Shown here: positions 1-64,000 of the stretch, piece by piece
How the letters are laid out: each line of letters begins with the position of its first letter
Numbering within the stretch: position 1 is the stretch's first letter
The notes under the pieces: generated by a model
Told to the model about the DNA's origin: nothing
The model's input: only the letters and a program-made list of their open reading frames with translations
Databases searched by the model: none
NCBI RefSeq assembly: GCF_022808915.1
Contig: NZ_JAKZFS010000006.1
Location: 62,001-126,000 of the forward strand
DNA from: Fundidesulfovibrio terrae
Lineage (GTDB): Bacteria; Desulfobacterota; Desulfovibrionia; Desulfovibrionales; Desulfovibrionaceae
DNA: 64,000 nt
Reading direction: 5' to 3'
Translations under genes and position numbers: made by a program

Positions 1-1319
1 GCCGGGTCGGCCTCGTTGGGCGACCAGGCCGCGGGGTCCACGTACTTCTCGCCCCGGCGGATGGCCGCCTCCCAGTCGTGGAAGAGCGTGCGCAGCGGTG
101 TTTCCTCGCCGATGCGCAGGAGCTTCACCAGCGGATGGCGCAAGAGAGCGATGACCTCGCGCCAGTGGTAACCTCCGGGCATGCGCCCGTCCTGCAGGCG
201 CAGGATGGTGTCGATGAGCTTGAAAAGCGGCGAGCGCCACATGGGAAAGCCCATGGACACGTTGACGTCGCGCCGGGGCAAATGGTGCAGCACGGGCATG
301 AGCATGCTGGTGTCCGGCAGCACCACTGCGTACCCGGCCGTGTCCGCGCTTGCGTCCAGCTCACGGCGCAGGGCCATGAGCTGGGAGTGCAGGTCGAAGC
401 CCTGGTGGAAGGTGATCTTGGCGCGCCGGGGCGGCTCGGGGGCCTGGGCCGCAGTGAACAGGCTGAACTGGTCCGTGCGGGTGCGCCAGGAGGGCAGGGG
501 CGAGCGTTTTTCGTCCGAGGCCAGCTGGGCCTTGGCCTTCCAGCTTTTCAGCCAGCGCAGGTGCTCCTCGCAGGACCAGTGGGGCGTCTCGCCCGGAGTG
601 GCCACGGCCGGGTCGGTGTGCCAGAGGATTTCCACCAGGTTCTTGCGCCACAGGGGCTTGAAAAGCGCCTCCTCGCCGCCTGTGAGGGCGTGGAAGCCGC
701 AGGCAAGCACCTGCCGGTCCCCGAGAAGCTCCACCGCGCGGGCGGCGTCGGCGGCCACCAGGGAACGCGTAAGCCCGGGCGTGCTCGCTCCCGTGGCCAG
801 AAGCTCCTCGCGGTAGGCCTTCTGGATGGCCTTGAGGCTGCCCAGGAGCGCGGCGGCCGTGGGCATGACCATGTCCTGCACGTGGTCCAGGTTGGAGGCG
901 GTGACGTCCTGCTGGAAGAGTTCCTCGAGAAGCGCCGAGAGCTTGAGCCCCCAGGGGAAGAAGTCCTTCACCTCGGCGGGGAAGGGGTTGCCCGGCCCGC
1001 GCAGCCCCGCGCCGATGCGTTTCACCACCGCGTGCAGCATCCCCACGCGGTCCAGTTCCGACAGGGGACGCAAGGGCGAATCCGTGAGGCGTCCGGCCAG
1101 CTCCGCGAAAAGCTCGTCGATGGAGAGGATGCGCGGCAGGATGCAGGGCTTGGCCAAGCGCTCGTCCGAGGCCAGCTTGTCCAGGAGGTAGCGCCGGGGC
1201 CTTCTGTGCGGGAACAGGACGATGAGGCGCTCGAAACGGCCCTGGAAGCGTTCCAGGAGCTGCGTGGCCAGGCCCGTGAGGAAGTCTCGGTCCCAGGGGA
1301 TGACGGTGATGGGGTTCAC
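1..1319 (-). CDS. addB: AddB-like PD-(D/E)XK nuclease family protein (N-terminal part, runs off the window)
   Basis: The 3' end lies beyond position 1, so only about 439 codons are visible. The GTG start at 1319-1317 overlaps the stop of the upstream helicase gene by four bases (GTGA), which implies translational coupling. The N-terminus (NPITVIPWDRDFLTGLATQL, then a FPHRRPRRYL segment) resembles the inactivated-helicase part of AddB-type proteins. These pair with AddA to process double-strand DNA ends for recombination. The C-terminal nuclease and iron-sulfur cysteines that would confirm AddB lie outside the window. The call rests on the pairing with AddA and the N-terminal resemblance. Confidence 0.75.
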   Translation of the reverse strand, partial: MNPITVIPWDRDFLTGLATQLLERFQGRFERLIVLFPHRRPRRYLLDKLASDERLAKPCILPRILSIDELFAELAGRLTDSPLRPLSELDRVGMLHAVVKRIGAGLRGPGNPFPAEVKDFFPWGLKLSALLEELFQQDVTASNLDHVQDMVMPTAAALLGSLKAIQKAYREELLATGASTPGLTRSLVAADAARAVELLGDRQVLACGFHALTGGEEALFKPLWRKNLVEILWHTDPAVATPGETPHWSCEEHLRWLKSWKAKAQLASDEKRSPLPSWRTRTDQFSLFTAAQAPEPPRRAKITFHQGFDLHSQLMALRRELDASADTAGYAVVLPDTSMLMPVLHHLPRRDVNVSMGFPMWRSPLFKLIDTILRLQDGRMPGGYHWREVIALLRHPLVKLLRIGEETPLRTLFHDWEAAIRRGEKYVDPAAWSPNEADP

Positions 1320-4300
1320 AGGGCGGCTCCATAAGAAACTTCGCGTACCGTCTGGAGGTCCACGTAGGCGATGAGGCCGCGCAGGGGCTGTCCGGCCGCC
1401 TGGGGCAGCTGGCTGGCCAGGTCCAGGTAGCGGCGCAGCTGGTCGTGGTGGGCCGGGTCCTCGCGGCCCGTCTTGTAGTCCAGCACCAAGGTCTGGGTGG
1501 GGGTGAAGGCCAGCAGGTCGGGGCGGTGCACCCGGCCGTCGGCGTCCAGCAGCTCCACCTCGCGGAGTCCCAGGTGCTGGCACTGGGGGAAGAACTCCTG
1601 GGCGGCCAGCCATTCCAGGCCAGAGGCAAGTTCCAGGGCCACGGCGTCCGCGTCGGTTCCGCAGCCGGCTGCGCAGGCGGCCATGGCCCGGCGCACCGCG
1701 TCCGGGACGGACCCGCCCGGCTCGAGTATCTCCAGGGCCTTGTGCAGCACGATGCCCCGTTTGCGTTCGTTCATGCGCAGGCGCTCAGACGGATCGTTAA
1801 GCTCCCGGCGGGCGATCTTGAGCCCAGGCAGCCATTCCAAGGGGGCGCTGGCGCTCAAGGGGGCGGCCTGCTCCGGGGCCTCGGCGCCCTCGGGCCGGGC
1901 CGGGGGAGGGGACACCAACTCCGCCTGGCTGGGCGGGCGGCGGCCGAAGGTCGCGCCGGACTCGTCCAGGGTGATGCCCGCGCCCTGGAACATGAGTTCG
2001 GCGGCCCGGGCCAGGGGGAAGCGGTTCGCCAGCTTGGAGTGCGCGGGCAAGAAGAGGTGCAGTTCCTCCTCGGGGCGCGTCCAGGCCACATAGAGCAGGT
2101 TGACCTGCTCGAAGAAGTCCTTGGCCATCTGCCGGTGGTAGACCTCGCCCAGTTCCTTGCACATGGGCGCGGTGAGGCCCGTGCCGTCCGGCGAGTCCAT
2201 CCGGGCCAGCCCCGAGGGCCTGCGCGGCGGGAAAAGATGGAAGGGGGCAACGGCCACCGGGAACTCGAGCCCCTTGGCCTTGTGGATGGTGAGCACCCGC
2301 ACGGCCCTGGAGTCTTCCGGCTGGGGAATCTTTTCCTCCCGGCCCTTGTCGCGCCAGAATTCCAGGAACGACGACAGCGAGCCGAAGCCCTGGGTTTCGG
2401 CGTTGTGGATGAGCTCCAGGAAACGGCGCAGGAAAACCTCGTCGTCGGGATACGCCTCGAACACCCGGCAGGAGCCGAAGAGCTCCTGTACCAGGTCGTA
2501 AGGTCCGGCTGGTCCGGCTCCCTTGAGGAATGGCTCGATCAGGCGCTGCCACGCGTCGGGAAAGTCCCGCTGAAACTTGCGGTAGAGCGGTCCCTTGGAC
2601 TGCGCCGCCAGCCAGTCCGACAGGGCCTGCATGGACACGCCCTGGGAGCGGCAGAACAGTTCCCGGCAGGACAGAAAGCCCCACAGGGCCATGTTGTCCG
2701 GGGGATAGTCCAGGAAAGCCAGGAACGAGACCGCCCCCCGGACGACCGGATGGTCGGCCAGGCGCAGGCTGTTTTCCGTGACCACGGGGATGTCCAGGTC
2801 CACCAGCCATTCGGCGGCCATGGCCGCCTCCCGGTTGGTGCGGGTGAGAACGGCGATCTCGGAAGGGTCGCGGCGCTTGAGCAGGTCCTTCTGGAAGAGT
2901 TCGGCCAGGGCGGCGCGGGCGTTGTCGAAGTAGTCAGCCGGGTTGTCCCCGGCGAGGCGGCTTACGCTCACGAAACCGCCGGAGCTTTCGCGTCCGGGGG
3001 GAAGTTCCTGGGCCGCCCCGGCAAAGGACCGTCGTAGGTTTTCGCCCAGGGCCTCGCGCACGGCCTCCGGGGCGTCGGGCATGAGGGTTTCCGAGACGAG
3101 GCGGCTTGTCCCGGGCGATTCCAGGGTGGAGAAGAAGCGGTTGTTGAAATCCACGATCTCGGGGGCGCTTCGCCAGTTCCGGCTCAAGGTGTCCACCTGG
3201 GGATCGGGACAGATGGCGGCAAGCTCCGGTTCGCGGGCCGCGGCCCGGAACAGTTCGGCCTCGCCGCCGCGCCAGCCGTATATGGCCTGCTTCACGTCGC
3301 CCACGTAGAAGAGCGAACCCGCCTTGGAGAGGCATTCCTGGGCTAGTTGGGAGAGCACCGCCCACTGGCTCAGGCTGGTGTCCTGGAATTCGTCGATGAG
3401 CAGGTGGTTGAGGCGCGAGCCCAGGCGGCAGAACGCCTCGGACACGCCGCCCGTCTCGGCCAGCAGCCGGGCCACATCGCCCGGCAACTGAGAGAGCAGG
3501 GCCACGGCCTTGTCCCCGCGGTAGGCATCGAAGGCCTTCATGAGAAGCGACCCGAACTCCAGGAACGGAAGCCAGGAGAGGGCTCGGGCGATGAGCGGCC
3601 CGCGCGACCTGGCCCGGGCGTAATCCTCGCGCAGCGCCTGGTAGAGGGCTTCCAGGCCGGGGCTTGAATGGTGGCGGGAATCCTTGGTCAGACATTCGTC
3701 GATGCCGGCTTTGCGGGCGTAGACCGACTCCGGGATCGCTTTGAGGCTCAGCGGCTGGCAGAGCGTCTCCAGCAGGGAAGCGAAATTGGCCACCGGACGC
3801 GCGCCGCAGGCCGCGACGCCGTCTCGCACGGCCCGGGCCGAGGCCGTCAGGGCGGAGCCAAGCACCTGAGCCTCGGCGTGCAGCGCGGCCTCGTCGCAGG
3901 GGGCGGCCGGGCCGCTCTCCAGCAGGTGGGCGAAGACTTCCCTGAGCCGCGATTCCACGCGTACGGCCAGCCAGAACCCGTCGGCCCCATCGATGAGCGT
4001 GAGCGCGTCGGTCATGCGGTCAACCAGCGGGGAAAGCCCCTGCTCCTGGCCGGGAACCTCGGCGGTCACGGCGTCGAACAGGGCCTCGAAGACCATGTCT
4101 TCGTCCAGGCTGGTCTCGAAATCCGGGGGCAGGCCCAGTTCCAGCGCGAACAGACGGGCCAGCTGGTTGAGCAGGCTGTCGATGGTGCGGATGTTCAGCG
4201 TCTGGAAATGCTTGAGCGTGCGCTCCAGCCAGGCCCGGGCGGTGTCGCGGTCGGCGCGGCCGGAGAAGTCCGGGTCGGGCAGGCCCAGGGCCAGGGATTT

Positions 4301-4507
4301 GAGCGACGTGAGCACGCGCTCCTTCATCTCGGCGGCGGCCTTGTTGGTGAAAGTGATGGCCAGGATGCTCTCCGGGCCGTACCCCTGGCCGGGAACCGGC
4401 CCGCAGGCGGGAGCGGGGCTGCCGCTTAGCATGAGCAGATTCAGGAAGCGCCGGGTGAGGCGGTAGGTTTTGCCCGATCCGGCGGAGGCGTGGAGTTGTT
4501 CGATCAT
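1316..4507 (-). CDS. addA: UvrD/Rep-family helicase-nuclease, AddA-like
   Basis: This is a 1063-residue superfamily 1 helicase. Motif I is ASAGSGKT (residues 7-14), motif II is LLIDEFQDTSLSQW, and YVGDVKQAIYGWRGG, TIHKAKGLEFP and LLYVAWTRPEEELHLF correspond to motifs III, V and VI. The C-terminus carries a RecB-type nuclease core (PDLLAF...TLVLDYKTG). Helicase plus terminal PD-(D/E)XK nuclease is the AddA architecture, for resection of double-strand breaks. I start at the ATG of MIEQLHASAGSGKT because the Walker A motif normally begins within about ten residues of the N-terminus. The frame is open upstream to 4876 but overlaps the divergent gene there. It is coupled to the addB-like gene downstream. 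Confidence 0.88.
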   Translation of the reverse strand: MIEQLHASAGSGKTYRLTRRFLNLLMLSGSPAPACGPVPGQGYGPESILAITFTNKAAAEMKERVLTSLKSLALGLPDPDFSGRADRDTARAWLERTLKHFQTLNIRTIDSLLNQLARLFALELGLPPDFETSLDEDMVFEALFDAVTAEVPGQEQGLSPLVDRMTDALTLIDGADGFWLAVRVESRLREVFAHLLESGPAAPCDEAALHAEAQVLGSALTASARAVRDGVAACGARPVANFASLLETLCQPLSLKAIPESVYARKAGIDECLTKDSRHHSSPGLEALYQALREDYARARSRGPLIARALSWLPFLEFGSLLMKAFDAYRGDKAVALLSQLPGDVARLLAETGGVSEAFCRLGSRLNHLLIDEFQDTSLSQWAVLSQLAQECLSKAGSLFYVGDVKQAIYGWRGGEAELFRAAAREPELAAICPDPQVDTLSRNWRSAPEIVDFNNRFFSTLESPGTSRLVSETLMPDAPEAVREALGENLRRSFAGAAQELPPGRESSGGFVSVSRLAGDNPADYFDNARAALAELFQKDLLKRRDPSEIAVLTRTNREAAMAAEWLVDLDIPVVTENSLRLADHPVVRGAVSFLAFLDYPPDNMALWGFLSCRELFCRSQGVSMQALSDWLAAQSKGPLYRKFQRDFPDAWQRLIEPFLKGAGPAGPYDLVQELFGSCRVFEAYPDDEVFLRRFLELIHNAETQGFGSLSSFLEFWRDKGREEKIPQPEDSRAVRVLTIHKAKGLEFPVAVAPFHLFPPRRPSGLARMDSPDGTGLTAPMCKELGEVYHRQMAKDFFEQVNLLYVAWTRPEEELHLFLPAHSKLANRFPLARAAELMFQGAGITLDESGATFGRRPPSQAELVSPPPARPEGAEAPEQAAPLSASAPLEWLPGLKIARRELNDPSERLRMNERKRGIVLHKALEILEPGGSVPDAVRRAMAACAAGCGTDADAVALELASGLEWLAAQEFFPQCQHLGLREVELLDADGRVHRPDLLAFTPTQTLVLDYKTGREDPAHHDQLRRYLDLASQLPQAAGQPLRGLIAYVDLQTVREVSYGAAL

Positions 4508-4700
4508 CGTGGCTTTGTTTGGAAGGATGTGGTAAAGGGGTTGTAAACCCTTCCCGGCGCTTGGGCAATCATCGGCGGGGAGTACGAAATGGTAACTGTT
4601 CGTGACATAATTGTAGCATTGGAGGGGGGAAACCCAGATAGAATGAGCACGGCATGGGATTTGCTGATCGAACTCAGAATCGTTCGCAAGGAGGCGGATC
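4508..4700. promoter_or_regulatory. Divergent intergenic region between addA and a small gene
   Basis: This 193-bp gap separates two divergently transcribed genes, so both promoters should lie here. It is clearly more AT-rich than its flanks, notably around 4590-4625. On the minus strand a TACAAT hexamer suits a -10 element for addA, but I could not find a convincing matching -35. An AAGGAGG ribosome-binding site directly precedes the plus-strand gene at 4701. Confidence 0.4.
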
Positions 4701-5030
4701 ATGCACGGCAGGCAGCACGCACAGCCCCAGTCCCTTGCCCGTCCCGAGCTGGCCCGGCGAGTAGCCAAGGGTCTGGGCATCGGGGAAATGTCATTGAACG
4801 AGGTGGATTTCGACGATCTTTTTGTCTCCGAGACGGTGGTCAACACCATGCACGAGCTGGCCATGAACATCCTCAAGCAGGCCGCGAGCCCGGAGGAGGA
4901 GCCGAAGATCAGCGCCTACTGGGTTGAGGCATCCGGGGAGCTGGTGCTCTGCGCCGATTCCGGCAAGGGGCTGCACCTGGTGCGCGTTCCCGGAGAGCAC
5001 TGGACCATCAAGCCGCACATCTATCATTAA
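4701..5030 (+). CDS. Small hypothetical protein
   Basis: This is a 109-residue protein with a strong ribosome-binding site (AAGGAGG about 8 bases before the ATG). It has no signal peptide and no membrane segment. The middle is acidic and amphipathic (LNEVDFDDLFVSETVVNTMHELA) and the C-terminus looks like a small beta domain (ISAYWVEASGELVLCADSG). I do not recognise a family. It stands alone, divergent from addA and ended by a strong hairpin at 5074-5102, so it is probably monocistronic. The good start context argues that it is a real gene. Confidence 0.65.
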   Translation: MHGRQHAQPQSLARPELARRVAKGLGIGEMSLNEVDFDDLFVSETVVNTMHELAMNILKQAASPEEEPKISAYWVEASGELVLCADSGKGLHLVRVPGEHWTIKPHIYH

Positions 5031-5073
5031 AGTATCGGTTGAGAAAATTCCGATCGATGTCACGCATGACGAC

Positions 5074-5102
5074 AAAAAGGGGGGGCCCGTGCCCCCCTTT
5101 TT
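5074..5102. terminator. Bidirectional intrinsic terminator
   Basis: An inverted repeat of A5-G7-C against G-C6-T5 lies between two convergent genes (stops at 5030 and 5119). It has an A-run on the left and a T-run on the right, so it can end transcription in both directions. Confidence 0.85.
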
Positions 5103-5118
5103 CGTTGCGTCGCGGGAC

Positions 5119-7509
5119 CTATTTCTTGGAGCCGCCGAGGATGTTGCCCACCGCGTCCAGGGCGCCCTTGCCCACGCTTCCGGGCACGCTGAGCACCCCC
5201 TGGGGCGTCTTCACCACGGTGTCCACCACGCCCTTTGCCACTCCCGTGGCCACGGCCGCCGCGTCAACGGAGACGTTGGGCGAGGCGAGGTTCCCCGTCA
5301 GGTGCACCGGGATGGGCGGCAGCTTCACGAAGCTGGCCTGCACCTTGTAATCGAGCGTCTCGGAGGCCAGGTTCACCCAGCCCTGTCCCGTGATCCTGTG
5401 CGGAGGAATCACGACCAGCAGGTCGTTGCCGCCAGCGACGCCGTTGGCGATGGAAAAGCTGCCGCTGGCTACCTCGAAGGGCGTGCGGGCCTGCCCCTTG
5501 CCCTGGGCCATGAGTTTCTCCGGAGATGAGAACACGTCAGGCGAGAAGTCGAAGCCGAGCAACGCTCCGTTACGCACCGCGAAGGACGCCTTGCCGTTCA
5601 ACGTGGAGAGCACCTGCTTGACCTCCTGGCCCTTGCCCGTCACCGAGGCGTTCAGGGTGGCCCGCCCGGAAAGCTTGGCCTTGCCCTGCATGTCGGTGAG
5701 CAGCGGCTCCACCTGGATGCCGTCGGCGTTGACCGTGGCGGCAAGAGGCGCGCCTGCGCCGCCGCGCAGGTCGGTGCGCAGGGTGGCCTTGAGCGCCCCC
5801 TGGTACAGAGCCAGCTGGGCCGGGTTCACGTCCAGGATGTTGTCCTTCACGGCGAGCTTCGCGCTGACGTTCTGCATGTGCAGCTTGGCGGCCTTGAGCT
5901 TGCCGATCTCCACCGTTCCGGTCACGTCGGCCGGGATGTCCACTGGCTTTTGCTGCTTGGTGTCCTTGGGCCCGGCGTGGGCCGCCTTGGATTCCCCCTG
6001 CGTGGGCGTGTAGCGGTCCGCGTCCAGGGTGTCGGCCTTGAAGGCGAAGTTCACCTTGGGCTTGGGGGCGTTCTCCACGGTGGCCGTGAGGCTCATGGAG
6101 GTGTCGTCGAGCTTGAGCACGGAGGTGTGCAGTGCGAAGCGCTCGCCATGGCCTTCGAAGTCGTAGGCCATCTGGAAGCGGGTCAGGGCCGCCGGGTCGG
6201 CGGAGGCGGGCAGGGGCTGGCCCAGCTTGGCCATGATCTGGCGGGGATTGCACTGGGCCAGGGACACCTTGCCCTTCACGTCCGGGACGCCGGTGATGTT
6301 CGTGGCGTGGACTTCGCTCGTGATGTCCACTCCCAGGGCCTGCACGGAGACGTCCGTGAGGTCGGCCACCCCCGCGCCCATATCCGCGGCGGCCTTGAAA
6401 CGCGCCTTGGCCGTGCCCGCGTCCTGGATGTTCACACCGAACTTCTCCAGCACCTGTTTGGGGTTGAACTCGTTGGTGGCCATGGCGGCGGTCACCTTGG
6501 CCGCCTGGTTCTGGTTGAGGTTCGTGGCGTGGACCTCGCCCGTGAGGCCAAAGCCCATTACGTCCAGAGTGAGCCCGGTCAGGTCGGCCTTGCCCGCGGT
6601 TAAGTCGGCGGCGGCGTCAAGGGCCAGGGAGAAACCGGCTCCCGCGTCGGGCAGCACGCCGCCCTTGCCCGTGGCGGAGAGTTTGATCCCTTTGGCCTGG
6701 AACGTCTTGGCCGTTCCGTCCACGGTGATGGAACCGGTATACGAGGCCTGGGCGGAATTCACCGGCAGGCCCTTGCCGGCCACGCTGCTGGTTATGCTGG
6801 CGTTCTCGAAGGAGAAGCGCAGGGCCTCGGGGATGGCCATGGCCTGGCCCGAGAGCTCCACCCGCCCGGACGCGTCCGGGGAGGCCGCCTGGTAGTTGAA
6901 GGCCAGCTTCACCGGAAAGCTCTTGCCCCGGATCACGCTGCCCGTGGACAGGTTCAGATCCGTGACCGCGAAGGTGTTCTTGGTCATTCGGTCGTCGAAA
7001 CTGAAACGGGAATTGGTGATCTTCACGTCCTGGACCTGGTAGTCGATGGCGTAGCGTTCGTCGGACTGGGTGATGACGACCACCTTCTCGCCTTCGAGCT
7101 TAACCTCCTTCACCGGAGGCGTGGGCAGGTTGAGCCGGCCCTTTTCGTCGCGCGTGACCGAGACGTCCAGGGCGTCGAAGGTCATCTCGCCCGCCTCGAT
7201 CCTGCCGGAGATGAGCGGCATGAGCTTCACCGAAACCTCGGCCCGGCCGAGCTTGAGGAGGCGCGCGCCGCCGGACTCCTTGGGTGCGTTCACCGTCACC
7301 TGGTTGAGTTGAACGCCCACGGAGGGGAAGTAGGTCACCTTGATGGGGCCGTCGAAGGAGGTCTCGAGCCCGGTGGTGGCCTTGAGGGTCTTCACGATCT
7401 GGCCCTTGAACATGTTGGGGTCCAGGGACAGGCCCAGCGCGAAGAGTCCTGCCATCACCGCGACCAGGCCCCCGGCGATGAAAAGGACTAATTTCAGGGG
7501 ACGGTTCAT
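5119..7509 (-). CDS. AsmA family protein
   Basis: This is a 796-residue protein with one N-terminal membrane anchor (residues about 5-27, LKLVLFIAGGLVAVMAGLFAL). A long repetitive beta-rich periplasmic part follows, with the AsmA-type opening (GPIKVTYFPSVGVQLNQVTV) and a C-terminal AsmA_2-like region (TLNGKASFAVRNGALLGFDF). AsmA/TamB-type proteins are inner-membrane-anchored and are linked to outer-membrane lipid homeostasis. The start has an AAGGAGC site eight bases upstream. The C-terminus ends in a short Gly/Ala-rich tail. No partner genes are adjacent, so its specific role cannot be inferred. Confidence 0.85.
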   Translation of the reverse strand: MNRPLKLVLFIAGGLVAVMAGLFALGLSLDPNMFKGQIVKTLKATTGLETSFDGPIKVTYFPSVGVQLNQVTVNAPKESGGARLLKLGRAEVSVKLMPLISGRIEAGEMTFDALDVSVTRDEKGRLNLPTPPVKEVKLEGEKVVVITQSDERYAIDYQVQDVKITNSRFSFDDRMTKNTFAVTDLNLSTGSVIRGKSFPVKLAFNYQAASPDASGRVELSGQAMAIPEALRFSFENASITSSVAGKGLPVNSAQASYTGSITVDGTAKTFQAKGIKLSATGKGGVLPDAGAGFSLALDAAADLTAGKADLTGLTLDVMGFGLTGEVHATNLNQNQAAKVTAAMATNEFNPKQVLEKFGVNIQDAGTAKARFKAAADMGAGVADLTDVSVQALGVDITSEVHATNITGVPDVKGKVSLAQCNPRQIMAKLGQPLPASADPAALTRFQMAYDFEGHGERFALHTSVLKLDDTSMSLTATVENAPKPKVNFAFKADTLDADRYTPTQGESKAAHAGPKDTKQQKPVDIPADVTGTVEIGKLKAAKLHMQNVSAKLAVKDNILDVNPAQLALYQGALKATLRTDLRGGAGAPLAATVNADGIQVEPLLTDMQGKAKLSGRATLNASVTGKGQEVKQVLSTLNGKASFAVRNGALLGFDFSPDVFSSPEKLMAQGKGQARTPFEVASGSFSIANGVAGGNDLLVVIPPHRITGQGWVNLASETLDYKVQASFVKLPPIPVHLTGNLASPNVSVDAAAVATGVAKGVVDTVVKTPQGVLSVPGSVGKGALDAVGNILGGSKK

Positions 7510-7561
7510 GCATTCGCTCCTTGGAATGGTTCAGATTGTCCTATAAACCTCGGGCGTGGTC

Positions 7562-8422
7562 ATGACAAACAAAAAAGCCTTTCCCGTGGGGGACGACAAC
7601 GCGGGGGCGCGCCTGGACCGGTTCGTGTCAGAGTCCGCCGGGGTGAGCCTGCGCGCGGCCCGGCGGCTGGTCGAGCGCGGGGCCGCCACCGTGGGCGGAT
7701 CGGCGCGGACGGGCGGATACAAGCTCCGGCCCGGCCAGACCGTCGAAGTGATGGAGGAAGAGTGGAGCGCCCCCGGGGAGATGCCGCGCCTGCTCGCTGC
7801 CTGCCGTGACTATGCCGCCTTCTTCAAGCCGCCGGGGCTGCACACCGCCGCGGTCTGCGGCTCCTTCGAGCCGAGCCTGGAGGCCCTTCTGCCGGACATC
7901 GCGCCGGATCTGTCCGTCAGGCTGGTCAACCGCCTGGACCGCGACACCTCGGGCATCGTGCTGGGGGCCGTAGGCGACGAGGCGGCCATGCGTTTTCGCG
8001 AGATGGAGGACGCAGGGCAGGTGGACAAGCGTTATCTGGCACTGGTCCTGGGCCGGGTCGCGGGAGAGCTGACGCTTTCCTGGGCGCTTGATACCGAGGG
8101 CGGATCCACTGTGCGCGTTCCGGGCAATGAAACCCCCGACCGCCTGCGCTGGACCCTGGTCCGGCCCGTGGCGGAACAGGGGGGGCTGACCCTGGTGGAA
8201 GCCCGTATATCCAAGGGGGCGCGCCACCAGATACGCGCCCATCTGGCCCACGCCGGGCACCCCATCGCCGGGGACGCGCTCTACGGAGGGCCGCAGGCGG
8301 CCTCGCTTCGGCTGCACCACTGGAGGGTCTCGTTGCCGGGCTTTAGCGTCACGGCCCCTCCGGCCTGGGAAGAAGTTCAAGTTTTGGTTGAGAAAATAAC
8401 GGAGGAAAACACATGCGGATGA
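7562..8422 (+). CDS. RluA-family pseudouridine synthase
   Basis: This is a 286-residue enzyme that isomerises uridine to pseudouridine in RNA. An S4-type RNA-binding domain (residues about 13-60) is followed by the catalytic domain with NRLDRDTSG, whose Asp126 is the expected nucleophile. A downstream GARHQIRAHLAHAGHPIAGD segment is typical of the RluA/C/D group. The RNA target (23S rRNA or tRNA) cannot be told from sequence. I prefer the ATG at 7562 over a GTG two codons upstream. The last codons overlap the next gene by ten bases, so the two are co-expressed. Confidence 0.9.
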   Translation: MTNKKAFPVGDDNAGARLDRFVSESAGVSLRAARRLVERGAATVGGSARTGGYKLRPGQTVEVMEEEWSAPGEMPRLLAACRDYAAFFKPPGLHTAAVCGSFEPSLEALLPDIAPDLSVRLVNRLDRDTSGIVLGAVGDEAAMRFREMEDAGQVDKRYLALVLGRVAGELTLSWALDTEGGSTVRVPGNETPDRLRWTLVRPVAEQGGLTLVEARISKGARHQIRAHLAHAGHPIAGDALYGGPQAASLRLHHWRVSLPGFSVTAPPAWEEVQVLVEKITEENTCG

Positions 8423-8931
8423 CCCCGATCCCTGCCGTCCTGGCGGTGCTGGCCCTGTCGCTGGCCCTCGGCGGCTGTTCCATGTTTGGCGGTTCCGGCA
8501 AGAAGGAGCCTTCAGGCAAAGAGCTCCAGGTCATGGAGTTCCTGGATGCGGGCAAGCCCAAGGCGGCGCTGGTGGCGGCCGACGAGCTGGTGGCCCAGTC
8601 GCCGGACGACTATCAGAGCTATCTCACCCGCAACGCGGTGTACCTGGTGCTGCGCGACTACGCTTCGGCCCGGGCCGACAACGACAAGGCCCTTGAGGTC
8701 TATCAGGCGAACCCGTCCCGCTATCCGGAGAAGGAGCGCAACTACCGGCTGGCCAAGGTTTACGAGAGCTTCGCCCTGACCGCGCTCATCGCCTCGCGCC
8801 GGGCCTCGGACCAGGCCGAGCGCGAGCGGTTGGAAGGGGACTTCAAGACGTATTCGGACAAGGTCAAGGAGCTCGACGAGGAGACCTGGAAGAACCTGCG
8901 CGGCCTCATGGGAGAGCGTGTGGGAGAGTGA
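8413..8931 (+). CDS. Lipoprotein with TPR-like helical repeats
   Basis: This 172-residue protein has a lipoprotein signal peptide with an LGGC lipobox, so Cys18 or so is the lipidated residue. The mature part is helical and TPR-like (KAALVAADELVAQSPDDYQSY, then DYASARADNDKALEVY), with spacing typical of tandem repeats. A GGAGG site at 8401 serves the start. It begins inside the end of the pseudouridine synthase gene. An assembly or scaffold role in the cell envelope is likely, but no specific function is recognised. It ends 76 bp before the FtsX/ABC cluster and may or may not belong to it. Confidence 0.75.
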   Translation: MRMTPIPAVLAVLALSLALGGCSMFGGSGKKEPSGKELQVMEFLDAGKPKAALVAADELVAQSPDDYQSYLTRNAVYLVLRDYASARADNDKALEVYQANPSRYPEKERNYRLAKVYESFALTALIASRRASDQAERERLEGDFKTYSDKVKELDEETWKNLRGLMGERVGE

Positions 8932-9007
8932 GAGGCTTTCCATTTGGCCGGATATGGTCTACATGGTCAAATAATCGGAATCCCACGCACATCGGACGCA
9001 TACCCGA

Positions 9008-9742
9008 ATGAACGACTCACCCGCCAGCCACCGTCCCTTCGAGACCCTGGGCGACGCGACCAGCGCGGCTTCCGGCCGCTTGGCCCGGCAGGTAGTGCTG
9101 CCGTTCGGCAAATCATTCGAGATCAGCGTCAAAAGCCTCAGGGTGCGCTTCTTCCGCTCGCTCATCACCGTCATGAGCCTGGTGCTGGCCGTGGCCTTCC
9201 TGGCCTTCACCCTGCTCGGGCACGACGTGGCCATGGGGCTTCTGGCCTCGGGGGATCCGTCGCTGCAGACCGACCTGGTCAAGGCCGGGTTCGACCTGGC
9301 TCCAGGGCGCTATCCCGGCAGCTACGAGGTTGCCTCCAGCGCCAAGGACCGCTGGATCGTCATCCTGTCGCTCCTGGTGTGCGCGGTGGGCATCGTCAAC
9401 GCCCAGCTCATGGCGGTGACTGAACGCTTCCGCGAGATCGGCACCATGAAGTGCCTGGGCGCGCTGGACAGCTTCGTGCTGCGCTTGTTCCTCCTGGAGG
9501 CGGGCATGCAGGGGCTGGCCGGGGCCCTGGCCGGGGCGGTGATCGGCGGCCTTGTGGGGCTTCTGGCCGGGGTTCTGCGCTTCGGCCTGCCGGCGCTCTA
9601 TCATCTGCACCTGGCCGACGCCGCGTCGAGCGTGGGCTGGTCGGTCCTGGTGGGCTTCGTCCTGAGCCTGATCGGGGTATCCTATCCGGCGCTGGTGGCC
9701 TCCCGGATGCCTCCGGTGGCGGCCATGCGGGCCGAGGAATGA
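9008..9742 (+). CDS. FtsX/MacB-like ABC transporter permease
   Basis: This 244-residue permease has the four-helix FtsX core. The first helix is at about residues 50-75 (FFRSLITVMSLVLAVAFLAF), a short periplasmic segment follows, then three helices to the C-terminus (IVILSLLVCAVGIVNAQLM, LFLLEAGMQGLAG, VGWSVLVGFVLSLIGVSYPALV). The cytosolic ERFREIGTMKCLGAL motif is the conserved coupling segment of FtsX domains. It lacks the large extracellular domain of MacB. Its partner ATPase follows after three bases. Such type VII ABC systems usually act mechanically on envelope substrates. The next large gene holds a second FtsX permease, so the transporter is probably a heterodimer. Confidence 0.85.
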   Translation: MNDSPASHRPFETLGDATSAASGRLARQVVLPFGKSFEISVKSLRVRFFRSLITVMSLVLAVAFLAFTLLGHDVAMGLLASGDPSLQTDLVKAGFDLAPGRYPGSYEVASSAKDRWIVILSLLVCAVGIVNAQLMAVTERFREIGTMKCLGALDSFVLRLFLLEAGMQGLAGALAGAVIGGLVGLLAGVLRFGLPALYHLHLADAASSVGWSVLVGFVLSLIGVSYPALVASRMPPVAAMRAEE

Positions 9743-9745
9743 ACC

Positions 9746-10486
9746 ATGGCTGAGAAGCACAGCATAGTCCGCGTATCGGGCGTCACCAAGTCATTCGAGC
9801 TTGGCAGGCTCACGGTCCAGGCCCTCAAGGGAGTGGACCTGTCCATCCACTCGGGGGAGTACCTGTCCATCATGGGGCCGTCGGGCTCGGGCAAGTCCAC
9901 GCTGTTCAACATGATCGGCGGCCTGGACAAGCCCACCACGGGCAAGGTGTTCATCGACGAGGTGGACATCGCCCAGTTGGACGCCTACGAGCTGGCCTGG
10001 CTCCGGAACCGCAAGATCGGCTACATTTTCCAGACGTTCAACCTCATCCAGGTGATGACCGCCCTGGAAAACGTCACCCTGCCCATGACCTTCGCGGGCG
10101 TGCCCGAGGACGAGGCCGCCGAGCGCGGCCTTGGCCTGCTCGGTCTCGTAGGGCTTCGCGAGCGCCACGCCCACAGGCCCATGGAACTCTCCGGCGGGCA
10201 GCAGCAACGCGTGGCCATCGCCCGCTCCCTGGCCAACAATCCGGCCATCGTGCTGGCCGACGAACCCACCGGCAACCTGGACCTGACCACCGGCGAGGAG
10301 ATCATCACCCTGCTCAAAAGCCTGAGCCGCGACCGGGGCGTGACCATCATCTCGGCCACTCACGATTACAAGATGCTCAACGTCTCCGACCGGGTGGTGT
10401 GGATACGCGACGGCCGCATCGACAAGATCGAGGAGCGCGACCAGCTCAAGATCACCCTGGGCGACATCGGGGCCAAGGAATACTGA
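9746..10486 (+). CDS. ABC transporter ATP-binding protein, LolD/MacB type
   Basis: This 246-residue ATPase has Walker [10 protein letters not shown], signature [15 protein letters not shown], Walker B IVLADEPTGNLD and the switch histidine in ISATHDYKML. The extended IDEVDIAQLDAYELAWLRNRKIGYIFQTFNLI stretch is typical of the LolD/MacB/FtsE group. These drive FtsX-type permeases for lipoprotein release, efflux or mechanotransmission. It lies three bases after one FtsX-like permease and 256 bp before a second, peptidase-fused one, and probably energises both. Confidence 0.93.
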   Translation: MAEKHSIVRVSGVTKSFELGRLTVQALKGVDLSIHSGEYLSIMGPSGSGKSTLFNMIGGLDKPTTGKVFIDEVDIAQLDAYELAWLRNRKIGYIFQTFNLIQVMTALENVTLPMTFAGVPEDEAAERGLGLLGLVGLRERHAHRPMELSGGQQQRVAIARSLANNPAIVLADEPTGNLDLTTGEEIITLLKSLSRDRGVTIISATHDYKMLNVSDRVVWIRDGRIDKIEERDQLKITLGDIGAKEY

Positions 10487-10742
10487 TGTCCTCCGCCCCA
10501 GAGCCATGCTGTAATAATTATGGGGGATTCCAAAGGGACCAGTCTCTAAGGCCTGGTGAGGCCTCCCCTGTCCAGGCCCCGTCGCGTGTACCAACTTATT
10601 TAAAGCGATACATGAGGAAAATGTTCTCAGGCGGTTCCTCTTTCAGGCAAGCAGCCCGAGCCAGCGCTTGTTTGCGCACCATGACCCCGCGCGCGGGCAT
10701 CATGCCCGCCGGTTGCGACTCCGGGCCAGGGCGGGCCTGCCC
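10487..10742 (+). other. Intercistronic gap with a hairpin
   Basis: This 256-bp gap lies between the ATPase gene and the giant peptidase-permease gene. It contains a perfect 7-bp inverted repeat (GGCCTGG/CCAGGCC, 10550-10556 with 10572-10578) without a T-run, so it is not an obvious terminator. The gap is somewhat AT-rich around 10590-10625. No gene or clear promoter was recognised. Confidence 0.4.
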
Positions 10743-13700
10743 GTGAAGCGCCTGGCCGCCCTGGCGTGGCTCCTGGCCCTTTCGGTGCTGTGCGCGTCTC
10801 CGTGCATGGCCAAGAAGGACAAGAACGCCGCGCCCAAGGCTGACCCCGCGCTCGTGGAGGCTTTCGGGCGGGATCCCGTAACCGTCCTGGCTTCCCTGGG
10901 CGACCGCTCAACGGGTTCGGAAGGGGCTGCCACGGCAGCCGGCGTCATCCAGGCGTGGTTCGAGAGCCTGGACCTGGGCACGGCGGGCCGCCAGCGGTTC
11001 GTGGTCCCAACCAAGCAGTACGGCCGTTGTTCGCTCACCGTGGGCTCCAAGTGCGCGGCCCTGCGCCCGGCCGATCTGAACGTGCTCACCCCTGCCGCCG
11101 CCGACGACATCGAAGGCGTGCTCATCGACGCGGGGCCCGGCGAGGTCTCCGACTTCAACGGCAAGGACGTGGCCGGGGCCATCGTGCTCATGGACCTGGA
11201 TTCCGGCAAGAACTGGATGAACGCGGCCCTCCTGGGCGCGCGCGCCGTGGTCTACGTGGACCGGCGCATCGGCGGCAAGCCGGCCAGCCGCGCCATGTTC
11301 CAGGACAAGCAGGAGCTCACCCCGGCCCTGTTCCCCAGGTACTACCTGGACGCCCAGACGGCGGCGCGGGAACTCTCGGGGCTCATTGGCTCCACGGCGC
11401 GGCTTTCGGCCGAGGCCGTCTGGAAGCCCAAGCTGGCCGACAACGTTTATCTGTTCGTGGAGGGCTCGGACCCGGCCCTGTCCAAGCAGATCCTCCTGGT
11501 GGAAGCCTTCTACGACAGCCAGGCGTACATTCCGGGCCTTTCTCCCGGCGCGGACGAAGCCTCGTCCATGGCGGTGCTGGCTCGGCTTGCGACGAAACTC
11601 CAGGCCGAGCGTCCCAAGCGCTCCGTGCTGCTTGCGGCCACTGCCGGGCATGCCCAGTCCCTGGCCGGGTGGCGCGATTTCCTGGCGGCCTTCCGGGCCA
11701 AGGGCAAGGAGCTGCGCACCATCCGCAAGGAGTACGCCGACAGGGCCGAGAACGCCTCCGCCGTGCTGGCCGCCCTGGGCAAGCCGGATGCAGCCCTGGA
11801 CGACCCGCTGCTGGGCCCGGCCCTGGAGACGGCCCTCAAAGATGAAGTGGACTCCGTGACCACCCGGCTCATGCGTCTGCGCCTGGGCGGGGAGGGCAGC
11901 CAAGAACAGGAACTGGCCGCGCTCACGGCGCGCCGCGCGGTGCTCCGGGGTTTGAGTTGGCGCGGCAATTTCACAGGTCTTAGCGAGGAAGAGGCGACGC
12001 TCATGCGCGGGCTGTTGCCCGGCGTGCGCGAACGCTACGAGGACATGGAAGCCGACGCCAAGCGCCAACTGGCCGCGGTGGAATCCTCCCGCGACCTGCG
12101 CCAGCTCGCCGGCGACGCGGACATCGCGGTGGCGGTCTCCCTGCACATCTCCAGCCACGGCGACGGGGTAGGGGCGGTAAGCGACGGATGGCTCTACGCG
12201 CTTAAGCCAGAGGTCAACCGGGTGCAGTCCTATTCCGGGCTTTCGGGTTTTCTGACCGACAAGGCCCGCGCCCTGGGCTACCCCAAGGACGACCTGCGCT
12301 TCGTCAACGGCCTGCGGACGGACCGCACCCGACCCTGGCGCAGTTATTTCCTGGATAATCCCCAACTGGGCGGCGAGGTGTCGGCGCTGGCCGGCTTTCT
12401 GGGCGTCAGCCTGGCCACGGTCAACGACGGGCGCTTCTTGTGGGGCACGCCCAGCGACATCCCCGAGCTGGTGGACCGCGAGAACCTTGCCCGCCAGGGC
12501 GAGCTGGCCTGCGGGCTGGTGTCGGCCCTGGCCGGTAGCGGTTTCGAGGCCCCGGACAATCCCCCGCGAAACGGTTTCGCCACGCTGACAGGGCGGGCCA
12601 AGTTCATCCGCCAGGGAGAACTCTTCCCGGACAGGGCCGCCTCGGGCACGGTGATGCTCGTCTACCAGGGCGACAGCCGCTACCTGGCCATGGCCGGTTC
12701 CGACGGCACGTTCCGGGTGGCCGGACTGGCCGATTCCCGGAACGTGCTGGACAAGGCCATCATCGAGGGCTACCGCTTCGCGCGCAAAAACGGCGAGGCC
12801 ATCTGGGCCGTGGACAAGAAGCAGACCGGCAAGGATGCCTACCGCGTGCGCCTGCGCCGCCTGGCCTCGGAGACCGACCTGGTCATGTTCTCCTGCCGCC
12901 AGAGCACGCTGTTCTCCATGTTCGACCCGCGCACCTTCCGGTATTTCACCAAGGTGGAGCTTCTCGACGGCAGGCGCGAGGCCGAGCCCGCGCGCTACTG
13001 GTTCTCCCGGCTGGACACCCTCAACTCCACCATGTTCAGCCTCTTCCTGGAGCCTTCCGCCACCTACAAGCTCATCCTCTCGGACACGGTACTGGCCCGG
13101 AAGATGATCCTGTTGGACTCCACCCCCGAGCACCCGGACGGCACCGGCTATTCCGTGGAGAAATGGCCCCTCCTGCCCTGGACCGAATACCACGCGGCCA
13201 GCGACATGTGGGACCTGTTGACCCCGAGGGTGAAGAATCTCGAGGACCACGGCATCTACAACGAACGCCTGCGGGAGATGCTTGAGACCGGCAAGGGAAT
13301 GCTGGCCAAGGCGTCCGAACTCAAGGGAGAAAAACGTTACGACGAGGCCCTGTCCCAGGCGCGGGCCTCCTGGGCCTTCGCCGCGCGGGTCTACAACGAC
13401 GTGGAGAAGACCCAGAAGGACGTGCTCATGGGCGTGCTCTTCTACATCGCCCTGTTCATCCCCTTCGCCTACTGCCTGGAGCGCCTGGTCTTCGCCTTCA
13501 CCGACATCCACAAACGGATCCTGGGATTCCTGGGCATCCTGACCACGGTCATCGCGATCATCTACAACGTCCACCCGGCCTTCAAGCTCACCTACAGCCC
13601 CATGGTGGTCATCCTGGCCTTCTTCATCATCGGGCTGGCCGTAATCGTGGGCTTCATCATCATCATGCGCTTCGAGCAGGAGATGGAGGAGCTGCAGCGC

Positions 13701-15545
13701 CGGGCCAAGCACGTCAAGGCTTCGGAGATCGGCAAGCTCAAGGCGTTCGCCGCCTCCTTCGCCATCGGCGTCACCAACCTGCGCCGCCGCAAGATCAGGA
13801 CCTCGCTCACCTGCGCCACTCTGGTCATCCTCACCTTCACCATCATGAGCTTCACCTCCGTGCGCAGCGCCCGGGTGGACCACGCGGTGAAGTTCTCGCC
13901 GACAAGCAACTACCAGGGCGTGCTGCTGAAAAACATTGGCTGGAAGACCCTGCCGGTTGAGGCGGAGAACGTCCTCTCGGACCAGGCCGGGCAAGGGCAG
14001 GCCGCGCCCCGCGCCGTGATCGAATCCAGGGACCGGGTGAGCCCCTTCGTCACCCAGGTGATTGGGCCCGCCAAACACGAAACCGTGCAGGGCGTCATGG
14101 GCCTGTCCTTCGCCGAACCGAAGGTCAGCGGCATGAACCGCATCCTCACCGCCGGACGCTGGTTCGCGGAGGGGGAGCGCAGGGCGGTGATCCTCCCCGA
14201 AGCAATGGCCAAGCGTCTCGGCGCGGGCCCCGGATCCAAGGTGACCATCTGGGGCGAGCCCTACGAGGTCGTGGGGCTCTTCGCGGGCAAGGAGCTCGAC
14301 CAGTTCACCGACCTGGACGGCGAAACGCTGACCCCCGTGACCTTCCCCAGCGAGACCGCCGTGGAAGTCACGGACACGGAAAAGGAGGCCATGGAGTCCG
14401 GCGAGGATGTCGTCAGCTACCAGGGCCGCTACCAGCACGTGCAGGGCGAGCAGGTGGCCATCCTGCCCTACGAGACGGTGATGAGCCTGGGGGGGCAGCT
14501 GAAAAGCCTGGCCGTGACGGCCAACGCCGCCCAGGACCTGGCCGACAAGCTGGCCGACCGCTTCGGCCTGACCATCTACGCCGGGCTGCCGGGCGGCACC
14601 TTCGTGCTCCAGTCGTCCGACACCATCAACTACGCCGGGGTGCCGAACATCATCGTGCCCCTGGCCATAGCCATGCTCATCGTGCTCTCCACCATGATCG
14701 GCGCGGTCTACGAGCGCAAACGCGAGATAGCCGTCTACACCGCCGTGGGCCTGGCCCCCACCCACGTCTCCTTCCTGTTCATCGCCGAGGCCCTGGCGTT
14801 TGCCGTGCTTTCGGCGGTGATGGGCTACCTTCTGGCCCAGACCGCCGCCGGGGTCCTTTCCGGCACGGCCATCTGGAAGGGCATGACCGCCAACTACAGC
14901 TCGCTTTCCGGCGTGGCCGCCATGGGGCTGGTCATCCTGGTGGTGCTGGTGTCAGTGATCTATCCCTCGCGCGTGGCGGCCAACATCGCCATCCCGGACG
15001 TGAACCGCTCCTGGACCTTGCCTGAGCCCCAGGGAAACACCATCAAGGCCACCTTGCCCTTCCTCATGCATATCCGCGAGCAGGACTGTGCGGGCGGTTT
15101 TTTGCTGGAGTATTACAAGGCGCATCATGATGTGTCGCACGGACTGTTTTCCACGGCCGAGGTCCGGCAGGATTTCGTCTGCCCCTGGAAGGCCCCGGGC
15201 GCCGGGCCGCATCCGGGCGAGCTGCACGGCGAGTTCTGTTCGCTGGACTCGTGCCTGCGCATCATGGCCAAGGTGTGGCTGGCGCCCTTCGATTTCGGCA
15301 TCAACCAGCAGGTGACCATTACCTTTTCGCCCGCCATGTGGCATCCGGGATACCTGGAGATCAATGTGGAGCTGACCCGCGAGGCGGGCGAGGCGGGCAT
15401 GTGGAAGCGCCTCAACAAGGGCTTCCTGGACGACTTGCGCAAGCAGATGCTGGTGTGGCGCTCCCTGGACGAGGAGCGGCGCACCTCCTACGAGGCCAGC
15501 GTGGACACCAGCATGAAAAACCCCGAAGCCGCGGGGCCGCCCTGA
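10743..15545 (+). CDS. Giant M28-peptidase-like / FtsX permease fusion protein
   Basis: About 1600 residues. I start at the GTG at 10743 because a clean signal peptide (KRLAALAWLLALSVLCASPCMA) follows. A PA-like insert (GKDVAGAIVLMD...ARAVVYVD) comes next, then an M28-type fold at about residues 245-320 (ILLVEAFYDSQ...GADEASSMAVLARL). The usual HxD and D-D/N zinc ligands look lost, so peptidase activity is doubtful. A carboxypeptidase-regulatory-like beta domain lies near residues 620-690. Three membrane helices (about 900-985) follow, then an FtsX core starting near NLRRRKIRTSLTC with its large extracytoplasmic loop and terminal helices. A cytosolic domain of about 170 residues closes the protein. 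It probably forms the second half-permease for the upstream ATPase, with a periplasmic substrate-handling module. Confidence 0.75.
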   Translation: MKRLAALAWLLALSVLCASPCMAKKDKNAAPKADPALVEAFGRDPVTVLASLGDRSTGSEGAATAAGVIQAWFESLDLGTAGRQRFVVPTKQYGRCSLTVGSKCAALRPADLNVLTPAAADDIEGVLIDAGPGEVSDFNGKDVAGAIVLMDLDSGKNWMNAALLGARAVVYVDRRIGGKPASRAMFQDKQELTPALFPRYYLDAQTAARELSGLIGSTARLSAEAVWKPKLADNVYLFVEGSDPALSKQILLVEAFYDSQAYIPGLSPGADEASSMAVLARLATKLQAERPKRSVLLAATAGHAQSLAGWRDFLAAFRAKGKELRTIRKEYADRAENASAVLAALGKPDAALDDPLLGPALETALKDEVDSVTTRLMRLRLGGEGSQEQELAALTARRAVLRGLSWRGNFTGLSEEEATLMRGLLPGVRERYEDMEADAKRQLAAVESSRDLRQLAGDADIAVAVSLHISSHGDGVGAVSDGWLYALKPEVNRVQSYSGLSGFLTDKARALGYPKDDLRFVNGLRTDRTRPWRSYFLDNPQLGGEVSALAGFLGVSLATVNDGRFLWGTPSDIPELVDRENLARQGELACGLVSALAGSGFEAPDNPPRNGFATLTGRAKFIRQGELFPDRAASGTVMLVYQGDSRYLAMAGSDGTFRVAGLADSRNVLDKAIIEGYRFARKNGEAIWAVDKKQTGKDAYRVRLRRLASETDLVMFSCRQSTLFSMFDPRTFRYFTKVELLDGRREAEPARYWFSRLDTLNSTMFSLFLEPSATYKLILSDTVLARKMILLDSTPEHPDGTGYSVEKWPLLPWTEYHAASDMWDLLTPRVKNLEDHGIYNERLREMLETGKGMLAKASELKGEKRYDEALSQARASWAFAARVYNDVEKTQKDVLMGVLFYIALFIPFAYCLERLVFAFTDIHKRILGFLGILTTVIAIIYNVHPAFKLTYSPMVVILAFFIIGLAVIVGFIIIMRFEQEMEELQRRAKHVKASEIGKLKAFAASFAIGVTNLRRRKIRTSLTCATLVILTFTIMSFTSVRSARVDHAVKFSPTSNYQGVLLKNIGWKTLPVEAENVLSDQAGQGQAAPRAVIESRDRVSPFVTQVIGPAKHETVQGVMGLSFAEPKVSGMNRILTAGRWFAEGERRAVILPEAMAKRLGAGPGSKVTIWGEPYEVVGLFAGKELDQFTDLDGETLTPVTFPSETAVEVTDTEKEAMESGEDVVSYQGRYQHVQGEQVAILPYETVMSLGGQLKSLAVTANAAQDLADKLADRFGLTIYAGLPGGTFVLQSSDTINYAGVPNIIVPLAIAMLIVLSTMIGAVYERKREIAVYTAVGLAPTHVSFLFIAEALAFAVLSAVMGYLLAQTAAGVLSGTAIWKGMTANYSSLSGVAAMGLVILVVLVSVIYPSRVAANIAIPDVNRSWTLPEPQGNTIKATLPFLMHIREQDCAGGFLLEYYKAHHDVSHGLFSTAEVRQDFVCPWKAPGAGPHPGELHGEFCSLDSCLRIMAKVWLAPFDFGINQQVTITFSPAMWHPGYLEINVELTREAGEAGMWKRLNKGFLDDLRKQMLVWRSLDEERRTSYEASVDTSMKNPEAAGPP

Positions 15546-15640
15546 TGACGGTCGGGCGATCGGCGGCCGCCGCCCCCGGTGGGCGCGGCATTGGCGGCCC
15601 GGCTGACGGGCGGCGATAAGACAGAAGGCGCGAGACGAGC

Positions 15641-17620
15641 ATGGAACACAGTCCGATACGGCCACGCGCGATCATTCTGGGGGTGCTCTCCGGTGCGCTC
15701 CTGTGTTTGGCCACGCCCTACAACAACATGTACCTGGCGGCCACGCCGCTGGGGGGCGGGCATTTCCCCCTGGCCCCCTTCATCCTGCTTACGTGCCTCA
15801 CCGTGCTTGTGGCCCTCATCGCGCGCATCACCCGGTCCGGCCCGCTGCTCAGCGGCGCGGAGCTCCTGACCACCTGGATGCTGGCCGTGGTGGTCTCGGG
15901 CATCGCCTACACCGGGCTCATGCGCACGCTCCTCATCAACCTCACCGCTGTGGAGCACTTCGCCTCCTCGGGCAACCGCTGGTCCGAAACCCTGGCCCCG
16001 CTCATCCCCGGGGGGTGGACCGTCACCGACTCCAAGGCCGTGGATCTTCTCTACAACGGCCTGCCTGGCGGGCGCAGGCTCTCCTGGCTGGAGATACTTC
16101 AGAACATCCCCTGGAGCGCCTGGGCCGGTCCCATGGCCGCATGGGGCGTATTCATCCTTTTGTGCTTCCTGGTGATGATCTGCCTGGTGAACCTCTTCAG
16201 CAGGCAGTGGATCGTAAACGAGCGCATGAACTTCCCGCTCCTGCGCCTGCCCTACATCATGGAGGAGTCCTTCCAGGGGGGCCGAGTGGGGGGATTCTTT
16301 TCCGACCGCTTCCTGCTGGCCGGGCTGCTGGTCCCCGTGGCGCTGCACCTGGTCAACGGGCTTTCGGTGTACATCCCCACCATCCCCCAGGTGCCAACGG
16401 TGCTGCTGGCCGGGCCGTATTTCGCCAAGACCGGCCTGTTTTCCGGCTTCACCAAGCTGAAGCTCTATTTCATCCCGGCCTACATCGGCTTCGCCTTCCT
16501 GACCTCGCGCCAGATATCGCTGTCCTTCTGGGCCTTCTTCATCATGGGCGGATTCTTGACGGGCATCCTGTCCATGGTTGGCTACCAGGTGCCCCCGTCG
16601 GCCCTGGGCGTCACTTTCGGCCCCACCCTGACCATGGCCGAGGAGACCCAGATGGTCGGGGCCTATGGCGTGTTCTTCCTGTTCATCGTCTGGCTCTCCA
16701 GGGACCACCTCAAGGACGTGCTGCGTTCGGCCTTCAGCACCCGGCCCGCTCCGGCCCGGGAGTCGGAATGGTTCTCCTCCCGCCTGGCTTTCTGGGGGCT
16801 GGTGCTGGGCGGACTCGGGCTCACGGCCTGGTGCCGGATGTTCGGCATGCCGCTTCTGGTGTCCATGCTGCTTCTGGGAGTGTTCTTCGTCGTGCTGCTG
16901 GTTGCCACCCGGGTTATCTGCCAGGGCGGCATCGCCTACTTCACCCTGACCGCCGCGCCTACCGACGGCCTGCTGTCCCTGTTCGGTTCGGGTTTCTTCA
17001 CCAACGCCGGGCTGATCATGGGCGTGATCATGCAGAAGGTGCAGTTCCTGGACCTGCGCGAGTCGCTCATGCCCTCGCTTCTGCACGCGGCCAAGGTGGG
17101 CGAGCCGGTGTCCCGCAAGAGGCTCTATTTCTTCGGGATCTGCCTGGCGTTGGGCGTTGGCGTGGTGGCTTCCTTCGTGGCCATGCTGGCCTTGTGCCAC
17201 AAGGTTGGCGTGCGCGACTTGCAGGCCGAGTGGGAGGTATCCTCGGTGCTGCGGATATACGAGGAGTCGAGCAAGCTCCTGGACGCACCCTCGGGGCCCA
17301 ACACCTGGATCGTTATCTTCGCCTCGGTGGGCGCGGCGGTGATGCTCGCCCTGGTGCTGTGCTTCCAGCGTTTCTACTGGTGGCCGCTGCATCCGGTGGG
17401 CTACCTGACCATGTACAGCTCGGCCATGCGCATCCTGTGGTTCAGCTTCTTTTTGGGCTGGCTGTGCAACCACGTGACCCTGCGCTACGGCGGCATCGAA
17501 CTGTTCCGCAGGGTGCGGATGTTCTTCATCGGCCTCATACTGGGGGATTTCCTCATGGGCGGCGCGTTCGCCGTGGTGGGCCTTTACATGGGCCAGAGCT
17601 ACCAGGTGCTGCCCTCGTGA
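15641..17620 (+). CDS. Polytopic OPT-like membrane protein (DUF6785-type)
   Basis: A 659-residue integral membrane protein with about 12-14 hydrophobic segments throughout and no soluble domain. The NERMNFPLLRLPYIMEES loop and the overall plan resemble a family I recall as DUF6785, distantly related to oligopeptide transporters (OPT). It is followed after 21 bp by a second such protein, so the two probably act as a pair. Both lie downstream of the ABC ATPase and the giant FtsX fusion in the same direction. The substrate is unknown. Transport of peptides or an envelope polymer is possible but not shown by the sequence. Confidence 0.65.
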   Translation: MEHSPIRPRAIILGVLSGALLCLATPYNNMYLAATPLGGGHFPLAPFILLTCLTVLVALIARITRSGPLLSGAELLTTWMLAVVVSGIAYTGLMRTLLINLTAVEHFASSGNRWSETLAPLIPGGWTVTDSKAVDLLYNGLPGGRRLSWLEILQNIPWSAWAGPMAAWGVFILLCFLVMICLVNLFSRQWIVNERMNFPLLRLPYIMEESFQGGRVGGFFSDRFLLAGLLVPVALHLVNGLSVYIPTIPQVPTVLLAGPYFAKTGLFSGFTKLKLYFIPAYIGFAFLTSRQISLSFWAFFIMGGFLTGILSMVGYQVPPSALGVTFGPTLTMAEETQMVGAYGVFFLFIVWLSRDHLKDVLRSAFSTRPAPARESEWFSSRLAFWGLVLGGLGLTAWCRMFGMPLLVSMLLLGVFFVVLLVATRVICQGGIAYFTLTAAPTDGLLSLFGSGFFTNAGLIMGVIMQKVQFLDLRESLMPSLLHAAKVGEPVSRKRLYFFGICLALGVGVVASFVAMLALCHKVGVRDLQAEWEVSSVLRIYEESSKLLDAPSGPNTWIVIFASVGAAVMLALVLCFQRFYWWPLHPVGYLTMYSSAMRILWFSFFLGWLCNHVTLRYGGIELFRRVRMFFIGLILGDFLMGGAFAVVGLYMGQSYQVLPS

Positions 17621-17641
17621 CGGGCGTCGCAGGCGGGTGAC

Positions 17642-19597
17642 ATGTACGACGACAAGGAACTCAAGGAATACCGCGATCTTCTGGAAGCCCCGGCCCATTT
17701 CGAGGAGGGGTTCGACTGGAAGACCATCGCCGGAGCCATCTTCATCGGCTTTTTGATGATGCCGGGCTCCATGTACCTGAACCTGGTGATCGGCGCTGGG
17801 ATCGGCCCGGCCGCGCGCTGGGTGACCATCATCCTCTTCGCCGAAATCGCCAAGCGCGCCTACACCGACCTCAAGCAGCAGGAGGTCTTCCTGCTCTATT
17901 ACATGGCCGGAGCGGCCATGCACTCGCCCTTCCAGGGGCTTTTGTGGAACCAGTACCTCGTCCAGTCCGACGCGGCCAAGATGCTCGGGCTCACGGAGTA
18001 CATCCCCTCCTGGGTGGCCCCGGCCATGGGGTCGCAGTCGTTCGTGGAGAGGACCTTCCTGCACCGCGACTGGCTCATGCCCATCCTGCTGCTCGTCGGC
18101 TCGCAGATCGTGCAGCGGGTGGACCATTTCGGGCTGGGCTACGCCCTGTACCGCATCACCTCCGACGTGGAGAAGCTGCCGTTCCCCATGGCCCCGGTGG
18201 GGGCGCTGGGCACCATGGCCCTGGCCGAATCGGCCGAGGAGCGCAAGACCGGCTGGAAATGGCGGGTATTCTCCATCGGCGGGGTGATCGGCATCCTGTT
18301 CGGATCGGTTTACGTGCTCTTTCCGGTGCTCTCGGGGCTCATCTTCACGGAACCGGTGCGCCTGATCCCCATTCCCTGGATCGATCTCACCCGGCATACC
18401 GAGGATGTGATGCCCGCCGTGGCCACGGGCCTGCAGCTGGACCTGGGGCTGGTGTTCACGGGCATGGTGCTGCCGTTCTGGGCGGTGATCGGCGGGCTCA
18501 TCGGGCAGATCATCACCTTCATCGCCAACCCCATCCTCTACGAGCACGGCGTCCTGCACCGCTGGCACAAGGGCATGGGCACCGTGGACACGGTGTTCGC
18601 CAACAACTTCGACTTCTACCTGAGTTTCGGCCTGGGCCTGGGCCTGGCCATCGGCGTCATCGGCATCTGGCAGGTGGCGAAGAGCCTGCGCAAGGGCGCG
18701 GGCGGGGTGGACTACCGCGAGGTGTTCAGGAGCCACCCCAGCCGGGGCGACATCAATTTCTGGGTGTCCATAGCCATCTACGTGGTCTCCACGCTGTCCT
18801 ACGTGCTTTTCTGCCTGTGGCTGGTGCCGGACTTCCCGTGGATATTCTTCGTGCTCTACGGCTTCGTGTACACGCCGGTGATCTCCTACATCACCGCACG
18901 CATGGAGGGCATCGCGGGCCAGTTCGTGAGCCTGCCGCTGGTACGCGAGGCGAGCTTCATCGCGGGGGCGAAATTCTTCGGCTACCATGGCATCGAGATC
19001 TGGTACGCGCCCATCCCCATCCACAACTACGGCAAGGCCACCGTGGACTTCCGCGAGATCGAGCTCACCGGAACCAGCCTGCGCGGGGTCATCAAGGCCG
19101 AATTCGTGGTGTTCCCCGTGGTGATGATCGCAAGCCTGCTCTTCTCGCAGTTCATCTGGCAGCTGGCCCCGCTGCCCTCGGCCGCCTATCCCTACGCCCA
19201 GCAGTTGTGGCACCTCCAGGCGCTCAACAGCCTGCTCATGCAGACATCCACCCTTGAGGGCAACTCGCTCTTCTTCCAGGCCCTGAACGGGAGCTACCTT
19301 GGGGCGGGCCTGGGGCTCGGGCTCGTCACCTACGCGGCGCTCAACGCCTTCGGCCTGCCGGTGCTTCTGGTGTACGGCATCGTGCGGGGCCTGGGCCAGC
19401 ACATCCCCCATGGGCTGGTGCTCGAGGTGATCGGCGCGTTTCTGGGGCGTTATTATTTCCACAAGAAATACGGGAAGATGTGGCGTCAGTACGCGCCGGT
19501 GCTGTTGGCCGGGTTCTCCTGCGGCATGGGGCTCACGGGCATGTTCGCCATGGGCTGCACGCTTATATTGAAGAGCCTGGGGAAACTGGCGTATTGA
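17642..19597 (+). CDS. Polytopic OPT-like peptide-transporter-related membrane protein
   Basis: A 651-residue integral membrane protein with a short cytosolic N-terminus (DDKELKEYRDLLEAPAHFEEG) and many membrane segments starting with WKTIAGAIFIGFLMMPGSMY. Glycine-rich helices such as LSFGLGLGLAIGVIGIW and the loop VDHFGLGYALYRITSDVEKL suggest an OPT-like fold (DUF6784/OPT group by recall). It ends the five-gene membrane cluster. Paired OPT-like proteins beside an FtsX-type ABC transporter are an unusual context. The direction and substrate of transport cannot be inferred. Confidence 0.65.
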   Translation: MYDDKELKEYRDLLEAPAHFEEGFDWKTIAGAIFIGFLMMPGSMYLNLVIGAGIGPAARWVTIILFAEIAKRAYTDLKQQEVFLLYYMAGAAMHSPFQGLLWNQYLVQSDAAKMLGLTEYIPSWVAPAMGSQSFVERTFLHRDWLMPILLLVGSQIVQRVDHFGLGYALYRITSDVEKLPFPMAPVGALGTMALAESAEERKTGWKWRVFSIGGVIGILFGSVYVLFPVLSGLIFTEPVRLIPIPWIDLTRHTEDVMPAVATGLQLDLGLVFTGMVLPFWAVIGGLIGQIITFIANPILYEHGVLHRWHKGMGTVDTVFANNFDFYLSFGLGLGLAIGVIGIWQVAKSLRKGAGGVDYREVFRSHPSRGDINFWVSIAIYVVSTLSYVLFCLWLVPDFPWIFFVLYGFVYTPVISYITARMEGIAGQFVSLPLVREASFIAGAKFFGYHGIEIWYAPIPIHNYGKATVDFREIELTGTSLRGVIKAEFVVFPVVMIASLLFSQFIWQLAPLPSAAYPYAQQLWHLQALNSLLMQTSTLEGNSLFFQALNGSYLGAGLGLGLVTYAALNAFGLPVLLVYGIVRGLGQHIPHGLVLEVIGAFLGRYYFHKKYGKMWRQYAPVLLAGFSCGMGLTGMFAMGCTLILKSLGKLAY

Positions 19598-19647
19598 CGA
19601 GATTCAAACTGCGCGTAACATTGACCTCAAATGATGAGGATAGAACC

Positions 19648-19866
19648 ATGCAGCAAGACCCCAAAGAACTTGTCCGGAGCATTCTCCGAGAACATCCGAC
19701 GTTAAGCCGTATGGAAATCCAGGCCAAGGCCTTCATCACCTCCAAAGAACTTGACGATCTGCTGGAGGAATTGAAGGCAGAAGGGCTCATATCCCTCGAG
19801 GGCGGGCGCAATCCCGATTTCGGCGGCACCGTCTCCGCTACGTTCAAAGGGCTTAAAAGCCTGTAA
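19648..19866 (+). CDS. Small winged-helix-like protein
   Basis: 72 residues from an ATG preceded by a GAGGA site. The sequence (LVRSILREHPTLSRMEIQAK, then ELDDLLEELKAEGLISLEGG) follows a helix-turn-helix plus beta-wing pattern: three helices, then a GLI-type wing strand. It is probably a small DNA-binding or protein-interaction module. It lies 11 bp before a membrane protein gene, so the two look like a unit. Base composition here is visibly less GC-rich than in the flanking OPT-like and rpoZ genes. I do not recognise a named family. Confidence 0.6.
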   Translation: MQQDPKELVRSILREHPTLSRMEIQAKAFITSKELDDLLEELKAEGLISLEGGRNPDFGGTVSATFKGLKSL

Positions 19867-19877
19867 TTCGCAATGCC

Positions 19878-20480
19878 ATGAACTTCACCTACGAGCACTA
19901 TATCGTCGCTTGCGGTGTGACCACTGTGTTGGCTATGGTCGATATCCTTTCCGCGTTCCCTGTCCCCAGGGACTTTGTAATGAAGTTGGTTCGGGAGTTT
20001 TGGTACTGGATTTATGTTGCCTTTTACGTCGCGGTGACTTTTTGTGTATCGGTCATCCTGAATGAACAGGGCGTGATCAGCCAGCATCCTTGGTCATGGG
20101 CTTTCGGGCTAGGTCTGGGGATTCCCTTGGCCCTACAAGCCGGCATCAAGTTCAATACCCCATGGCTGCAAGCTAATTCCGCGTTTTCCGTCGGCTTGCA
20201 GAACGTAGCCGACAGGGTCCGGGCTTTTTGCTATCTGCATATCACCACGGGCCTCAATGAACGCCATCTCGCTCTCAAGAGGAGTTATCTCGCAAAAAGC
20301 GCGGAGGAGCTTGAAAAGCTCTTGTGTGACTATCTTTCCCCGGATGAGATGGGGAAACTCGAGTCCATGCTAAAAGAGGCCAAGGATAAGTCCGAGGATG
20401 AGCTCAAGGCGCTTCTTGTGACACTTCTTTTTGAAAAGAATCCCGAGCTTCTGAAAAAGTTGGATAATCCCGCAGGGTGA
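19878..20480 (+). CDS. Hypothetical membrane protein with C-terminal cytosolic helical domain
   Basis: A 200-residue protein with three predicted membrane helices at residues about 8-28 (YIVACGVTTVLAMVDILSAF), 41-62 (FWYWIYVAFYVAVTFCVSVI) and 72-92. A charged helical C-terminal half follows (KSAEELEKLLCDYL, DEMGKLESMLKEAKDKSEDEL). No family recognised. It pairs with the winged-helix-like gene just upstream, and both have lower GC than their neighbours, consistent with a small acquired unit. No ribosome-binding site is obvious before the ATG, so translation may be coupled. Confidence 0.6.
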   Translation: MNFTYEHYIVACGVTTVLAMVDILSAFPVPRDFVMKLVREFWYWIYVAFYVAVTFCVSVILNEQGVISQHPWSWAFGLGLGIPLALQAGIKFNTPWLQANSAFSVGLQNVADRVRAFCYLHITTGLNERHLALKRSYLAKSAEELEKLLCDYLSPDEMGKLESMLKEAKDKSEDELKALLVTLLFEKNPELLKKLDNPAG

Positions 20481-20772
20481 GCATGGCCCTCGCTGGAGCT
20501 ACCTAGATGAGAGTGATTGGGCTTGCCATCACGCTGAAACGACCCAAGCGAGGCTCCAAACCATACATTTGGTCGTCACCTCGAAACCATCATCAACGCC
20601 TGACTGAGACGGCGCGCACGCCTTGACCCTTTGCCCCGCATCGACTAAAAAGTTCTGTTCCGTCTTCGCGGGTGAGTCGAAAATTCGCCCCTTGACGCAG
20701 CGCGATACCTGATTATTCATCAAATCGAGCCGGTTGGCGATCACACGCCCCGGCGTTTTTCAAGAGGACACC
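20481..20772 (+). promoter_or_regulatory. Intergenic region with candidate rpoZ-dnaJ promoter
   Basis: This 292-bp region holds no gene that I can support. A TTGACG hexamer near 20693 followed after 16 bases by TATTCA is a plausible promoter for rpoZ-dnaJ-moaC. It resembles the TTGACG-16-TATTAT promoter before the cbpA heat-shock operon in this window. No CIRCE element (TTAGCACTC inverted repeat) was found. Confidence 0.4.
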
Positions 20773-20997
20773 ATGGCCCGCATAACCGTCGAAGATTGCC
20801 TCGAGCGCATCAACAACCGTTTCATGATCGTTCAGATGGCCATCAAGAGGGTCCACCAGTTCCGCGAGGGCTACGACCCCCTGGTGGAGTGCCGCAACAA
20901 GGAAATCGTCACCTCCCTGCGCGAAATCGCCGGGGGCAAGGTGCTGCCCGCAGAATCCATTGAGGAAGCGGGCATTTACGCTCCCGACAAACAGTAA
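20773..20997 (+). CDS. rpoZ: DNA-directed RNA polymerase omega subunit
   Basis: A 74-residue protein matching the omega subunit: ARITVEDCLERINNRFMIVQ, then a lysine/arginine helix (AIKRVHQF) and a conserved NKEIVTSLREIAGGKV segment. Omega helps assemble beta' into the polymerase and binds ppGpp in proteobacteria. The ATG at 20773 follows an AAGAGGA site. An in-frame upstream extension is ignored because omega begins MARxTVEDC. It lies seven bases before dnaJ and should be co-transcribed with it. Confidence 0.93.
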   Translation: MARITVEDCLERINNRFMIVQMAIKRVHQFREGYDPLVECRNKEIVTSLREIAGGKVLPAESIEEAGIYAPDKQ

Positions 20998-21003
20998 TTC
21001 TTC

Positions 21004-22119
21004 ATGACCAAAGCCGATTATTACGAAGTTCTGGGCGTGGCCCGGGACGCGGGCGAGGACGAGATCAAGAAGGCCTATCGCCAGATGGCCTTCAAGTACC
21101 ATCCTGACCGCAACCCCGGCGACGCCGAATCCGAGTCCAAGTTCAAGGACGCGGCCGAAGCCTACGAGGTGCTGCGCGACCCCCAGAAGCGCGCCCGATA
21201 TGACCGCTTCGGCCACCAGGGCCTGGGCGACACCGGGTTCGGCGGGTTCTCCAACGCCGAAGACATCTTCAGCACCTTCTCCGACATCTTCGGGGAATTC
21301 TTCGGATTCGGCGCAGCGCGCGGCCGCGGCCCCAGGCCCCAGGCCGGCAACGACCTGCGCTACGACCTGCGCGTCGCCTTCCGCGACGCCGCCATGGGCG
21401 CCGAGACCACGCTCAAGATTCCCAAGCCAGTCGCCTGCCCCGAGTGCGACGGAAGCGGCGCGGCCCCGGGCTCCAAGCCCGAGACCTGCCGCCAGTGCGG
21501 CGGCGCGGGCCAGGTGCACCAGAACCAGGGCTTCTTCCGCATCGCCGTCACCTGTCCGGTCTGCCGGGGAGAGGGCACCGTCATCCCCAACCCGTGCCCG
21601 CGCTGCAAGGGCCGGGGCCAGATTCCCGACGTGCGCGAACTCAAGGTGCGCATCCCCGCCGGAGTCGACGACGGATCGCGCTTGCGCCTGCGCGGCGAGG
21701 GCGAGCCGGGCTTGCACGGCGGGCCTCCGGGCGACCTCTACGTGATCATCCACGTGGAGGAGGACAAGACCTTCCGCCGCCAGGGACAGGATCTCGTCTA
21801 CTCCATGGAAATCAGCATGGTGCAGGCCGCTCTGGGCGACAAGGTCAAGGTGCCCACCCTGGAGGGCGAGGAAACCATGGAAATCCCCAAGGGCACCCAG
21901 TCCGGCGAGGTGTTTTCACTGCGCGGCATGGGCCTGCCCCATCCGGGCCGCACCCAGCGGGGCGACCTCCTGGTGGAGGTCATCGTGGTGACGCCCAAGA
22001 GCCTGTCCAAGAAGCAGGAGGAACTCCTGCGCGAGTTCGCCAAGCTTGAGGAGGACAAGCCCCTCAAGAAGGTGAAGAACTTCTTCAAGAAGGCCAAAGA
22101 CGCGGCCATGGGCTCCTGA
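21004..22119 (+). CDS. dnaJ: Molecular chaperone DnaJ
   Basis: A full-length 371-residue type I J-protein. It has an N-terminal J domain ([20 protein letters not shown] with the HPD motif), a Gly/Phe-rich linker ([23 protein letters not shown]) and four zinc-binding CxxCxGxG repeats ([32 protein letters not shown]). The C-terminal substrate-binding domains follow. It stimulates DnaK ATPase and delivers unfolded clients. dnaK is not in the window. The stop overlaps the moaC start (TGATG), so moaC is translationally coupled. Confidence 0.96.
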
Positions 22120-22604
22120 TGCCCGCAAACGAAGGCTTCACCCACCTGGACGACAAGGGCCAGGCGCGCATGGTGGACGTGGGCGCAAAGGCCCCCTCCA
22201 CCCGTGTGGCCGTGGCCGAAGCCGTGGTGCGCCTTTCCGAGAAGACCTACCGGCTGCTCACGGGCGAGGGCATGCCCAAGGGCGACGCCTTCGCCTGCGC
22301 CCGCATCGCCGGGATCATGGCCGCCAAGAAGACCTCCGATTTGATCCCCCTGTGCCATCCCCTGGGGCTGGACTCCGTGGACGTGCGCTTCGAGCTGGAC
22401 GAAGCCGCGCACAGTGTGCGCATCGAGGCCGAAGCGCGCCTCACGGCCAAGACCGGCGTGGAGATGGAAGCCATGACCGCGGCCAGCGTGGCCGCGCTCA
22501 CTTTATACGACATGTGCAAGGCCGTTCAGAAGGACATCGTCATCGAGCGCGTGCGGCTCACGTACAAGTCCGGCGGCAAGAGCGGGGAGTTTCGCGCCGG
22601 CTGA
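22119..22604 (+). CDS. moaC: Cyclic pyranopterin monophosphate synthase MoaC
   Basis: 161 residues. MoaC converts the MoaA product, 3',8-cyclo-GTP, to cyclic pyranopterin monophosphate in molybdenum cofactor synthesis. Hallmarks are [15 protein letters not shown], the [13 protein letters not shown] active-site segment and [23 protein letters not shown]. Length is normal for the family. The ATG overlaps the dnaJ stop by one base. A ModA-like gene 25 bp downstream fits a molybdate theme, while the dnaJ coupling looks incidental. Confidence 0.96.
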
Positions 22605-22629
22605 TCCCCAGATTCCCGGAGGTGACGCC

Positions 22630-23601
22630 GTGTCGCCCAGTTCTCCTTCCCCCGTACTGTTTCAGTGGCCCGGGCCCGCTCCCGCCGATTCCTCAATTCC
22701 CTGGCTGCGCGGCCATACCGACACCCTGCCCGACATCGTGGGACGCATCGGGCCGGATGCCGATCTGACGATTTTCACCGAGGGCAACCATTACATGGTG
22801 CTGGTTCCGGCGGCCTTGGAAGAGTTCAGGGCGTGGTGCACAACAAAACCGGAATACACAAACCTCCGCCTGGAGAACATCGTGCTCGTCACGCTTCCCC
22901 AACCCATGATTGTGGAGGCCATCGTTGCCGGCGGGTTGGGGGTTGGTTCGGCAGTCATACCGGTGGCTCCGGGGCGGGGCATCTACCCGGATATCGTCAT
23001 GGGCGGGCCGCTCCCCTTGAGCAAACTCCGGGCTGCGGGGAAGGTGGAGGCCACGGCGCATCTTTTCGCCAGAAACAAGGGATTGGCGATTCTGGTGAGG
23101 GCCGGAAATCATCTTGGAATCGCCAGCCTCCAGGATTTGAGCGGCAAGGGATGTCGCGTCATCCTGGCCACGCCGGGCGAGCCCGGAGCGCGCAACAGCT
23201 ATCTGGACGCTGTCCGGGAACTGGGCGGGACCGAAACAGTGGAGGGCATCCTAGGAGGAGAAGTGTCGGCGTTTCCCGGCAGGCTCGGCATTCAGCACCG
23301 CGACGTGCCTTTTGCCCTGTCGCAGAACCTGGCCGACGCTGGGATCATCTTCAGGCACCTCGCCGAGCACTACCAGAGGACTTACCCGGATATCTTCGAG
23401 TCGATCCCCGTGGACGGTGCAGAGCGATTCGGAGGGGGCATCGCCGCGACCTTGACGCCCGAAGGAGCCCCTCGTCCGGCGGCAAGGGCTTTCCTGGAAT
23501 TCTATCAGGCCCGTGCCCGGGAAATCTATCCTCCTGCCGGTTTCGCGCGCCTGGAATATCCCGACTTCTGGCGGGAGCTCGATCTGGACGCGCCGCAATG
23601 A
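22630..23601 (+). CDS. Leaderless ModA/PBP-type substrate-binding-like protein
   Basis: 323 residues from a GTG start with a GGAGGTG site upstream. The fold looks like a type 2 periplasmic binding protein of the molybdate ModA group (LTIFTEGNHYMVLVPAAL, GLAILVRAGNHLGIASLQDL, GARNSYLDAVRELGG, LSQNLADAGIIFRHLAEHY). There is no signal peptide: the first 40 residues are Pro/Ser-rich and polar, so it may be cytosolic. Sitting after moaC, it could sense or buffer an oxyanion for cofactor synthesis. That is an inference. No membrane component or ATPase of a transporter lies beside it. Confidence 0.65.
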   Translation: MSPSSPSPVLFQWPGPAPADSSIPWLRGHTDTLPDIVGRIGPDADLTIFTEGNHYMVLVPAALEEFRAWCTTKPEYTNLRLENIVLVTLPQPMIVEAIVAGGLGVGSAVIPVAPGRGIYPDIVMGGPLPLSKLRAAGKVEATAHLFARNKGLAILVRAGNHLGIASLQDLSGKGCRVILATPGEPGARNSYLDAVRELGGTETVEGILGGEVSAFPGRLGIQHRDVPFALSQNLADAGIIFRHLAEHYQRTYPDIFESIPVDGAERFGGGIAATLTPEGAPRPAARAFLEFYQARAREIYPPAGFARLEYPDFWRELDLDAPQ

Positions 23602-23628
23602 ACCTGGACCGGGCCGGACGTCTCGCTC

Positions 23629-24921
23629 TTATGCCTCGCCTTTCTCTTCCGGCATGCTTGCCCACACGTCGCGCAACGTCTGGGTCGACCCTTCCAGGCA
23701 TGAGGCGCTCAGGCGCTTCTTGACATCCTTAAGCGTCGGGTAACGCTCGGCGAGATCCTCCACGGGCGTCTCCCCGCGCAGTCCCTCCCAGGCCACGACC
23801 AGCTCCCCCACGGTGATCTTGTCCGGCGCGGCGGCCAGCACGTAGCGCTCGCCGTTCTCGTCGCTGTCGGCGTGCACGGCCACACCCATCCTCACGAGCT
23901 TTCGCATCTCCTGCGCCACCAGCTTGACCGGCACGCCAAGGGGCTCGGCGGCCTCCATGTCCGAGAGGGGCGACTGCCTGTTCTCGGCCCGTTCGGTGAG
24001 CATGAGCGCGAGCAGCAGGGCCAGGTCGCGCCTGTCCGAGAACGAGTAGTGCCTGACGGTGTCCTCGTGGACCACGCGGGTGAAGTTCTGCACGGCGTTG
24101 GCGATCTCGGCCCCGGCCAGCACGATGAGCCAGCTGATGTAGAGCCAGACGAGAAGGAGCGGAATCTGGGCGAAGCTGCCGTAGATGGCGTTGTAGCCGG
24201 AAACGCCGATCTGGTACTTGATGTAGACGGCCTGGGTGCTCTGCCAGGCGAATCCGGCGCAGGCCGCTCCCGTGGTGGCGGCGGTGGCGGAAACCTTCAC
24301 GTTGGGCAGGAATTTGTAGAGGATGAAGAGCGAGATGGCCACCATCAGCATGGGGACGGCCTTCACGGCCAGGGTGATGGCTTGGTTGAACAGTTCGATC
24401 TCGCGCAGCCATTGGATTACGGAAGCGTTCTGGAAGGTGGCCGTGACGCTGAAGGCGGCCAGGATGAAAACGGGGCAGACCAGAACCACGGTGAGGTAGT
24501 TGGAGAACCGGCTCCAGAGGCCGCGTTTCGACTTGGCGTGCCAGATGATGTTGAAAGCCTCCTCCATGGTTGAGAGCAGGCCCATGGAGGTGACGAAGAG
24601 CGTTGCCACGCCGATGAATCCCAGGGCCTTCACGTTGGTGTTCTGGATGTAGCCCAGAACGGCGTCCACCACGTCGGACTTTTCGGCGGTGAGGCGCATG
24701 AGCACGTCGCGCAGGAAGGGGGCTTCGTATATGCCGAAGCCCTTGGACACGGAAAAGGCCACGGCCAGGAGCGGCACCAGGGAGAGCACCGTCGTGTAGC
24801 TGAGCGACGAGGCCAGCAGGAAGCCCCGGTTGCCCAGGAAGGACGCCGTGACGAACCGCAGCCAGGAGAAGATGAAGGGCGCTTTGGTCATGGTATGGTG
24901 CCGGGTGTTTTCGGCATCCAT
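23629..24921 (-). CDS. YihY/virulence factor BrkB family membrane protein
   Basis: 430 residues. The N-terminal 300 form the six-helix YihY/BrkB domain (ASSLSYTTVLSLVPLLAVAFSV, LLSTMEEAFNIIWHAKSKRG, YGSFAQIPLLLVWLYISWLIVLAGAEIANA). A cytosolic C-terminal region of about 125 residues looks like a winged-helix domain. The family was once called ribonuclease BN, but its members are membrane proteins of uncertain function. No ribosome-binding site is visible at the first ATG (24921). The ATG at 24891 (MTKAPFIFSWLRF) is an equally good start. It converges with the ModA-like gene, with 27 bp between stops. Confidence 0.85.
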   Translation of the reverse strand: MDAENTRHHTMTKAPFIFSWLRFVTASFLGNRGFLLASSLSYTTVLSLVPLLAVAFSVSKGFGIYEAPFLRDVLMRLTAEKSDVVDAVLGYIQNTNVKALGFIGVATLFVTSMGLLSTMEEAFNIIWHAKSKRGLWSRFSNYLTVVLVCPVFILAAFSVTATFQNASVIQWLREIELFNQAITLAVKAVPMLMVAISLFILYKFLPNVKVSATAATTGAACAGFAWQSTQAVYIKYQIGVSGYNAIYGSFAQIPLLLVWLYISWLIVLAGAEIANAVQNFTRVVHEDTVRHYSFSDRRDLALLLALMLTERAENRQSPLSDMEAAEPLGVPVKLVAQEMRKLVRMGVAVHADSDENGERYVLAAAPDKITVGELVVAWEGLRGETPVEDLAERYPTLKDVKKRLSASCLEGSTQTLRDVWASMPEEKGEA

Positions 24922-25074
24922 ACCAGGGGAGGGCGCGGCTGACGACGAATAATTTCAGCGGCAAAGCGTCGGCGGGCTCATCTTGACAGCGGCAAGGGGC
25001 GGCGGATAGCTCAGGCGAGCAACATGGATGTCGGAGTACCAAGCCGAAAACTGCAGCAAACGCGAGGAGTTTCG

Positions 25075-26421
25075 ATGGAGTCCAAGATCATCCTGCCGGA
25101 AAGGGAAATGCCCCGCGAGTGGTACAACGCCTTGCCGGACCTGCCCACGCCCCTGGCCCCGCCGCTCGATCCCGGTTCCGGGCAGCCCATTTCTCCAGAC
25201 ATGCTGGCCCCCATCTTTCCCATGGGAATCATCGAGCAGGAAGTCAGCCCCAAGCGCTTCATCGACATCCCCGAGCCGGTGCTGGACATCTACCGTCTGT
25301 ACCGTCCGACGCCCCTGGTGCGCGCCCGCAGGCTGGAAGATGCGCTCGGCGTCAAGTGCAAGATCTACTACAAGGACGAATCGCGCTCCCCGGCCGGGTC
25401 GCACAAGCCCAACACCGCCGTACCCCAGGCGTACTACAACAAACTCGAGGGCGTGAAGCGCCTGGCCACCGAGACTGGCGCGGGCCAGTGGGGCACGGCC
25501 CTTTCGTTTGCCTGCAAGATGTTCGGGCTGGACTGCACGGTGTACATGGTGAAGGTCAGTTACAATCAGAAGCCGTACCGGCGCATCCTGATCCAGTCCT
25601 ACGGGGCGGAGATATTCCCCTCGCCTTCGGACAAGACTGGAGTGGGGCGGGCCGTGCTGGCAAAGGATCCGGACTGCCAGGGCAGCCTGGGGCTGGCCAT
25701 ATCCGAGGCCGTGGAGGACGCGGCCACACACGCCGACACCAAGTACGCCCTGGGGAGCGTCCTCAACCACGTGGTGCTGCACCAAACCATCATCGGCCAG
25801 GAGACCGAGAAGCAGCTGGTCATGGCCGGTGAGAAGCCGGACTATCTGGTTGGCTGCGTGGGTGGCGGGAGCAACTTCGGCGGCCTGGTGCTGCCGTTTC
25901 TGCCGCGCAAGCTCGCCGGGGAGAGGATCACCTTCGTGGCCGCCGAGCCCAAGGCCTGCCCGACGCTCACGCGCGGGCAGTTCCGCTACGACTACGGCGA
26001 CGTGGCCCGGCTCACGCCGCTTCTGAAGATGCACACCCTGGGGCACAACTACATGCCCGCGCCCATCCACGCGGGCGGCCTGCGCTACCACGGCGACGCG
26101 CCCATCATCTGCAACTTGGCCGCCGAGGGGCTTATCGACGCCCGGGCCTATTTCCAGAACGACTGCTTCGAAGCGGCCAAGCTCTTCCAGGCCACGGAGG
26201 GGTTCCTGCCCGCGCCAGAGACCTCCCACGCCATCAAGGCGGCCATCGACGTTGCCCGCGAGGCAGAGCCCGGGCAGGTGGTGGTGTTTCTGTTCTCGGG
26301 GCACGGGCTTCTGGACCTGGCCTCCTACGACGCCTACATGCAGGGCAATCTGGTGGACTTCGAGCACTCCGAGGAGGACATCCGGGAATCGCTCAAGGCC
26401 TGCCCGGAGATCGAAGTCTAG
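25075..26421 (+). CDS. TrpB-like pyridoxal-phosphate-dependent enzyme (type 2 tryptophan synthase beta)
   Basis: 448 residues, longer than canonical TrpB (about 400), with the TrpB2 features: an N-terminal extension ([11 protein letters not shown]), [15 protein letters not shown] and [11 protein letters not shown], whose Lys111 should bind [16 protein letters not shown] binds the cofactor phosphate. TrpB condenses indole and serine to tryptophan. Type 2 enzymes often act without TrpA, or with serine or phosphoserine analogues. No trpA is adjacent, as expected for TrpB2. I start at the ATG after GAGGAG rather than at 25024. A GC hairpin at 26477-26504 ends the transcript. Confidence 0.9.
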
Positions 26422-26476
26422 CGGCGTCGCGAGGTTCAGCGGGTCGCTGGGACACCTTGCGGCCAAGAAAACGAAC

Positions 26477-26504
26477 GAGGCCGCCGGATCGCTCCGGCGG
26501 CCTC
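26477..26504 (+). terminator. Terminator after trpB2
   Basis: A perfect 12-bp stem (GAGGCCGCCGGA/TCCGGCGGCCTC) with a TCGC loop is followed by a weak T-rich tail. It lies 56 bases after the trpB2 stop. The weak tail lowers confidence slightly. Confidence 0.7.
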
Positions 26505-26576
26505 TGCTGTTTCAGGGATGACCGTGTGGGCGGCGGCAGGTGCGCACTCGGTAACCCGCCCCACAGCCCGTAGGAG

Positions 26577-26912
26577 CTACTGCACCTTCTGCTTGTCGTG
26601 CTTCTCGCGGTAGATTTTCTTGCTCTCCACGTCGAGCTGGTGGTTGAGTTGCTTGCGTTCGTTGGGGGTGAGCCGCCCGTCGGACTTCATGCGCGCCTCG
26701 CGGGACTGGATGCGGGCTTCGCCCTTCTCCAGCTTGGAAGCCTCTTTCGGAGTCAGCTGGCCGCTTTTCACGCCCTGCTGGATGCGCAGCTCCTGGTCGG
26801 CCTCGCGCTGGTCTATGTTGTAAGACGTGCTGCCCTTCTTGGCGAAGGCGGCTCCGGAAAACGAGAGGGCCAGAAGCCCGACCATGATGGGGCAAGCGGT
26901 ACGTTTGAACAC
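26577..26912 (-). CDS. Small secreted/periplasmic protein with repeated LTPxE motif
   Basis: 111 residues from a GTG preceded by AGGAGG at the right distance, chosen over the upstream ATG at 26945. A signal peptide (ACPIMVGLLALSFSGAAFA) precedes a very charged helical mature part. Two similar units are visible, SGQLTPKEASKLEKGEARI and DGRLTPNERKQLNHQLDV, each a turn followed by a helix, somewhat like degenerate EF-hands. Small periplasmic proteins of this kind are common in proteobacteria, but I know no function. It lies alone between trpB2 and an ABC operon. Confidence 0.7.
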   Translation of the reverse strand: MFKRTACPIMVGLLALSFSGAAFAKKGSTSYNIDQREADQELRIQQGVKSGQLTPKEASKLEKGEARIQSREARMKSDGRLTPNERKQLNHQLDVESKKIYREKHDKQKVQ

Positions 26913-27031
26913 TGCGATCCTCCTGGGGAGAAAGGTATGGGACACTTCGTGTCTGCTGCGGCTTCTACGCCTCGCGAAGAACCGCGCGCAAGTTACACTC
27001 GCGTCATGAACATCCTGTAAGAAAAGAAGAA

Positions 27032-27058
27032 AGCCCGGACGGCGATGCCGTCCGGGCT
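27032..27058 (-). terminator. Terminator of the amino-acid ABC operon
   Basis: A perfect 12-bp stem (AGCCCGGACGGC/GCCGTCCGGGCT) with a 3-base loop. On the minus strand it is followed by TTTCTTCTTTTC, about 35 bases after the ATPase stop. Confidence 0.85.
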
Positions 27059-27090
27059 AAACCATTCGAAGGCCTTGGGCGCCTCGCTCC

Positions 27091-27826
<736 letters not shown>

Positions 27827-27840
<14 letters not shown>

Positions 27841-28618
27841 AGTAGGAGAGCCTCTCTTCGAGCTTGGAGACCATCTTGGACAGGAGCAGGGTGATGATCA
27901 AATAGACCAGTGCCACCACGGTGTAGGTCTCGAAATACAGGAACGTTTCCGATGCGAACTCGCGGCCCCGGCGCAAGAGGTCGGCCACGGCGAGGATGGA
28001 CACCAGGGAGGTGTCCTTGAGCAGCATGATGAACTCGTTGCCCACCGGCGGCAGGATGATGCGCATGGCCTGGGGCAGGATGACGTAGCGCATGGTCTGG
28101 GCGCGGCTGAAGCCGAGCGAGCGGGCGGCTTCGGTCTGGCCTTTGTCGATGGCCAGGATGCCCGCGCGGAAGATTTCGCCCAGGTACGCGCCGTAGCACA
28201 CGGCCATGGCGATGACCGCGGCGACCATGTCCGGCACGCGCACGAACCGGCCCAGGGCGTAGTAGATGTAAAAGAGCTGCACCAGAAGCGGGATGCCCCG
28301 GATGATTTCCACGTAGGTGGAGGCCACCAGGTTGATCCAGCGGTTGCGCGACACGCGCCCCAGGCCCGTGAGCAGGCCCAGGAGCAGGGCCAGGCCGATG
28401 GAGCTGATCGTCACCTGGAAGGTGACGACGATGCCGTCCGGGATGAACTTGACGAGCCTGAGGTACGCGCCTTGCTCCACCAGGACGAGGTAGAGAAGCG
28501 TGCCGACGGCTGCGAGCAGGGAGAGCCACCAGGCCGAGACCAGTCCCTTGTCCGACTTGCGGGGGATGGCCGGGCCGTCGTGCTGCTCGATGACGGGTGC
28601 GGGTGGTTTGGTCTGCAT
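27827..28618 (-). CDS. Polar amino-acid ABC transporter, permease (HisM/GlnP type)
   Basis: 263 residues. A cytosolic N-terminal tail of about 25 residues precedes one extra helix ([21 protein letters not shown]). The HisM/GlnP domain follows ([25 protein letters not shown]) with the EAA loop ([22 protein letters not shown]). Only one permease gene is present, so it probably forms a homodimer. It sits in the middle of the operon and overlaps the ATPase gene. A terminator-like hairpin at 28633-28665 separates it from the binding-protein gene upstream. Confidence 0.9.
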
Positions 28619-28632
28619 GTTGGTGTAAAAAA

Positions 28633-28665
28633 AGAGGGGGAGGGCCGATGATGCCCTCCCCCTCT
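28633..28665 (-). terminator. Intercistronic intrinsic terminator (partial read-through)
   Basis: A perfect 13-bp stem (AGAGGGGGAGGGC/GCCCTCCCCCTCT), on the minus strand followed directly by T7, lies between the binding-protein stop and the permease start. Permease and ATPase genes have no other visible promoter. It probably ends most transcripts and leaves the binding protein in excess. Confidence 0.8.
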
Positions 28666-28677
28666 GGAGTTAGATGT

Positions 28678-29415
28678 CTACTGGCCGATCCACTTCTTCA
28701 TGAGTTCCTTCTCGATACCCTTGGCCTTCACGGCCTCGATGCCCTTGTTGATCAGGGCCAGGGTCTCCTTGTCGCCTTTCTTCACGGCGATGCCGTAGAA
28801 CTCGTCCTCGCCGGTCTCGATGATGAAGGCGATCTTCAGCTTGCCCTTGTACTTCTCGGTCTGCAGGGCGTACTGGGCGGCGACGGGATCGTCGCAGACC
28901 ACGCCGTCGATGCGGCCGTTGTACAGGTCTTCGATGGCCAAGCCCACTTCGTCATAGGACTTGTCCTTGACGCCTTCCATCTTCTTCACGGCGAAGTGGC
29001 CGGTGGTGGAGATCTGCGCGCCCAGGGTCTTGCCCTTCATCTCGGCGACGGTCTTCACCTTGGAATCCATGGGGACCACCAGGGCCTGGCGCACCTTGAA
29101 GTAGGGGGTGGAGAAGTCCATGGTGTTCTTGCGCTCTTCGGTGATGGACACGGAGGAGCAGATGGCGTCGTACTTGTTGGCGGCCAGTCCGGCAAAGATG
29201 CCGTCCCAGGCGGTGGCCTTGAACTCGGGGGTGAAGCCCGCTTCCTTGCCGGCGGCCTTCATGTACTCGATGGCGAAGCCGGTGAGTTCCTTGTCGGGGC
29301 CCACGAACTCCATGGGCGGCCAGGTGGCGTCGGAAGCGAAGACAATGGTTTTGGCCCAGGCGGACTGAGAGAGCAAGGTAAGCATCAAGGCTGCCAAGAC
29401 GACGATTCTGCGCAT
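28678..29415 (-). CDS. Polar amino-acid ABC transporter, periplasmic substrate-binding protein
   Basis: 245 residues with a signal peptide ending SQSAWA and a mature start TIVFASDATWPPMEF, typical of family 3 solute-binding proteins. GFAIEYMKAAGKEAG, AICSSVSITEERKNTMDFSTPYF and the C-terminal GIAVKKGDKETLALINKGIEAVK are standard. Family members bind one amino acid in the periplasm and hand it to a GlnP-type permease. First gene of a three-gene operon, with a TTTTCCTCC-complement ribosome-binding site. The AT-rich upstream region should hold the operon promoter. Confidence 0.92.
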   Translation of the reverse strand: MRRIVVLAALMLTLLSQSAWAKTIVFASDATWPPMEFVGPDKELTGFAIEYMKAAGKEAGFTPEFKATAWDGIFAGLAANKYDAICSSVSITEERKNTMDFSTPYFKVRQALVVPMDSKVKTVAEMKGKTLGAQISTTGHFAVKKMEGVKDKSYDEVGLAIEDLYNGRIDGVVCDDPVAAQYALQTEKYKGKLKIAFIIETGEDEFYGIAVKKGDKETLALINKGIEAVKAKGIEKELMKKWIGQ

Positions 29416-29646
29416 GTTTTCCTCCGTGGTTAGGACGTTTCAGGGACGGCCTCGGCCTTGGTGGGCCTGTGCCGGAACCGCAGCGGCGTGATCGTCACGC
29501 GACCGGATACAATTGCGAAAATTCGGCAAAATTTCAAGATAATTCAAACGGAAGGGGCTTCCTCCTCGCGGATGCTTAACCCTTCGCCATTGCAGGAAAA
29601 GCATCTCCGGTGCCCGGGAAATCCGGAACCAGGGAGGGCGTATTTC
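29416..29646 (-). promoter_or_regulatory. Upstream region of the amino-acid ABC operon
   Basis: 231 bp. It contains a perfect inverted repeat GCGTGA-TCG-TCACGC (29486-29500), a possible operator, and an AT-rich block (29505-29555) with TTGAAA-like and TTGAAT-like hexamers on the minus strand suited to a promoter. No exact -10/-35 pair stands out. The palindrome would lie just downstream of a promoter in that block, a repressor-like position. Confidence 0.4.
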
Positions 29647-30774
29647 TCACCAGGCAATCCGTCCTGCGTCCAGGCAAGCCTCGAGCGCGGCCAGTCCGTT
29701 CCTGAAACCGGAACGCCCAAATCCCATCCGGAAATGGTGCTTCCATGCCTCGCCGTAGAGGCGGCCGGGAAGCAGCAGCACCCCGGACTGCCTGAGCACC
29801 TCGGCGCAAAAGGGTTCGGCGTCGCGGCCCGAGGCTAGGCGCGGGAAGGCGATCGGGCCACCCGTTGGCTCGGCCCAGGCCAAGCGGCCTTGCTGCGCGG
29901 CCATGAACCGGCGCAAAATCTCCAGGTTGCCGGCGGTGATGGAGCGTAGGCGCGCAAGGATCGCCTCCCTGCCGCGCAGGGCCAGGGCGGCCAGGAATTC
30001 ACTCGGCGCGCTGCCGCAGATGGTGGTGTAATCCTTGATCTGGGCCATTGCCGCAAGCACGGATTTGTCCCGGCAGGCAACCCAGCCCACGCGAAGCCCG
30101 GCCAACCCCAACGACTTGGACATCACCCCGAGCGACACGGCCCGCTCGTAAAGATCGCAGGCGGGCCTGGGGGCTTCGTCCGGCCCATATTCCATGAACC
30201 GGTACACCTCGTCGGAGAAGAGCAGGCAGCCGTGGCGCGAGACGACCTTCGCCACGCGTTCCATGCCGGTGCGGTTCAGGCTCGCGCCCGTGGGATTGTG
30301 GGGAGAGTTCAGGAACACGGCCTTGGTTTGTGGCCCGACGAGCCGGGCCAGTTCGTCGGGGTCGGGTGCCCAGCCGTTCTCCTCGCGCGCCGTCCAGGGC
30401 ACCACCGTGCAGCCGCGCGAGGCGGCCACCTGATGGAGCGACTGGTAACAGGGCATGTGGACCACCACCTCGTCTCCCGGCTCCAGGCAGGCGGTGGCGA
30501 AGGTGAAGATGGCCTCCTGCGCGCCCACGTGGCCCAGTACGTCCTTGGCGACAACGCTTTCGTAGAGACCGGCGATCTCGGCGCGGAGCTCTTCGCCGCC
30601 CGGGGCCTCGGTGTAGCCCAGGGAGAGGGCCTCGAAGCGCTCGCGGGAGCCGGGCTCCATGTCCAGCAGCTGTCCCACGGTCATGCTTTCGCAGTCGGAG
30701 ACGCACAGCAGGTGGGGGACGGTGAATTCGTGCTGCGCGAAATAGCGCTCGAGTTCGAACGGAGGAAGCTTCAC
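29647..30774 (-). CDS. Class I/II aminotransferase
   Basis: 375 residues of the fold-type I PLP family. NSPHNPTGASL and SDEVYRFMEYG contain the conserved Asn and Asp/Tyr, SKSLGLAGLRVGW contains the PLP lysine, and FRMGFGR near the end holds the substrate-carboxylate arginine. It resembles class I/II enzymes related to capreomycidine-synthase-like aminotransferases, but the substrate is not clear. It lies upstream of the amino-acid uptake operon on the same strand, with 231 bp between, so it is probably a separate transcript. Confidence 0.85.
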   Translation of the reverse strand: MKLPPFELERYFAQHEFTVPHLLCVSDCESMTVGQLLDMEPGSRERFEALSLGYTEAPGGEELRAEIAGLYESVVAKDVLGHVGAQEAIFTFATACLEPGDEVVVHMPCYQSLHQVAASRGCTVVPWTAREENGWAPDPDELARLVGPQTKAVFLNSPHNPTGASLNRTGMERVAKVVSRHGCLLFSDEVYRFMEYGPDEAPRPACDLYERAVSLGVMSKSLGLAGLRVGWVACRDKSVLAAMAQIKDYTTICGSAPSEFLAALALRGREAILARLRSITAGNLEILRRFMAAQQGRLAWAEPTGGPIAFPRLASGRDAEPFCAEVLRQSGVLLLPGRLYGEAWKHHFRMGFGRSGFRNGLAALEACLDAGRIAW

Positions 30775-31024
30775 GGCGGCTCCAGGATGTTGCGGGTTTC
30801 AGATGTTCTTCCGGTGCAGGCCGTGTCCCTTCGGGGATGCCCCTGATTGCGGGGAGGTCGGGACCGGGGCACGCCGGAAGCAGTGTGATAGCCGTCAGGG
30901 CCTCCCGGAGCAACATTCTTGCGGCGCTTCGCAGGCCGCGATGACGGCCTGTTTTCCCTGCCTGACTTCGTCGAACGCCTTGCCACCGCCATGCGGCGGG
31001 CGTATTTTCCCTTCTGGAGACATT
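30775..31024. other. Divergent intergenic gap
   Basis: A 250-bp gap between the divergent aminotransferase and deacetylase genes. It must hold both promoters, but no clear hexamers stand out in this GC-rich stretch. No RNA gene was recognised. The deacetylase start is preceded by TGGAGA. Confidence 0.35.
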
Positions 31025-32017
31025 ATGCGCCGCAATCCTTATTTTTCCTGCCTGCTTTTCGCCCTGGTCCTTTATGCCGCAATGCCCGCCGGCGCTGGGG
31101 CCGCCAGCCTCTGGACCCCGGCCGAACTGGCCGGACGCCCGGAAGAGCCCCACCCGGGCCGCCTTGGTGCGCCGGACCTCTCGGCGCCGGAGCGGACCAC
31201 GCCTCTTGCCGTGGCGGCCGCGCTGCCTCCGGAGCTTCGCGGCTCCATCCGCCGGGTGGACACGGGCGGGGAAAAGCTCGTCGCCTTGACCTTCGACCTC
31301 TGCGAACTCTCGGACCAGCGGGCGGGCTACGACGGGGCCATCGTGGACTACCTGCGGGCCGAAGGCGTGGCCGCCACATTTTTCGCGGGTGGCAAGTGGA
31401 TGCGCAGCCACCCCGAGCGGGCCACGCAGTTGGCGGGTGACCCCAATTTCGAGGTGGGCAGCCACGCCTGGACCCACGGCAATTTCGGCGTGCTGGACGC
31501 CTCGCGCATGCGCCAGCAGATCGCCTGGACCCAGGCCCAGTACGAGCTCATCCGGGAGAATCTGGACCGGCTCGCCCGGGAACGCTCCTGCCCCGCGTGC
31601 GCCGATGCGGCCCCCCGGACCATCCGCGTGTTCCGCTTTCCCTATGGGCGCTGCCGGGCCGAAGCCCTGGACATGCTGGCCTCCATGGGCATTGCCGCCG
31701 TGCAGTGGGACGTGAACATGATGGACGCGGCCAAGACCCGTGACGCCTCGGCCGTGACCCGAGACGTCCTGAAGAACGTGAAGCCCGGCTCCATCGTGCT
31801 GGGGCATGCCAACGGCTTCGGCCACGCCACGGCCGAAGCCCTGCGGAGCATCGTTCCCGCGCTTCGGGCCAAGGGCTACCGCTTCGTCACGGTGAGCGCC
31901 TTGCTGGCTGCCGGACGCCCGGTGGCCTCGCCCGAATGTTTCGATTCCCGCCCCGGCGACACCGCCGTGTACGATGCCCAGTTCGGGGACGGCACCGTGC
32001 ACCCCAGGCGGAAGTGA
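31025..32017 (+). CDS. Secreted polysaccharide deacetylase (NodB-like)
   Basis: 330 residues with a signal peptide (YFSCLLFALVLYAAMPAGAGA). The NodB domain has TFDLCE at residues 89-94 in place of TFDDGP, HAWTH (His147 and His151, zinc ligands), FRFPYGRC and a late VLGHANGFGHAT that supplies the catalytic His region. The retained Asp and two His suggest an active metal-dependent N- or O-deacetylase of a surface or wall polysaccharide. The Leu-Cys-Glu after the first Asp is unusual. A small DUF2905 gene follows after seven bases. Confidence 0.85.
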   Translation: MRRNPYFSCLLFALVLYAAMPAGAGAASLWTPAELAGRPEEPHPGRLGAPDLSAPERTTPLAVAAALPPELRGSIRRVDTGGEKLVALTFDLCELSDQRAGYDGAIVDYLRAEGVAATFFAGGKWMRSHPERATQLAGDPNFEVGSHAWTHGNFGVLDASRMRQQIAWTQAQYELIRENLDRLARERSCPACADAAPRTIRVFRFPYGRCRAEALDMLASMGIAAVQWDVNMMDAAKTRDASAVTRDVLKNVKPGSIVLGHANGFGHATAEALRSIVPALRAKGYRFVTVSALLAAGRPVASPECFDSRPGDTAVYDAQFGDGTVHPRRK

Positions 32018-32024
32018 GGAGGGC

Positions 32025-32255
32025 ATGGGGCGGGCGTTTCTCATCCTGGGCGCGGTGTTTCTCGCGGTGGGGCTCGTGCTCACGTTCCGGGAGCGCCTTG
32101 GTCCATTGTGGGACTTCCTGTCGCGCCTTCCATTCGGCCGTTTGCCCGGCGACGTGGTCATCGAGAAAGAGAATTTCCGGTTCTCCTTCCCTTGGGTCAC
32201 GTGCCTGGTGGTCAGCGCGATTCTGAGCCTTCTTTTCTGGCTGTTCAGGAAATAG
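32025..32255 (+). CDS. DUF2905-type small membrane protein
   Basis: 76 residues with two hydrophobic segments (FLILGAVFLAVGLVLTF and FPWVTCLVVSAILSLLFWLF). The connecting LPFGRLPGDVVIEKENFRF segment is the hallmark of DUF2905. Function is unknown. GAGGAGGG precedes the ATG. It directly follows the deacetylase gene and is probably co-transcribed. Confidence 0.88.
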   Translation: MGRAFLILGAVFLAVGLVLTFRERLGPLWDFLSRLPFGRLPGDVVIEKENFRFSFPWVTCLVVSAILSLLFWLFRK

Positions 32256-32354
32256 CGGTCCATTCAGGACATTACCGGGCTGAAGTTGAGATTGGTTATT
32301 GATTTTGAAAATCAATCTCGATATTACGCCGCGACAACATCCTGGAGTCACCCC

Positions 32355-33059
32355 ATGAAGCTTCTTCGCGCGTTGGATGATTGTCTCGGCGCATACCGTT
32401 GCGGCCAGTTGGCCGCTACGGTCCACCAGATAGCCGACACCCTGGGCCGGGCCGTGGACGCCAAGGACAAGCGCCTGTTCGAGCATTCGTCCCTCACGGC
32501 GGAGCTGGCCACCGTTCTGGCCCTGGCTCACGGCCTGCCGCACAGGCAGGCGGACGTGGTGCATATTGCGGGGCACCTGCACGACATCGGCAAGATCGGC
32601 ATTCCCGACAGCATCCTGCTCAAGCCAGGCGGGCTGGACCCGGCTGAATGGCTGCTCATGAAGGAGCATCCCCGCATCGGCGCGCAGATACTCGGGCCCA
32701 TCGAACTTTTCTCGGCCAAGAACAGCGTGGCGGACATGGTGCTCTCACACCATGAAAGCTATGATGGCGGAGGATATCCCCAGGGCTTGGCCGGTCGGGA
32801 CATCCCCCTGGGCGGGCGCATTCTCGCCGTGGCCGACAGCCTGGCGGCCATGCTCGAATGCCGCGCCTACCGTCCCTCCATGACCCTGTCCGAGGCGCTG
32901 GCCGAGATCGAGCGCTGTTCGGGCGTGCGCTACGATCCGGACCTGTGCCGCGACCTGTTCCTGCACGTGGACGAGGTCGCCGTGGTCGTGTCCAGGCATT
33001 GCGGCGTTTCCGAAGAATATCCGAGACAGGCGGAGACGGCCCTGGGATTGTCCGGTTGA
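32355..33059 (+). CDS. HD-GYP domain protein, probable cyclic-di-GMP phosphodiesterase
   Basis: 234 residues, essentially one HD-GYP domain. HLHDIGKIGIPDSILLKPG holds the HD metal ligands, and HHESYDGGGYPQGLAG is the HHExxDGxGYP signature. GRILAVADSLAAM follows, and the C-terminal tail (YDPDLCRDLF) is canonical. No receiver or sensor domain is present: the first 45 residues are helical and may dimerise. HD-GYP enzymes hydrolyse cyclic di-GMP. A GGDEF protein lies about 1.2 kb downstream on the other strand. I chose the ATG at 32355, after GGAG, over an upstream in-frame ATG. Confidence 0.9.
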   Translation: MKLLRALDDCLGAYRCGQLAATVHQIADTLGRAVDAKDKRLFEHSSLTAELATVLALAHGLPHRQADVVHIAGHLHDIGKIGIPDSILLKPGGLDPAEWLLMKEHPRIGAQILGPIELFSAKNSVADMVLSHHESYDGGGYPQGLAGRDIPLGGRILAVADSLAAMLECRAYRPSMTLSEALAEIERCSGVRYDPDLCRDLFLHVDEVAVVVSRHCGVSEEYPRQAETALGLSG

Positions 33060-33131
33060 ACGCCTGCATGTAACGCCGGATGCGATGGCAGGGACTTGAG
33101 TATTTGAATGCGGTTGATTAAGGCGCGTGCA

Positions 33132-34235
33132 ATGGCTCGAAAAAACAGCGCACGGCTCGTCTCGGTGGACTTCCTGCGGGGTGTGACGGTGGCGTTCATG
33201 GTGATCGCCAACAACCCCGGGGACACCATGTACGTCTACCGGGAGCTGGTCCATTCCCACTGGCACGGCTGGACCGCCGTGGATTTCATTTTCCCCCTGT
33301 TCCTGTTCCTGGTTGGGGTTTCCGTTGCGCTGGCCGTGCGGCGCGACGTCCCGGAGGCCACCCTCTGGTCCCCCGCCTTGAGGCGCGCCGGGATCATCTT
33401 CCTGCTTGGCCTTTTCGTGAACGGGTTCCCCTTCTACCATCTGGATACCTTGCGGATTCCAGGCGTACTGCAGCGCATCGCCGTAGTCTACTTGGCCGCG
33501 CTGTGGCTGCATCTGAAGCTCGGCCGCCAAGGTATCCTGGCCACGGCGCTCGGCATCCTCGTGGGATACTGGCTGCTCTGGACGTTCGTCCCGGTGCCGG
33601 GCCTGGGCTATCCCACCCTGGACAAGGAATACAACCTGGAGGGTTGGCTGGACCAGATGCTTCTGCGCGGGCACATCTGGGAATATGACACCTCCTGGGA
33701 CCCGGAGGGGCTCCTCAGCACGGTGCCGTGCGTGGCCCTGGCCCTGTTCGGCGTGCTCGCCGGACGATGGCTCAAGAGGGGCGGAAACCCCGACTGGCGC
33801 AACGTCTTCCTGCTAGGGCTCGGACTGCACCTGGCCGGGCTGGCCTGGGACGAATGGTTCCCCATCAACAAGACCATCACCACCAGTTCGTTCGTGCTGT
33901 TCGTGGGGGGCTTCGGGGTCATGCTGACGGCCGTGGCCCACCGCCTCCTGGATGGGAAGAACCACGGCCCCTGGATAACCCCGTTTCTGGCGCTGGGGAA
34001 ACGCGCCCTGTTCGTGTATGTAGTGTCGCAGCTGCTGGCGGAGGTGCTCTACGTCACCAAGCTTCCCCTGGCGATATGCCAGGGGAAGAGCCTGCACTTC
34101 TGGTTGTTCGACGGCTTCCTCGGATTCGTGGGGGACAGGTACGTGGCGTCCATCGCCTGGGCGGTGGGGCTTCTGGTGGTGCTGACGGTCATGGTCATGC
34201 TCATGAACCGCGCGGCCCGCGCTCTCAGGATGTGA
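33132..34235 (+). CDS. Membrane acyltransferase, HGSNAT/DUF5009-like
   Basis: 367 residues with about ten membrane helices. The N-terminal SVDFLRGVTVAFMVIANNPGD and the HWHGWTAVDFIFPLFLFLVGVS stretch are typical of the COG4299 family, which includes heparan-alpha-glucosaminide N-acetyltransferase. RIPGVLQRIAVVYLAALWLHL is another family mark. Such proteins transfer acetyl groups across membranes to sugars; here the acceptor is unknown. The start at 33132 follows AAGG and is preferred over the ATG eight codons upstream. A surface-polysaccharide role would fit the nearby deacetylase. Confidence 0.82.
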   Translation: MARKNSARLVSVDFLRGVTVAFMVIANNPGDTMYVYRELVHSHWHGWTAVDFIFPLFLFLVGVSVALAVRRDVPEATLWSPALRRAGIIFLLGLFVNGFPFYHLDTLRIPGVLQRIAVVYLAALWLHLKLGRQGILATALGILVGYWLLWTFVPVPGLGYPTLDKEYNLEGWLDQMLLRGHIWEYDTSWDPEGLLSTVPCVALALFGVLAGRWLKRGGNPDWRNVFLLGLGLHLAGLAWDEWFPINKTITTSSFVLFVGGFGVMLTAVAHRLLDGKNHGPWITPFLALGKRALFVYVVSQLLAEVLYVTKLPLAICQGKSLHFWLFDGFLGFVGDRYVASIAWAVGLLVVLTVMVMLMNRAARALRM

Positions 34236-34307
34236 CGCAGGGCGGATCGACAGATCCGAGAAGAGATGATCGCGTCCTGCGGGGCGTCCCCAGGCGTTGC
34301 CGGGCGA

Positions 34308-35054
34308 TCAGGCCGTGACCAGGCGGCCCCTGCCGGTTTCTTTGGCCTTGTAGAGCGCCTTGTCGGCCTGGGCGAACAGCGCGAAGCCCGACTCTCCGCT
34401 GGCCGGGATGCCTCCGGACAGGCCGATGGACGCCGACAGGTTCACCATTGTTCCGTCGCCCAGCCTCACGTCGGCCCCGCGCAGCCCCGACAACACCCTG
34501 CCGGCCACGTCGGCCGCCTCCTTGGTGCCGGTCTCCGGCAGAATCACCGCGAACTCCTCGCCGCCGATCCGGGCGGCCACGTCGGACGCCCTTATGGACG
34601 AGCGGATAACGGACGCGGCCGTCTTCAGGGCCAGGTCACCCGCCTGGTGGCCGTGGCTGTCGTTGATGTCCTTGAAGCGGTCCATGTCCACCAGGAGCAG
34701 GCTGAGCGGGCGGCCGCTGCGGCGGCTGGCGACCAGGCATTCCTCCAGGCGCGCGCCGAACAGGCGGTTGTTGGCAAGGCCCGTGAGTTCGTCCAGCATG
34801 GCCAGACGCGAGAGGCGCTCCTCCTCGCGGCCGAGCAGCCAGCCGAAGACGCCGAACGCAGCCATGGTCCCCAGGAGCATGTAGGCCATGAGCCCCGGGT
34901 GGGCGCGCGCCACGTCCGCGGGGGAGACTCCCTGGAGCGCCTGGAGCGCAAGCCATCCCACGGGAGCGAAGACGGCCAGGAAAACGCCCTGCAGCGCCCT
35001 GGCCCGCCTGTGCCCCCGCCGGGGGCGGGAGAAAAACGGCACGCGGTCGAACAT
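34308..35054 (-). CDS. GGDEF domain diguanylate cyclase
   Basis: 248 residues. Two membrane helices at the N-terminus (GVFLAVFAPVGWLALQAL and LMAYMLLGTMAAFGVFGWLL) precede a complete GGDEF domain. LDELTGLANNRLF opens it, VDMDRFKDINDSHGHQAGD is the metal-binding part, RIGGEEFAVI is the active site, and RASD five residues before it is the product-inhibition I-site. It should make cyclic di-GMP from GTP at the membrane, with feedback inhibition. The short periplasmic loop between the helices leaves little room for a sensor. Confidence 0.9.
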   Translation of the reverse strand: MFDRVPFFSRPRRGHRRARALQGVFLAVFAPVGWLALQALQGVSPADVARAHPGLMAYMLLGTMAAFGVFGWLLGREEERLSRLAMLDELTGLANNRLFGARLEECLVASRRSGRPLSLLLVDMDRFKDINDSHGHQAGDLALKTAASVIRSSIRASDVAARIGGEEFAVILPETGTKEAADVAGRVLSGLRGADVRLGDGTMVNLSASIGLSGGIPASGESGFALFAQADKALYKAKETGRGRLVTA

Positions 35055-35377
35055 CGTGAATCACCGCCAGTAAATTGGATGCAAGGCTATCTAGGCATTC
35101 CCCTGGAAATGGCAAGGAAAAAACGGACTCATTCGGTAGCCTATTGCTGTTTCGATGTTTCGGTTTCAATTCTCTTTAAATATTCGGCAATCCTGGGTTC
35201 CGGCGCTGCACGAAAAAGGCCGCTCCACTGCGTGGAGCGGCCTTATCCGAATTTGCAACGGATGCCCTGTTCCAGCGTTGCGCCCAGGCATGTCATCCGG
35301 GGCACGTGTGCCTGCAACCAGCGGAGACCATTGGCAGAACGTGCGAAAACACGTTCCTCATTCTCTAAAAACCCCCG
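35055..35377 (-). other. Intergenic stretch: 3' region of clpB and upstream of the GGDEF gene
   Basis: 323 bp without a gene. It holds the clpB terminator at 35213-35244 and an AT-rich stretch around 35155-35195 that could be the promoter of the GGDEF gene. The 130 bp between the terminator and the clpB stop contain nothing that I recognise. Confidence 0.5.
35213..35244 (-). terminator. Terminator of the cbpA-cbpM-clpB operon
   Basis: A perfect 12-bp stem (AAGGCCGCTCCA/TGGAGCGGCCTT) with a 5-base loop. On the minus strand it runs into T5, about 130 bases after the clpB stop. Confidence 0.85.
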
Positions 35378-37981
<2,604 letters not shown>

Positions 37982-38031
37982 GGTATCTCCTTGGGGAGTG
38001 AGTATGTCGTCGGATCAGTAGGTGGTGTCGA

Positions 38032-38349
38032 TCAGATCAATCTCTCCAGGTCGCGCACGCGTTTCTCGAGCAGCTCTATGCGCTCCACTAGGTCCACGAT
38101 GATGGACCCTCCCACGGGGTTGATCTCCAGATCATGGCACAGCCTGGAGAGCTTCTTCACCCGGTAGACGTCGCGGTGGCGAAACAGCAGCTCGCTGCCC
38201 TGGGTGCGCTGCGGCGCGAGCCAGCCAAGTTCGATGAGCTCCCCCACGAAGGAGGGGTGCAGCCCGGTCAGTTCCATGAACTGCGCCCAGGCGATCAGCT
38301 CGGATTTCACCGGCAGGCCCGCTCCGGCGACGATGGTGATGCCTCCCAT
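38032..38349 (-). CDS. cbpM: MerR-like chaperone modulator CbpM
   Basis: 105 residues with the CbpM layout: an N-terminal strand, a MerR-like winged helix (WAQFMELTGLHPSFVGELIELGWL, then LFRHRDVYRVKKLSRLCHDLEI) and a C-terminal helix (DLVERIELLEKRVRDLERL). CbpM binds the J domain of CbpA and inhibits it. It sits 15 bases after cbpA, with a GGGAGG site. It is therefore called a modulator rather than a DNA-binding regulator. Confidence 0.85.
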   Translation of the reverse strand: MGGITIVAGAGLPVKSELIAWAQFMELTGLHPSFVGELIELGWLAPQRTQGSELLFRHRDVYRVKKLSRLCHDLEINPVGGSIIVDLVERIELLEKRVRDLERLI

Positions 38350-38364
38350 ACGGTCCTCCCGGTG

Positions 38365-39339
38365 TTAGTGGTGTTCGCGGGGATTGAAATCGGAGGCCTT
38401 GGCCAGTTCCTCCCACAGGGCGCGTTCCTTGTCCGTGGCGGTCCTGGGCACCTGGATCATGACCCGCACCAGTTGATCGCCGCGTCCGGCCTTGCCCTGA
38501 AGCCCCTTGCCCCGGATACGCAGCTTGCGCCCGGAGCCGATGCCCGGGGGGATGTTCAGGTCTATCTCGCCGTCCAGGGTGGGCACGCGCACGCTGGCGC
38601 CCAGGGCGGCCTCCCAGGGGGCCACCGGAACGTCCACCACCACGTTGACGTCCTCGAGCTTGAAGCGTGAGTGGGGGCGGATGGTGATCTTGAGGTAGAG
38701 ATCGCCCGCCGGTCCGCCGCCAAACCCTTGTGAACCTTGCCCGGCCAGGCGGATCTTGCCGCCGTCGCGCATGCCCGCCGGGATGTTCACCGAGAGGGTC
38801 TTGGGTTTCAGGTAAGGGCGACCGTCGGGGGTGACGGCTTCCTCCTGCAGGGTGATGGCCTTGGAGCCGCCCAGGTAGGCTTCCTCCAGGGTGAGCTCCA
38901 GTGCGGCCTCCACGTCCTGTCCGCGCGCGGGGCGGCGCTGGCCGCCGAAGCCCTGGCCGAAGCCGGACCCTCCGAAGCCGCCCATGCCGCCGGATCCGCC
39001 GAATATGGTCTGGAAGAAGTCCGAGAAGCCGCCCGCGTCGAACTGCTGGCCGCCCTGACCGCCGAAGTGGAAGCGGACGTTCTCGTAGCCCGGCGGGGGC
39101 TGGAAGTTTTGCCCGTGCTGCCAGTTGGGGCCGAGCTGGTCGTAGAGCTTGCGCTTCTCGGGGTCGCGCAGCACCTCGTAGGCTTCGTTGATCTCCTTGA
39201 ACTTGCCCTCTGCCTTGCAGTCGCCGGGATTCAGGTCCGGGTGGCACTGCCGGGCCAGCTTCTTGAAAGCCTTGGAGATGTCGTCCTGCGAGGCGTCCCG
39301 CTTGACGCCCAGGAGCTTGTAGTAGTCTTTGTAATCCAC
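38365..39339 (-). CDS. cbpA: DnaJ-like co-chaperone CbpA
   Basis: 324 residues starting at a GTG (VDYKDYYKLLGVKRDA) after AAAGGATA. A J domain with HPD (CHPDLNPGD) is followed by a Gly/Phe/Gln-rich linker (GGQGGQQFDAGGFSDFF). Two C-terminal substrate-binding domains follow without the zinc-finger repeats of DnaJ, which marks the type II CbpA class. It is the first gene of the cbpA-cbpM-clpB operon. A TTGACG-16-TATTAT promoter lies 45-72 bases upstream of the start. It is a second J-protein besides the dnaJ at 21 kb. Confidence 0.93.
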   Translation of the reverse strand: MDYKDYYKLLGVKRDASQDDISKAFKKLARQCHPDLNPGDCKAEGKFKEINEAYEVLRDPEKRKLYDQLGPNWQHGQNFQPPPGYENVRFHFGGQGGQQFDAGGFSDFFQTIFGGSGGMGGFGGSGFGQGFGGQRRPARGQDVEAALELTLEEAYLGGSKAITLQEEAVTPDGRPYLKPKTLSVNIPAGMRDGGKIRLAGQGSQGFGGGPAGDLYLKITIRPHSRFKLEDVNVVVDVPVAPWEAALGASVRVPTLDGEIDLNIPPGIGSGRKLRIRGKGLQGKAGRGDQLVRVMIQVPRTATDKERALWEELAKASDFNPREHH

Positions 39340-39383
39340 GTGGTTATCCTTTGTCGGACGTCTTCGTCCCGTGGCAAGTTTAC

Positions 39384-39411
39384 ATAATAATCCGGTTGGT
39401 GAAACCGTCAA
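39384..39411 (-). promoter_or_regulatory. Candidate promoter of cbpA-cbpM-clpB
   Basis: Minus-strand TTGACG and TATTAT hexamers are separated by 16 bases, about 45 bases before the cbpA start. The -10 is one base from the consensus. CTTGAC also resembles the -35 of some heat-shock sigma factors, so sigma-32-type control is possible but not shown. Confidence 0.6.
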
Positions 39412-39540
39412 GCGCCACGGGGCAATAGAGCATGTCTTTTTCGCATTATACACGTTTGGAGGCGGGACGAAACCGGGATTTCACGCTTTCCGTCCTGGCA
39501 GGGAAAGGGCTTCTGGGGCTGTCGACCGGCGATCACTTGA

Positions 39541-39583
39541 CAAGTATTTGTCGATAGGACAAGTGAATAAATATTGGGCAAGT
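39541..39583 (+). repeat. Three CAAGT direct repeats with a 19-bp period
   Basis: CAAGT occurs at 39541, 39560 and 39579, exactly 19 bp apart, preceded by GA, GA and GG. The first lies within GACAA-GTAT-TTGTC, an inverted repeat. The array is in an AT-rich patch, 67-109 bp before the DUF4234-like gene start. It looks like tandem binding sites for a regulator. Confidence 0.5.
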
Positions 39584-39649
39584 CGAATTGTGACGTGTTG
39601 TTTCGGACCGCCGCGGGGGCATAAACGCCACCGGGCAAGCGAGGAATCC

Positions 39650-40186
39650 GTGGAAGACCCCAACTTGCCGGATAACGGGCAACCCGGGATGAATGGAGAA
39701 GCCCGTCGCGTCGCCGCAGCGGACCGGCTTCCCGGCATCCGCCGGATGTCCATCTGGCTGATGCTTTTGTGGTCGCTGCTGTCCCTGGGGTTCTATCCTT
39801 ACTTCTGGCTCGGGCTGCGGGCGAAGCATTTCAACAGGTTGCATTCGAACGCGAAAGTGAAGGTCACCCCCATCGTTTTCGCGGCCGTGGCTTCGACCGT
39901 CACGCCCTTTTTCATGGAACCTCTCCCGGACGTGCCCCCGACCCTCGGCTTCGCGATATGCGTGGCGGCCCAGCTCATCTTCTGGGGCAGCCTCGCGTGG
40001 TTCTATCTCCAGTTCTTCAATGCCAGGCGGGCCATGATGGATCATCTGGCCGCTTTCGACACCCCGGAAGAGAATTATTCCCGGATAAGCGCCCTGTGGA
40101 CGTTCCTGTTCGTCAATCTTTACCTCCAGTTCCGCATCAACTGGGCCGTGACCGGGGACGAACAGGAGCCTGCGGGAAAGGCGTAA
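39650..40186 (+). CDS. DUF4234-like membrane protein
   Basis: 178 residues from a GTG preceded by GAGGAA; the ATG at 39689 is an alternative. The core (IRRMSIWLMLLWSLLSLGFYPYFWLGLRAKHFNRL) is typical of DUF4234: a helix, then Gly-x-Tyr-Pro and an amphipathic segment. Two further helices follow (VTPIVFAAVASTVTPFF and GFAICVAAQLIFWGSLAWFYLQ), and a last hydrophobic stretch precedes the end. Function is unknown. It has an unusual AT-rich upstream region with 19-bp-spaced repeats. An Smr-domain gene follows 87 bp later. Confidence 0.65.
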   Translation: MEDPNLPDNGQPGMNGEARRVAAADRLPGIRRMSIWLMLLWSLLSLGFYPYFWLGLRAKHFNRLHSNAKVKVTPIVFAAVASTVTPFFMEPLPDVPPTLGFAICVAAQLIFWGSLAWFYLQFFNARRAMMDHLAAFDTPEENYSRISALWTFLFVNLYLQFRINWAVTGDEQEPAGKA

Positions 40187-40273
40187 GTCCCCGCTCCTCC
40201 CGGAGAAGGGCCGGAGCCTTCCAGGCGGCCGGGCGGCGTTGCAATCCGGACCGAGTCAGGCTAGCACCGCCGC

Positions 40274-40984
40274 ATGTCCAAGAAAGACGACTTCAACAAT
40301 CCCTTCGACCAGCTCAAAGGCTTGAAGCTCAAGAAGCTGAAGCCCGCCGCCCCGGCCCCTGCGCCCAAACCAGCCAAGGCCGCCGAACAGGCCCCGGCCG
40401 ACGAGGAGGACCTGTTCGCCAGGGCCATGTCCGGCGTCGACCGCATGGGCAAGGCCGCAACCGGCAGGCAGGTGGCCGCCCAGGTGCGGCCGGCGCAGCC
40501 GGTGGCGTCCGATCCGGATGCCGAGGCCCGGGCCATGCTGCAGGACCTGGTGTCCGGCAAGGTGGAGTTCGAGTTGGAGTACACGGACGAATACGTGCAG
40601 GGATTCGTCAAGGGAACGGACCAGAAGATTTTTCGCCAGCTCAAGGCCGGGCAGTATAGCCCGGAGGCGCACCTGGACCTGCACGGCCTCAACGCCGAGC
40701 AGGCTTACGAGTCGCTGCTCGTGTTCACGCGGGAGAAATACATGCAGGGCAAGCGCTGCCTGCTGCTTATCCCCGGCCGGGGCATCAACTCGCCGGGCGG
40801 CATGCCGGTGCTGAAGGAAGAGCTGAAAAGCTGGCTCACGCGCGATCCCCTGAAAAGGGTGGTGCTGGCCTTCTGCACTGCCCAGCCGCGCCACGGCGGG
40901 GCCGGAGCGCTCTACGTGCTGCTTAGGCAGCGCAAGAAGACCGAAGGCAAGATCAAGTGGGAGAACCTGTGGGGGGACGATTGA
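40274..40984 (+). CDS. Smr-domain protein
   Basis: 236 residues. The N-terminal 90 are low-complexity, rich in Lys, Ala and Pro (KPAAPAPAPKPAKA), and probably disordered. A C-terminal Smr domain holds LDLHGLNAEQAYESL and the LLIPGRGINSPGG loop, with KRVVLAFCTAQPRHGGAGALYVLL at the end. Smr domains are small nucleases or nucleic-acid binders related to the MutS2 C-terminus. LDLHG and GRG are the conserved motifs, so activity is plausible. It is the last GC-rich gene before the AT-rich island. Confidence 0.88.
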   Translation: MSKKDDFNNPFDQLKGLKLKKLKPAAPAPAPKPAKAAEQAPADEEDLFARAMSGVDRMGKAATGRQVAAQVRPAQPVASDPDAEARAMLQDLVSGKVEFELEYTDEYVQGFVKGTDQKIFRQLKAGQYSPEAHLDLHGLNAEQAYESLLVFTREKYMQGKRCLLLIPGRGINSPGGMPVLKEELKSWLTRDPLKRVVLAFCTAQPRHGGAGALYVLLRQRKKTEGKIKWENLWGDD

Positions 40985-41030
40985 GTGAGTAAAGCTGCAA
41001 CTGGCTATATCCGTTATGGTTAGTAGCTAA

Positions 41031-41049
41031 AAGTAGGGTGCCCCTACTT
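41031..41049. promoter_or_regulatory. Operator-like inverted repeat before the AT-rich gene pair
   Basis: A perfect 8-bp inverted repeat AAGTAGGG-TGC-CCCTACTT lies five bases upstream of the candidate -35 element. There is no T-run, so it is more like a binding site than a terminator for the Smr gene that ends 47 bp earlier. Confidence 0.5.
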
Positions 41050-41053
41050 GTGG

Positions 41054-41081
41054 TTGCAATAAATATTTGTAAAAATATATT
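41054..41081 (+). promoter_or_regulatory. Candidate promoter of the AT-rich gene pair
   Basis: TTGCAA, a 16-base spacer and TATATT form a near-consensus housekeeping promoter in a very AT-rich stretch. It lies about 50 bases before the ATG at 41133, which has an AAGGATG ribosome-binding site. Confidence 0.6.
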
Positions 41082-41132
41082 TTTTGGAGACTGGGTGATC
41101 ATTTCAGTCACGTGTAGCATAAGGATGACTTT

Positions 41133-41894
41133 ATGTTTACTGGAAGCATGACGTATTATCATGGCACGACAACATATGCATGGGATAGCATTCGAAGTGA
41201 TAGAGTATTTCGCCCTGATAAACAGAAGGCAGACGGTGAATATTGGACAGCAAAGGGCGTGTATTTTTCTTGCAGCAATCCATATGTTGCGTTATGGTAT
41301 GCACATTTTAGGTGTTTTTTGCTTGGGAAGGACGGTATTGAAAGTAGCCCTGTAGTAATAACATTTGAGAAGGCGATTGATGATGAATCAGATGTGGTTA
41401 ACCTGCTGACATCTGATGGTCAAAGGGTTTTGTTTAAAATGCACAACAGGTTAAAGCCAGTTCATTCTGCTACTAAAAATGCGGTTACGATTAATACAAA
41501 CTTAGATGCTCTGGCTTTGAAGCATTTGCCAGATATGGAAGATGTTGAAAATATATGCGTTTTTTCTGCATTTCAAGAGGGTGAAAGCTTTCAAAAGATT
41601 GTTCATGGCCATGATTTTGTCAATGAATATATAAATGATAGAGTAGGATTTTGTGTAGGTGACAACGTGTCTGTTTGCTTTCTAGATGATGTTCCTCTTT
41701 TGAGTCTTGGAGATTATAAGGTTCTAACATCTGACCACATTCTTGATGAAGATATGGCGCATGGTGAGAATGCTTTGTTTCCTGTTATTTGCCAGGGATT
41801 GAATAACAAACTACTGGCAGGTAAGTTTGCAAAAAGTTCAAAAGCAGTTGGTCTCCACGATTATTTTTTGGAGGTTTGTCATGCGAAGAACTAA
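41133..41894 (+). CDS. Putative ADP-ribosyltransferase-fold protein (possible toxin/defence effector)
   Basis: 253 residues encoded in markedly AT-rich DNA with codon use unlike its neighbours. The N-terminus MTYYHGTTTYAWDSIRSD gives a YHGT motif (His10), followed by KGVYFSCSNPYVALWYA (Tyr44). This matches the first two signatures of the PARP/DUF3990-like ADP-ribosyltransferase fold, H..Y..., which bind NAD. The third catalytic residue is not clear; candidates lie in the DFVNEYINDRVGF or DNVSVCFLDD region. There is no signal peptide or membrane segment. It overlaps the next gene by 14 bases, so the products are made together. An NAD-consuming or target-modifying toxin is inferred, not shown. 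It could also be an unrelated fold with a chance HGT motif. Confidence 0.55.
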   Translation: MFTGSMTYYHGTTTYAWDSIRSDRVFRPDKQKADGEYWTAKGVYFSCSNPYVALWYAHFRCFLLGKDGIESSPVVITFEKAIDDESDVVNLLTSDGQRVLFKMHNRLKPVHSATKNAVTINTNLDALALKHLPDMEDVENICVFSAFQEGESFQKIVHGHDFVNEYINDRVGFCVGDNVSVCFLDDVPLLSLGDYKVLTSDHILDEDMAHGENALFPVICQGLNNKLLAGKFAKSSKAVGLHDYFLEVCHAKN

Positions 41895-42666
41895 AAATTT
41901 ACTGAGTAAGATTGATGATTATTTCGAAAATAATTATCAAGATACAATTTTTCTAAATCACTTGTATGCAATCAGAACTGTTCAGCGTATTAATACGAAC
42001 TACAAATTTATAATTAATAAGTTGATAAAGACTGAGGATGACTTGGTTTTTAAGCGGTATCTTTCTCGTAATCAATTAAAGACTTTTGTTGACAAGATAT
42101 CTGTTGCTACAAAAGGCGTGAAGAAAATTTTAACTAATAGACTGATTAGTTCTATTGAAAAGTGTGACGTCGATGATCTTTCTTGTAGGGTCAACGTTTT
42201 TCAATTGATTGGAGCAAATGGAAGGGCAGAGAGTTTTGATTTTCTTGGGGCGTTGGAGCATGATATCAAGTCTCAACATGCTACATTAAAATTTTCTTAT
42301 TTGAATATTTCTGTTTACAAATCTAAAGCTCCATATGAGACTGTTGAACAAATTTTTTGCGAACTAGATAATAATGACAAGCTTAGGCGGTTTTATTTTA
42401 GTTATTTGCGTTATTATTATAAAGGTGTGGATAATATTTTCAAGCGATTTAGTGAGAGTGTTCAGGATAACCATAAGAAACAAATTGCAGTTCTTTTTCC
42501 GGCTCTCGATACTGTTTTAAGGCAGCATCGTTATAAATCAGAAATTCAAGGAAATTTACTCAGGCATCACGATTTCTTTGCCAAAGCATTGGGTGCTGCG
42601 CCATCAGAAGTTGCTGTAAGATTTGAAAATTCTTTTGATAATATTCACGACAAAGGCGTTGCATAA
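41881..42666 (+). CDS. Unknown protein, partner of the ART-like gene
   Basis: 261 residues from an ATG with a GGAGG site inside the end of the upstream gene. It is mostly helical, basic and aromatic-rich (KIDDYFENNYQDTIFLNHLYAI, RRFYFSYLRYYYKGVDNIFKRF), with no signal peptide or membrane helix. I recognise no domain. Base composition is as AT-rich as the upstream gene, so both arrived together. The tight overlap suggests a functional pair: an antitoxin, a sensor or a second effector subunit. Its size is large for a classical antitoxin, which favours a sensor or co-effector. Confidence 0.6.
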   Translation: MRRTKNLLSKIDDYFENNYQDTIFLNHLYAIRTVQRINTNYKFIINKLIKTEDDLVFKRYLSRNQLKTFVDKISVATKGVKKILTNRLISSIEKCDVDDLSCRVNVFQLIGANGRAESFDFLGALEHDIKSQHATLKFSYLNISVYKSKAPYETVEQIFCELDNNDKLRRFYFSYLRYYYKGVDNIFKRFSESVQDNHKKQIAVLFPALDTVLRQHRYKSEIQGNLLRHHDFFAKALGAAPSEVAVRFENSFDNIHDKGVA

Positions 42667-42933
42667 CTCTTCTGCCTTATTGCGATTTATAAGAACGGTC
42701 AGAGAGTGACTTTTATCCCTGGATTTTGTTTTTTTATTTTTTTGTTTAGAATTTAACGATCATGCCGTAGTGGGACCTGATTTTTAAAGCTCCCCTCTTT
42801 AGGTTTGCATCTCGGGCTCCCATTTCTCTCTGTCCTTAAGGAACACCGGGATAGCCTTGGGGCCGTCAAGAATGAAAAAAGGACGCCCTGTTGCAGAAAC
42901 GTCCCTGAATCTTACTCAATCATCTACTGTCTT
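42667..42933. other. AT-rich right flank of the island
   Basis: 267 bp without a recognised gene. It includes a long T-rich run (about 42725-42750) that could end plus-strand transcripts from the ART-like pair. GC content returns to normal near 42800-42850. No tRNA, integrase or clear direct repeat marks the boundary. Confidence 0.5.
42875..42904 (-). terminator. Terminator of the MAF-type gene
   Basis: On the minus strand GGACG-loop-CGTCC is followed by T6. It lies about 30 bases after the stop at 42934. The stem is short (5 bp) with a 14-base loop, so the call is moderate. Confidence 0.55.
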
Positions 42934-44727
42934 TCACGCAGCCGCTTCCTTCTTTTCCAGGCCCGCCGGCCCCATCACCCCGTCCATCTCCTTCACCTTG
43001 TTAAGCGCGCGCTTGAGGATGTCGCGGTACTCCTTCATGTCCGTTGGCGCATACTTGGCGCGGCAGTGCACCATGGACGCCATGTCCATGACCTCGTTGT
43101 AGAGGTAGGGCAGGTAGAGCGGGTCCTGCTTGAGGAACTGCAGCACCCTGTTCAGCAGGTTCTTGATGTCGAGCTGGTGCTTGCCGGGCTTTTTCATGAA
43201 CTTCTCGAAATGCTTGGTGGCCTGGCGCAGCGACTGGTTCCAGGTGTTGTGGCGCGCCTGGTACACCGGCCGCGTGCGGGGCTGGTTCACCCGGCGGATG
43301 GCGTCCAGGAAGCGCTCCTTGGCCCCGGGCTGGGAGGCCAGCAGGCCGCGCTGGTGGCATTCCTCGACGTCCACCACCGTGCTGCCCTCGATCTCCGCGC
43401 CGCCGCCGTAGATGTTGTAGATGGGCACCTGGGCCTTGCGGAGGTCCTTTTCCAGGTCGCGCTTGGCCGAGAGGTAGCCCACGTTGGAATAGATGGTCTG
43501 TCCCCAGAGGTTGGTGAACTGCACGTCCCGGTTGGGATCGAAGCTCTGCACGTTCTGGTGGGCGTGGTGGCCGGGGGCGTGGGTTCTGTCGCCGGGCCAG
43601 GAGAAGTCCTGCCCCGCCAGCACGATGCGGCTCACGCCGCACCAGGAGAGGAACCTCGCCAGGGTGACGCCCACGTTGCCGCCCGCGTCCAGCACCAGTT
43701 CGTGCTCCTGGAACACGTAGGTGCCGAGTCCGCCCATGGTCCAGAGCGGGATCTTGGGGCCAGGATAGCGCCTGACCACACCCGGGTCCATCTTGGTGGA
43801 ATAGATCAGCGGCAGGTTTTCAAGCCAGGACATGTCCTGGATGTTGTCGTAGAGGCGCATCATCTCGTCACGGAAGTCGATGGCCAGGCAGAAGTCGGGC
43901 TTGAGCCCCACGCGCTCCATGGCGGGCAGGGTCTGCAGGGCCGAGGCGTAGAGGGCGTGTCCCGGACGCTTGGCCAAAAGCGGCCCGTTGTCGGCCAAGG
44001 ACGGCCCCGCGCCGAGGATCACCGCCGTGACGCCCTGGGCCGTGCCCTTGAGCGGCAGGAGGCTGCCGTGATTCATGGCGTCGGAGTAGTTTTGCAATTC
44101 GTTGCCGACCATGACCTCCTGCTTGAGGCGCAGGGTGGCCAACTCCACGGAAAAGTTTTCCAGCTTGCCCCGGGTGAGGTGGGTCATCTGGGCGTATTCG
44201 GGCCCGATCTGCTGTGAGGGCAGGTCGTTTCGCAGGTGGATGCTGCCGTAGACGAGGTTCAGGTCCAGGCGCTGGACGGCCGCTTCCACCTGGTCGTGGC
44301 TTGGCACCACGAAACGGAGCTTTCCGGCCTGGATGAAGGGGCGGTAGTCGGTCTGGCCGAGGCAGGCCAGAAGCACGTCGGGCCTGGGCTCGATGACCAG
44401 CACCTTGTGGGAGTCGGGCGTGCCGGTGAGCACGTGGTTGAGCCCGTAGCCCAGGTTCACGCCCACGATGACCGTGGCGTCGCGCTCAGGGGTGTCGATC
44501 TTGCGCCACTCGTCGTAGAGCACCGGCAGGATCGGGCTTTTCTCGATGACGCCGGAACCGTCATCCATGCGCCAGTCGAGAAGTCCCATGGCATTGACGA
44601 AGACGCGCTCGAGTGCGCCTTCGATGTCCGCGACGCCGGATGCCAGCCAGGAGGCCACGGGTTCCTTGGCGGCAGCCAGGGCTTCCAGGTTGGCGGTGAG
44701 GAATTGGTGCAGGTTCATGCGCCCCAT
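42934..44727 (-). CDS. Motility-associated factor (MAF/DUF115) glycosyltransferase-like protein
   Basis: 597 residues. The central DUF115 domain has AVILGAGPSLADNGPLL, then DFCLAIDFRDEMMRL and VLAGQDFSWPGDRTHAPGHH, all hallmarks of the MAF family. These transfer nonulosonic acids such as pseudaminic or legionaminic acid to flagellins. The N-terminal 200 residues (YGLNHVL, VLVIEPRPDVLLACLGQTD) form the usual extra domain. I start at 44727 because AAGGAA precedes MGRMNLHQF. No flagellin or sugar-synthesis genes are near. It is divergent from the cysteine synthase fusion, 50 bp away. Confidence 0.85.
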   Translation of the reverse strand: MGRMNLHQFLTANLEALAAAKEPVASWLASGVADIEGALERVFVNAMGLLDWRMDDGSGVIEKSPILPVLYDEWRKIDTPERDATVIVGVNLGYGLNHVLTGTPDSHKVLVIEPRPDVLLACLGQTDYRPFIQAGKLRFVVPSHDQVEAAVQRLDLNLVYGSIHLRNDLPSQQIGPEYAQMTHLTRGKLENFSVELATLRLKQEVMVGNELQNYSDAMNHGSLLPLKGTAQGVTAVILGAGPSLADNGPLLAKRPGHALYASALQTLPAMERVGLKPDFCLAIDFRDEMMRLYDNIQDMSWLENLPLIYSTKMDPGVVRRYPGPKIPLWTMGGLGTYVFQEHELVLDAGGNVGVTLARFLSWCGVSRIVLAGQDFSWPGDRTHAPGHHAHQNVQSFDPNRDVQFTNLWGQTIYSNVGYLSAKRDLEKDLRKAQVPIYNIYGGGAEIEGSTVVDVEECHQRGLLASQPGAKERFLDAIRRVNQPRTRPVYQARHNTWNQSLRQATKHFEKFMKKPGKHQLDIKNLLNRVLQFLKQDPLYLPYLYNEVMDMASMVHCRAKYAPTDMKEYRDILKRALNKVKEMDGVMGPAGLEKKEAAA

Positions 44728-44777
44728 GCAAGCAAGTTCCTTGCCAGCGCTGAGTCTTTCCCCTAAATCCCTGGGGC

Positions 44778-47063
44778 ATGGCACATCCGGACATTCTCTC
44801 CCTGGTGGGGTCGACGCCCCTGGTGGCGATCACGCGCTTGAACCCGAATCCGGGCGTAGCGCTCTACGCCAAGCTGGAAGCCAAGAACGTCGGCGGTTCC
44901 ATCAAGGACAGGGTCGCCCTGGCCATGATCGACGCGGCCGTGGAATCCGGCGAGCTCACCCCGGACAAGACCGTCATCGAGGCGACGTCGGGCAACACCG
45001 GCATAGGCTTGGCCATGGTCTGCGCCGTCAAGGGCTACAAACTGACGCTCATCATGCCCGCCTCGGCCTCCGAGGAGCGCAAGCGCATCATGCGCGCCTA
45101 CGGTGCCGAACTTCTGCTTACGCCGGGCCACATGGGCACGGACGGGGCCATCGAGGAGGCCTACCGCCTGGCCCGCGAGCACCCAAGCCGCTACGTGCTC
45201 ATGGATCAGTTCAACAATCCCGCGAGCATAGCCGCCCACTATAAGGGCACCGGCCAGGAAATCTGGGACCAGACCGAGGGCCGCGTGACCCACGTGGTGG
45301 CCACGCTCGGCACATCGGGTACGGCCATGGGCATCGCCAAGAGGCTCAAGGAATTGAATCCCGCCGTCAAAGTCGTGGCGGTGGAGCCCAGGCCCGGGCA
45401 CCGCATCCAGGGCCTCAAGAACATGCAGGAGTCCTACCCGCCGGGCATCTACGACAAGCGCGAGCTGGGCGAGGTGGTACGCGTCGAGGACGAGGACGCC
45501 TTCGACATGGCCCGCACTCTGGCCCGCCAGGAGGGCATCCTGGCCGGGATGAGCGGCGGCGCGGCCATGGCCGCGGCGGTGCGGCTGGCCTCGGAGATCG
45601 AATCCGGCGTGATCGTGACCATCCTGCCTGACGGCGGGGAGCGCTACCTCTCCACGGAGCTCTTCGCCACGCCCGAGGCCAAGGGCGTGCGCCTGCGCTG
45701 TCTCTCCACCGGCAAGCCGGTCCACTTGAGGCCCGGCCCGGCCGGATTCTACACCTTCGGGCCGAGCCTGGACGCCACGGGCGACGCCGAATCCTGGCGG
45801 CGCATCGTACTCCTGGACGTGCTGGCCCGGCACATCCGCTCGCGCGGCGGCGAGGCCTCCGTGTCGGCCGGACTGGCCGACCTGGACGACCGCGCCCTGG
45901 CCGGAGCCCGCGCCGCCAAATCGAGCCGCGAAATTTTCGCCGAAAAGGCCCTGCAGGATCTCTCCGCCCTGGCCGGAAGGCTCGGGGCCACGGTGTCCTT
46001 CCCGGCGGCCTCCTCGGGCCTTGAGCGCATCCTGGAGATGACCCGGGCGCTCATGCGCAAGGGCCTGTGCTACGAGAAGCTGCGCTCGGTCTATTTCGAC
46101 ATCGCCCGCGACAAGGGCTACGGCGTCCTCTCCCACGCCAACCTGGGCAAGCTGGCTCTGGGCAAGACCGTGGACCTGGCCGCCTATCTCAAGGACCATC
46201 CCCAGGACTTCACCCTGCTCAAGCGCGTGAGCCTGCAGGACCTCAAGCTCGGCCAGGTGGTGCAGACCGAATGGGGAGCCGTGCGCCCCAGCTGGTTCAT
46301 GCAGATGGCCGTGTGCGCCCTGTCCGGGCTGCCCGCGCTCTCGGCGGTGCTGGGCGGGGAGGGGCACGTCTTCCCGCACCTGGAGAACCTGCGCTCCATC
46401 TGGAGCCTGGCCGCCGGGACCCGCCCCGAGGCGTGGCTGGTCAGCGGCTCCGTGCGAGGCGTGGACGCCGAGCCGGACATCACGGACGTGGCCCGGGCCG
46501 TGGGAGGCTTCCGGGCCGCTCGCCTGTGGCTCCTGTCCGTGCACTACCGCAGGCCCCTGGACGCCTCGGACAAGACACTGGCCATGTGGGCGGCCAACTG
46601 GCGCAAGATGCGCGAGGCTGCGGCCAACCTCTCTCACGGGGCGTCAGGAGCGGAACAGGCTTCGCCCGAGGCCCTCGCCGCCGTGGAGGAACTGCGCCGC
46701 GAGCTGGACTCCACCCTGGAGGACGACCTGAGCCTGCACCACTTCTGGCCCAAGCTTTTCGCCTTCTGCCGCCGGGCCAACACCAGCGCCGTGGGCAAGC
46801 GCGCCGTCCCGGCGGACGCCGGGGCGTATCTGGAAGGGCTCAAGGCCGTGGACACGGTGCTGGGAGTCCTGGACGAGTCGCTTCTGCCCTTGGCCCGGGC
46901 CAACTGGCCCGTGGAGGCGGAGAGGCTAGCCGGGAAGCGCGAGAAAGCCCGCGCCGCCAAGGATTTCAACCAGGCCGACACGTTGCGCGCAGAGATCGAG
47001 GCGTTGGGGCTGAGGCTTGAGGACACACCGGCCGGGACACGGCTGTACGCGGCGGAAAGATAA
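44778..47063 (+). CDS. Cysteine synthase fused to a degenerate cysteinyl-tRNA synthetase
   Basis: 761 residues. Residues 1-310 are a complete O-acetylserine sulfhydrylase (CysK/CysM): GSIKDRVA with the PLP lysine, EATSGNTGIGLAM, TLGTSGTAMGI for the phosphate, and GMSGGAAMAA. From about residue 325 the sequence follows class I cysteinyl-tRNA synthetase order: an FYTFGPSLD segment where CysRS has YxCGPTVYD, then ADLDDRAL for TDxDDK, and the helical C-terminal domain to a CysRS-like end (AARANTSAVG...NQADTLRAEIEALGLRLEDTPAG). HIGH is missing, the zinc-ligand Cys is replaced, and KMSKS reads DASDK. It can therefore make cysteine but not charge tRNA. The appendix may bind tRNA, CysRS or a regulatory ligand. 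Confidence 0.85.
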   Translation: MAHPDILSLVGSTPLVAITRLNPNPGVALYAKLEAKNVGGSIKDRVALAMIDAAVESGELTPDKTVIEATSGNTGIGLAMVCAVKGYKLTLIMPASASEERKRIMRAYGAELLLTPGHMGTDGAIEEAYRLAREHPSRYVLMDQFNNPASIAAHYKGTGQEIWDQTEGRVTHVVATLGTSGTAMGIAKRLKELNPAVKVVAVEPRPGHRIQGLKNMQESYPPGIYDKRELGEVVRVEDEDAFDMARTLARQEGILAGMSGGAAMAAAVRLASEIESGVIVTILPDGGERYLSTELFATPEAKGVRLRCLSTGKPVHLRPGPAGFYTFGPSLDATGDAESWRRIVLLDVLARHIRSRGGEASVSAGLADLDDRALAGARAAKSSREIFAEKALQDLSALAGRLGATVSFPAASSGLERILEMTRALMRKGLCYEKLRSVYFDIARDKGYGVLSHANLGKLALGKTVDLAAYLKDHPQDFTLLKRVSLQDLKLGQVVQTEWGAVRPSWFMQMAVCALSGLPALSAVLGGEGHVFPHLENLRSIWSLAAGTRPEAWLVSGSVRGVDAEPDITDVARAVGGFRAARLWLLSVHYRRPLDASDKTLAMWAANWRKMREAAANLSHGASGAEQASPEALAAVEELRRELDSTLEDDLSLHHFWPKLFAFCRRANTSAVGKRAVPADAGAYLEGLKAVDTVLGVLDESLLPLARANWPVEAERLAGKREKARAAKDFNQADTLRAEIEALGLRLEDTPAGTRLYAAER

Positions 47064-47069
47064 GAGCCG

Positions 47070-47130
47070 GGCTCCGCCGGACCCGTCAGGGCGCTGCCCT
47101 GCACCCGGCAAAGGGCTTCGCCCTCTGGAC
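47070..47130. repeat. REP-like palindromic element
   Basis: Two perfect small hairpins in tandem, CAGGGC-GCT-GCCCTG (47087-47101) and AGGGC-TTC-GCCCT (47112-47124), lie in a GC-rich gap between convergent genes. The wording (GGGCTCCGCC...CCCGGCAAAGGGCTTCGCCCT) resembles intergenic palindromes I recall from Desulfovibrio genomes. A related element lies at 49561-49600. Confidence 0.5.
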
Positions 47131-47190
47131 ACCGTTTCACTTCGCGGGATTCGCGCGCTGGTGAGTGCCTGTTGCGCGGCCGTGCCCGGT

Positions 47191-47892
47191 TCATTCCCTG
47201 GGCGTGAACCGGGAAATGTCGTAAATCCCCAGTTCCTTTTCAAGGCCCGCGATATCCGCCAGGGTGCTCTCGAAACCGCCGGCGCCCAGGGTCTCGTGTT
47301 CCATATCCTCGAAGCGGTCGCCCATCTTGTCGAATTCCTTTTCGGACATCGACGCGTGGTAGGCCGGGAAGAGAATAGTGTCCTCCCAGGCCAGGTGCGG
47401 GTAATACATGCGTTCGAAGGACGCGATCAGCTGGGCTGCTTCCGTGCGCCCGTCCGCGCCGAGGTCCGTTTTAACCAACGCCAGGATGCGGTCGGTCACC
47501 TTGCGTCCCATGTCGTGCTGAACCTTGAGCACCCGGACCAACTCCCCCAGGTCCGGCGACTTTTCGAAGCGGGGAAAGACGAACCGCTCCTCGATTTTCT
47601 CGTGATAGCCCTCCACGAACCGGCGGATGATCCCGGCCGCCTGTTCCAGGGCCTTCACGCGTAAATCCCCCCCTGCCTTGAGCCGGTTTGCCGATTCCCG
47701 GTAGATGAGCAGGAGCCTGACAAGCGCTCCGTGTTCGCGCATCAAGTCCTCGGTGGCCGAAACCTCCTCGTTTTTCTTCCCGGGCTTTTTCGCGGCCCGG
47801 GCATTCGCGGCAACCCCCAGGGGGAGGAGCCCCGCCCCGGCGCAAAGCCCCAGGCGCAACGCGCTTCTTCTGTCGATCCATCTGTTTTCCAT
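47191..47892 (-). CDS. Tat-exported hemerythrin-domain protein
   Basis: 233 residues. The N-terminus has a twin-arginine-like signal (DRRSALRLGLCAGAGLLPLG, cleavage near ANARA). A hemerythrin four-helix bundle follows, with the expected ligands in LMREHGALVRLLL, YHEKIEERFVFPRF, KVQHDMGRK and YPHLAWEDTILFPAY. It should bind a di-iron centre that carries or senses oxygen, or protects against it, in the periplasm. That fits an anaerobe facing oxygen. It converges with the cysteine synthase gene and stands alone. Confidence 0.88.
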   Translation of the reverse strand: MENRWIDRRSALRLGLCAGAGLLPLGVAANARAAKKPGKKNEEVSATEDLMREHGALVRLLLIYRESANRLKAGGDLRVKALEQAAGIIRRFVEGYHEKIEERFVFPRFEKSPDLGELVRVLKVQHDMGRKVTDRILALVKTDLGADGRTEAAQLIASFERMYYPHLAWEDTILFPAYHASMSEKEFDKMGDRFEDMEHETLGAGGFESTLADIAGLEKELGIYDISRFTPRE

Positions 47893-47961
47893 GATGTTTC
47901 CTCCCGTGCGGAAATATGGGGCTTAGACCATACCATGAGGGTGGAAGAAGGGCAGCACGAA

Positions 47962-47986
47962 AAAGGCCCGGACATGCCGGGCCTTT
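47962..47986. terminator. Terminator after hisHF
   Basis: AAAGGCCCGG-ACATG-CCGGGCCTTT, a perfect 10-bp stem with a 5-base loop, lies about 30 bases past the hisF stop. On the minus strand it continues into a T-rich tail (CCTTTTTCG). Confidence 0.85.
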
Positions 47987-48014
47987 CGTTCTTCTCTTCG
48001 CTTTCTCGCCGCGT

Positions 48015-48794
48015 CTACCAGACTGTGCGCATCTTCACGCCGCCGTCGCTCAGGTACTTCTTGAGGTCTGCAATGGTGTACTCGCCGTAGTGCACGATGG
48101 AGGCGATGAGCGCCGCGCTGGCCTTGCCTTCGGTGAGGGCGTCCAGCATGTGCCTGGGCGATCCCGCGCCGCCCGAGGCGATCACCGGGATGGTCACGGC
48201 CTCGCTGATCATGCGGGTCAGCGTCAGCTCGTAGCCGGCCTTGGTGCCGTCGGCGTCGATGGAGTTCACGCAGAGTTCGCCTGCTCCCAGAGCCTCGGCG
48301 GTCTTGGCCCATTCGATGGCGTCCAGGCCCATCTTCTTGCGCCCGCCGTGGATGACGATCTCGTAGCCCGAGGGAATCTGCTCGCTCACGCCCACCTTGA
48401 GCACGTCCATGCCCACCACCACGCACTGCGCGCCGAACGCGGCCGCGCCTTGGCTAATGATGTCCGGGTTCTTGACTGCGGCGGAGTTCACCGAGACTTT
48501 CTCGGCCCCGGCCAGGAGCACCGCGCGCATGTCGTCCACGGTGGAGATGCCCCCGCCCACGGAGAAGGGGATGAATATCTGGGAAGCGACCTTCTCCACC
48601 ACCTTGAGCATGATGCCCCGGCCCTCGGAGGAGGCGGTGATGTCGTAGAAGACGATCTCGTCCGCACCTTGCTCGTAGTAGGCCTTGGCAGTCTCGACGG
48701 GGTCGCCGATGTCCACGTTTTCGAGGAATTTCACGCCTTTGGTCAGGCGGCCGTCGCGGACGTCCAGGCAGGGGATGACGCGCTTACTGAGCAT
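48015..48794 (-). CDS. hisF: Imidazole glycerol phosphate synthase subunit HisF
   Basis: 259 residues, the (beta/alpha)8 cyclase half of IGP synthase. It uses ammonia from HisH to turn PRFAR into IGP and [26 protein letters not shown] carries the first catalytic Asp, [11 protein letters not shown] and [12 protein letters not shown] bind phosphate, and [12 protein letters not shown] carries the second catalytic Asp. The start lies inside the end of hisH (11-bp overlap), as is common for this complex. hisA and other his genes are not in the window. Confidence 0.97.
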
Positions 48795-49425
48795 TGGAGG
48801 CCTCCCCGCAGTATTTGGCGAAGTTGGCGAGCAGCGTAAGTCCCGGGCGGCCGGACTTCTCCGGGTGGAACTGCACGGCCCAGAGGCCGGGCCTTCCGTG
48901 CACGGAGCAGAACTCCATGCCGTAGAAGGTGGTGCCCAGCACGAACTCGGCCTTGGGCACGGGATAGTAGCTGTGCACGAAATAGAATTCGGAGTCGGCG
49001 TCCACGCCCTCGAAGAGCTCGCAGGGCTTGGCCAGCTTGATCTTGTTCCAGCCCATGTGCGGCACGCGGATGGGCTCGCCGTCCTCTTCGGTCAGCGCCC
49101 GGTTGAACATGGCGCATGCGCCGGGGACGATGCCCAGGGCCTGGGTGTCGTTCTCCTCGGAGTAGTCCAGCAGGATCTGGCAGCCCACGCAGATGCCCAA
49201 GAGCGGCTTTCCGGAATCGACGATCTTGCGCAGCACGTTGTCCAGGCCGGTGCTGGTGAGTTCGTCCATGGCCTGGCCGGCTGCGCCCACGCCGGGGAAG
49301 ATCACGCCGGAAGCCTTGAGCAGGACGCCGGGGTCGGCGGTGATCTGGCAGGGGATGCCGAGGTTGTCCAGGGCGCGGCGGACGGACGTCTGGTTGCCGG
49401 CCTTATAGTCGAGAATGGCGAGCAT
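48784..49425 (-). CDS. hisH: Imidazole glycerol phosphate synthase glutaminase subunit HisH
   Basis: 213 residues, a class I glutamine amidotransferase. [10 protein letters not shown] holds the nucleophile Cys, and [10 protein letters not shown] holds the His-Glu pair of the triad. [11 protein letters not shown] is the conserved loop near the active site. It supplies ammonia to HisF, with which it overlaps by 11 bp. The start has a GGGAGGAAAA site. Confidence 0.96.
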
Positions 49426-49560
49426 GGTTTTCCTCCCGTGCCGGGGTGCTAGTAGAAATTCACGGCTGAGGCAAGAGGACGGGCGTCTTGAGTTTTGCGG
49501 TGAGCGGGCCTAGTGTCGCGCGGTTTTGCGGGAGGGGAGAGTGCAGAAGGGGGATGAAGA

Positions 49561-49600
49561 GGCCTCCGGCGGCCAAAGGGACGGGGTCCCTTTGGAATCC
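49561..49600. repeat. REP-like palindromic element
   Basis: GGCC-TCCGGC-GGCC (49561-49574) is followed directly by CCAAAGGGAC-GGG-GTCCCTTTGG (49573-49595, a perfect 10-bp stem). It lies in the gap between hisH and the divergent saposin-like gene. Layout and wording match intergenic palindromes typical of Desulfovibrio-type genomes and resemble the element at 47070. Confidence 0.55.
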
Positions 49601-49673
49601 CCTACAGCTTCGCGCCGGTTGATGGGCGTGCGGCAGGGAAAATGAGAAAATCTGGAAAATTTGAGGTTTGGTC

Positions 49674-49985
49674 ATGAAGAAATGGATTCTGGCGGCGATG
49701 ATCGTCGCCTGCACGGCGGGGCAGGCCCCGGCCCAGTCTGGCAGCTACATGGAATGCACGGCCTGCCAGCTCGTTCTCGGGCTGGTGGACGCTTCCGCCG
49801 GGGACGGGCAGAACATCGCGGTGGACGCGAGCAAGCAGTGCGCCCTTCTGCCCCCCGGGGACAGGGCGGCCTGCGAAAAGTTCTACGCCGAGATGGGCCC
49901 CAAGTTCATCAAGGCTCTCAAGGCCCGCCGGGCCAAGGGCGAAAGCCTGGAGAGCATCTGCCGGGCCATGGCCTACTGCCAATAG
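49674..49985 (+). CDS. Secreted saposin-B-like cysteine-rich small protein
   Basis: 103 residues. A signal peptide (KKWILAAMIVACTAGQAPA) precedes a mature part of about 80 residues. Six cysteines sit at 28, 31, 56, 67, 96 and 102: C-x2-C, C-x10-C, C-x5-C. That is the exact spacing of saposin B domains, which form three disulfides in a helical, lipid-binding fold. The helical stretches (CQLVLGLVDAS, KFYAEMGPKFIKALKAR) agree. It is presumably oxidised in the periplasm. The role is unknown; lipid or membrane binding is the family inference. GAGG precedes the ATG. A hairpin at 50088 ends the transcript. Confidence 0.7.
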   Translation: MKKWILAAMIVACTAGQAPAQSGSYMECTACQLVLGLVDASAGDGQNIAVDASKQCALLPPGDRAACEKFYAEMGPKFIKALKARRAKGESLESICRAMAYCQ

Positions 49986-50087
49986 AGGCGGGGTGATCCG
50001 CCGCAGGGAGACCGGGAGGCGCGCGTGAAATATCGCGCCGCCATGGCAGGTCCGGATACGGCGCCCGCTAGGGGCGAACGAACGCAT

Positions 50088-50120
50088 AAACGACCGGGGA
50101 GGGCCTCTTCCCGGTCGTTT
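50088..50120. terminator. Bidirectional terminator
   Basis: AAACGACCGGG and CCCGGTCGTTT pair over 11 bp with an 11-base loop, between the convergent saposin-like gene and the small gene at 50143. T-rich sequence follows on the plus strand (GTTTCGCTTTTGG). Confidence 0.75.
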
Positions 50121-50142
50121 CGCTTTTGGTGGGCCGCGACAG

Positions 50143-50523
50143 TCAGCGTTTGCCCTGCTTGTGGTGGAATATCTTGGCCTGGGTCTTCTCGGGGTGCTTG
50201 TCCAGGTGGTGGTAGCGGTTCACCGCGCCGCGCGCCAGGGTGGCCATGATCCGGGGCAGGTCGGAGCCCTCCCAGGTATCCTTGAAGGACGGGGCTTGGA
50301 GCAGGGACGGGACCAGGGCGTACCCGTCCGGCTCGCCGGGCGACAGGGACACGTCCTCGTAGCGTACGGATCCGGGCTGTCCCAGCGCGTCCGAGAGAAG
50401 CATGGAGGCTGCCTCCGCGAATATCTTGCGCACGTCCTCCGTGGATTCGGCCTTGTCGATGCGGTCGCGCAGCCCGGGGGCCGCCGCCTGCTCCAGCCTG
50501 GTGAAGGAAATCTGCCGTGTCAT
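50143..50523 (-). CDS. Conserved-looking hypothetical protein
   Basis: 126 residues from an ATG preceded by AAGGAGG; a TTG one codon earlier is also possible. It is soluble and mostly helical, with no signal peptide. Segments such as DKAESTEDVRKIFAEAASMLLSDAL and GYALVPSLLQAPSFKDTWEGSDL look like a compact domain; the C-terminus is basic (DKHPEKTQAKIFHHKQGKR). I do not recognise the family. It is alone on this strand. A strong start and a terminator on its 3' side support a real gene. Confidence 0.65.
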   Translation of the reverse strand: MTRQISFTRLEQAAAPGLRDRIDKAESTEDVRKIFAEAASMLLSDALGQPGSVRYEDVSLSPGEPDGYALVPSLLQAPSFKDTWEGSDLPRIMATLARGAVNRYHHLDKHPEKTQAKIFHHKQGKR

Positions 50524-50696
50524 CAATGCCTCCTTCCGCCGTGGACTTGCACCGGCGGGATTTTCACCATGCTCCTTTCTAGCAGAAAACGGCCGGGGGT
50601 CAAACTGTTGTGGAAGAGCCCGGGCGGGATTGCCGGTGGAAATTTTCGCACGGACCGTGCTATGCGTCAGTCCTATTCCGGCGACAAGGAGCGGAC

Positions 50697-51383
50697 ATGA
50701 AAATACTCATGGTGATCACATCCAACGGCGAGTTGGGGGATACGGGCCGCAGGACCGGGGTCTGGCTGGAGGAGCTGGCCGCGCCCTACTACGTGTTCAG
50801 GGACGCCGGGGCGAGCGTGACTCTGGCCTCGCCCAAGGGCGGGCGGCCTCCCGTGGACCCGGGCAGCGAGACCCTCGAGACGCTCACGGATGCGTGCAGG
50901 CGGTTCCAACTGGACGCGTTGGCCCTGGCGGCCTTGTCCGGCACAGTGAGGCTCGCGGACGTGTCCGCGGCTGACTTCGACGCGGTGTTCTATCCCGGCG
51001 GGCACGGCCCCCTGTGGGACTTGGCCGAGGACGACGATTCCATCTCGATCATCGAGACCATGTTCGCGGCTGGCAAGCCAGTTGGAGCTGTGTGCCACGG
51101 CCCGGCCGTGCTGCGCCACGCCAGGAAATACGACGGCACGCCCCTGGTGTTGGGGATTTCCGTGACGGGCTTCACCAACGCCGAGGAAAAGGCCGTGGGG
51201 CTGGACGGCGTGGTGCCGTTCTCCCTGGAGGACGAGCTGCGGGCCAAGGGAGGCCGCTTCGAGAACGCCGGGCTTTTCCAGCCGCACGCCGTTGCGGACA
51301 GGAACCTGGTCACGGGGCAGAATCCGGCCTCGTCCGAGGCGGCTGCCCGCAAGCTGCTGGCGCTCCTCGGAAAGCCTTCCTGA
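50697..51383 (+). CDS. DJ-1/PfpI family protein (Hsp31-like glyoxalase/amidotransferase fold)
   Basis: 228 residues. FYPGGHGPLWDL and GAVCHGPAVLRHA hold the conserved nucleophilic-elbow Cys and following His of the type 1 glutamine amidotransferase-like group. TSNGELGDTGRRTGVWLEELAAPYYVF at the start marks the larger Hsp31/HchA-like subset, whose members are glyoxalases or chaperones acting on methylglyoxal-damaged molecules. AAGGAGCGG precedes the ATG. It is a single-gene unit ended by the strong hairpin at 51514. Confidence 0.88.
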   Translation: MKILMVITSNGELGDTGRRTGVWLEELAAPYYVFRDAGASVTLASPKGGRPPVDPGSETLETLTDACRRFQLDALALAALSGTVRLADVSAADFDAVFYPGGHGPLWDLAEDDDSISIIETMFAAGKPVGAVCHGPAVLRHARKYDGTPLVLGISVTGFTNAEEKAVGLDGVVPFSLEDELRAKGGRFENAGLFQPHAVADRNLVTGQNPASSEAAARKLLALLGKPS

Positions 51384-51513
51384 GCGGATGCCTTAAGGCG
51401 GGGGCTGCGTCCGCACGGACGGCCGGACTCCCGGAAGAACGCGTCAGAAACGGCGATGGCTTGCGGGCACCTGCGGGCGAAGCCCGCCGAAAACGATGAT
51501 CCCCACAAACAGG

Positions 51514-51551
51514 AAAGCCCCGGCCGCGCGTGAGCGCGGCCGGGGCTTTTT
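51514..51551. terminator. Bidirectional strong terminator
   Basis: A 16-bp perfect stem (AAAGCCCCGGCCGCGC and its complement) with a GTGA loop and T5 on the plus strand. It lies between two convergent units: the DJ-1/PfpI gene and the regulator gene, whose stop at 51570 is 19 bases away. Confidence 0.9.
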
Positions 51552-51569
51552 CATCGTCGTGACGAGGTC

Positions 51570-53126
51570 CTAGCGCTTCTTGCCCGGCGTGAACCGCTTG
51601 GGGTCGATGGAGTGCTTCTTCACCTTGTAGTTGATGATGCGGTAGCTCTCGCGCAGGTCCTTGGCGGCCTGGAACATGTTGCCCTTGGCCTTTTTCAGGG
51701 CCTCGATGAGCAGTTCCTTCTCGAACTGGTCCACGGCCTCGCCGAAGGACAGGGTGGCCTCGGTGTTGGAGCTCTCGGCGGTCTGGAGGGTGGGGGGCAG
51801 GTGGTAGGCCCGGATGACCCCGTCCTCGGACTGCTCGAAGGCCCGCTCCATGCAGGAGTAAAGCTCGCGCACGTTGTCGGGCCAGTGGTACTGACTGATG
51901 AGGTCGATGGCCGGAGTGGAGATGCGCTTGAACTCCCGGCCTTCCAGCTTGGCGAACTCCTCCAGGAAGTATTCGGCCAGGGGCAGCACGTCGCCCGCGC
52001 GGTCGCGCAGGGGCGGCACGTAGATGGGGATCACCGAGAGGGCGTAGTAGAGGTCCTCCAGGAAGTCGCCGCTGCTGACCAGGTCTTCCAGGTTGGCCCG
52101 GCTGGAGGCGATGATCCGCACGTCCAGGGCCATGGGCTGGTCCGAGCCGTAGCGGTGTGCGGTGCCGTCCTGCAGGAAGCGCAGAAGCTCCTGCTGGGCC
52201 TCCATGGTCATTTCCTCAACGTCTTCCACGTAGAGGGTGCCGCCCTGGGCCAGCTCCAGCGCGCCGCGCTTGGACTGGGTGGACTTGGAGGCGTCGCCCT
52301 TCTGGATGCCGAACAGGGCGCGGTAGATGCCCTCCGGCGCCTCGGCCGAACAGACCAGGCGCTGGAAGGCGCGCTTGCGCCGGGAGCTCTGGGCGTGCAG
52401 GGTCTTGGCCAGGAATTCCTTGCCCGTGCCTTCCTCGCCGCGCAAAAGCACCGCCGAGTCGTTCTGGGCGGCCTGGTCGATCTGCCGGAGCACCAGGCGC
52501 ATGCTCTTGGAGACCGCCACCACCTTGTGCTTGACGTGGGCCTCGGCCCCGGGTTCGTGCTCGGCGCGGGACTTGGACTTGGGTTTGACCAGTTCGTCGC
52601 GCAGGCGCTCTGCCGCGATGGCGAAGACGCCCCCAGCGGCCATCATGAAGTCCCGCTGGTGCTCAAGGAATATGGGCGGGGCCTTGGGCACGTCGGCGCA
52701 CAGCGCCCCCATGGCGATCTGCTGGCCCGTGTAGCGCTGTCCGGCCACCAGCACGGGCACGCAGATGAAGGCCAGGTTTTCCAGCTCCTGGGCCGGGCGG
52801 CCGTAGAAGTCCGGATGGTCGGCCATGTTGTCGATGATGACGCTTTGCCGCGTGCCCAGGGTCTGGCCCGTGGCGATGGGACCCGGCCCCTGGGGCGCGT
52901 TGAAGAAGGTCTCCCGGCCGCGCGACAGCGACAGGCGCAGGTTCTTCAGCGGCACGTCCAGAAGTTCCAGGTAGACCCGGTGATAGCCCATGACCTCCAC
53001 CATGCGGGCCAGCATGGCGTCCAGGCAGTCACGCGCGGAACGCGAGGGCACCGACTCGTCCAACAGGGCGCGCAGGGCCGTGAGGAACTTCTGGGAAAGG
53101 CTCTCGCCGGATGAGAAGACGTTCAT
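51570..53126 (-). CDS. Degenerate sigma-54-type regulator with GAF domain
   Basis: 518 residues: GAF domain (about 30-175), AAA+ domain (about 200-430) and Fis-type HTH at the end (GNMFQAAKDLRESYRIINYKV). The AAA+ core departs from active sigma-54 activators. Walker A is intact (GEEGTGKE), but the GAFTGA loop is replaced by GDASKST (277-283). Walker B reads YVEDV instead of FLDEI, and the FRxDLYYRL arginine-finger segment reads FLEDLYYAL (Leu356, Ala362). It probably cannot remodel sigma-54 holoenzyme, and may instead repress or activate by binding DNA with ligand sensing through GAF. It is the last gene of the iorAB operon. Confidence 0.8.
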   Translation of the reverse strand: MNVFSSGESLSQKFLTALRALLDESVPSRSARDCLDAMLARMVEVMGYHRVYLELLDVPLKNLRLSLSRGRETFFNAPQGPGPIATGQTLGTRQSVIIDNMADHPDFYGRPAQELENLAFICVPVLVAGQRYTGQQIAMGALCADVPKAPPIFLEHQRDFMMAAGGVFAIAAERLRDELVKPKSKSRAEHEPGAEAHVKHKVVAVSKSMRLVLRQIDQAAQNDSAVLLRGEEGTGKEFLAKTLHAQSSRRKRAFQRLVCSAEAPEGIYRALFGIQKGDASKSTQSKRGALELAQGGTLYVEDVEEMTMEAQQELLRFLQDGTAHRYGSDQPMALDVRIIASSRANLEDLVSSGDFLEDLYYALSVIPIYVPPLRDRAGDVLPLAEYFLEEFAKLEGREFKRISTPAIDLISQYHWPDNVRELYSCMERAFEQSEDGVIRAYHLPPTLQTAESSNTEATLSFGEAVDQFEKELLIEALKKAKGNMFQAAKDLRESYRIINYKVKKHSIDPKRFTPGKKR

Positions 53127-53142
53127 TCTAATCTCCCCCAGG

Positions 53143-53730
53143 TCAGCCGCGGACGGCCTCGGCCCCCAGGGCCAGGGCCTTGAGGTTGATCTCGGCCAGG
53201 GCGGGCTTCAGGTATTTGCGCACCGAACGTTCCAGGGCCTCCATGCCAAACGGCAGGGCGTGAGCAGCGCAGGCCGCTCCGAGAAGCACCGTGTTGGCGC
53301 TCTGGGCCGATCCGGCCTTTTCGGCCAGGGTGCGGCAGGGCAGGAACCACGCCTGGGAGGCCACGGCCTGGGCCTTGGCCCGTACCGACTCCAGCGAGGG
53401 ATAGTCCGCCTTGCCCGTGGCCACCGACAGGGGAGGCAGGGCCTCGGAATTGCTCAAGAGCTTGCCGCCGGGCTTCACGTAGCACAGGGCCCGCAGGGTC
53501 TCCAGGAGTTCGAATCCCAGGAGCACGTCGGCCTCGCCGTGGGTGATCTTGGGGCTCAGGTAGCCGATGAGCACCGTGGATTCCACCACGCCCCCGCGCT
53601 GGGCCATGCCGTGGATCTCGCCCGAGGTGACGGGCAGGCCCTCGTCCAGGGCGGTGAGCGAGACGAGCTTGGTGGCGGTCAGGGTGCCCTGTCCGCCCAC
53701 TCCGGTGAAGAATATACGCGTGCGCTGCAT
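53143..53730 (-). CDS. iorB: Indolepyruvate:ferredoxin oxidoreductase beta subunit
   Basis: 195 residues. RIFFTGVGGQGTLTATKLVSL is the gamma-type pyruvate-ferredoxin oxidoreductase domain opening, and HGMAQRGGVVESTVLIG is its conserved motif. IorB pairs with IorA to decarboxylate aryl-pyruvates to aryl-acetyl-CoA with reduction of ferredoxin, in degradation or reversible synthesis of aromatic amino acids. The ATG starts directly after the iorA stop (TAGATG), so the two are coupled. Confidence 0.93.
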   Translation of the reverse strand: MQRTRIFFTGVGGQGTLTATKLVSLTALDEGLPVTSGEIHGMAQRGGVVESTVLIGYLSPKITHGEADVLLGFELLETLRALCYVKPGGKLLSNSEALPPLSVATGKADYPSLESVRAKAQAVASQAWFLPCRTLAEKAGSAQSANTVLLGAACAAHALPFGMEALERSVRKYLKPALAEINLKALALGAEAVRG

Positions 53731-55572
53731 CTATGCGCCCCTTTTCTTGGCCTTGAAGGACTTGTCCAACTGCAGGCAGAACATGCACCCGGAGCACATC
53801 TCCTCGTCCACGCGGACCGCGCCCCCATCCTTGAGGAAGGCCGGGCAGGCCAGGGAGCTCAACACGTCCAGGCATCCGGCGGTGGTCTCGGCCACCGTGG
53901 CCACCTGGGACTTGGGCTTGCCGCTGGTCCTGCGTTCGTGGATGACGCACGGGTCGCGGAAGATGATGACCCGGGGGCCGGAAAGTGCCTTCATCTCTTC
54001 CAAGGCCTTCTTGGCGGCCTTGTGGTTGAGCGGGGAGAGAGTCTTGACGTGCTGGACGCCGCAGGCCCTGACGAGGGGCTCGATCTCCACCGGGCGCTCG
54101 TTGGGGCCGATGGCCGTGTGGTCCACGCCCGGGTGGGGCTGGTGGCCGGTCATGGCCGTGGTGCGGTTGTCCAGGATGACCACCAGGATGTCGTGGTTGT
54201 TGTAGACGGCGTTGATGAGCCCGGTGACTCCGGAATGAAAGAAGGTTGAGTCGCCGATGAAGCCGATGGTAGGCCGGCCGGAAGCGGTGGCGAAGCCCGA
54301 GCCCGTGGAGATGCTCGAACCCATGCACACGAGGAAGTCGGCCGCGGAAAGGGGCGGCAGAAGCCCCAGGGTGTAGCAGCCGATGTCGGAGGAGTAGAAC
54401 GCCCCGTCGCCGAACACCTCGCGCACGGTGAAGTAGGAGGCCCGGTGCGAGCACCCCGCGCACAGGTTGGGCGGGCGCATGGCCAGCCCCTGCTGCGGGG
54501 CGCAGTGGTCCACGGTCCGGGCCTGGCGGCCCATGGCCGAACGCAGGGCCTGGCGAGCCAGGTCCGTGGAGTATTCGCCCCACAGCGGCAGGGTATCGCC
54601 CTTGCCCAGCACCGTAAGTTCCACACCGTGGCGCTGCAGGAGCGCCCGGATGTGGTTTTCAACCAGGGGATCGAGCTCCTCGAGCACCAGAAGCGTTTTC
54701 AAACCCTTGACGAACTCAAGGATCAGCTCGTCGGGCATGGGGTAGCTGAATCCGAGATCCAGCACCTTGACCTGTCCCTCCATGCCTTCCTCGTGCAGGG
54801 CGTCCGCAAGGTAGCAGCGGCTGATGCCCGAGGCCACCACGCCCATGTCGCCCGCGCCCGAGACCTTGTTCCAGGGGGAGCGCTCGGCCTCGTGGCCGAT
54901 GGCCTCCAGGCGGTCCAGCAACTGGCGGTGATGCACCCGAGAATGGGCCGGGATGGGCACGAACTGCGAAAGCTTGCGCTCGAAGGGCTTGTAGGGTTTC
55001 TCCTTGGGGAGGCTGCCCATCTTCACCGGACCGCGCACGTGGTTGACCCGGGTGGTGGTGCGCAGAAGCACGGGCTGGCCGGTGCGGGTGGCCAGGTGCA
55101 GCGCGTCGCGGGTCATGTCCTTGCATTCCTGGGCCGTGGCGGGCTCGAAGCAGGGCAGCCCGGCCAGGCGGGCGTAATGGCGGTTGTCCTGCTCGTTCTG
55201 GCTGGAATGGCAGCCGGGATCGTCGGCGGACAGAAGCACCAGCCCGCCCGGAGCGGTGATGTAGGAGAGCGTGAGCAGCGGATCGGCCGCCACGTTCACG
55301 CCCACGTGCTTCATGGTCACCAGGGTGGGCACGCCGGCCAGGGCCGCGCCCGCGCCTACTTCCAGGGCCACCTTCTCGTTGGTTGAGTACTCGAAGTAGT
55401 AGTCTCCCTCGCGGCTCAAGCGGAAGAAGGTGTCGGGCACTTCCGAGGAGGGAGTGCCCGGATAGCAGCTCACGAACCCGACGCCGCCTTCGAGGGCTCC
55501 GCGCACGATGGCTTCGTTGCCGAGCAGCAGGAGCTTTTCGCCTGCGGTGTCGGCCAACAGGGGGCTTGGCAT
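53731..55572 (-). CDS. iorA: Indolepyruvate:ferredoxin oxidoreductase alpha subunit
   Basis: 613 residues. N-terminal pyrimidine-binding part (LLLLGNEAIVRGALEGGVGFVSCYPGTPSSEVPDT), a middle domain, then the TPP-binding domain (GDSTFFHSGVTGLINAVYNN, VVILDNRTTAMTGHQPHPG). The C-terminal ferredoxin-like region is reduced: CSGCMFC remains, but the following Cys and the first CxxCxxC cluster of typical IorA are missing or changed (AGCLDVLSSLACPAF). The enzyme may carry fewer iron-sulfur clusters. It is co-operonic with a TPR-like anchor gene upstream and iorB downstream. Confidence 0.92.
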   Translation of the reverse strand: MPSPLLADTAGEKLLLLGNEAIVRGALEGGVGFVSCYPGTPSSEVPDTFFRLSREGDYYFEYSTNEKVALEVGAGAALAGVPTLVTMKHVGVNVAADPLLTLSYITAPGGLVLLSADDPGCHSSQNEQDNRHYARLAGLPCFEPATAQECKDMTRDALHLATRTGQPVLLRTTTRVNHVRGPVKMGSLPKEKPYKPFERKLSQFVPIPAHSRVHHRQLLDRLEAIGHEAERSPWNKVSGAGDMGVVASGISRCYLADALHEEGMEGQVKVLDLGFSYPMPDELILEFVKGLKTLLVLEELDPLVENHIRALLQRHGVELTVLGKGDTLPLWGEYSTDLARQALRSAMGRQARTVDHCAPQQGLAMRPPNLCAGCSHRASYFTVREVFGDGAFYSSDIGCYTLGLLPPLSAADFLVCMGSSISTGSGFATASGRPTIGFIGDSTFFHSGVTGLINAVYNNHDILVVILDNRTTAMTGHQPHPGVDHTAIGPNERPVEIEPLVRACGVQHVKTLSPLNHKAAKKALEEMKALSGPRVIIFRDPCVIHERRTSGKPKSQVATVAETTAGCLDVLSSLACPAFLKDGGAVRVDEEMCSGCMFCLQLDKSFKAKKRGA

Positions 55573-55596
55573 GGATGCTGATCCTTTATGGAACGG

Positions 55597-56226
55597 TTAT
55601 TTCATTTTGGCTTTGATTTCGGCGATCTTGGCTTCGTAGAAAGCCTTGTTGGCGCCCGCGCCGGCATCCTTCATGCGCTCGTAGGCGGCCAGGGCCTCGT
55701 TCCAGGCCTGGGCTTCCTCGGCCACTCCGGCGAGCTGGCGGGCCACCACGGGCTGGAAGCCCTTGGGAGCCTTGGGCAGGAAATCGGAGAGGATCTTCAC
55801 GGCCTGGGCCTTGTCGCCGCCAAGAGCCACGGCGGAGGCCCGGCCTATGACGGCCAGTTCGCGGATGCCGTCGGGGGCGGTCAGGGACAGCTGGTTCCAG
55901 GCGTCGGCGGCCTTGTCGAAGACGTTCTGTTCCTGGGCGGTGCGGGCGAGCTCCAGGAGGGCCGCTCCCTTGGTGGAGGAGGGCGCGCTCTTCAGATAGG
56001 CTTCCAGGGCGGCCAGGCGCTCGGGGCCGGTCTTGGTGGCGATGATGGCCCCAAGGTCGTTCTCGGCCTTGATCTTGGCCTGCTGCGCGCTGGAGGTGTA
56101 CCAGGCGTAGGCGGCCACGGCCACCAGGGCCGCGATCACTGCGGCAGCGGCGGTGCGCCAGTATTGGGACATGAAACGTGCCAGGGGGCTCATCTGCTCG
56201 GGACGCTCGAAGGTGATGTCTGCCAT
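55597..56226 (-). CDS. YfgM-like TPR/tetratricopeptide membrane-anchored protein
   Basis: 209 residues from MADITFERPEQMS, ignoring a GC-rich in-frame extension. One N-terminal membrane helix (TAAAAVIAALVAVAAYAWY) is followed by a periplasmic helical repeat domain (AALEAYLKSAPSSTKGAALLELARTA, KAADAWNQLSLTAPDG, KAVKILSDFLPKAPKGF) with TPR-type spacing. It resembles YfgM, an ancillary SecYEG partner, but the similarity is only in layout. It lies 24 bp upstream of iorA on the same strand. Confidence 0.7.
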   Translation of the reverse strand: MADITFERPEQMSPLARFMSQYWRTAAAAVIAALVAVAAYAWYTSSAQQAKIKAENDLGAIIATKTGPERLAALEAYLKSAPSSTKGAALLELARTAQEQNVFDKAADAWNQLSLTAPDGIRELAVIGRASAVALGGDKAQAVKILSDFLPKAPKGFQPVVARQLAGVAEEAQAWNEALAAYERMKDAGAGANKAFYEAKIAEIKAKMK

Positions 56227-56405
56227 GGGGTGCCGCTTATTTGGGTTTGGGTGGTTGCAGATTGCAAAATACCCGCCGCGTTGGCGGCGGGCGGGGCCGA
56301 AAGGCGCTTCATCTATACCCAAAGGCCCGTGCCTGTCAAAAGGCACTCGTTGACGCGGGCGCTTGCCCGAGGCTATCTGATGGAGACCAGTTACGCGGAG
56401 GTCGC

Positions 56406-57665
56406 ATGAGCATTCACGAGCAGATGGCGGCCCTGGCCCGACAGGCCAAGGACGCTTCCCGTTTGATGGCCAAGGCTCCCGGAGCCGCCAAGGACAAGGC
56501 CCTGGCCATCCTGGCCGGCCTTCTGGAGTCTCGCGCGGATTTCATCGCCGAGGCAAACGCCAAGGACATCGCCCAGGCCCAAAGCGCGGGCATGGACTCG
56601 GCCAAGCTGGACCGCCTGCGCCTGACCCCCAAGGTGCTGGCCTCCATGGCCAAGGCCTGCCTGGACGTGGCGGCCATGGACGACCCCGTGGGGGCCATCG
56701 AAACCATGTGGCAGCGGCCCAACGGCCTGATGGTCGGCAAGATGCGCATTCCGCTCGGCGTGGTGTGCATGATCTACGAGTCGCGCCCCAACGTCACCGT
56801 GGACTCGGCCATCCTGTGCCTCAAGGCGGGCAACGCGGTGGTGCTGCGTGGCGGCTCTGAAGCTTTTCATTCCAACATGGCCTTGGCCGGGCTTTTGAGC
56901 CAGGCCCTGGAGGAGGCGGGACTGCCCGGTGGGGCCGTGCGCCTGGTGGACACCACCGATCGCGCCGCCGTGCCCGCCCTGTGCAAGCTCGACGAGTTCA
57001 TCGACGTGATGATCCCGCGCGGCGGCGAGGGGCTCATCCGCTCCGTGGTGGAAGCGGCCACCATGCCCGTGCTCAAGCACTACAAGGGAGTGTGCCACCT
57101 GTTCGTGGACGAGGACGCGGACCTCGCGAACGCGGTCACCGTGGCCGACAACGGCAAGTGCCAGCGCCCCGGCGTGTGCAACGCCCTGGAGTGCCTGCTG
57201 GTGCACGAGAAGGCCGCCAAGGCTTTCCTGCCCATGGTCGCCTCGGCCCTGGGGGGGAAGGGCGTGGAGTTTAGGGCCTGCCCGGCCTCGCTCCCCTTGC
57301 TCGGCCCCACGGCCAAGCCCGCCACGGACGCGGACTGGGGATACGAATTCCTGGACTACGTCCTGGCCGTGCGCGTGGTATCCGGCATGGACCAGGCCCT
57401 CGAACACATCGCGGCCTACGGCTCCAACCACACGGAGTGCATCCTGACCTCGAACCACGGCCGGGCCATGCGTTTTTTGCGCGAGGCCGACGCCTCCATG
57501 GTGGGCATCAACTGCTCCACCCGTTTCAACGACGGCGGCGAGCTGGGCCTGGGCGCGGAGATCGGCATCAGCACCTCCAAGCTGCACGCCTACGGCCCGA
57601 TGGGCTTGAAGGAGCTCACCAGCCTCAAGTTCGTGGCCTTCGGCCAGGGGCAGGTCAGGGCGTAG
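56406..57665 (+). CDS. proA: Gamma-glutamyl phosphate reductase ProA
   Basis: 419 residues, normal for ProA, which reduces gamma-glutamyl phosphate to glutamate semialdehyde in proline synthesis. PLGVVCMIYESRPNVTVDSA, GNAVVLRGGSEAFHSN, PRGGEGLIRSVVEAATMPVLKHYKGVCH and NGKCQRPGVCNALE, which includes the catalytic Cys, are the conserved segments. CGGAGG precedes the ATG at 56406. nadD follows directly after the stop. The kinase gene proB is not in the window. Confidence 0.96.
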   Translation: MSIHEQMAALARQAKDASRLMAKAPGAAKDKALAILAGLLESRADFIAEANAKDIAQAQSAGMDSAKLDRLRLTPKVLASMAKACLDVAAMDDPVGAIETMWQRPNGLMVGKMRIPLGVVCMIYESRPNVTVDSAILCLKAGNAVVLRGGSEAFHSNMALAGLLSQALEEAGLPGGAVRLVDTTDRAAVPALCKLDEFIDVMIPRGGEGLIRSVVEAATMPVLKHYKGVCHLFVDEDADLANAVTVADNGKCQRPGVCNALECLLVHEKAAKAFLPMVASALGGKGVEFRACPASLPLLGPTAKPATDADWGYEFLDYVLAVRVVSGMDQALEHIAAYGSNHTECILTSNHGRAMRFLREADASMVGINCSTRFNDGGELGLGAEIGISTSKLHAYGPMGLKELTSLKFVAFGQGQVRA

Positions 57666-58322
57666 ATGCCGAAGCTCGGGTTTCTCGGGGGAACCTTCAA
57701 TCCGGTCCACATCGGGCACGTGCGCCTGGCCCTGGAAATGGCCGAGGCCCTGTCGCTCGACCGGGTGGAGCTCATCCCGGCGGCGCGCCCGCCCCACAAG
57801 CGGGGGGAGGGCATGCTGCCCTTCGAGCTGCGGGCCGAGCTTCTGGCATTGGCGGTAGAAGGCATCGAGGGGCTTGCGGTCAACCTCATGGAGGCCGAGC
57901 GCCCGGGTCCGTCGTACACCTGGGACACCCTGACCGAGCTTGTCCGCCTCCATCCCGGGGCGGACATCCACTTCATCATGGGCGCAGTCGACCTGGTCAA
58001 CCTGCACCTCTGGCGGCGCGGGCCCGAACTCGGGACCCTGGCCAACCTCGCGGTGTCCACCAGGGACAGCCTGGGCCGCGACGAAGTGGCCGCCTATCTG
58101 GCGGACCACCCGGAACTGGGCTGCGAGCCCGCCGGCCCCGGAAAATGGCTCATGCCCTCGGGCAATTGCGTGGAACTCGTGGACGTCCCCCGGCTTGACA
58201 TCAGCGCCTCCTTTATACGAGAGCGCTTCCGGCGCGGATCCAATCTGCGCTATCTGGTCCCTCCCGGAGTGGAGGGGCACATCAACCGGCTGCGGAGCCA
58301 GGTTCTCGAGATTTGGTCCTGA
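57666..58322 (+). CDS. nadD: Nicotinate-nucleotide adenylyltransferase NadD
   Basis: 218 residues. NadD makes deamido-NAD from NaMN and ATP. GGTFNPVHIGHVRLALEMAE holds the HxGH motif, PAARPPHKR is the substrate loop, and VPRLDISASFIRERFRRG is the ISSTxIR-like motif (here ISASFIR). The ATG starts directly at the proA stop, so the two are translationally coupled. Confidence 0.94.
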   Translation: MPKLGFLGGTFNPVHIGHVRLALEMAEALSLDRVELIPAARPPHKRGEGMLPFELRAELLALAVEGIEGLAVNLMEAERPGPSYTWDTLTELVRLHPGADIHFIMGAVDLVNLHLWRRGPELGTLANLAVSTRDSLGRDEVAAYLADHPELGCEPAGPGKWLMPSGNCVELVDVPRLDISASFIRERFRRGSNLRYLVPPGVEGHINRLRSQVLEIWS

Positions 58323-58350
58323 ACCTGCCCCGGCGCATAAGGTGCTGCGA

Positions 58351-59538
58351 GTGAATCACGTGTTCACGGGCCGCAGGCTCGTTTCGGCGGGCTGCGCGGC
58401 TTTGTTCTGCCTGGCCATCTACCTCCCGATTTCGGCCCAGGTGTTCAACCTGGCTCCCGCCGGCAAGCTGGCCGAGGCCACCAATACGCCTTTTCCCGAA
58501 TTTTCCTGGGACGCAAGCTCCGCCAAGGCCATCGCGAAGGCGTTCACCTCGGGCTGGCTGGACAAGAACTTTCCGTTCCGGGGAGTGCTCATCCGCTGGT
58601 ACAATTACTATTCGGCGTCGCTGTTCGGCTCCATGTCAGCCAACTCCCCGGTGGCCGTGGGCAAGGACGGCTGGCTCTTCCTGGCCCGCGACCGCACAAT
58701 CGACGTGCTGGAGGAGCACCGCGCCGTCAACCCCTTGAGCGAGGCCCAGCTGCAGGGGCTCGCTGCGGGCTTCGAGGAGCGCAGGAAGTGGCTGGCCGAG
58801 CGCGGCATCAAGTATCTCGTGGTGGTGGCTCCCAACAAGGACACCATCTATCCCGAATATCTGCCCGACGCGTACCGGCAGGAGGGCAAGATCTCGCGCA
58901 TGGACCAGGTGATGGAATACATCAATTCCAAAACCTCGCTCGACGTTCTCGACCTGCGCCCGGCCCTTCTCGAGGCCAAGAAGGCCGCCCAGGTGTTCTA
59001 TTCCACTGACAGCCACTGGAACGCCTATGGCGCGTTCCCCGGCTACCAGGCGGTCATCGAGCGCCTGGCCCGCAGTTTCCCAGGCCTCAAGCCCATGCAG
59101 GCTTCCCAGTTCTACCCGCAGGAGTACACCTTTCTGGGGGGCGATCTCTCCTTCATGGTGGGCATCGAGGAACTGGTCACGGAGCACAAGATCCTGATGC
59201 TCCCCAAGACGCCGCTCAAGGCCAGGGGCGAGAGCACCGGGTTGTTCAAGCCCGGGTACTCGCAGGCCGCCCAGGCTTCGGTCCTGGACGATCTGAAGCT
59301 GCCCAAGGCCCTGTTTTTCCACGATTCGTACTTCTGGGAAATCCTCGGTTTCCTCGGGGAGCATTTCAGCCGGGGCGTCTACGTCTGGGTGAAGCCCGGT
59401 CTCGAGGGCAAACAGAGCCTCTTCGACAAGGAACTTATCGAGGCCGAAAAGCCGGACGTCGTGGTGGAGGAGATCGCCGAGCGGTTCTTCCTGCCCCCGC
59501 AACCCAAGGTTTCCGCTCCTGGGGAGGCGCCAGAGTGA
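58351..59538 (+). CDS. AlgX/AlgJ-like SGNH-type O-acetyltransferase-related protein
   Basis: 395 residues from a GTG with AAGGTG upstream. An N-terminal membrane anchor or signal (LVSAGCAALFCLAIYLPISA) is followed by a periplasmic domain. VGKDGWLFLARD and YSTDSHWNAYGAFPGY are the AlgX/AlgJ/DltD-like motifs; DSHW supplies the catalytic Asp-His pair, and a Ser in the HDSYFWEI segment is the likely nucleophile. Such proteins acetylate secreted polysaccharides. No O-acyltransferase (MBOAT) is beside it, so the acyl donor step is missing here. It overlaps the next gene by four bases. Confidence 0.8.
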   Translation: MNHVFTGRRLVSAGCAALFCLAIYLPISAQVFNLAPAGKLAEATNTPFPEFSWDASSAKAIAKAFTSGWLDKNFPFRGVLIRWYNYYSASLFGSMSANSPVAVGKDGWLFLARDRTIDVLEEHRAVNPLSEAQLQGLAAGFEERRKWLAERGIKYLVVVAPNKDTIYPEYLPDAYRQEGKISRMDQVMEYINSKTSLDVLDLRPALLEAKKAAQVFYSTDSHWNAYGAFPGYQAVIERLARSFPGLKPMQASQFYPQEYTFLGGDLSFMVGIEELVTEHKILMLPKTPLKARGESTGLFKPGYSQAAQASVLDDLKLPKALFFHDSYFWEILGFLGEHFSRGVYVWVKPGLEGKQSLFDKELIEAEKPDVVVEEIAERFFLPPQPKVSAPGEAPE

Positions 59539-60392
59539 AAATCCTAACGGCAATCCTCTTTTGTCTTCTGGCCGTCGTCGACACTTCGGCCGCCGCTTCG
59601 GGAACGGACGCCTTCGCAGGCCTATCGGGCGAACTGCGCATCGCGGGCAGCGACGTGGGCCTCGTGGCCGCCAGGGAGGCGGCCGAGCAAATCACGGCCG
59701 AGCACCCCTCCGTGAAGATCACCTTTTCCCTGACCGGCGCGGGCAACGGCCTTCGGCGCGTGCGCCTGCGCCAGGCCGACATCTGCCTCTACGACCGCGA
59801 CCCGGCCAACGCCTCCCGGGCCGGCGCCCCGCTGGAGTTCATCGCCTACGGGATCGACCCCGTGGCCGTGGTGGTCAATCCGGTCAACACGGTGGGCTCG
59901 CTCAGCCTGGAGCAGATCAAGCAGCTCTTCGGAGCCAGGATCAGGTTCTGGAACGTCGTGGGCGGCCCCAGTTTCCCGGCCATGCCCCTGTACATCGAGG
60001 CGTCCGAGGAGGAGGGCAGGCCCTCCACCAGGGCGGGCAACGTGAGCGTCTCCAGCCAGCCGGCCATGCGCTTCACCCTGGCCCGCAACAAGGAAACCCT
60101 GGGTTACATCAGCATGCGCGACCTGGACGCCAGCCTCAAGCCCATCGCCGTGGAGGGCTCCGCTCCGAACCTGGAAGCCTTCCGCGCCGGGCGCTACAGG
60201 ATCTACCGGGTCATGCACGCGGCTCTTCCCCAGGCCTGCCCCCCCCTGGCCAAGGCGTTCATGGACTACCTCGCCGGACCGCAGGGGCAGGCGATCCTCG
60301 CGCGCACGGGCTATGTTCCCCTGGCGGACAAGCCGTCATGGGCGAGCGTCCTGCCGGTGGACTTCCCGGACAGGCTCGCCGACGGACAGTAG
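59535..60392 (+). CDS. PstS-like periplasmic substrate-binding protein
   Basis: 285 residues from a GTG overlapping the upstream stop (GTGA). A signal peptide (LTAILFCLLAVVDTSAAA) precedes a phosphate-binding-type fold: GELRIAGSDVGLVAAREAAEQI, then GAGNGLRRVRLRQADICLYDRD, VVVNPVNTVGSLSLEQIKQLF and a C-terminal YLAGPQGQAILARTGYVPL. In PstS the GSGxG loop binds phosphate. Here the GAGNG loop is similar, but the first Ser/Thr ligands differ. No Pst permease or ATPase is adjacent, so it may work with the AlgX-like protein rather than in phosphate uptake. Confidence 0.75.
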   Translation: MKILTAILFCLLAVVDTSAAASGTDAFAGLSGELRIAGSDVGLVAAREAAEQITAEHPSVKITFSLTGAGNGLRRVRLRQADICLYDRDPANASRAGAPLEFIAYGIDPVAVVVNPVNTVGSLSLEQIKQLFGARIRFWNVVGGPSFPAMPLYIEASEEEGRPSTRAGNVSVSSQPAMRFTLARNKETLGYISMRDLDASLKPIAVEGSAPNLEAFRAGRYRIYRVMHAALPQACPPLAKAFMDYLAGPQGQAILARTGYVPLADKPSWASVLPVDFPDRLADGQ

Positions 60393-60504
60393 GGCAGACT
60401 TTACAATGCCGGGGAATATCTTAGTATGTTCCAAAACCGGAATGTGACGGACGAACCCGTGTTCCTTCCCCGTCCCGCCGCAAAAGCACCATCGGCCGCC
60501 CACA

Positions 60505-61557
60505 ATGTTTGAACTGCTGCTGGCCATCGCCGTGGCCCTGGTCATGTCGTCGTTCTGCTCCGTGAGCGAGGCCATGCTCTATTCCCTGCGCTGGAGCTGG
60601 ATCGAGCGGATGCGCACCGAGGGCAAGCGCTCCGGCGAGATCATGTACCAGATGCGCATGAACATCGAGCGGCCCATCACCGCCATCCTCACGGTGAACA
60701 CCATGGCCTGCGCCGCCGGTTCGGCCGTGGCGGGCGCCCTGGCCGTGGGGGTGCTCGGCGAGGATAAGCTCGTCTACTTCACGATCCTTTTCTCCGTGGT
60801 CATCCTCGTCTTCGGCGAGATACTCCCCAAGACCATGGGAGTGGTCTACGCCCGCGCGCTTGCGCCGTATCTGGCCGCGCCGCTCAAGGGAATGGTGGTG
60901 GTGCTCACGCCGCTCATCTGGGCCAGCGGCTTCCTCACCCGGATGATCACCCCCAAATCCAAGGGGCCAGACGCCTCCGAGGACGACATCCGCGCCGTGG
61001 TGACCCTCACCAGTCGCGCGGGCAAGATCAACGCCCTGGAAGAGAGGTCCATCACCAACATCCTCTCCCTGGACGTCAAGCACGTCAGCCAGATCATGAC
61101 CCCGCGCACCGTGGTCTTCTCTCTGCCCGCGGGCATGAGCGTGGCCGAGGCCCGCGACGAAAACCCCCTCTGGCCCCACAGCCGCGTGCCCGTCTACGAG
61201 GAGGACGATCCCGAGAACATCGTGGGCATCGTCTTCCGCCGCCAGGTGTTCGAGGCCCTGGCCAACGACCAGCACGGCTTAAGGCTCGCCCAGCTCATGA
61301 AACCCGTGCAGTTCGTGCTGGACACCATGTCCCTGGACAAGGTGCTCATCCGGTTCATCGAGTCCCGGATGCACCTGTTCGTGGTGCTGGACGAATACGG
61401 CGGCGTGCAGGGCGTCATAAGCCTCGAGGACGTCCTGGAGGAAATCCTGGGCAAGGAAATCGTTGACGAGACCGACCAGGTCGCGGATATGAGACAGCTG
61501 GCCAGGGTGCGGCGGGAGAAACTCCTGCGCAACCAGACCCCGGCCAAGGAGAATTGA
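60505..61557 (+). CDS. CNNM/HlyC-type membrane protein with CBS domains
   Basis: 350 residues. A DUF21 (CNNM) transmembrane domain (residues about 1-160: LLAIAVALVMSSFCSVSEAML, TAILTVNTMACAAGSAVAGAL) is followed by two CBS domains (MTPRTVVFSLPAGMSVAEA..., FVVLDEYGGVQGVISLEDVLEE). The C-terminal CorC/HlyC transporter-associated domain is missing or short. The DUF21 family handles divalent cations, probably Mg2+ or Co2+ efflux. Its stop overlaps the ccmE start (TGATG), which couples it to the cytochrome maturation genes, although the link need not be functional. Confidence 0.88.
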   Translation: MFELLLAIAVALVMSSFCSVSEAMLYSLRWSWIERMRTEGKRSGEIMYQMRMNIERPITAILTVNTMACAAGSAVAGALAVGVLGEDKLVYFTILFSVVILVFGEILPKTMGVVYARALAPYLAAPLKGMVVVLTPLIWASGFLTRMITPKSKGPDASEDDIRAVVTLTSRAGKINALEERSITNILSLDVKHVSQIMTPRTVVFSLPAGMSVAEARDENPLWPHSRVPVYEEDDPENIVGIVFRRQVFEALANDQHGLRLAQLMKPVQFVLDTMSLDKVLIRFIESRMHLFVVLDEYGGVQGVISLEDVLEEILGKEIVDETDQVADMRQLARVRREKLLRNQTPAKEN

Positions 61558-61976
61558 TGGCCGGCAGCAGGAAAGGCGTCTACGCGGCCGCGGTGGTCCT
61601 CTTTCTGGGGGGCCTCGGCGGCCTGATCTATTCGGGACTGGACGAGGGAACCGTGTACTTCCTCAACGTGGGGGAAGCGCTGGCCATGACCCCCGACAAG
61701 CTCGCGCAGGCCCGGCTCTTCGGCACTGTGGCCGAGGACGGGATCGTGAACGAGAAGGGCCTTGGCGTGAGCTTCAAGCTCATCGACAAGGACGACAAGT
61801 CCAAGACCATCCCCGTTGAATACAAGGGGGCCGTCCCCGACACGTTCAAACCGGGCGTCGAGGTCATCGTGGAGGGCGGCGTGAACCCCGCCAAGGGCGT
61901 CTTCAAGGCCACCACGCTCATGACCAAGTGTCCGTCCAAGTACCAGAAAGAAAACAGGAAAGAGGCCAAGGGCTAA
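61557..61976 (+). CDS. ccmE: Cytochrome c maturation heme chaperone CcmE (CxxxY variant)
   Basis: 139 residues. An N-terminal membrane anchor (GVYAAAVVLFLGGLGGLIYSG) precedes a periplasmic OB-fold (ARLFGTVAEDGIV, KTIPVEYKGAVPDTFKPGVEVIVEGG). The heme-binding position reads TKCPSKY, so Cys125 replaces the usual His and Tyr129 is kept. This CxxxY form is known from Desulfovibrio-type Ccm systems, which lack CcmH/CcmG and use a Cys for covalent heme binding. It receives heme and passes it to CcmF. AAGGAG gives a strong start. ccmF and ccmA follow. Confidence 0.92.
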   Translation: MAGSRKGVYAAAVVLFLGGLGGLIYSGLDEGTVYFLNVGEALAMTPDKLAQARLFGTVAEDGIVNEKGLGVSFKLIDKDDKSKTIPVEYKGAVPDTFKPGVEVIVEGGVNPAKGVFKATTLMTKCPSKYQKENRKEAKG

Positions 61977-62019
61977 TCCGCCCGGAAGTCTTGCGCCCTA
62001 TTCGTCAGGGGGAGAACGT

Positions 62020-63906
<1,887 letters not shown>

Positions 63907-63907
63907 T

Positions 63908-64000
63908 GTGCTGAAGCTCTCGGGCGTGGCCAAGTTCTACGGGGACCGTCTGGTCTTCAAGGGCGTGGACGTCCAGGTGCGCCCGGGGCGCGCCCTCATG
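63908..64000 (+). CDS. ccmA: CcmA-like ABC ATPase, 5' end only
   Basis: Only about 31 codons are visible. A GTG start overlaps the end of the previous gene's stop region. The sequence LKLSGVAKFYGDRLVFKGVD is an ABC ATPase N-terminus (A-loop tyrosine FYG). It continues beyond the window. Position after ccmEF suggests CcmA, the heme-export ATPase that releases holo-CcmE; the Walker motifs that would prove it are outside. Confidence 0.7.
   Translation, partial: MLKLSGVAKFYGDRLVFKGVDVQVRPGRALM

What the first reader, a model, noticed from the sequence alone, without database searches (positions are those of the whole stretch)
9008..19597. Five-gene cluster linking an FtsX-type ABC transporter, a peptidase-like giant permease and two OPT-like membrane proteins
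Seen: five co-directional genes with short gaps (3, 256, 95 and 21 bp). They encode a small FtsX permease, a LolD/MacB-like ATPase, a 1600-residue signal-peptide/PA/M28-like/FtsX fusion and two polytopic proteins. Known: FtsX-type ABC systems act on periplasmic partners, and OPT proteins move peptides. A combined system of this kind is not one I know as characterised. Inferred: it may be an envelope machine that captures or processes a peptide-like substrate and moves it through the OPT-like pair.
Basis: partly seen in the sequence, partly recalled or inferred. Interest (0 to 1): 0.75.

Follow-up and report, generated by a model that had tools for sequence, protein, structure and literature searches.

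The report
ABC machine paired with OPT-like transporters
Five neighbouring genes in a Desulfovibrio-type bacterium, together with two partner genes that lie elsewhere in its genome, look like parts of one undescribed cell-envelope transport machine that combines an ATP-driven motor with a pair of membrane proteins shaped like peptide and metal-chelate transporters.

Summary
The five genes are real, with the stated gaps (3, 256, 95, 21 bp), and belong to one system. Full-length homologues of the giant and of DUF6785 occur in the same 62 of 149 class genomes; P5 (the fifth protein) is full-length in 61 of these, the miss lying at a contig end. Of 48 named loci with enough upstream DNA, 44 have all five in order. 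Eight distinct genomes with split genes still carry the giant and DUF6785.

Two more components lie outside the window: a PqqD-like protein in exactly those 62 genomes, and a ~298-aa family of unknown domain in the 62 plus 10 others. In L127 all seven lie in one compact run.

DUF6785 (confident model) and P5 (weak model) resemble barley YS1 (OPT fold), though neither matches Pfam's OPT profile. The giant's M28 domain has lost most residues aligned to metal/catalytic positions, so it is probably a binding domain. Its partner FtsX subunit lacks a periplasmic domain.

Best reading: an OPT-fold pair moves a substrate across the inner membrane while an asymmetric type VII ABC unit drives capture or hand-over. 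Substrate, direction and physical contact are inferred. The library searched showed no paper on it.

The parts
9008..9742 (+). Small FtsX permease (FtsXs, 244 aa): one TM segment, a loop of about 45 aa, then the C-terminal FtsX TM bundle; no periplasmic core domain
   Evidence: PF02687 5.4e-15 over residues 117-236; hydrophobic segments 51-71, 116-136, 148-189, 206-226
9746..10486 (+). LolD/MacB-like ABC ATPase (246 aa); Walker [10 protein letters not shown], signature [15 protein letters not shown] and a His in the switch region readable in the sequence
   Evidence: PF00005 9.2e-35; LolD model 225.3 bits, cut-off 307.75; sequence
10487..10742 (.). Insertion of about 253 bp between ATPase and giant, absent from the four congeners whose junction was read
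   Evidence: Junction comparison with L040, L041, L042, L044
10743..15545 (+). Giant subunit (1600 aa): signal peptide, periplasmic PA + pseudo-M28 region and a further region to about residue 890, three extra hydrophobic segments (about 893-974), FtsX/MacB unit (about 1006-1426), conserved C-terminal part of about 170 aa, probably cytosolic
   Evidence: Pfam; PDB profile hits 2ek8 8.7e-14 and MacB 5lil 6.1e-9; hydrophobic segments and residue counts; alignment A3
10818..12572 (+). Pseudo-M28/PA region of the giant (about residues 26-610); Y257, D271, H303/A304 and G568 lie at positions aligned to M28 metal/catalytic residues; only D271 fits
15641..17620 (+). DUF6785+DUF6784 membrane protein (659 aa), OPT/YSL fold
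   Evidence: PF20581 4e-161; model pLDDT 91.4, pTM 0.91; YS1 7wst E 9.8e-8; YS1 7wsr Z 22.3, rmsd 4.1, 549 aligned
17642..19597 (+). P5: second OPT-fold membrane protein (651 aa), most conserved component, conserved N-terminal segment MYxDKELKEYRDLL
   Evidence: 276 invariant of 659 columns in 63 sequences; consensus; model pLDDT 59.8, pTM 0.60; YS1 7wsr E 4.2e-6, Z 13.2, rmsd 5.0, 502 aligned

Best explanation
A single inner-membrane machine of at least seven proteins. The two OPT-fold proteins (DUF6785 and P5) probably pair as a heterodimer, as YS1 forms a homodimer, and carry a substrate across the inner membrane by an elevator-like movement. FtsXs, the ATPase and the giant form an asymmetric type VII (MacB/LolCDE-like) ABC unit that does not itself form the pore. 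It turns ATP cycles into movement of the giant's periplasmic part, whose dead M28 domain serves as a binding and gating receptor (as in nicastrin or transferrin receptor, recalled) that receives or presents the substrate at the OPT pair. The PqqD-like protein holds the peptide-like part of the substrate in the cytoplasm; the ~298-aa protein assists. I lean towards export or hand-over of a peptide-derived, possibly sugar-bearing product made in the cytoplasm. Shown here: co-inheritance as one system, the predicted folds, the changed M28 residues, the unequal FtsX subunits. Inferred: heterodimer, physical contact of ABC and OPT parts, direction, substrate.
For: Giant and DUF6785 in identical sets, 62 of 149 class genomes; PqqD-like in the same 62; P5 full-length in 61 of them (sets compared). 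Four genera (g6, g8, g31, g36) hold genomes with and without the system, and giant, DUF6785 and PqqD-like go together in them. Phylum sample: DUF6785 over its cut-off and P5 in the same 28 of 395. Order conserved across families. Giant found in 11 of 11 handles chosen for incomplete loci (10 distinct genomes). PqqD-FtsXs-ATPase-giant-DUF6785-P5-u298 in one co-directional run in L127. An 87-bp P5 relic beside the deacetylase gene in G049, which has no full-length giant, no DUF6785 and no PqqD-like hit: a probable deletion scar. OPT folds. Pseudo-M28. Own-genome PqqD domain 1.7e-11, above cut-off. YS1 is a homodimer for which an elevator-like mechanism is proposed (passages of PMC9691689). YbbAP-TesA is a type VII ABC proposed to extract membrane compounds for a periplasmic hydrolase (passages of PMC12646458).
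Against: No experiment and no predicted complex. The P5 model is weak (pLDDT 59.8), and Z 13.2 is near the level the tool warns about for helical proteins. Neither OPT-fold protein matches Pfam OPT. In 6 distinct genomes the giant is not beside DUF6785 (in G252 it is about 12 kb away on one contig), and in four of these the ATPase was seen beside the giant, so the ABC and OPT parts behave as two modules whose link need not be physical. FtsXs and ATPase were followed only by gene order, not by genome-wide counts. Known OPT/YSL proteins are importers (recalled; YS1 in PMC9691689), against the export leaning. PqqD-like domains need not bind the transported substrate.
Confidence: 0.5

Rival explanations
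1. Two separate machines in one pathway: the ABC unit extracts or hands over a membrane-bound glycolipid or lipoprotein (as LolCDE does and YbbAP is proposed to do) and the OPT pair separately flips or takes up a precursor. They are kept together by the pathway, not by contact.
For: Type VII ABC systems often act on lipid-like substrates (PMC12646458 passages). Upstream neighbours in many loci are glycosyltransferases, a DUF2334/polysaccharide-deacetylase-like enzyme and a histidine phosphatase. ABC and OPT genes lie apart in 6 distinct genomes.
Against: The deacetylase is not obligate: strong hits (E below 1e-80) in 45 of the 62 genomes and in 2 without the system, so a fixed glycan substrate is doubtful. 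The compact seven-gene run in L127 does not favour separate units but does not exclude them.
Confidence: 0.3
2. Uptake system for a metal chelate or oligopeptide: the pseudo-M28 domain catches it in the periplasm and the OPT pair imports it with protons, the ABC unit acting as a gate.
For: OPT/YSL fold; the nearest solved structure takes up Fe(III)-phytosiderophore (PMC9691689 passages). Profile hits of the M28 region include receptors (transferrin receptor, nicastrin).
Against: I recognised no outer-membrane receptor, chelate synthesis or metal regulator among the recurrent neighbours, but only ten were scanned with Pfam and the rest only seen as sequences. A PqqD-like partner is unexpected for uptake.
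Confidence: 0.15
3. Sensing or resistance system like BceAB: the ABC unit detects or removes an antimicrobial peptide and the OPT proteins are accessory.
For: FtsX-type permease with LolD-like ATPase. A PAS/histidine-kinase-like gene (named by eye) recurs in 12 of the 143 loci clustered.
Against: No kinase family recurs in most loci. One copy per genome and a very slowly changing P5 are unlike the patchy, multi-copy spread usual for resistance genes (recalled).
Confidence: 0.045
4. Chance neighbours with no common function.
For: Only the physical splits in some genomes.
Against: Identical presence in 62 and absence in 87 genomes, retention when split, conserved order.
Confidence: 0.005

Closest known systems
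Type VII ABC systems: LolCDE, MacAB-TolC, FtsEX-EnvC, YbbAP-TesA
   Same: LolD-like ATPase, FtsX-type permeases, MacB-like periplasmic core in the giant
   Different: Strongly unequal pair (1600-aa subunit with pseudo-M28 and three extra hydrophobic segments against a 244-aa subunit without a periplasmic domain); constant OPT-fold and PqqD-like companions; below the LolD and LolCE cut-offs
OPT/YSL transporters (barley YS1, 7wsr/7wst)
   Same: Overall fold over 549 residues for DUF6785 and 502 for P5
   Different: 10-12 percent identity, no Pfam OPT hit, two dissimilar proteins instead of one, inherited together with an ABC unit
M28 aminopeptidases and the relatives nicastrin and transferrin receptor
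   Same: Profile match over the PA and M28 regions
   Different: Fused to an FtsX permease; of the positions checked only one Asp fits. That nicastrin and transferrin receptor are inactive is recalled.
PqqD / RiPP recognition element proteins
   Same: PF05402 domain above cut-off in the own-genome copy; PDB profile hits to a lasso-peptide chaperone and PqqD
   Different: Extra N-terminal part of about 70 residues; the copy tested is below the NCBIfam PQQ and lasso cut-offs

Membership tests
Type VII ABC transporter | LolD/MacB-type ATPase with intact nucleotide-binding motifs | tested here: met
   PF00005 9.2e-35; best models LolD and MacB; motifs read by eye in the sequence
Type VII ABC transporter | Two FtsX-type permease units | tested here: met
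   PF02687 in FtsXs and giant
Type VII ABC transporter | MacB-like periplasmic core domain in the permease | tested here: met
   PF12704 2.8e-8 in the giant; no such hit in FtsXs
LolCDE (specific system) | Scores over the curated LolD/LolCE cut-offs | tested here: not met
   LolD 225.3 against 307.75; LolCE 35.9 (FtsXs) and 18.6 (giant) against 362.45
OPT family | Match to the Pfam OPT profile | tested here: not met
   No such hit reported at E up to 1 for either protein
OPT family | OPT/YSL fold, DUF6785 | tested here: met
   Z 22.3, rmsd 4.1, 549 aligned; next 6.1; Foldseek E 9.8e-8
OPT family | OPT/YSL fold, P5 | tested here: inconclusive
   Best match by far (Z 13.2, rmsd 5.0, 502 aligned; next 6.4; Foldseek E 4.2e-6), but on a model of pLDDT 59.8
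OPT family | Proton-coupled transport of peptides or metal chelates | not testable with these tools
   needs transport assays
M28 peptidase | Sequence relation | tested here: met
   PDB profile hit 2ek8 8.7e-14; Pfam M28 22.2 bits against a cut-off of 21.3
M28 peptidase | Metal ligands and catalytic Glu (positions recalled, aligned to 2ek8) | tested here: not met
   Position 257: Y55 F3 L1; 304: no Glu in 59; 303: H33 K11 and others, 3 not shown; 568: no His in 59; D271 kept in 57 of 59; the third ligand region was not aligned
PqqD / RRE | PF05402 over cut-off | tested here: met
   44.7 bits against 23.4 in the own-genome copy
PqqD / RRE | Binds the leader of a precursor peptide | not testable with these tools
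   no precursor gene identified

The most novel reading that the evidence does not exclude
A new class of bacterial transport machine in which a heterodimeric OPT-fold transporter is physically driven or gated by an asymmetric type VII ABC unit carrying a pseudopeptidase receptor, serving a PqqD-bound, peptide-derived (possibly glycosylated) product found across many families of Desulfobacterota.
Probability: 0.4. Interest if true: 0.9.

Novelty: categorically new. Interest (0 to 1): 0.74.

Why it matters
The type VII ABC systems named in the paper I saw (FtsEX-EnvC, LolCDE-LolA, MacAB-TolC, YbbAP-TesA) have other kinds of partner. A constant pairing with OPT-fold transporters would be a new way to couple ATP hydrolysis to a secondary transporter. 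It would also give a role to DUF6785/DUF6784 and to a highly conserved protein family without a name in Pfam or NCBIfam, and it points to an undescribed PqqD-dependent product in sulfate-reducer relatives. The seven-gene parts list makes the question directly testable by deletion and co-purification.

Tried and rejected
Sequence homology between DUF6785 and P5, or of either with the giant: none by profile-profile comparison (E 0.16-0.34); only the fold links the pair to OPT. Sequence search of the PDB with the P5 and DUF6785 profiles: no hit at E up to 1; with the u298 profile one hit at E 0.95, taken as chance. Search of plasmid records with P5 and DUF6785: no match. Glycan genes as core parts: rejected for the deacetylase (55 of 149 genomes at E up to 0.001; of 47 with E below 1e-80, 45 have the system and 2 do not); the glycosyltransferases and the ~206-aa protein were not profiled across genomes. 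A further conserved neighbour round the u298-PqqD pair where it lies away from the five genes: beyond the pair itself, the widest families that looked like real genes (by eye) reached 11 of 20 loci and looked like general genes such as motility and carboxylase genes. A repeat as source of the 256-bp insertion: only a 44-bp, 79.5 percent match elsewhere in the window. Other phyla could not be tested: the one genome-contig scan found 287 relatives of P5 and kept the best 80, so restriction to Desulfobacterota is not claimed. Promoters and terminators: not above shuffled expectation. VIA-align rows below YS1 (CLC, MFS and others, Z 6.4 or less) were not followed. Literature: no paper for DUF6785 or for DUF6784/PF20581/PF20580/IPR046712. 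Combined-term searches were seen as listings only, four of them cut (15 of 18, 15 of 21, 8 of 30, 20 of 86 shown); nothing shown was on this system by title or abstract. Of papers, I saw passages of PMC12646458 and PMC9691689 only.

P5's OPT fold is now marked inconclusive. The number of genomes with giant and DUF6785 apart is 6, not 7.
Full report
What is there. They encode a small FtsX permease (FtsXs), a LolD/MacB-like ATPase, a 1600-aa giant, a DUF6785+DUF6784 protein and a 651-aa protein with no Pfam or NCBIfam family, called P5 here. In the four congeners whose junction was read, the giant's ATG begins one base after the ATPase stop; in the window about 253 bp are inserted there and the start is GTG. 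The large gap thus looks like a local event, not a sign of two ancestral operons.

One system. Among 149 genomes of the class (this one included), the full-length giant occurs in 62 and DUF6785 in 62. The sets are identical, as is the set of a PqqD-like protein (compared). One search tallied 98 genomes with any match; the other 36 had only weak matches, those listed lying in the FtsX part, and were dropped. In G137 DUF6785 is in two overlapping pieces. P5 is full-length in 61 of the 62; the exception, G022, has its DUF6785 gene about 460 bases from the contig end (L069). One further P5 match, in G049, is an 87-bp relic. In a phylum sample of 395 genomes DUF6785 passes its cut-off in 28 (a 29th match, G149, is below it) and P5 occurs in the same 28. 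These genomes are related, so the counts are not independent. However, four genera (g6, g8, g31, g36) hold genomes with and without the system, and giant, DUF6785 and PqqD-like go together in them. FtsXs and the ATPase belong to families with many members per genome and were followed by gene order only.

Order. I fetched the loci of 40 of the 62 class genomes: all 40 have FtsXs-ATPase-giant-DUF6785 and 39 have P5. From the phylum sample I fetched 24 loci (28 genomes less four of this family): 17 have all five; L124, L129 and L141 are cut by contig ends; L120, L126, L137 and L138 are split. Of 80 titled contigs found with P5 (best 80 of 287 relatives), 48 have at least 8.9 kb upstream; 44 of these have all five in order, two lack a detected FtsXs, one has only DUF6785+P5 and one only P5. 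The 32 shorter ones were left out of that count, and some of these genomes are also in the other two sets. In the incomplete cases the parts are elsewhere: the giant in 11 of 11 handles (10 distinct genomes, G433 and G529 giving identical coordinates), DUF6785 in 9 of 9 handles (8 distinct), P5 on another contig in G220. In 6 distinct genomes the giant is not beside DUF6785 (G433, G394, G252, G528, G530, G531). The ATPase lies beside the giant in the loci held for G433, G394, G530 and G531 but was not seen in that of G528; for G252 no such locus was held. In G527 and G531 the giant is found in pieces.

Two more components. In 143 clustered loci, recurrent neighbours were a PqqD-like protein (43), a ~298-aa protein, u298 (58), a ~206-aa protein with an N-terminal hydrophobic segment (40), and, upstream, a GT28-type glycosyltransferase (47), a DUF2334/polysaccharide-deacetylase-like enzyme (41), a histidine phosphatase (17) and GT4 glycosyltransferases (15) (families). 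The PqqD-like protein tracks the system exactly. u298 is in all 62 genomes and in 10 others. In the window's genome the pair lies on another contig, G000:C1:1270602-1271865, and the PqqD domain there scores 44.7 bits against a cut-off of 23.4. In 20 loci where the pair lies away from the five genes, the two are adjacent on the same strand in 20; in G119 they are far apart. In the distant locus L127 all seven genes run in one direction with gaps of at most 128 bp: PqqD-FtsXs-ATPase-giant-DUF6785-P5-u298. In G049 the deacetylase, a GT4, the histidine phosphatase and u298 remain, no full-length giant, DUF6785 or PqqD-like gene was found, and a 29-codon relic of P5 (E 4.3e-6) sits just after the deacetylase: a probable deletion scar. 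The sugar genes are not obligate: of 47 genomes with a strong deacetylase hit, 45 have the system and 2 do not.

Anatomy. DUF6785 gives a confident model (pLDDT 91.4, pTM 0.91) whose only matches at E up to 0.001 are the two barley YS1 entries: E 9.8e-8, probability 1.00; Z 22.3, rmsd 4.1, 549 residues, next best 6.1. P5 gives a weak model (pLDDT 59.8, pTM 0.60) that also has YS1 on top: E 4.2e-6; Z 13.2, rmsd 5.0, 502 residues, next best 6.4. The two show no sequence homology to each other and no Pfam OPT match. P5 is the most conserved part: mean pairwise identity 0.78 and 276 invariant columns (63 sequences), against 0.51 for DUF6785 (63), 0.45 for the giant (59), 0.76 for the ATPase (59) and 0.54 for FtsXs (49); sequences below 85 percent coverage or 90 percent length were dropped. 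In the 10 loci with a DnaJ match longer than 300 aa, P5 is more similar to the window's copy than DnaJ in all 10.

The giant's N-terminal region matches M28 aminopeptidases with their PA domain (2ek8, 8.7e-14) and also transferrin receptor and nicastrin. In 59 aligned sequences the positions aligned to M28 ligands and general base (recalled) read Tyr/Phe/Leu for His at 257, mostly His or Lys at 303 and never Glu at 304 for Glu-Glu, and never His at 568; only the bridging Asp (D271) stays, in 57 of 59. The third ligand region was not aligned. The giant then has three extra hydrophobic segments, an FtsX/MacB unit and a conserved C-terminal part. FtsXs has the FtsX bundle and almost no periplasmic part. 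The ABC unit is therefore strongly asymmetric, if the two form a pair. Topology is from hydropathy only.

How it may work. YS1 is a homodimer with a proposed elevator-like mechanism (PMC9691689, passages), so DUF6785 and P5 may form a heterodimer. Type VII ABC systems relay ATP-driven motion to periplasmic domains; YbbAP is proposed to extract membrane compounds and present them to a bound hydrolase (PMC12646458, passages). My model puts the dead M28 domain where that hydrolase would be, as a receptor. The PqqD-like partner suggests a peptide held in the cytoplasm; with the sugar genes in many loci it makes me lean to export or hand-over of a modified peptide. The direction of known OPT proteins argues for import. 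I put about 0.9 on one obligate system, 0.5 on the OPT-plus-ABC mechanism and about 0.3 on a peptide-derived substrate.

Known or not. The parts belong to known folds, but no described system joining them was found: no paper for DUF6785 or DUF6784/PF20581/PF20580/IPR046712, and nothing on it by title or abstract in the listings. The library lacks most subscription papers. I rate the system categorically new because I know of no kind of system that joins a type VII ABC unit to OPT-fold transporters (recalled, beyond these searches); its function is unproven.

Noticed in passing
window 10487-10742 and 49559-49602: Insertion of about 253 bp between ATPase and giant, absent from four congeners; a 44-bp piece has a 79.5 percent match on the other strand at 49559-49602.
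   Followed up: partly
window 40001-44000: G+C falls to 0.50-0.51 against 0.61-0.70 in the other 2-kb blocks, possibly a horizontally acquired stretch.
   Followed up: no
L127:731-1669: A radical SAM/SPASM gene lies on the other strand next to the PqqD-like gene of the seven-gene run; whether it tracks the system was not tested.
   Followed up: partly
L063:12638-13543 and four other loci: A Methyltransf_24 gene (only the L063 copy tested) lies between FtsXs and ATPase in L063; 5 loci share the family.
   Followed up: partly
L259 (G049), between the deacetylase (ends 8862) and u298 (starts 10985): Probable deletion scar: a 29-codon P5 relic just after the deacetylase gene, with a histidine-kinase-like ORF (named by eye) between it and u298.
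   Followed up: yes
Downstream of P5 in many titled loci, e.g. L145, L164, L165, L181: SpoIIE phosphatase, cyclic-nucleotide-binding, STAS-like and anti-sigma-kinase-like genes recur (34, 28, 23 and 19 loci; the first two confirmed by Pfam in one copy each, the others by eye); all but SpoIIE are mostly on the opposite strand.
   Followed up: no
G018, G019, G024, G049, G050, G067, G068, G078, G090, G091: Ten class genomes carry u298 without full-length giant, DUF6785 or PqqD-like protein, so u298 may have another role.
   Followed up: partly
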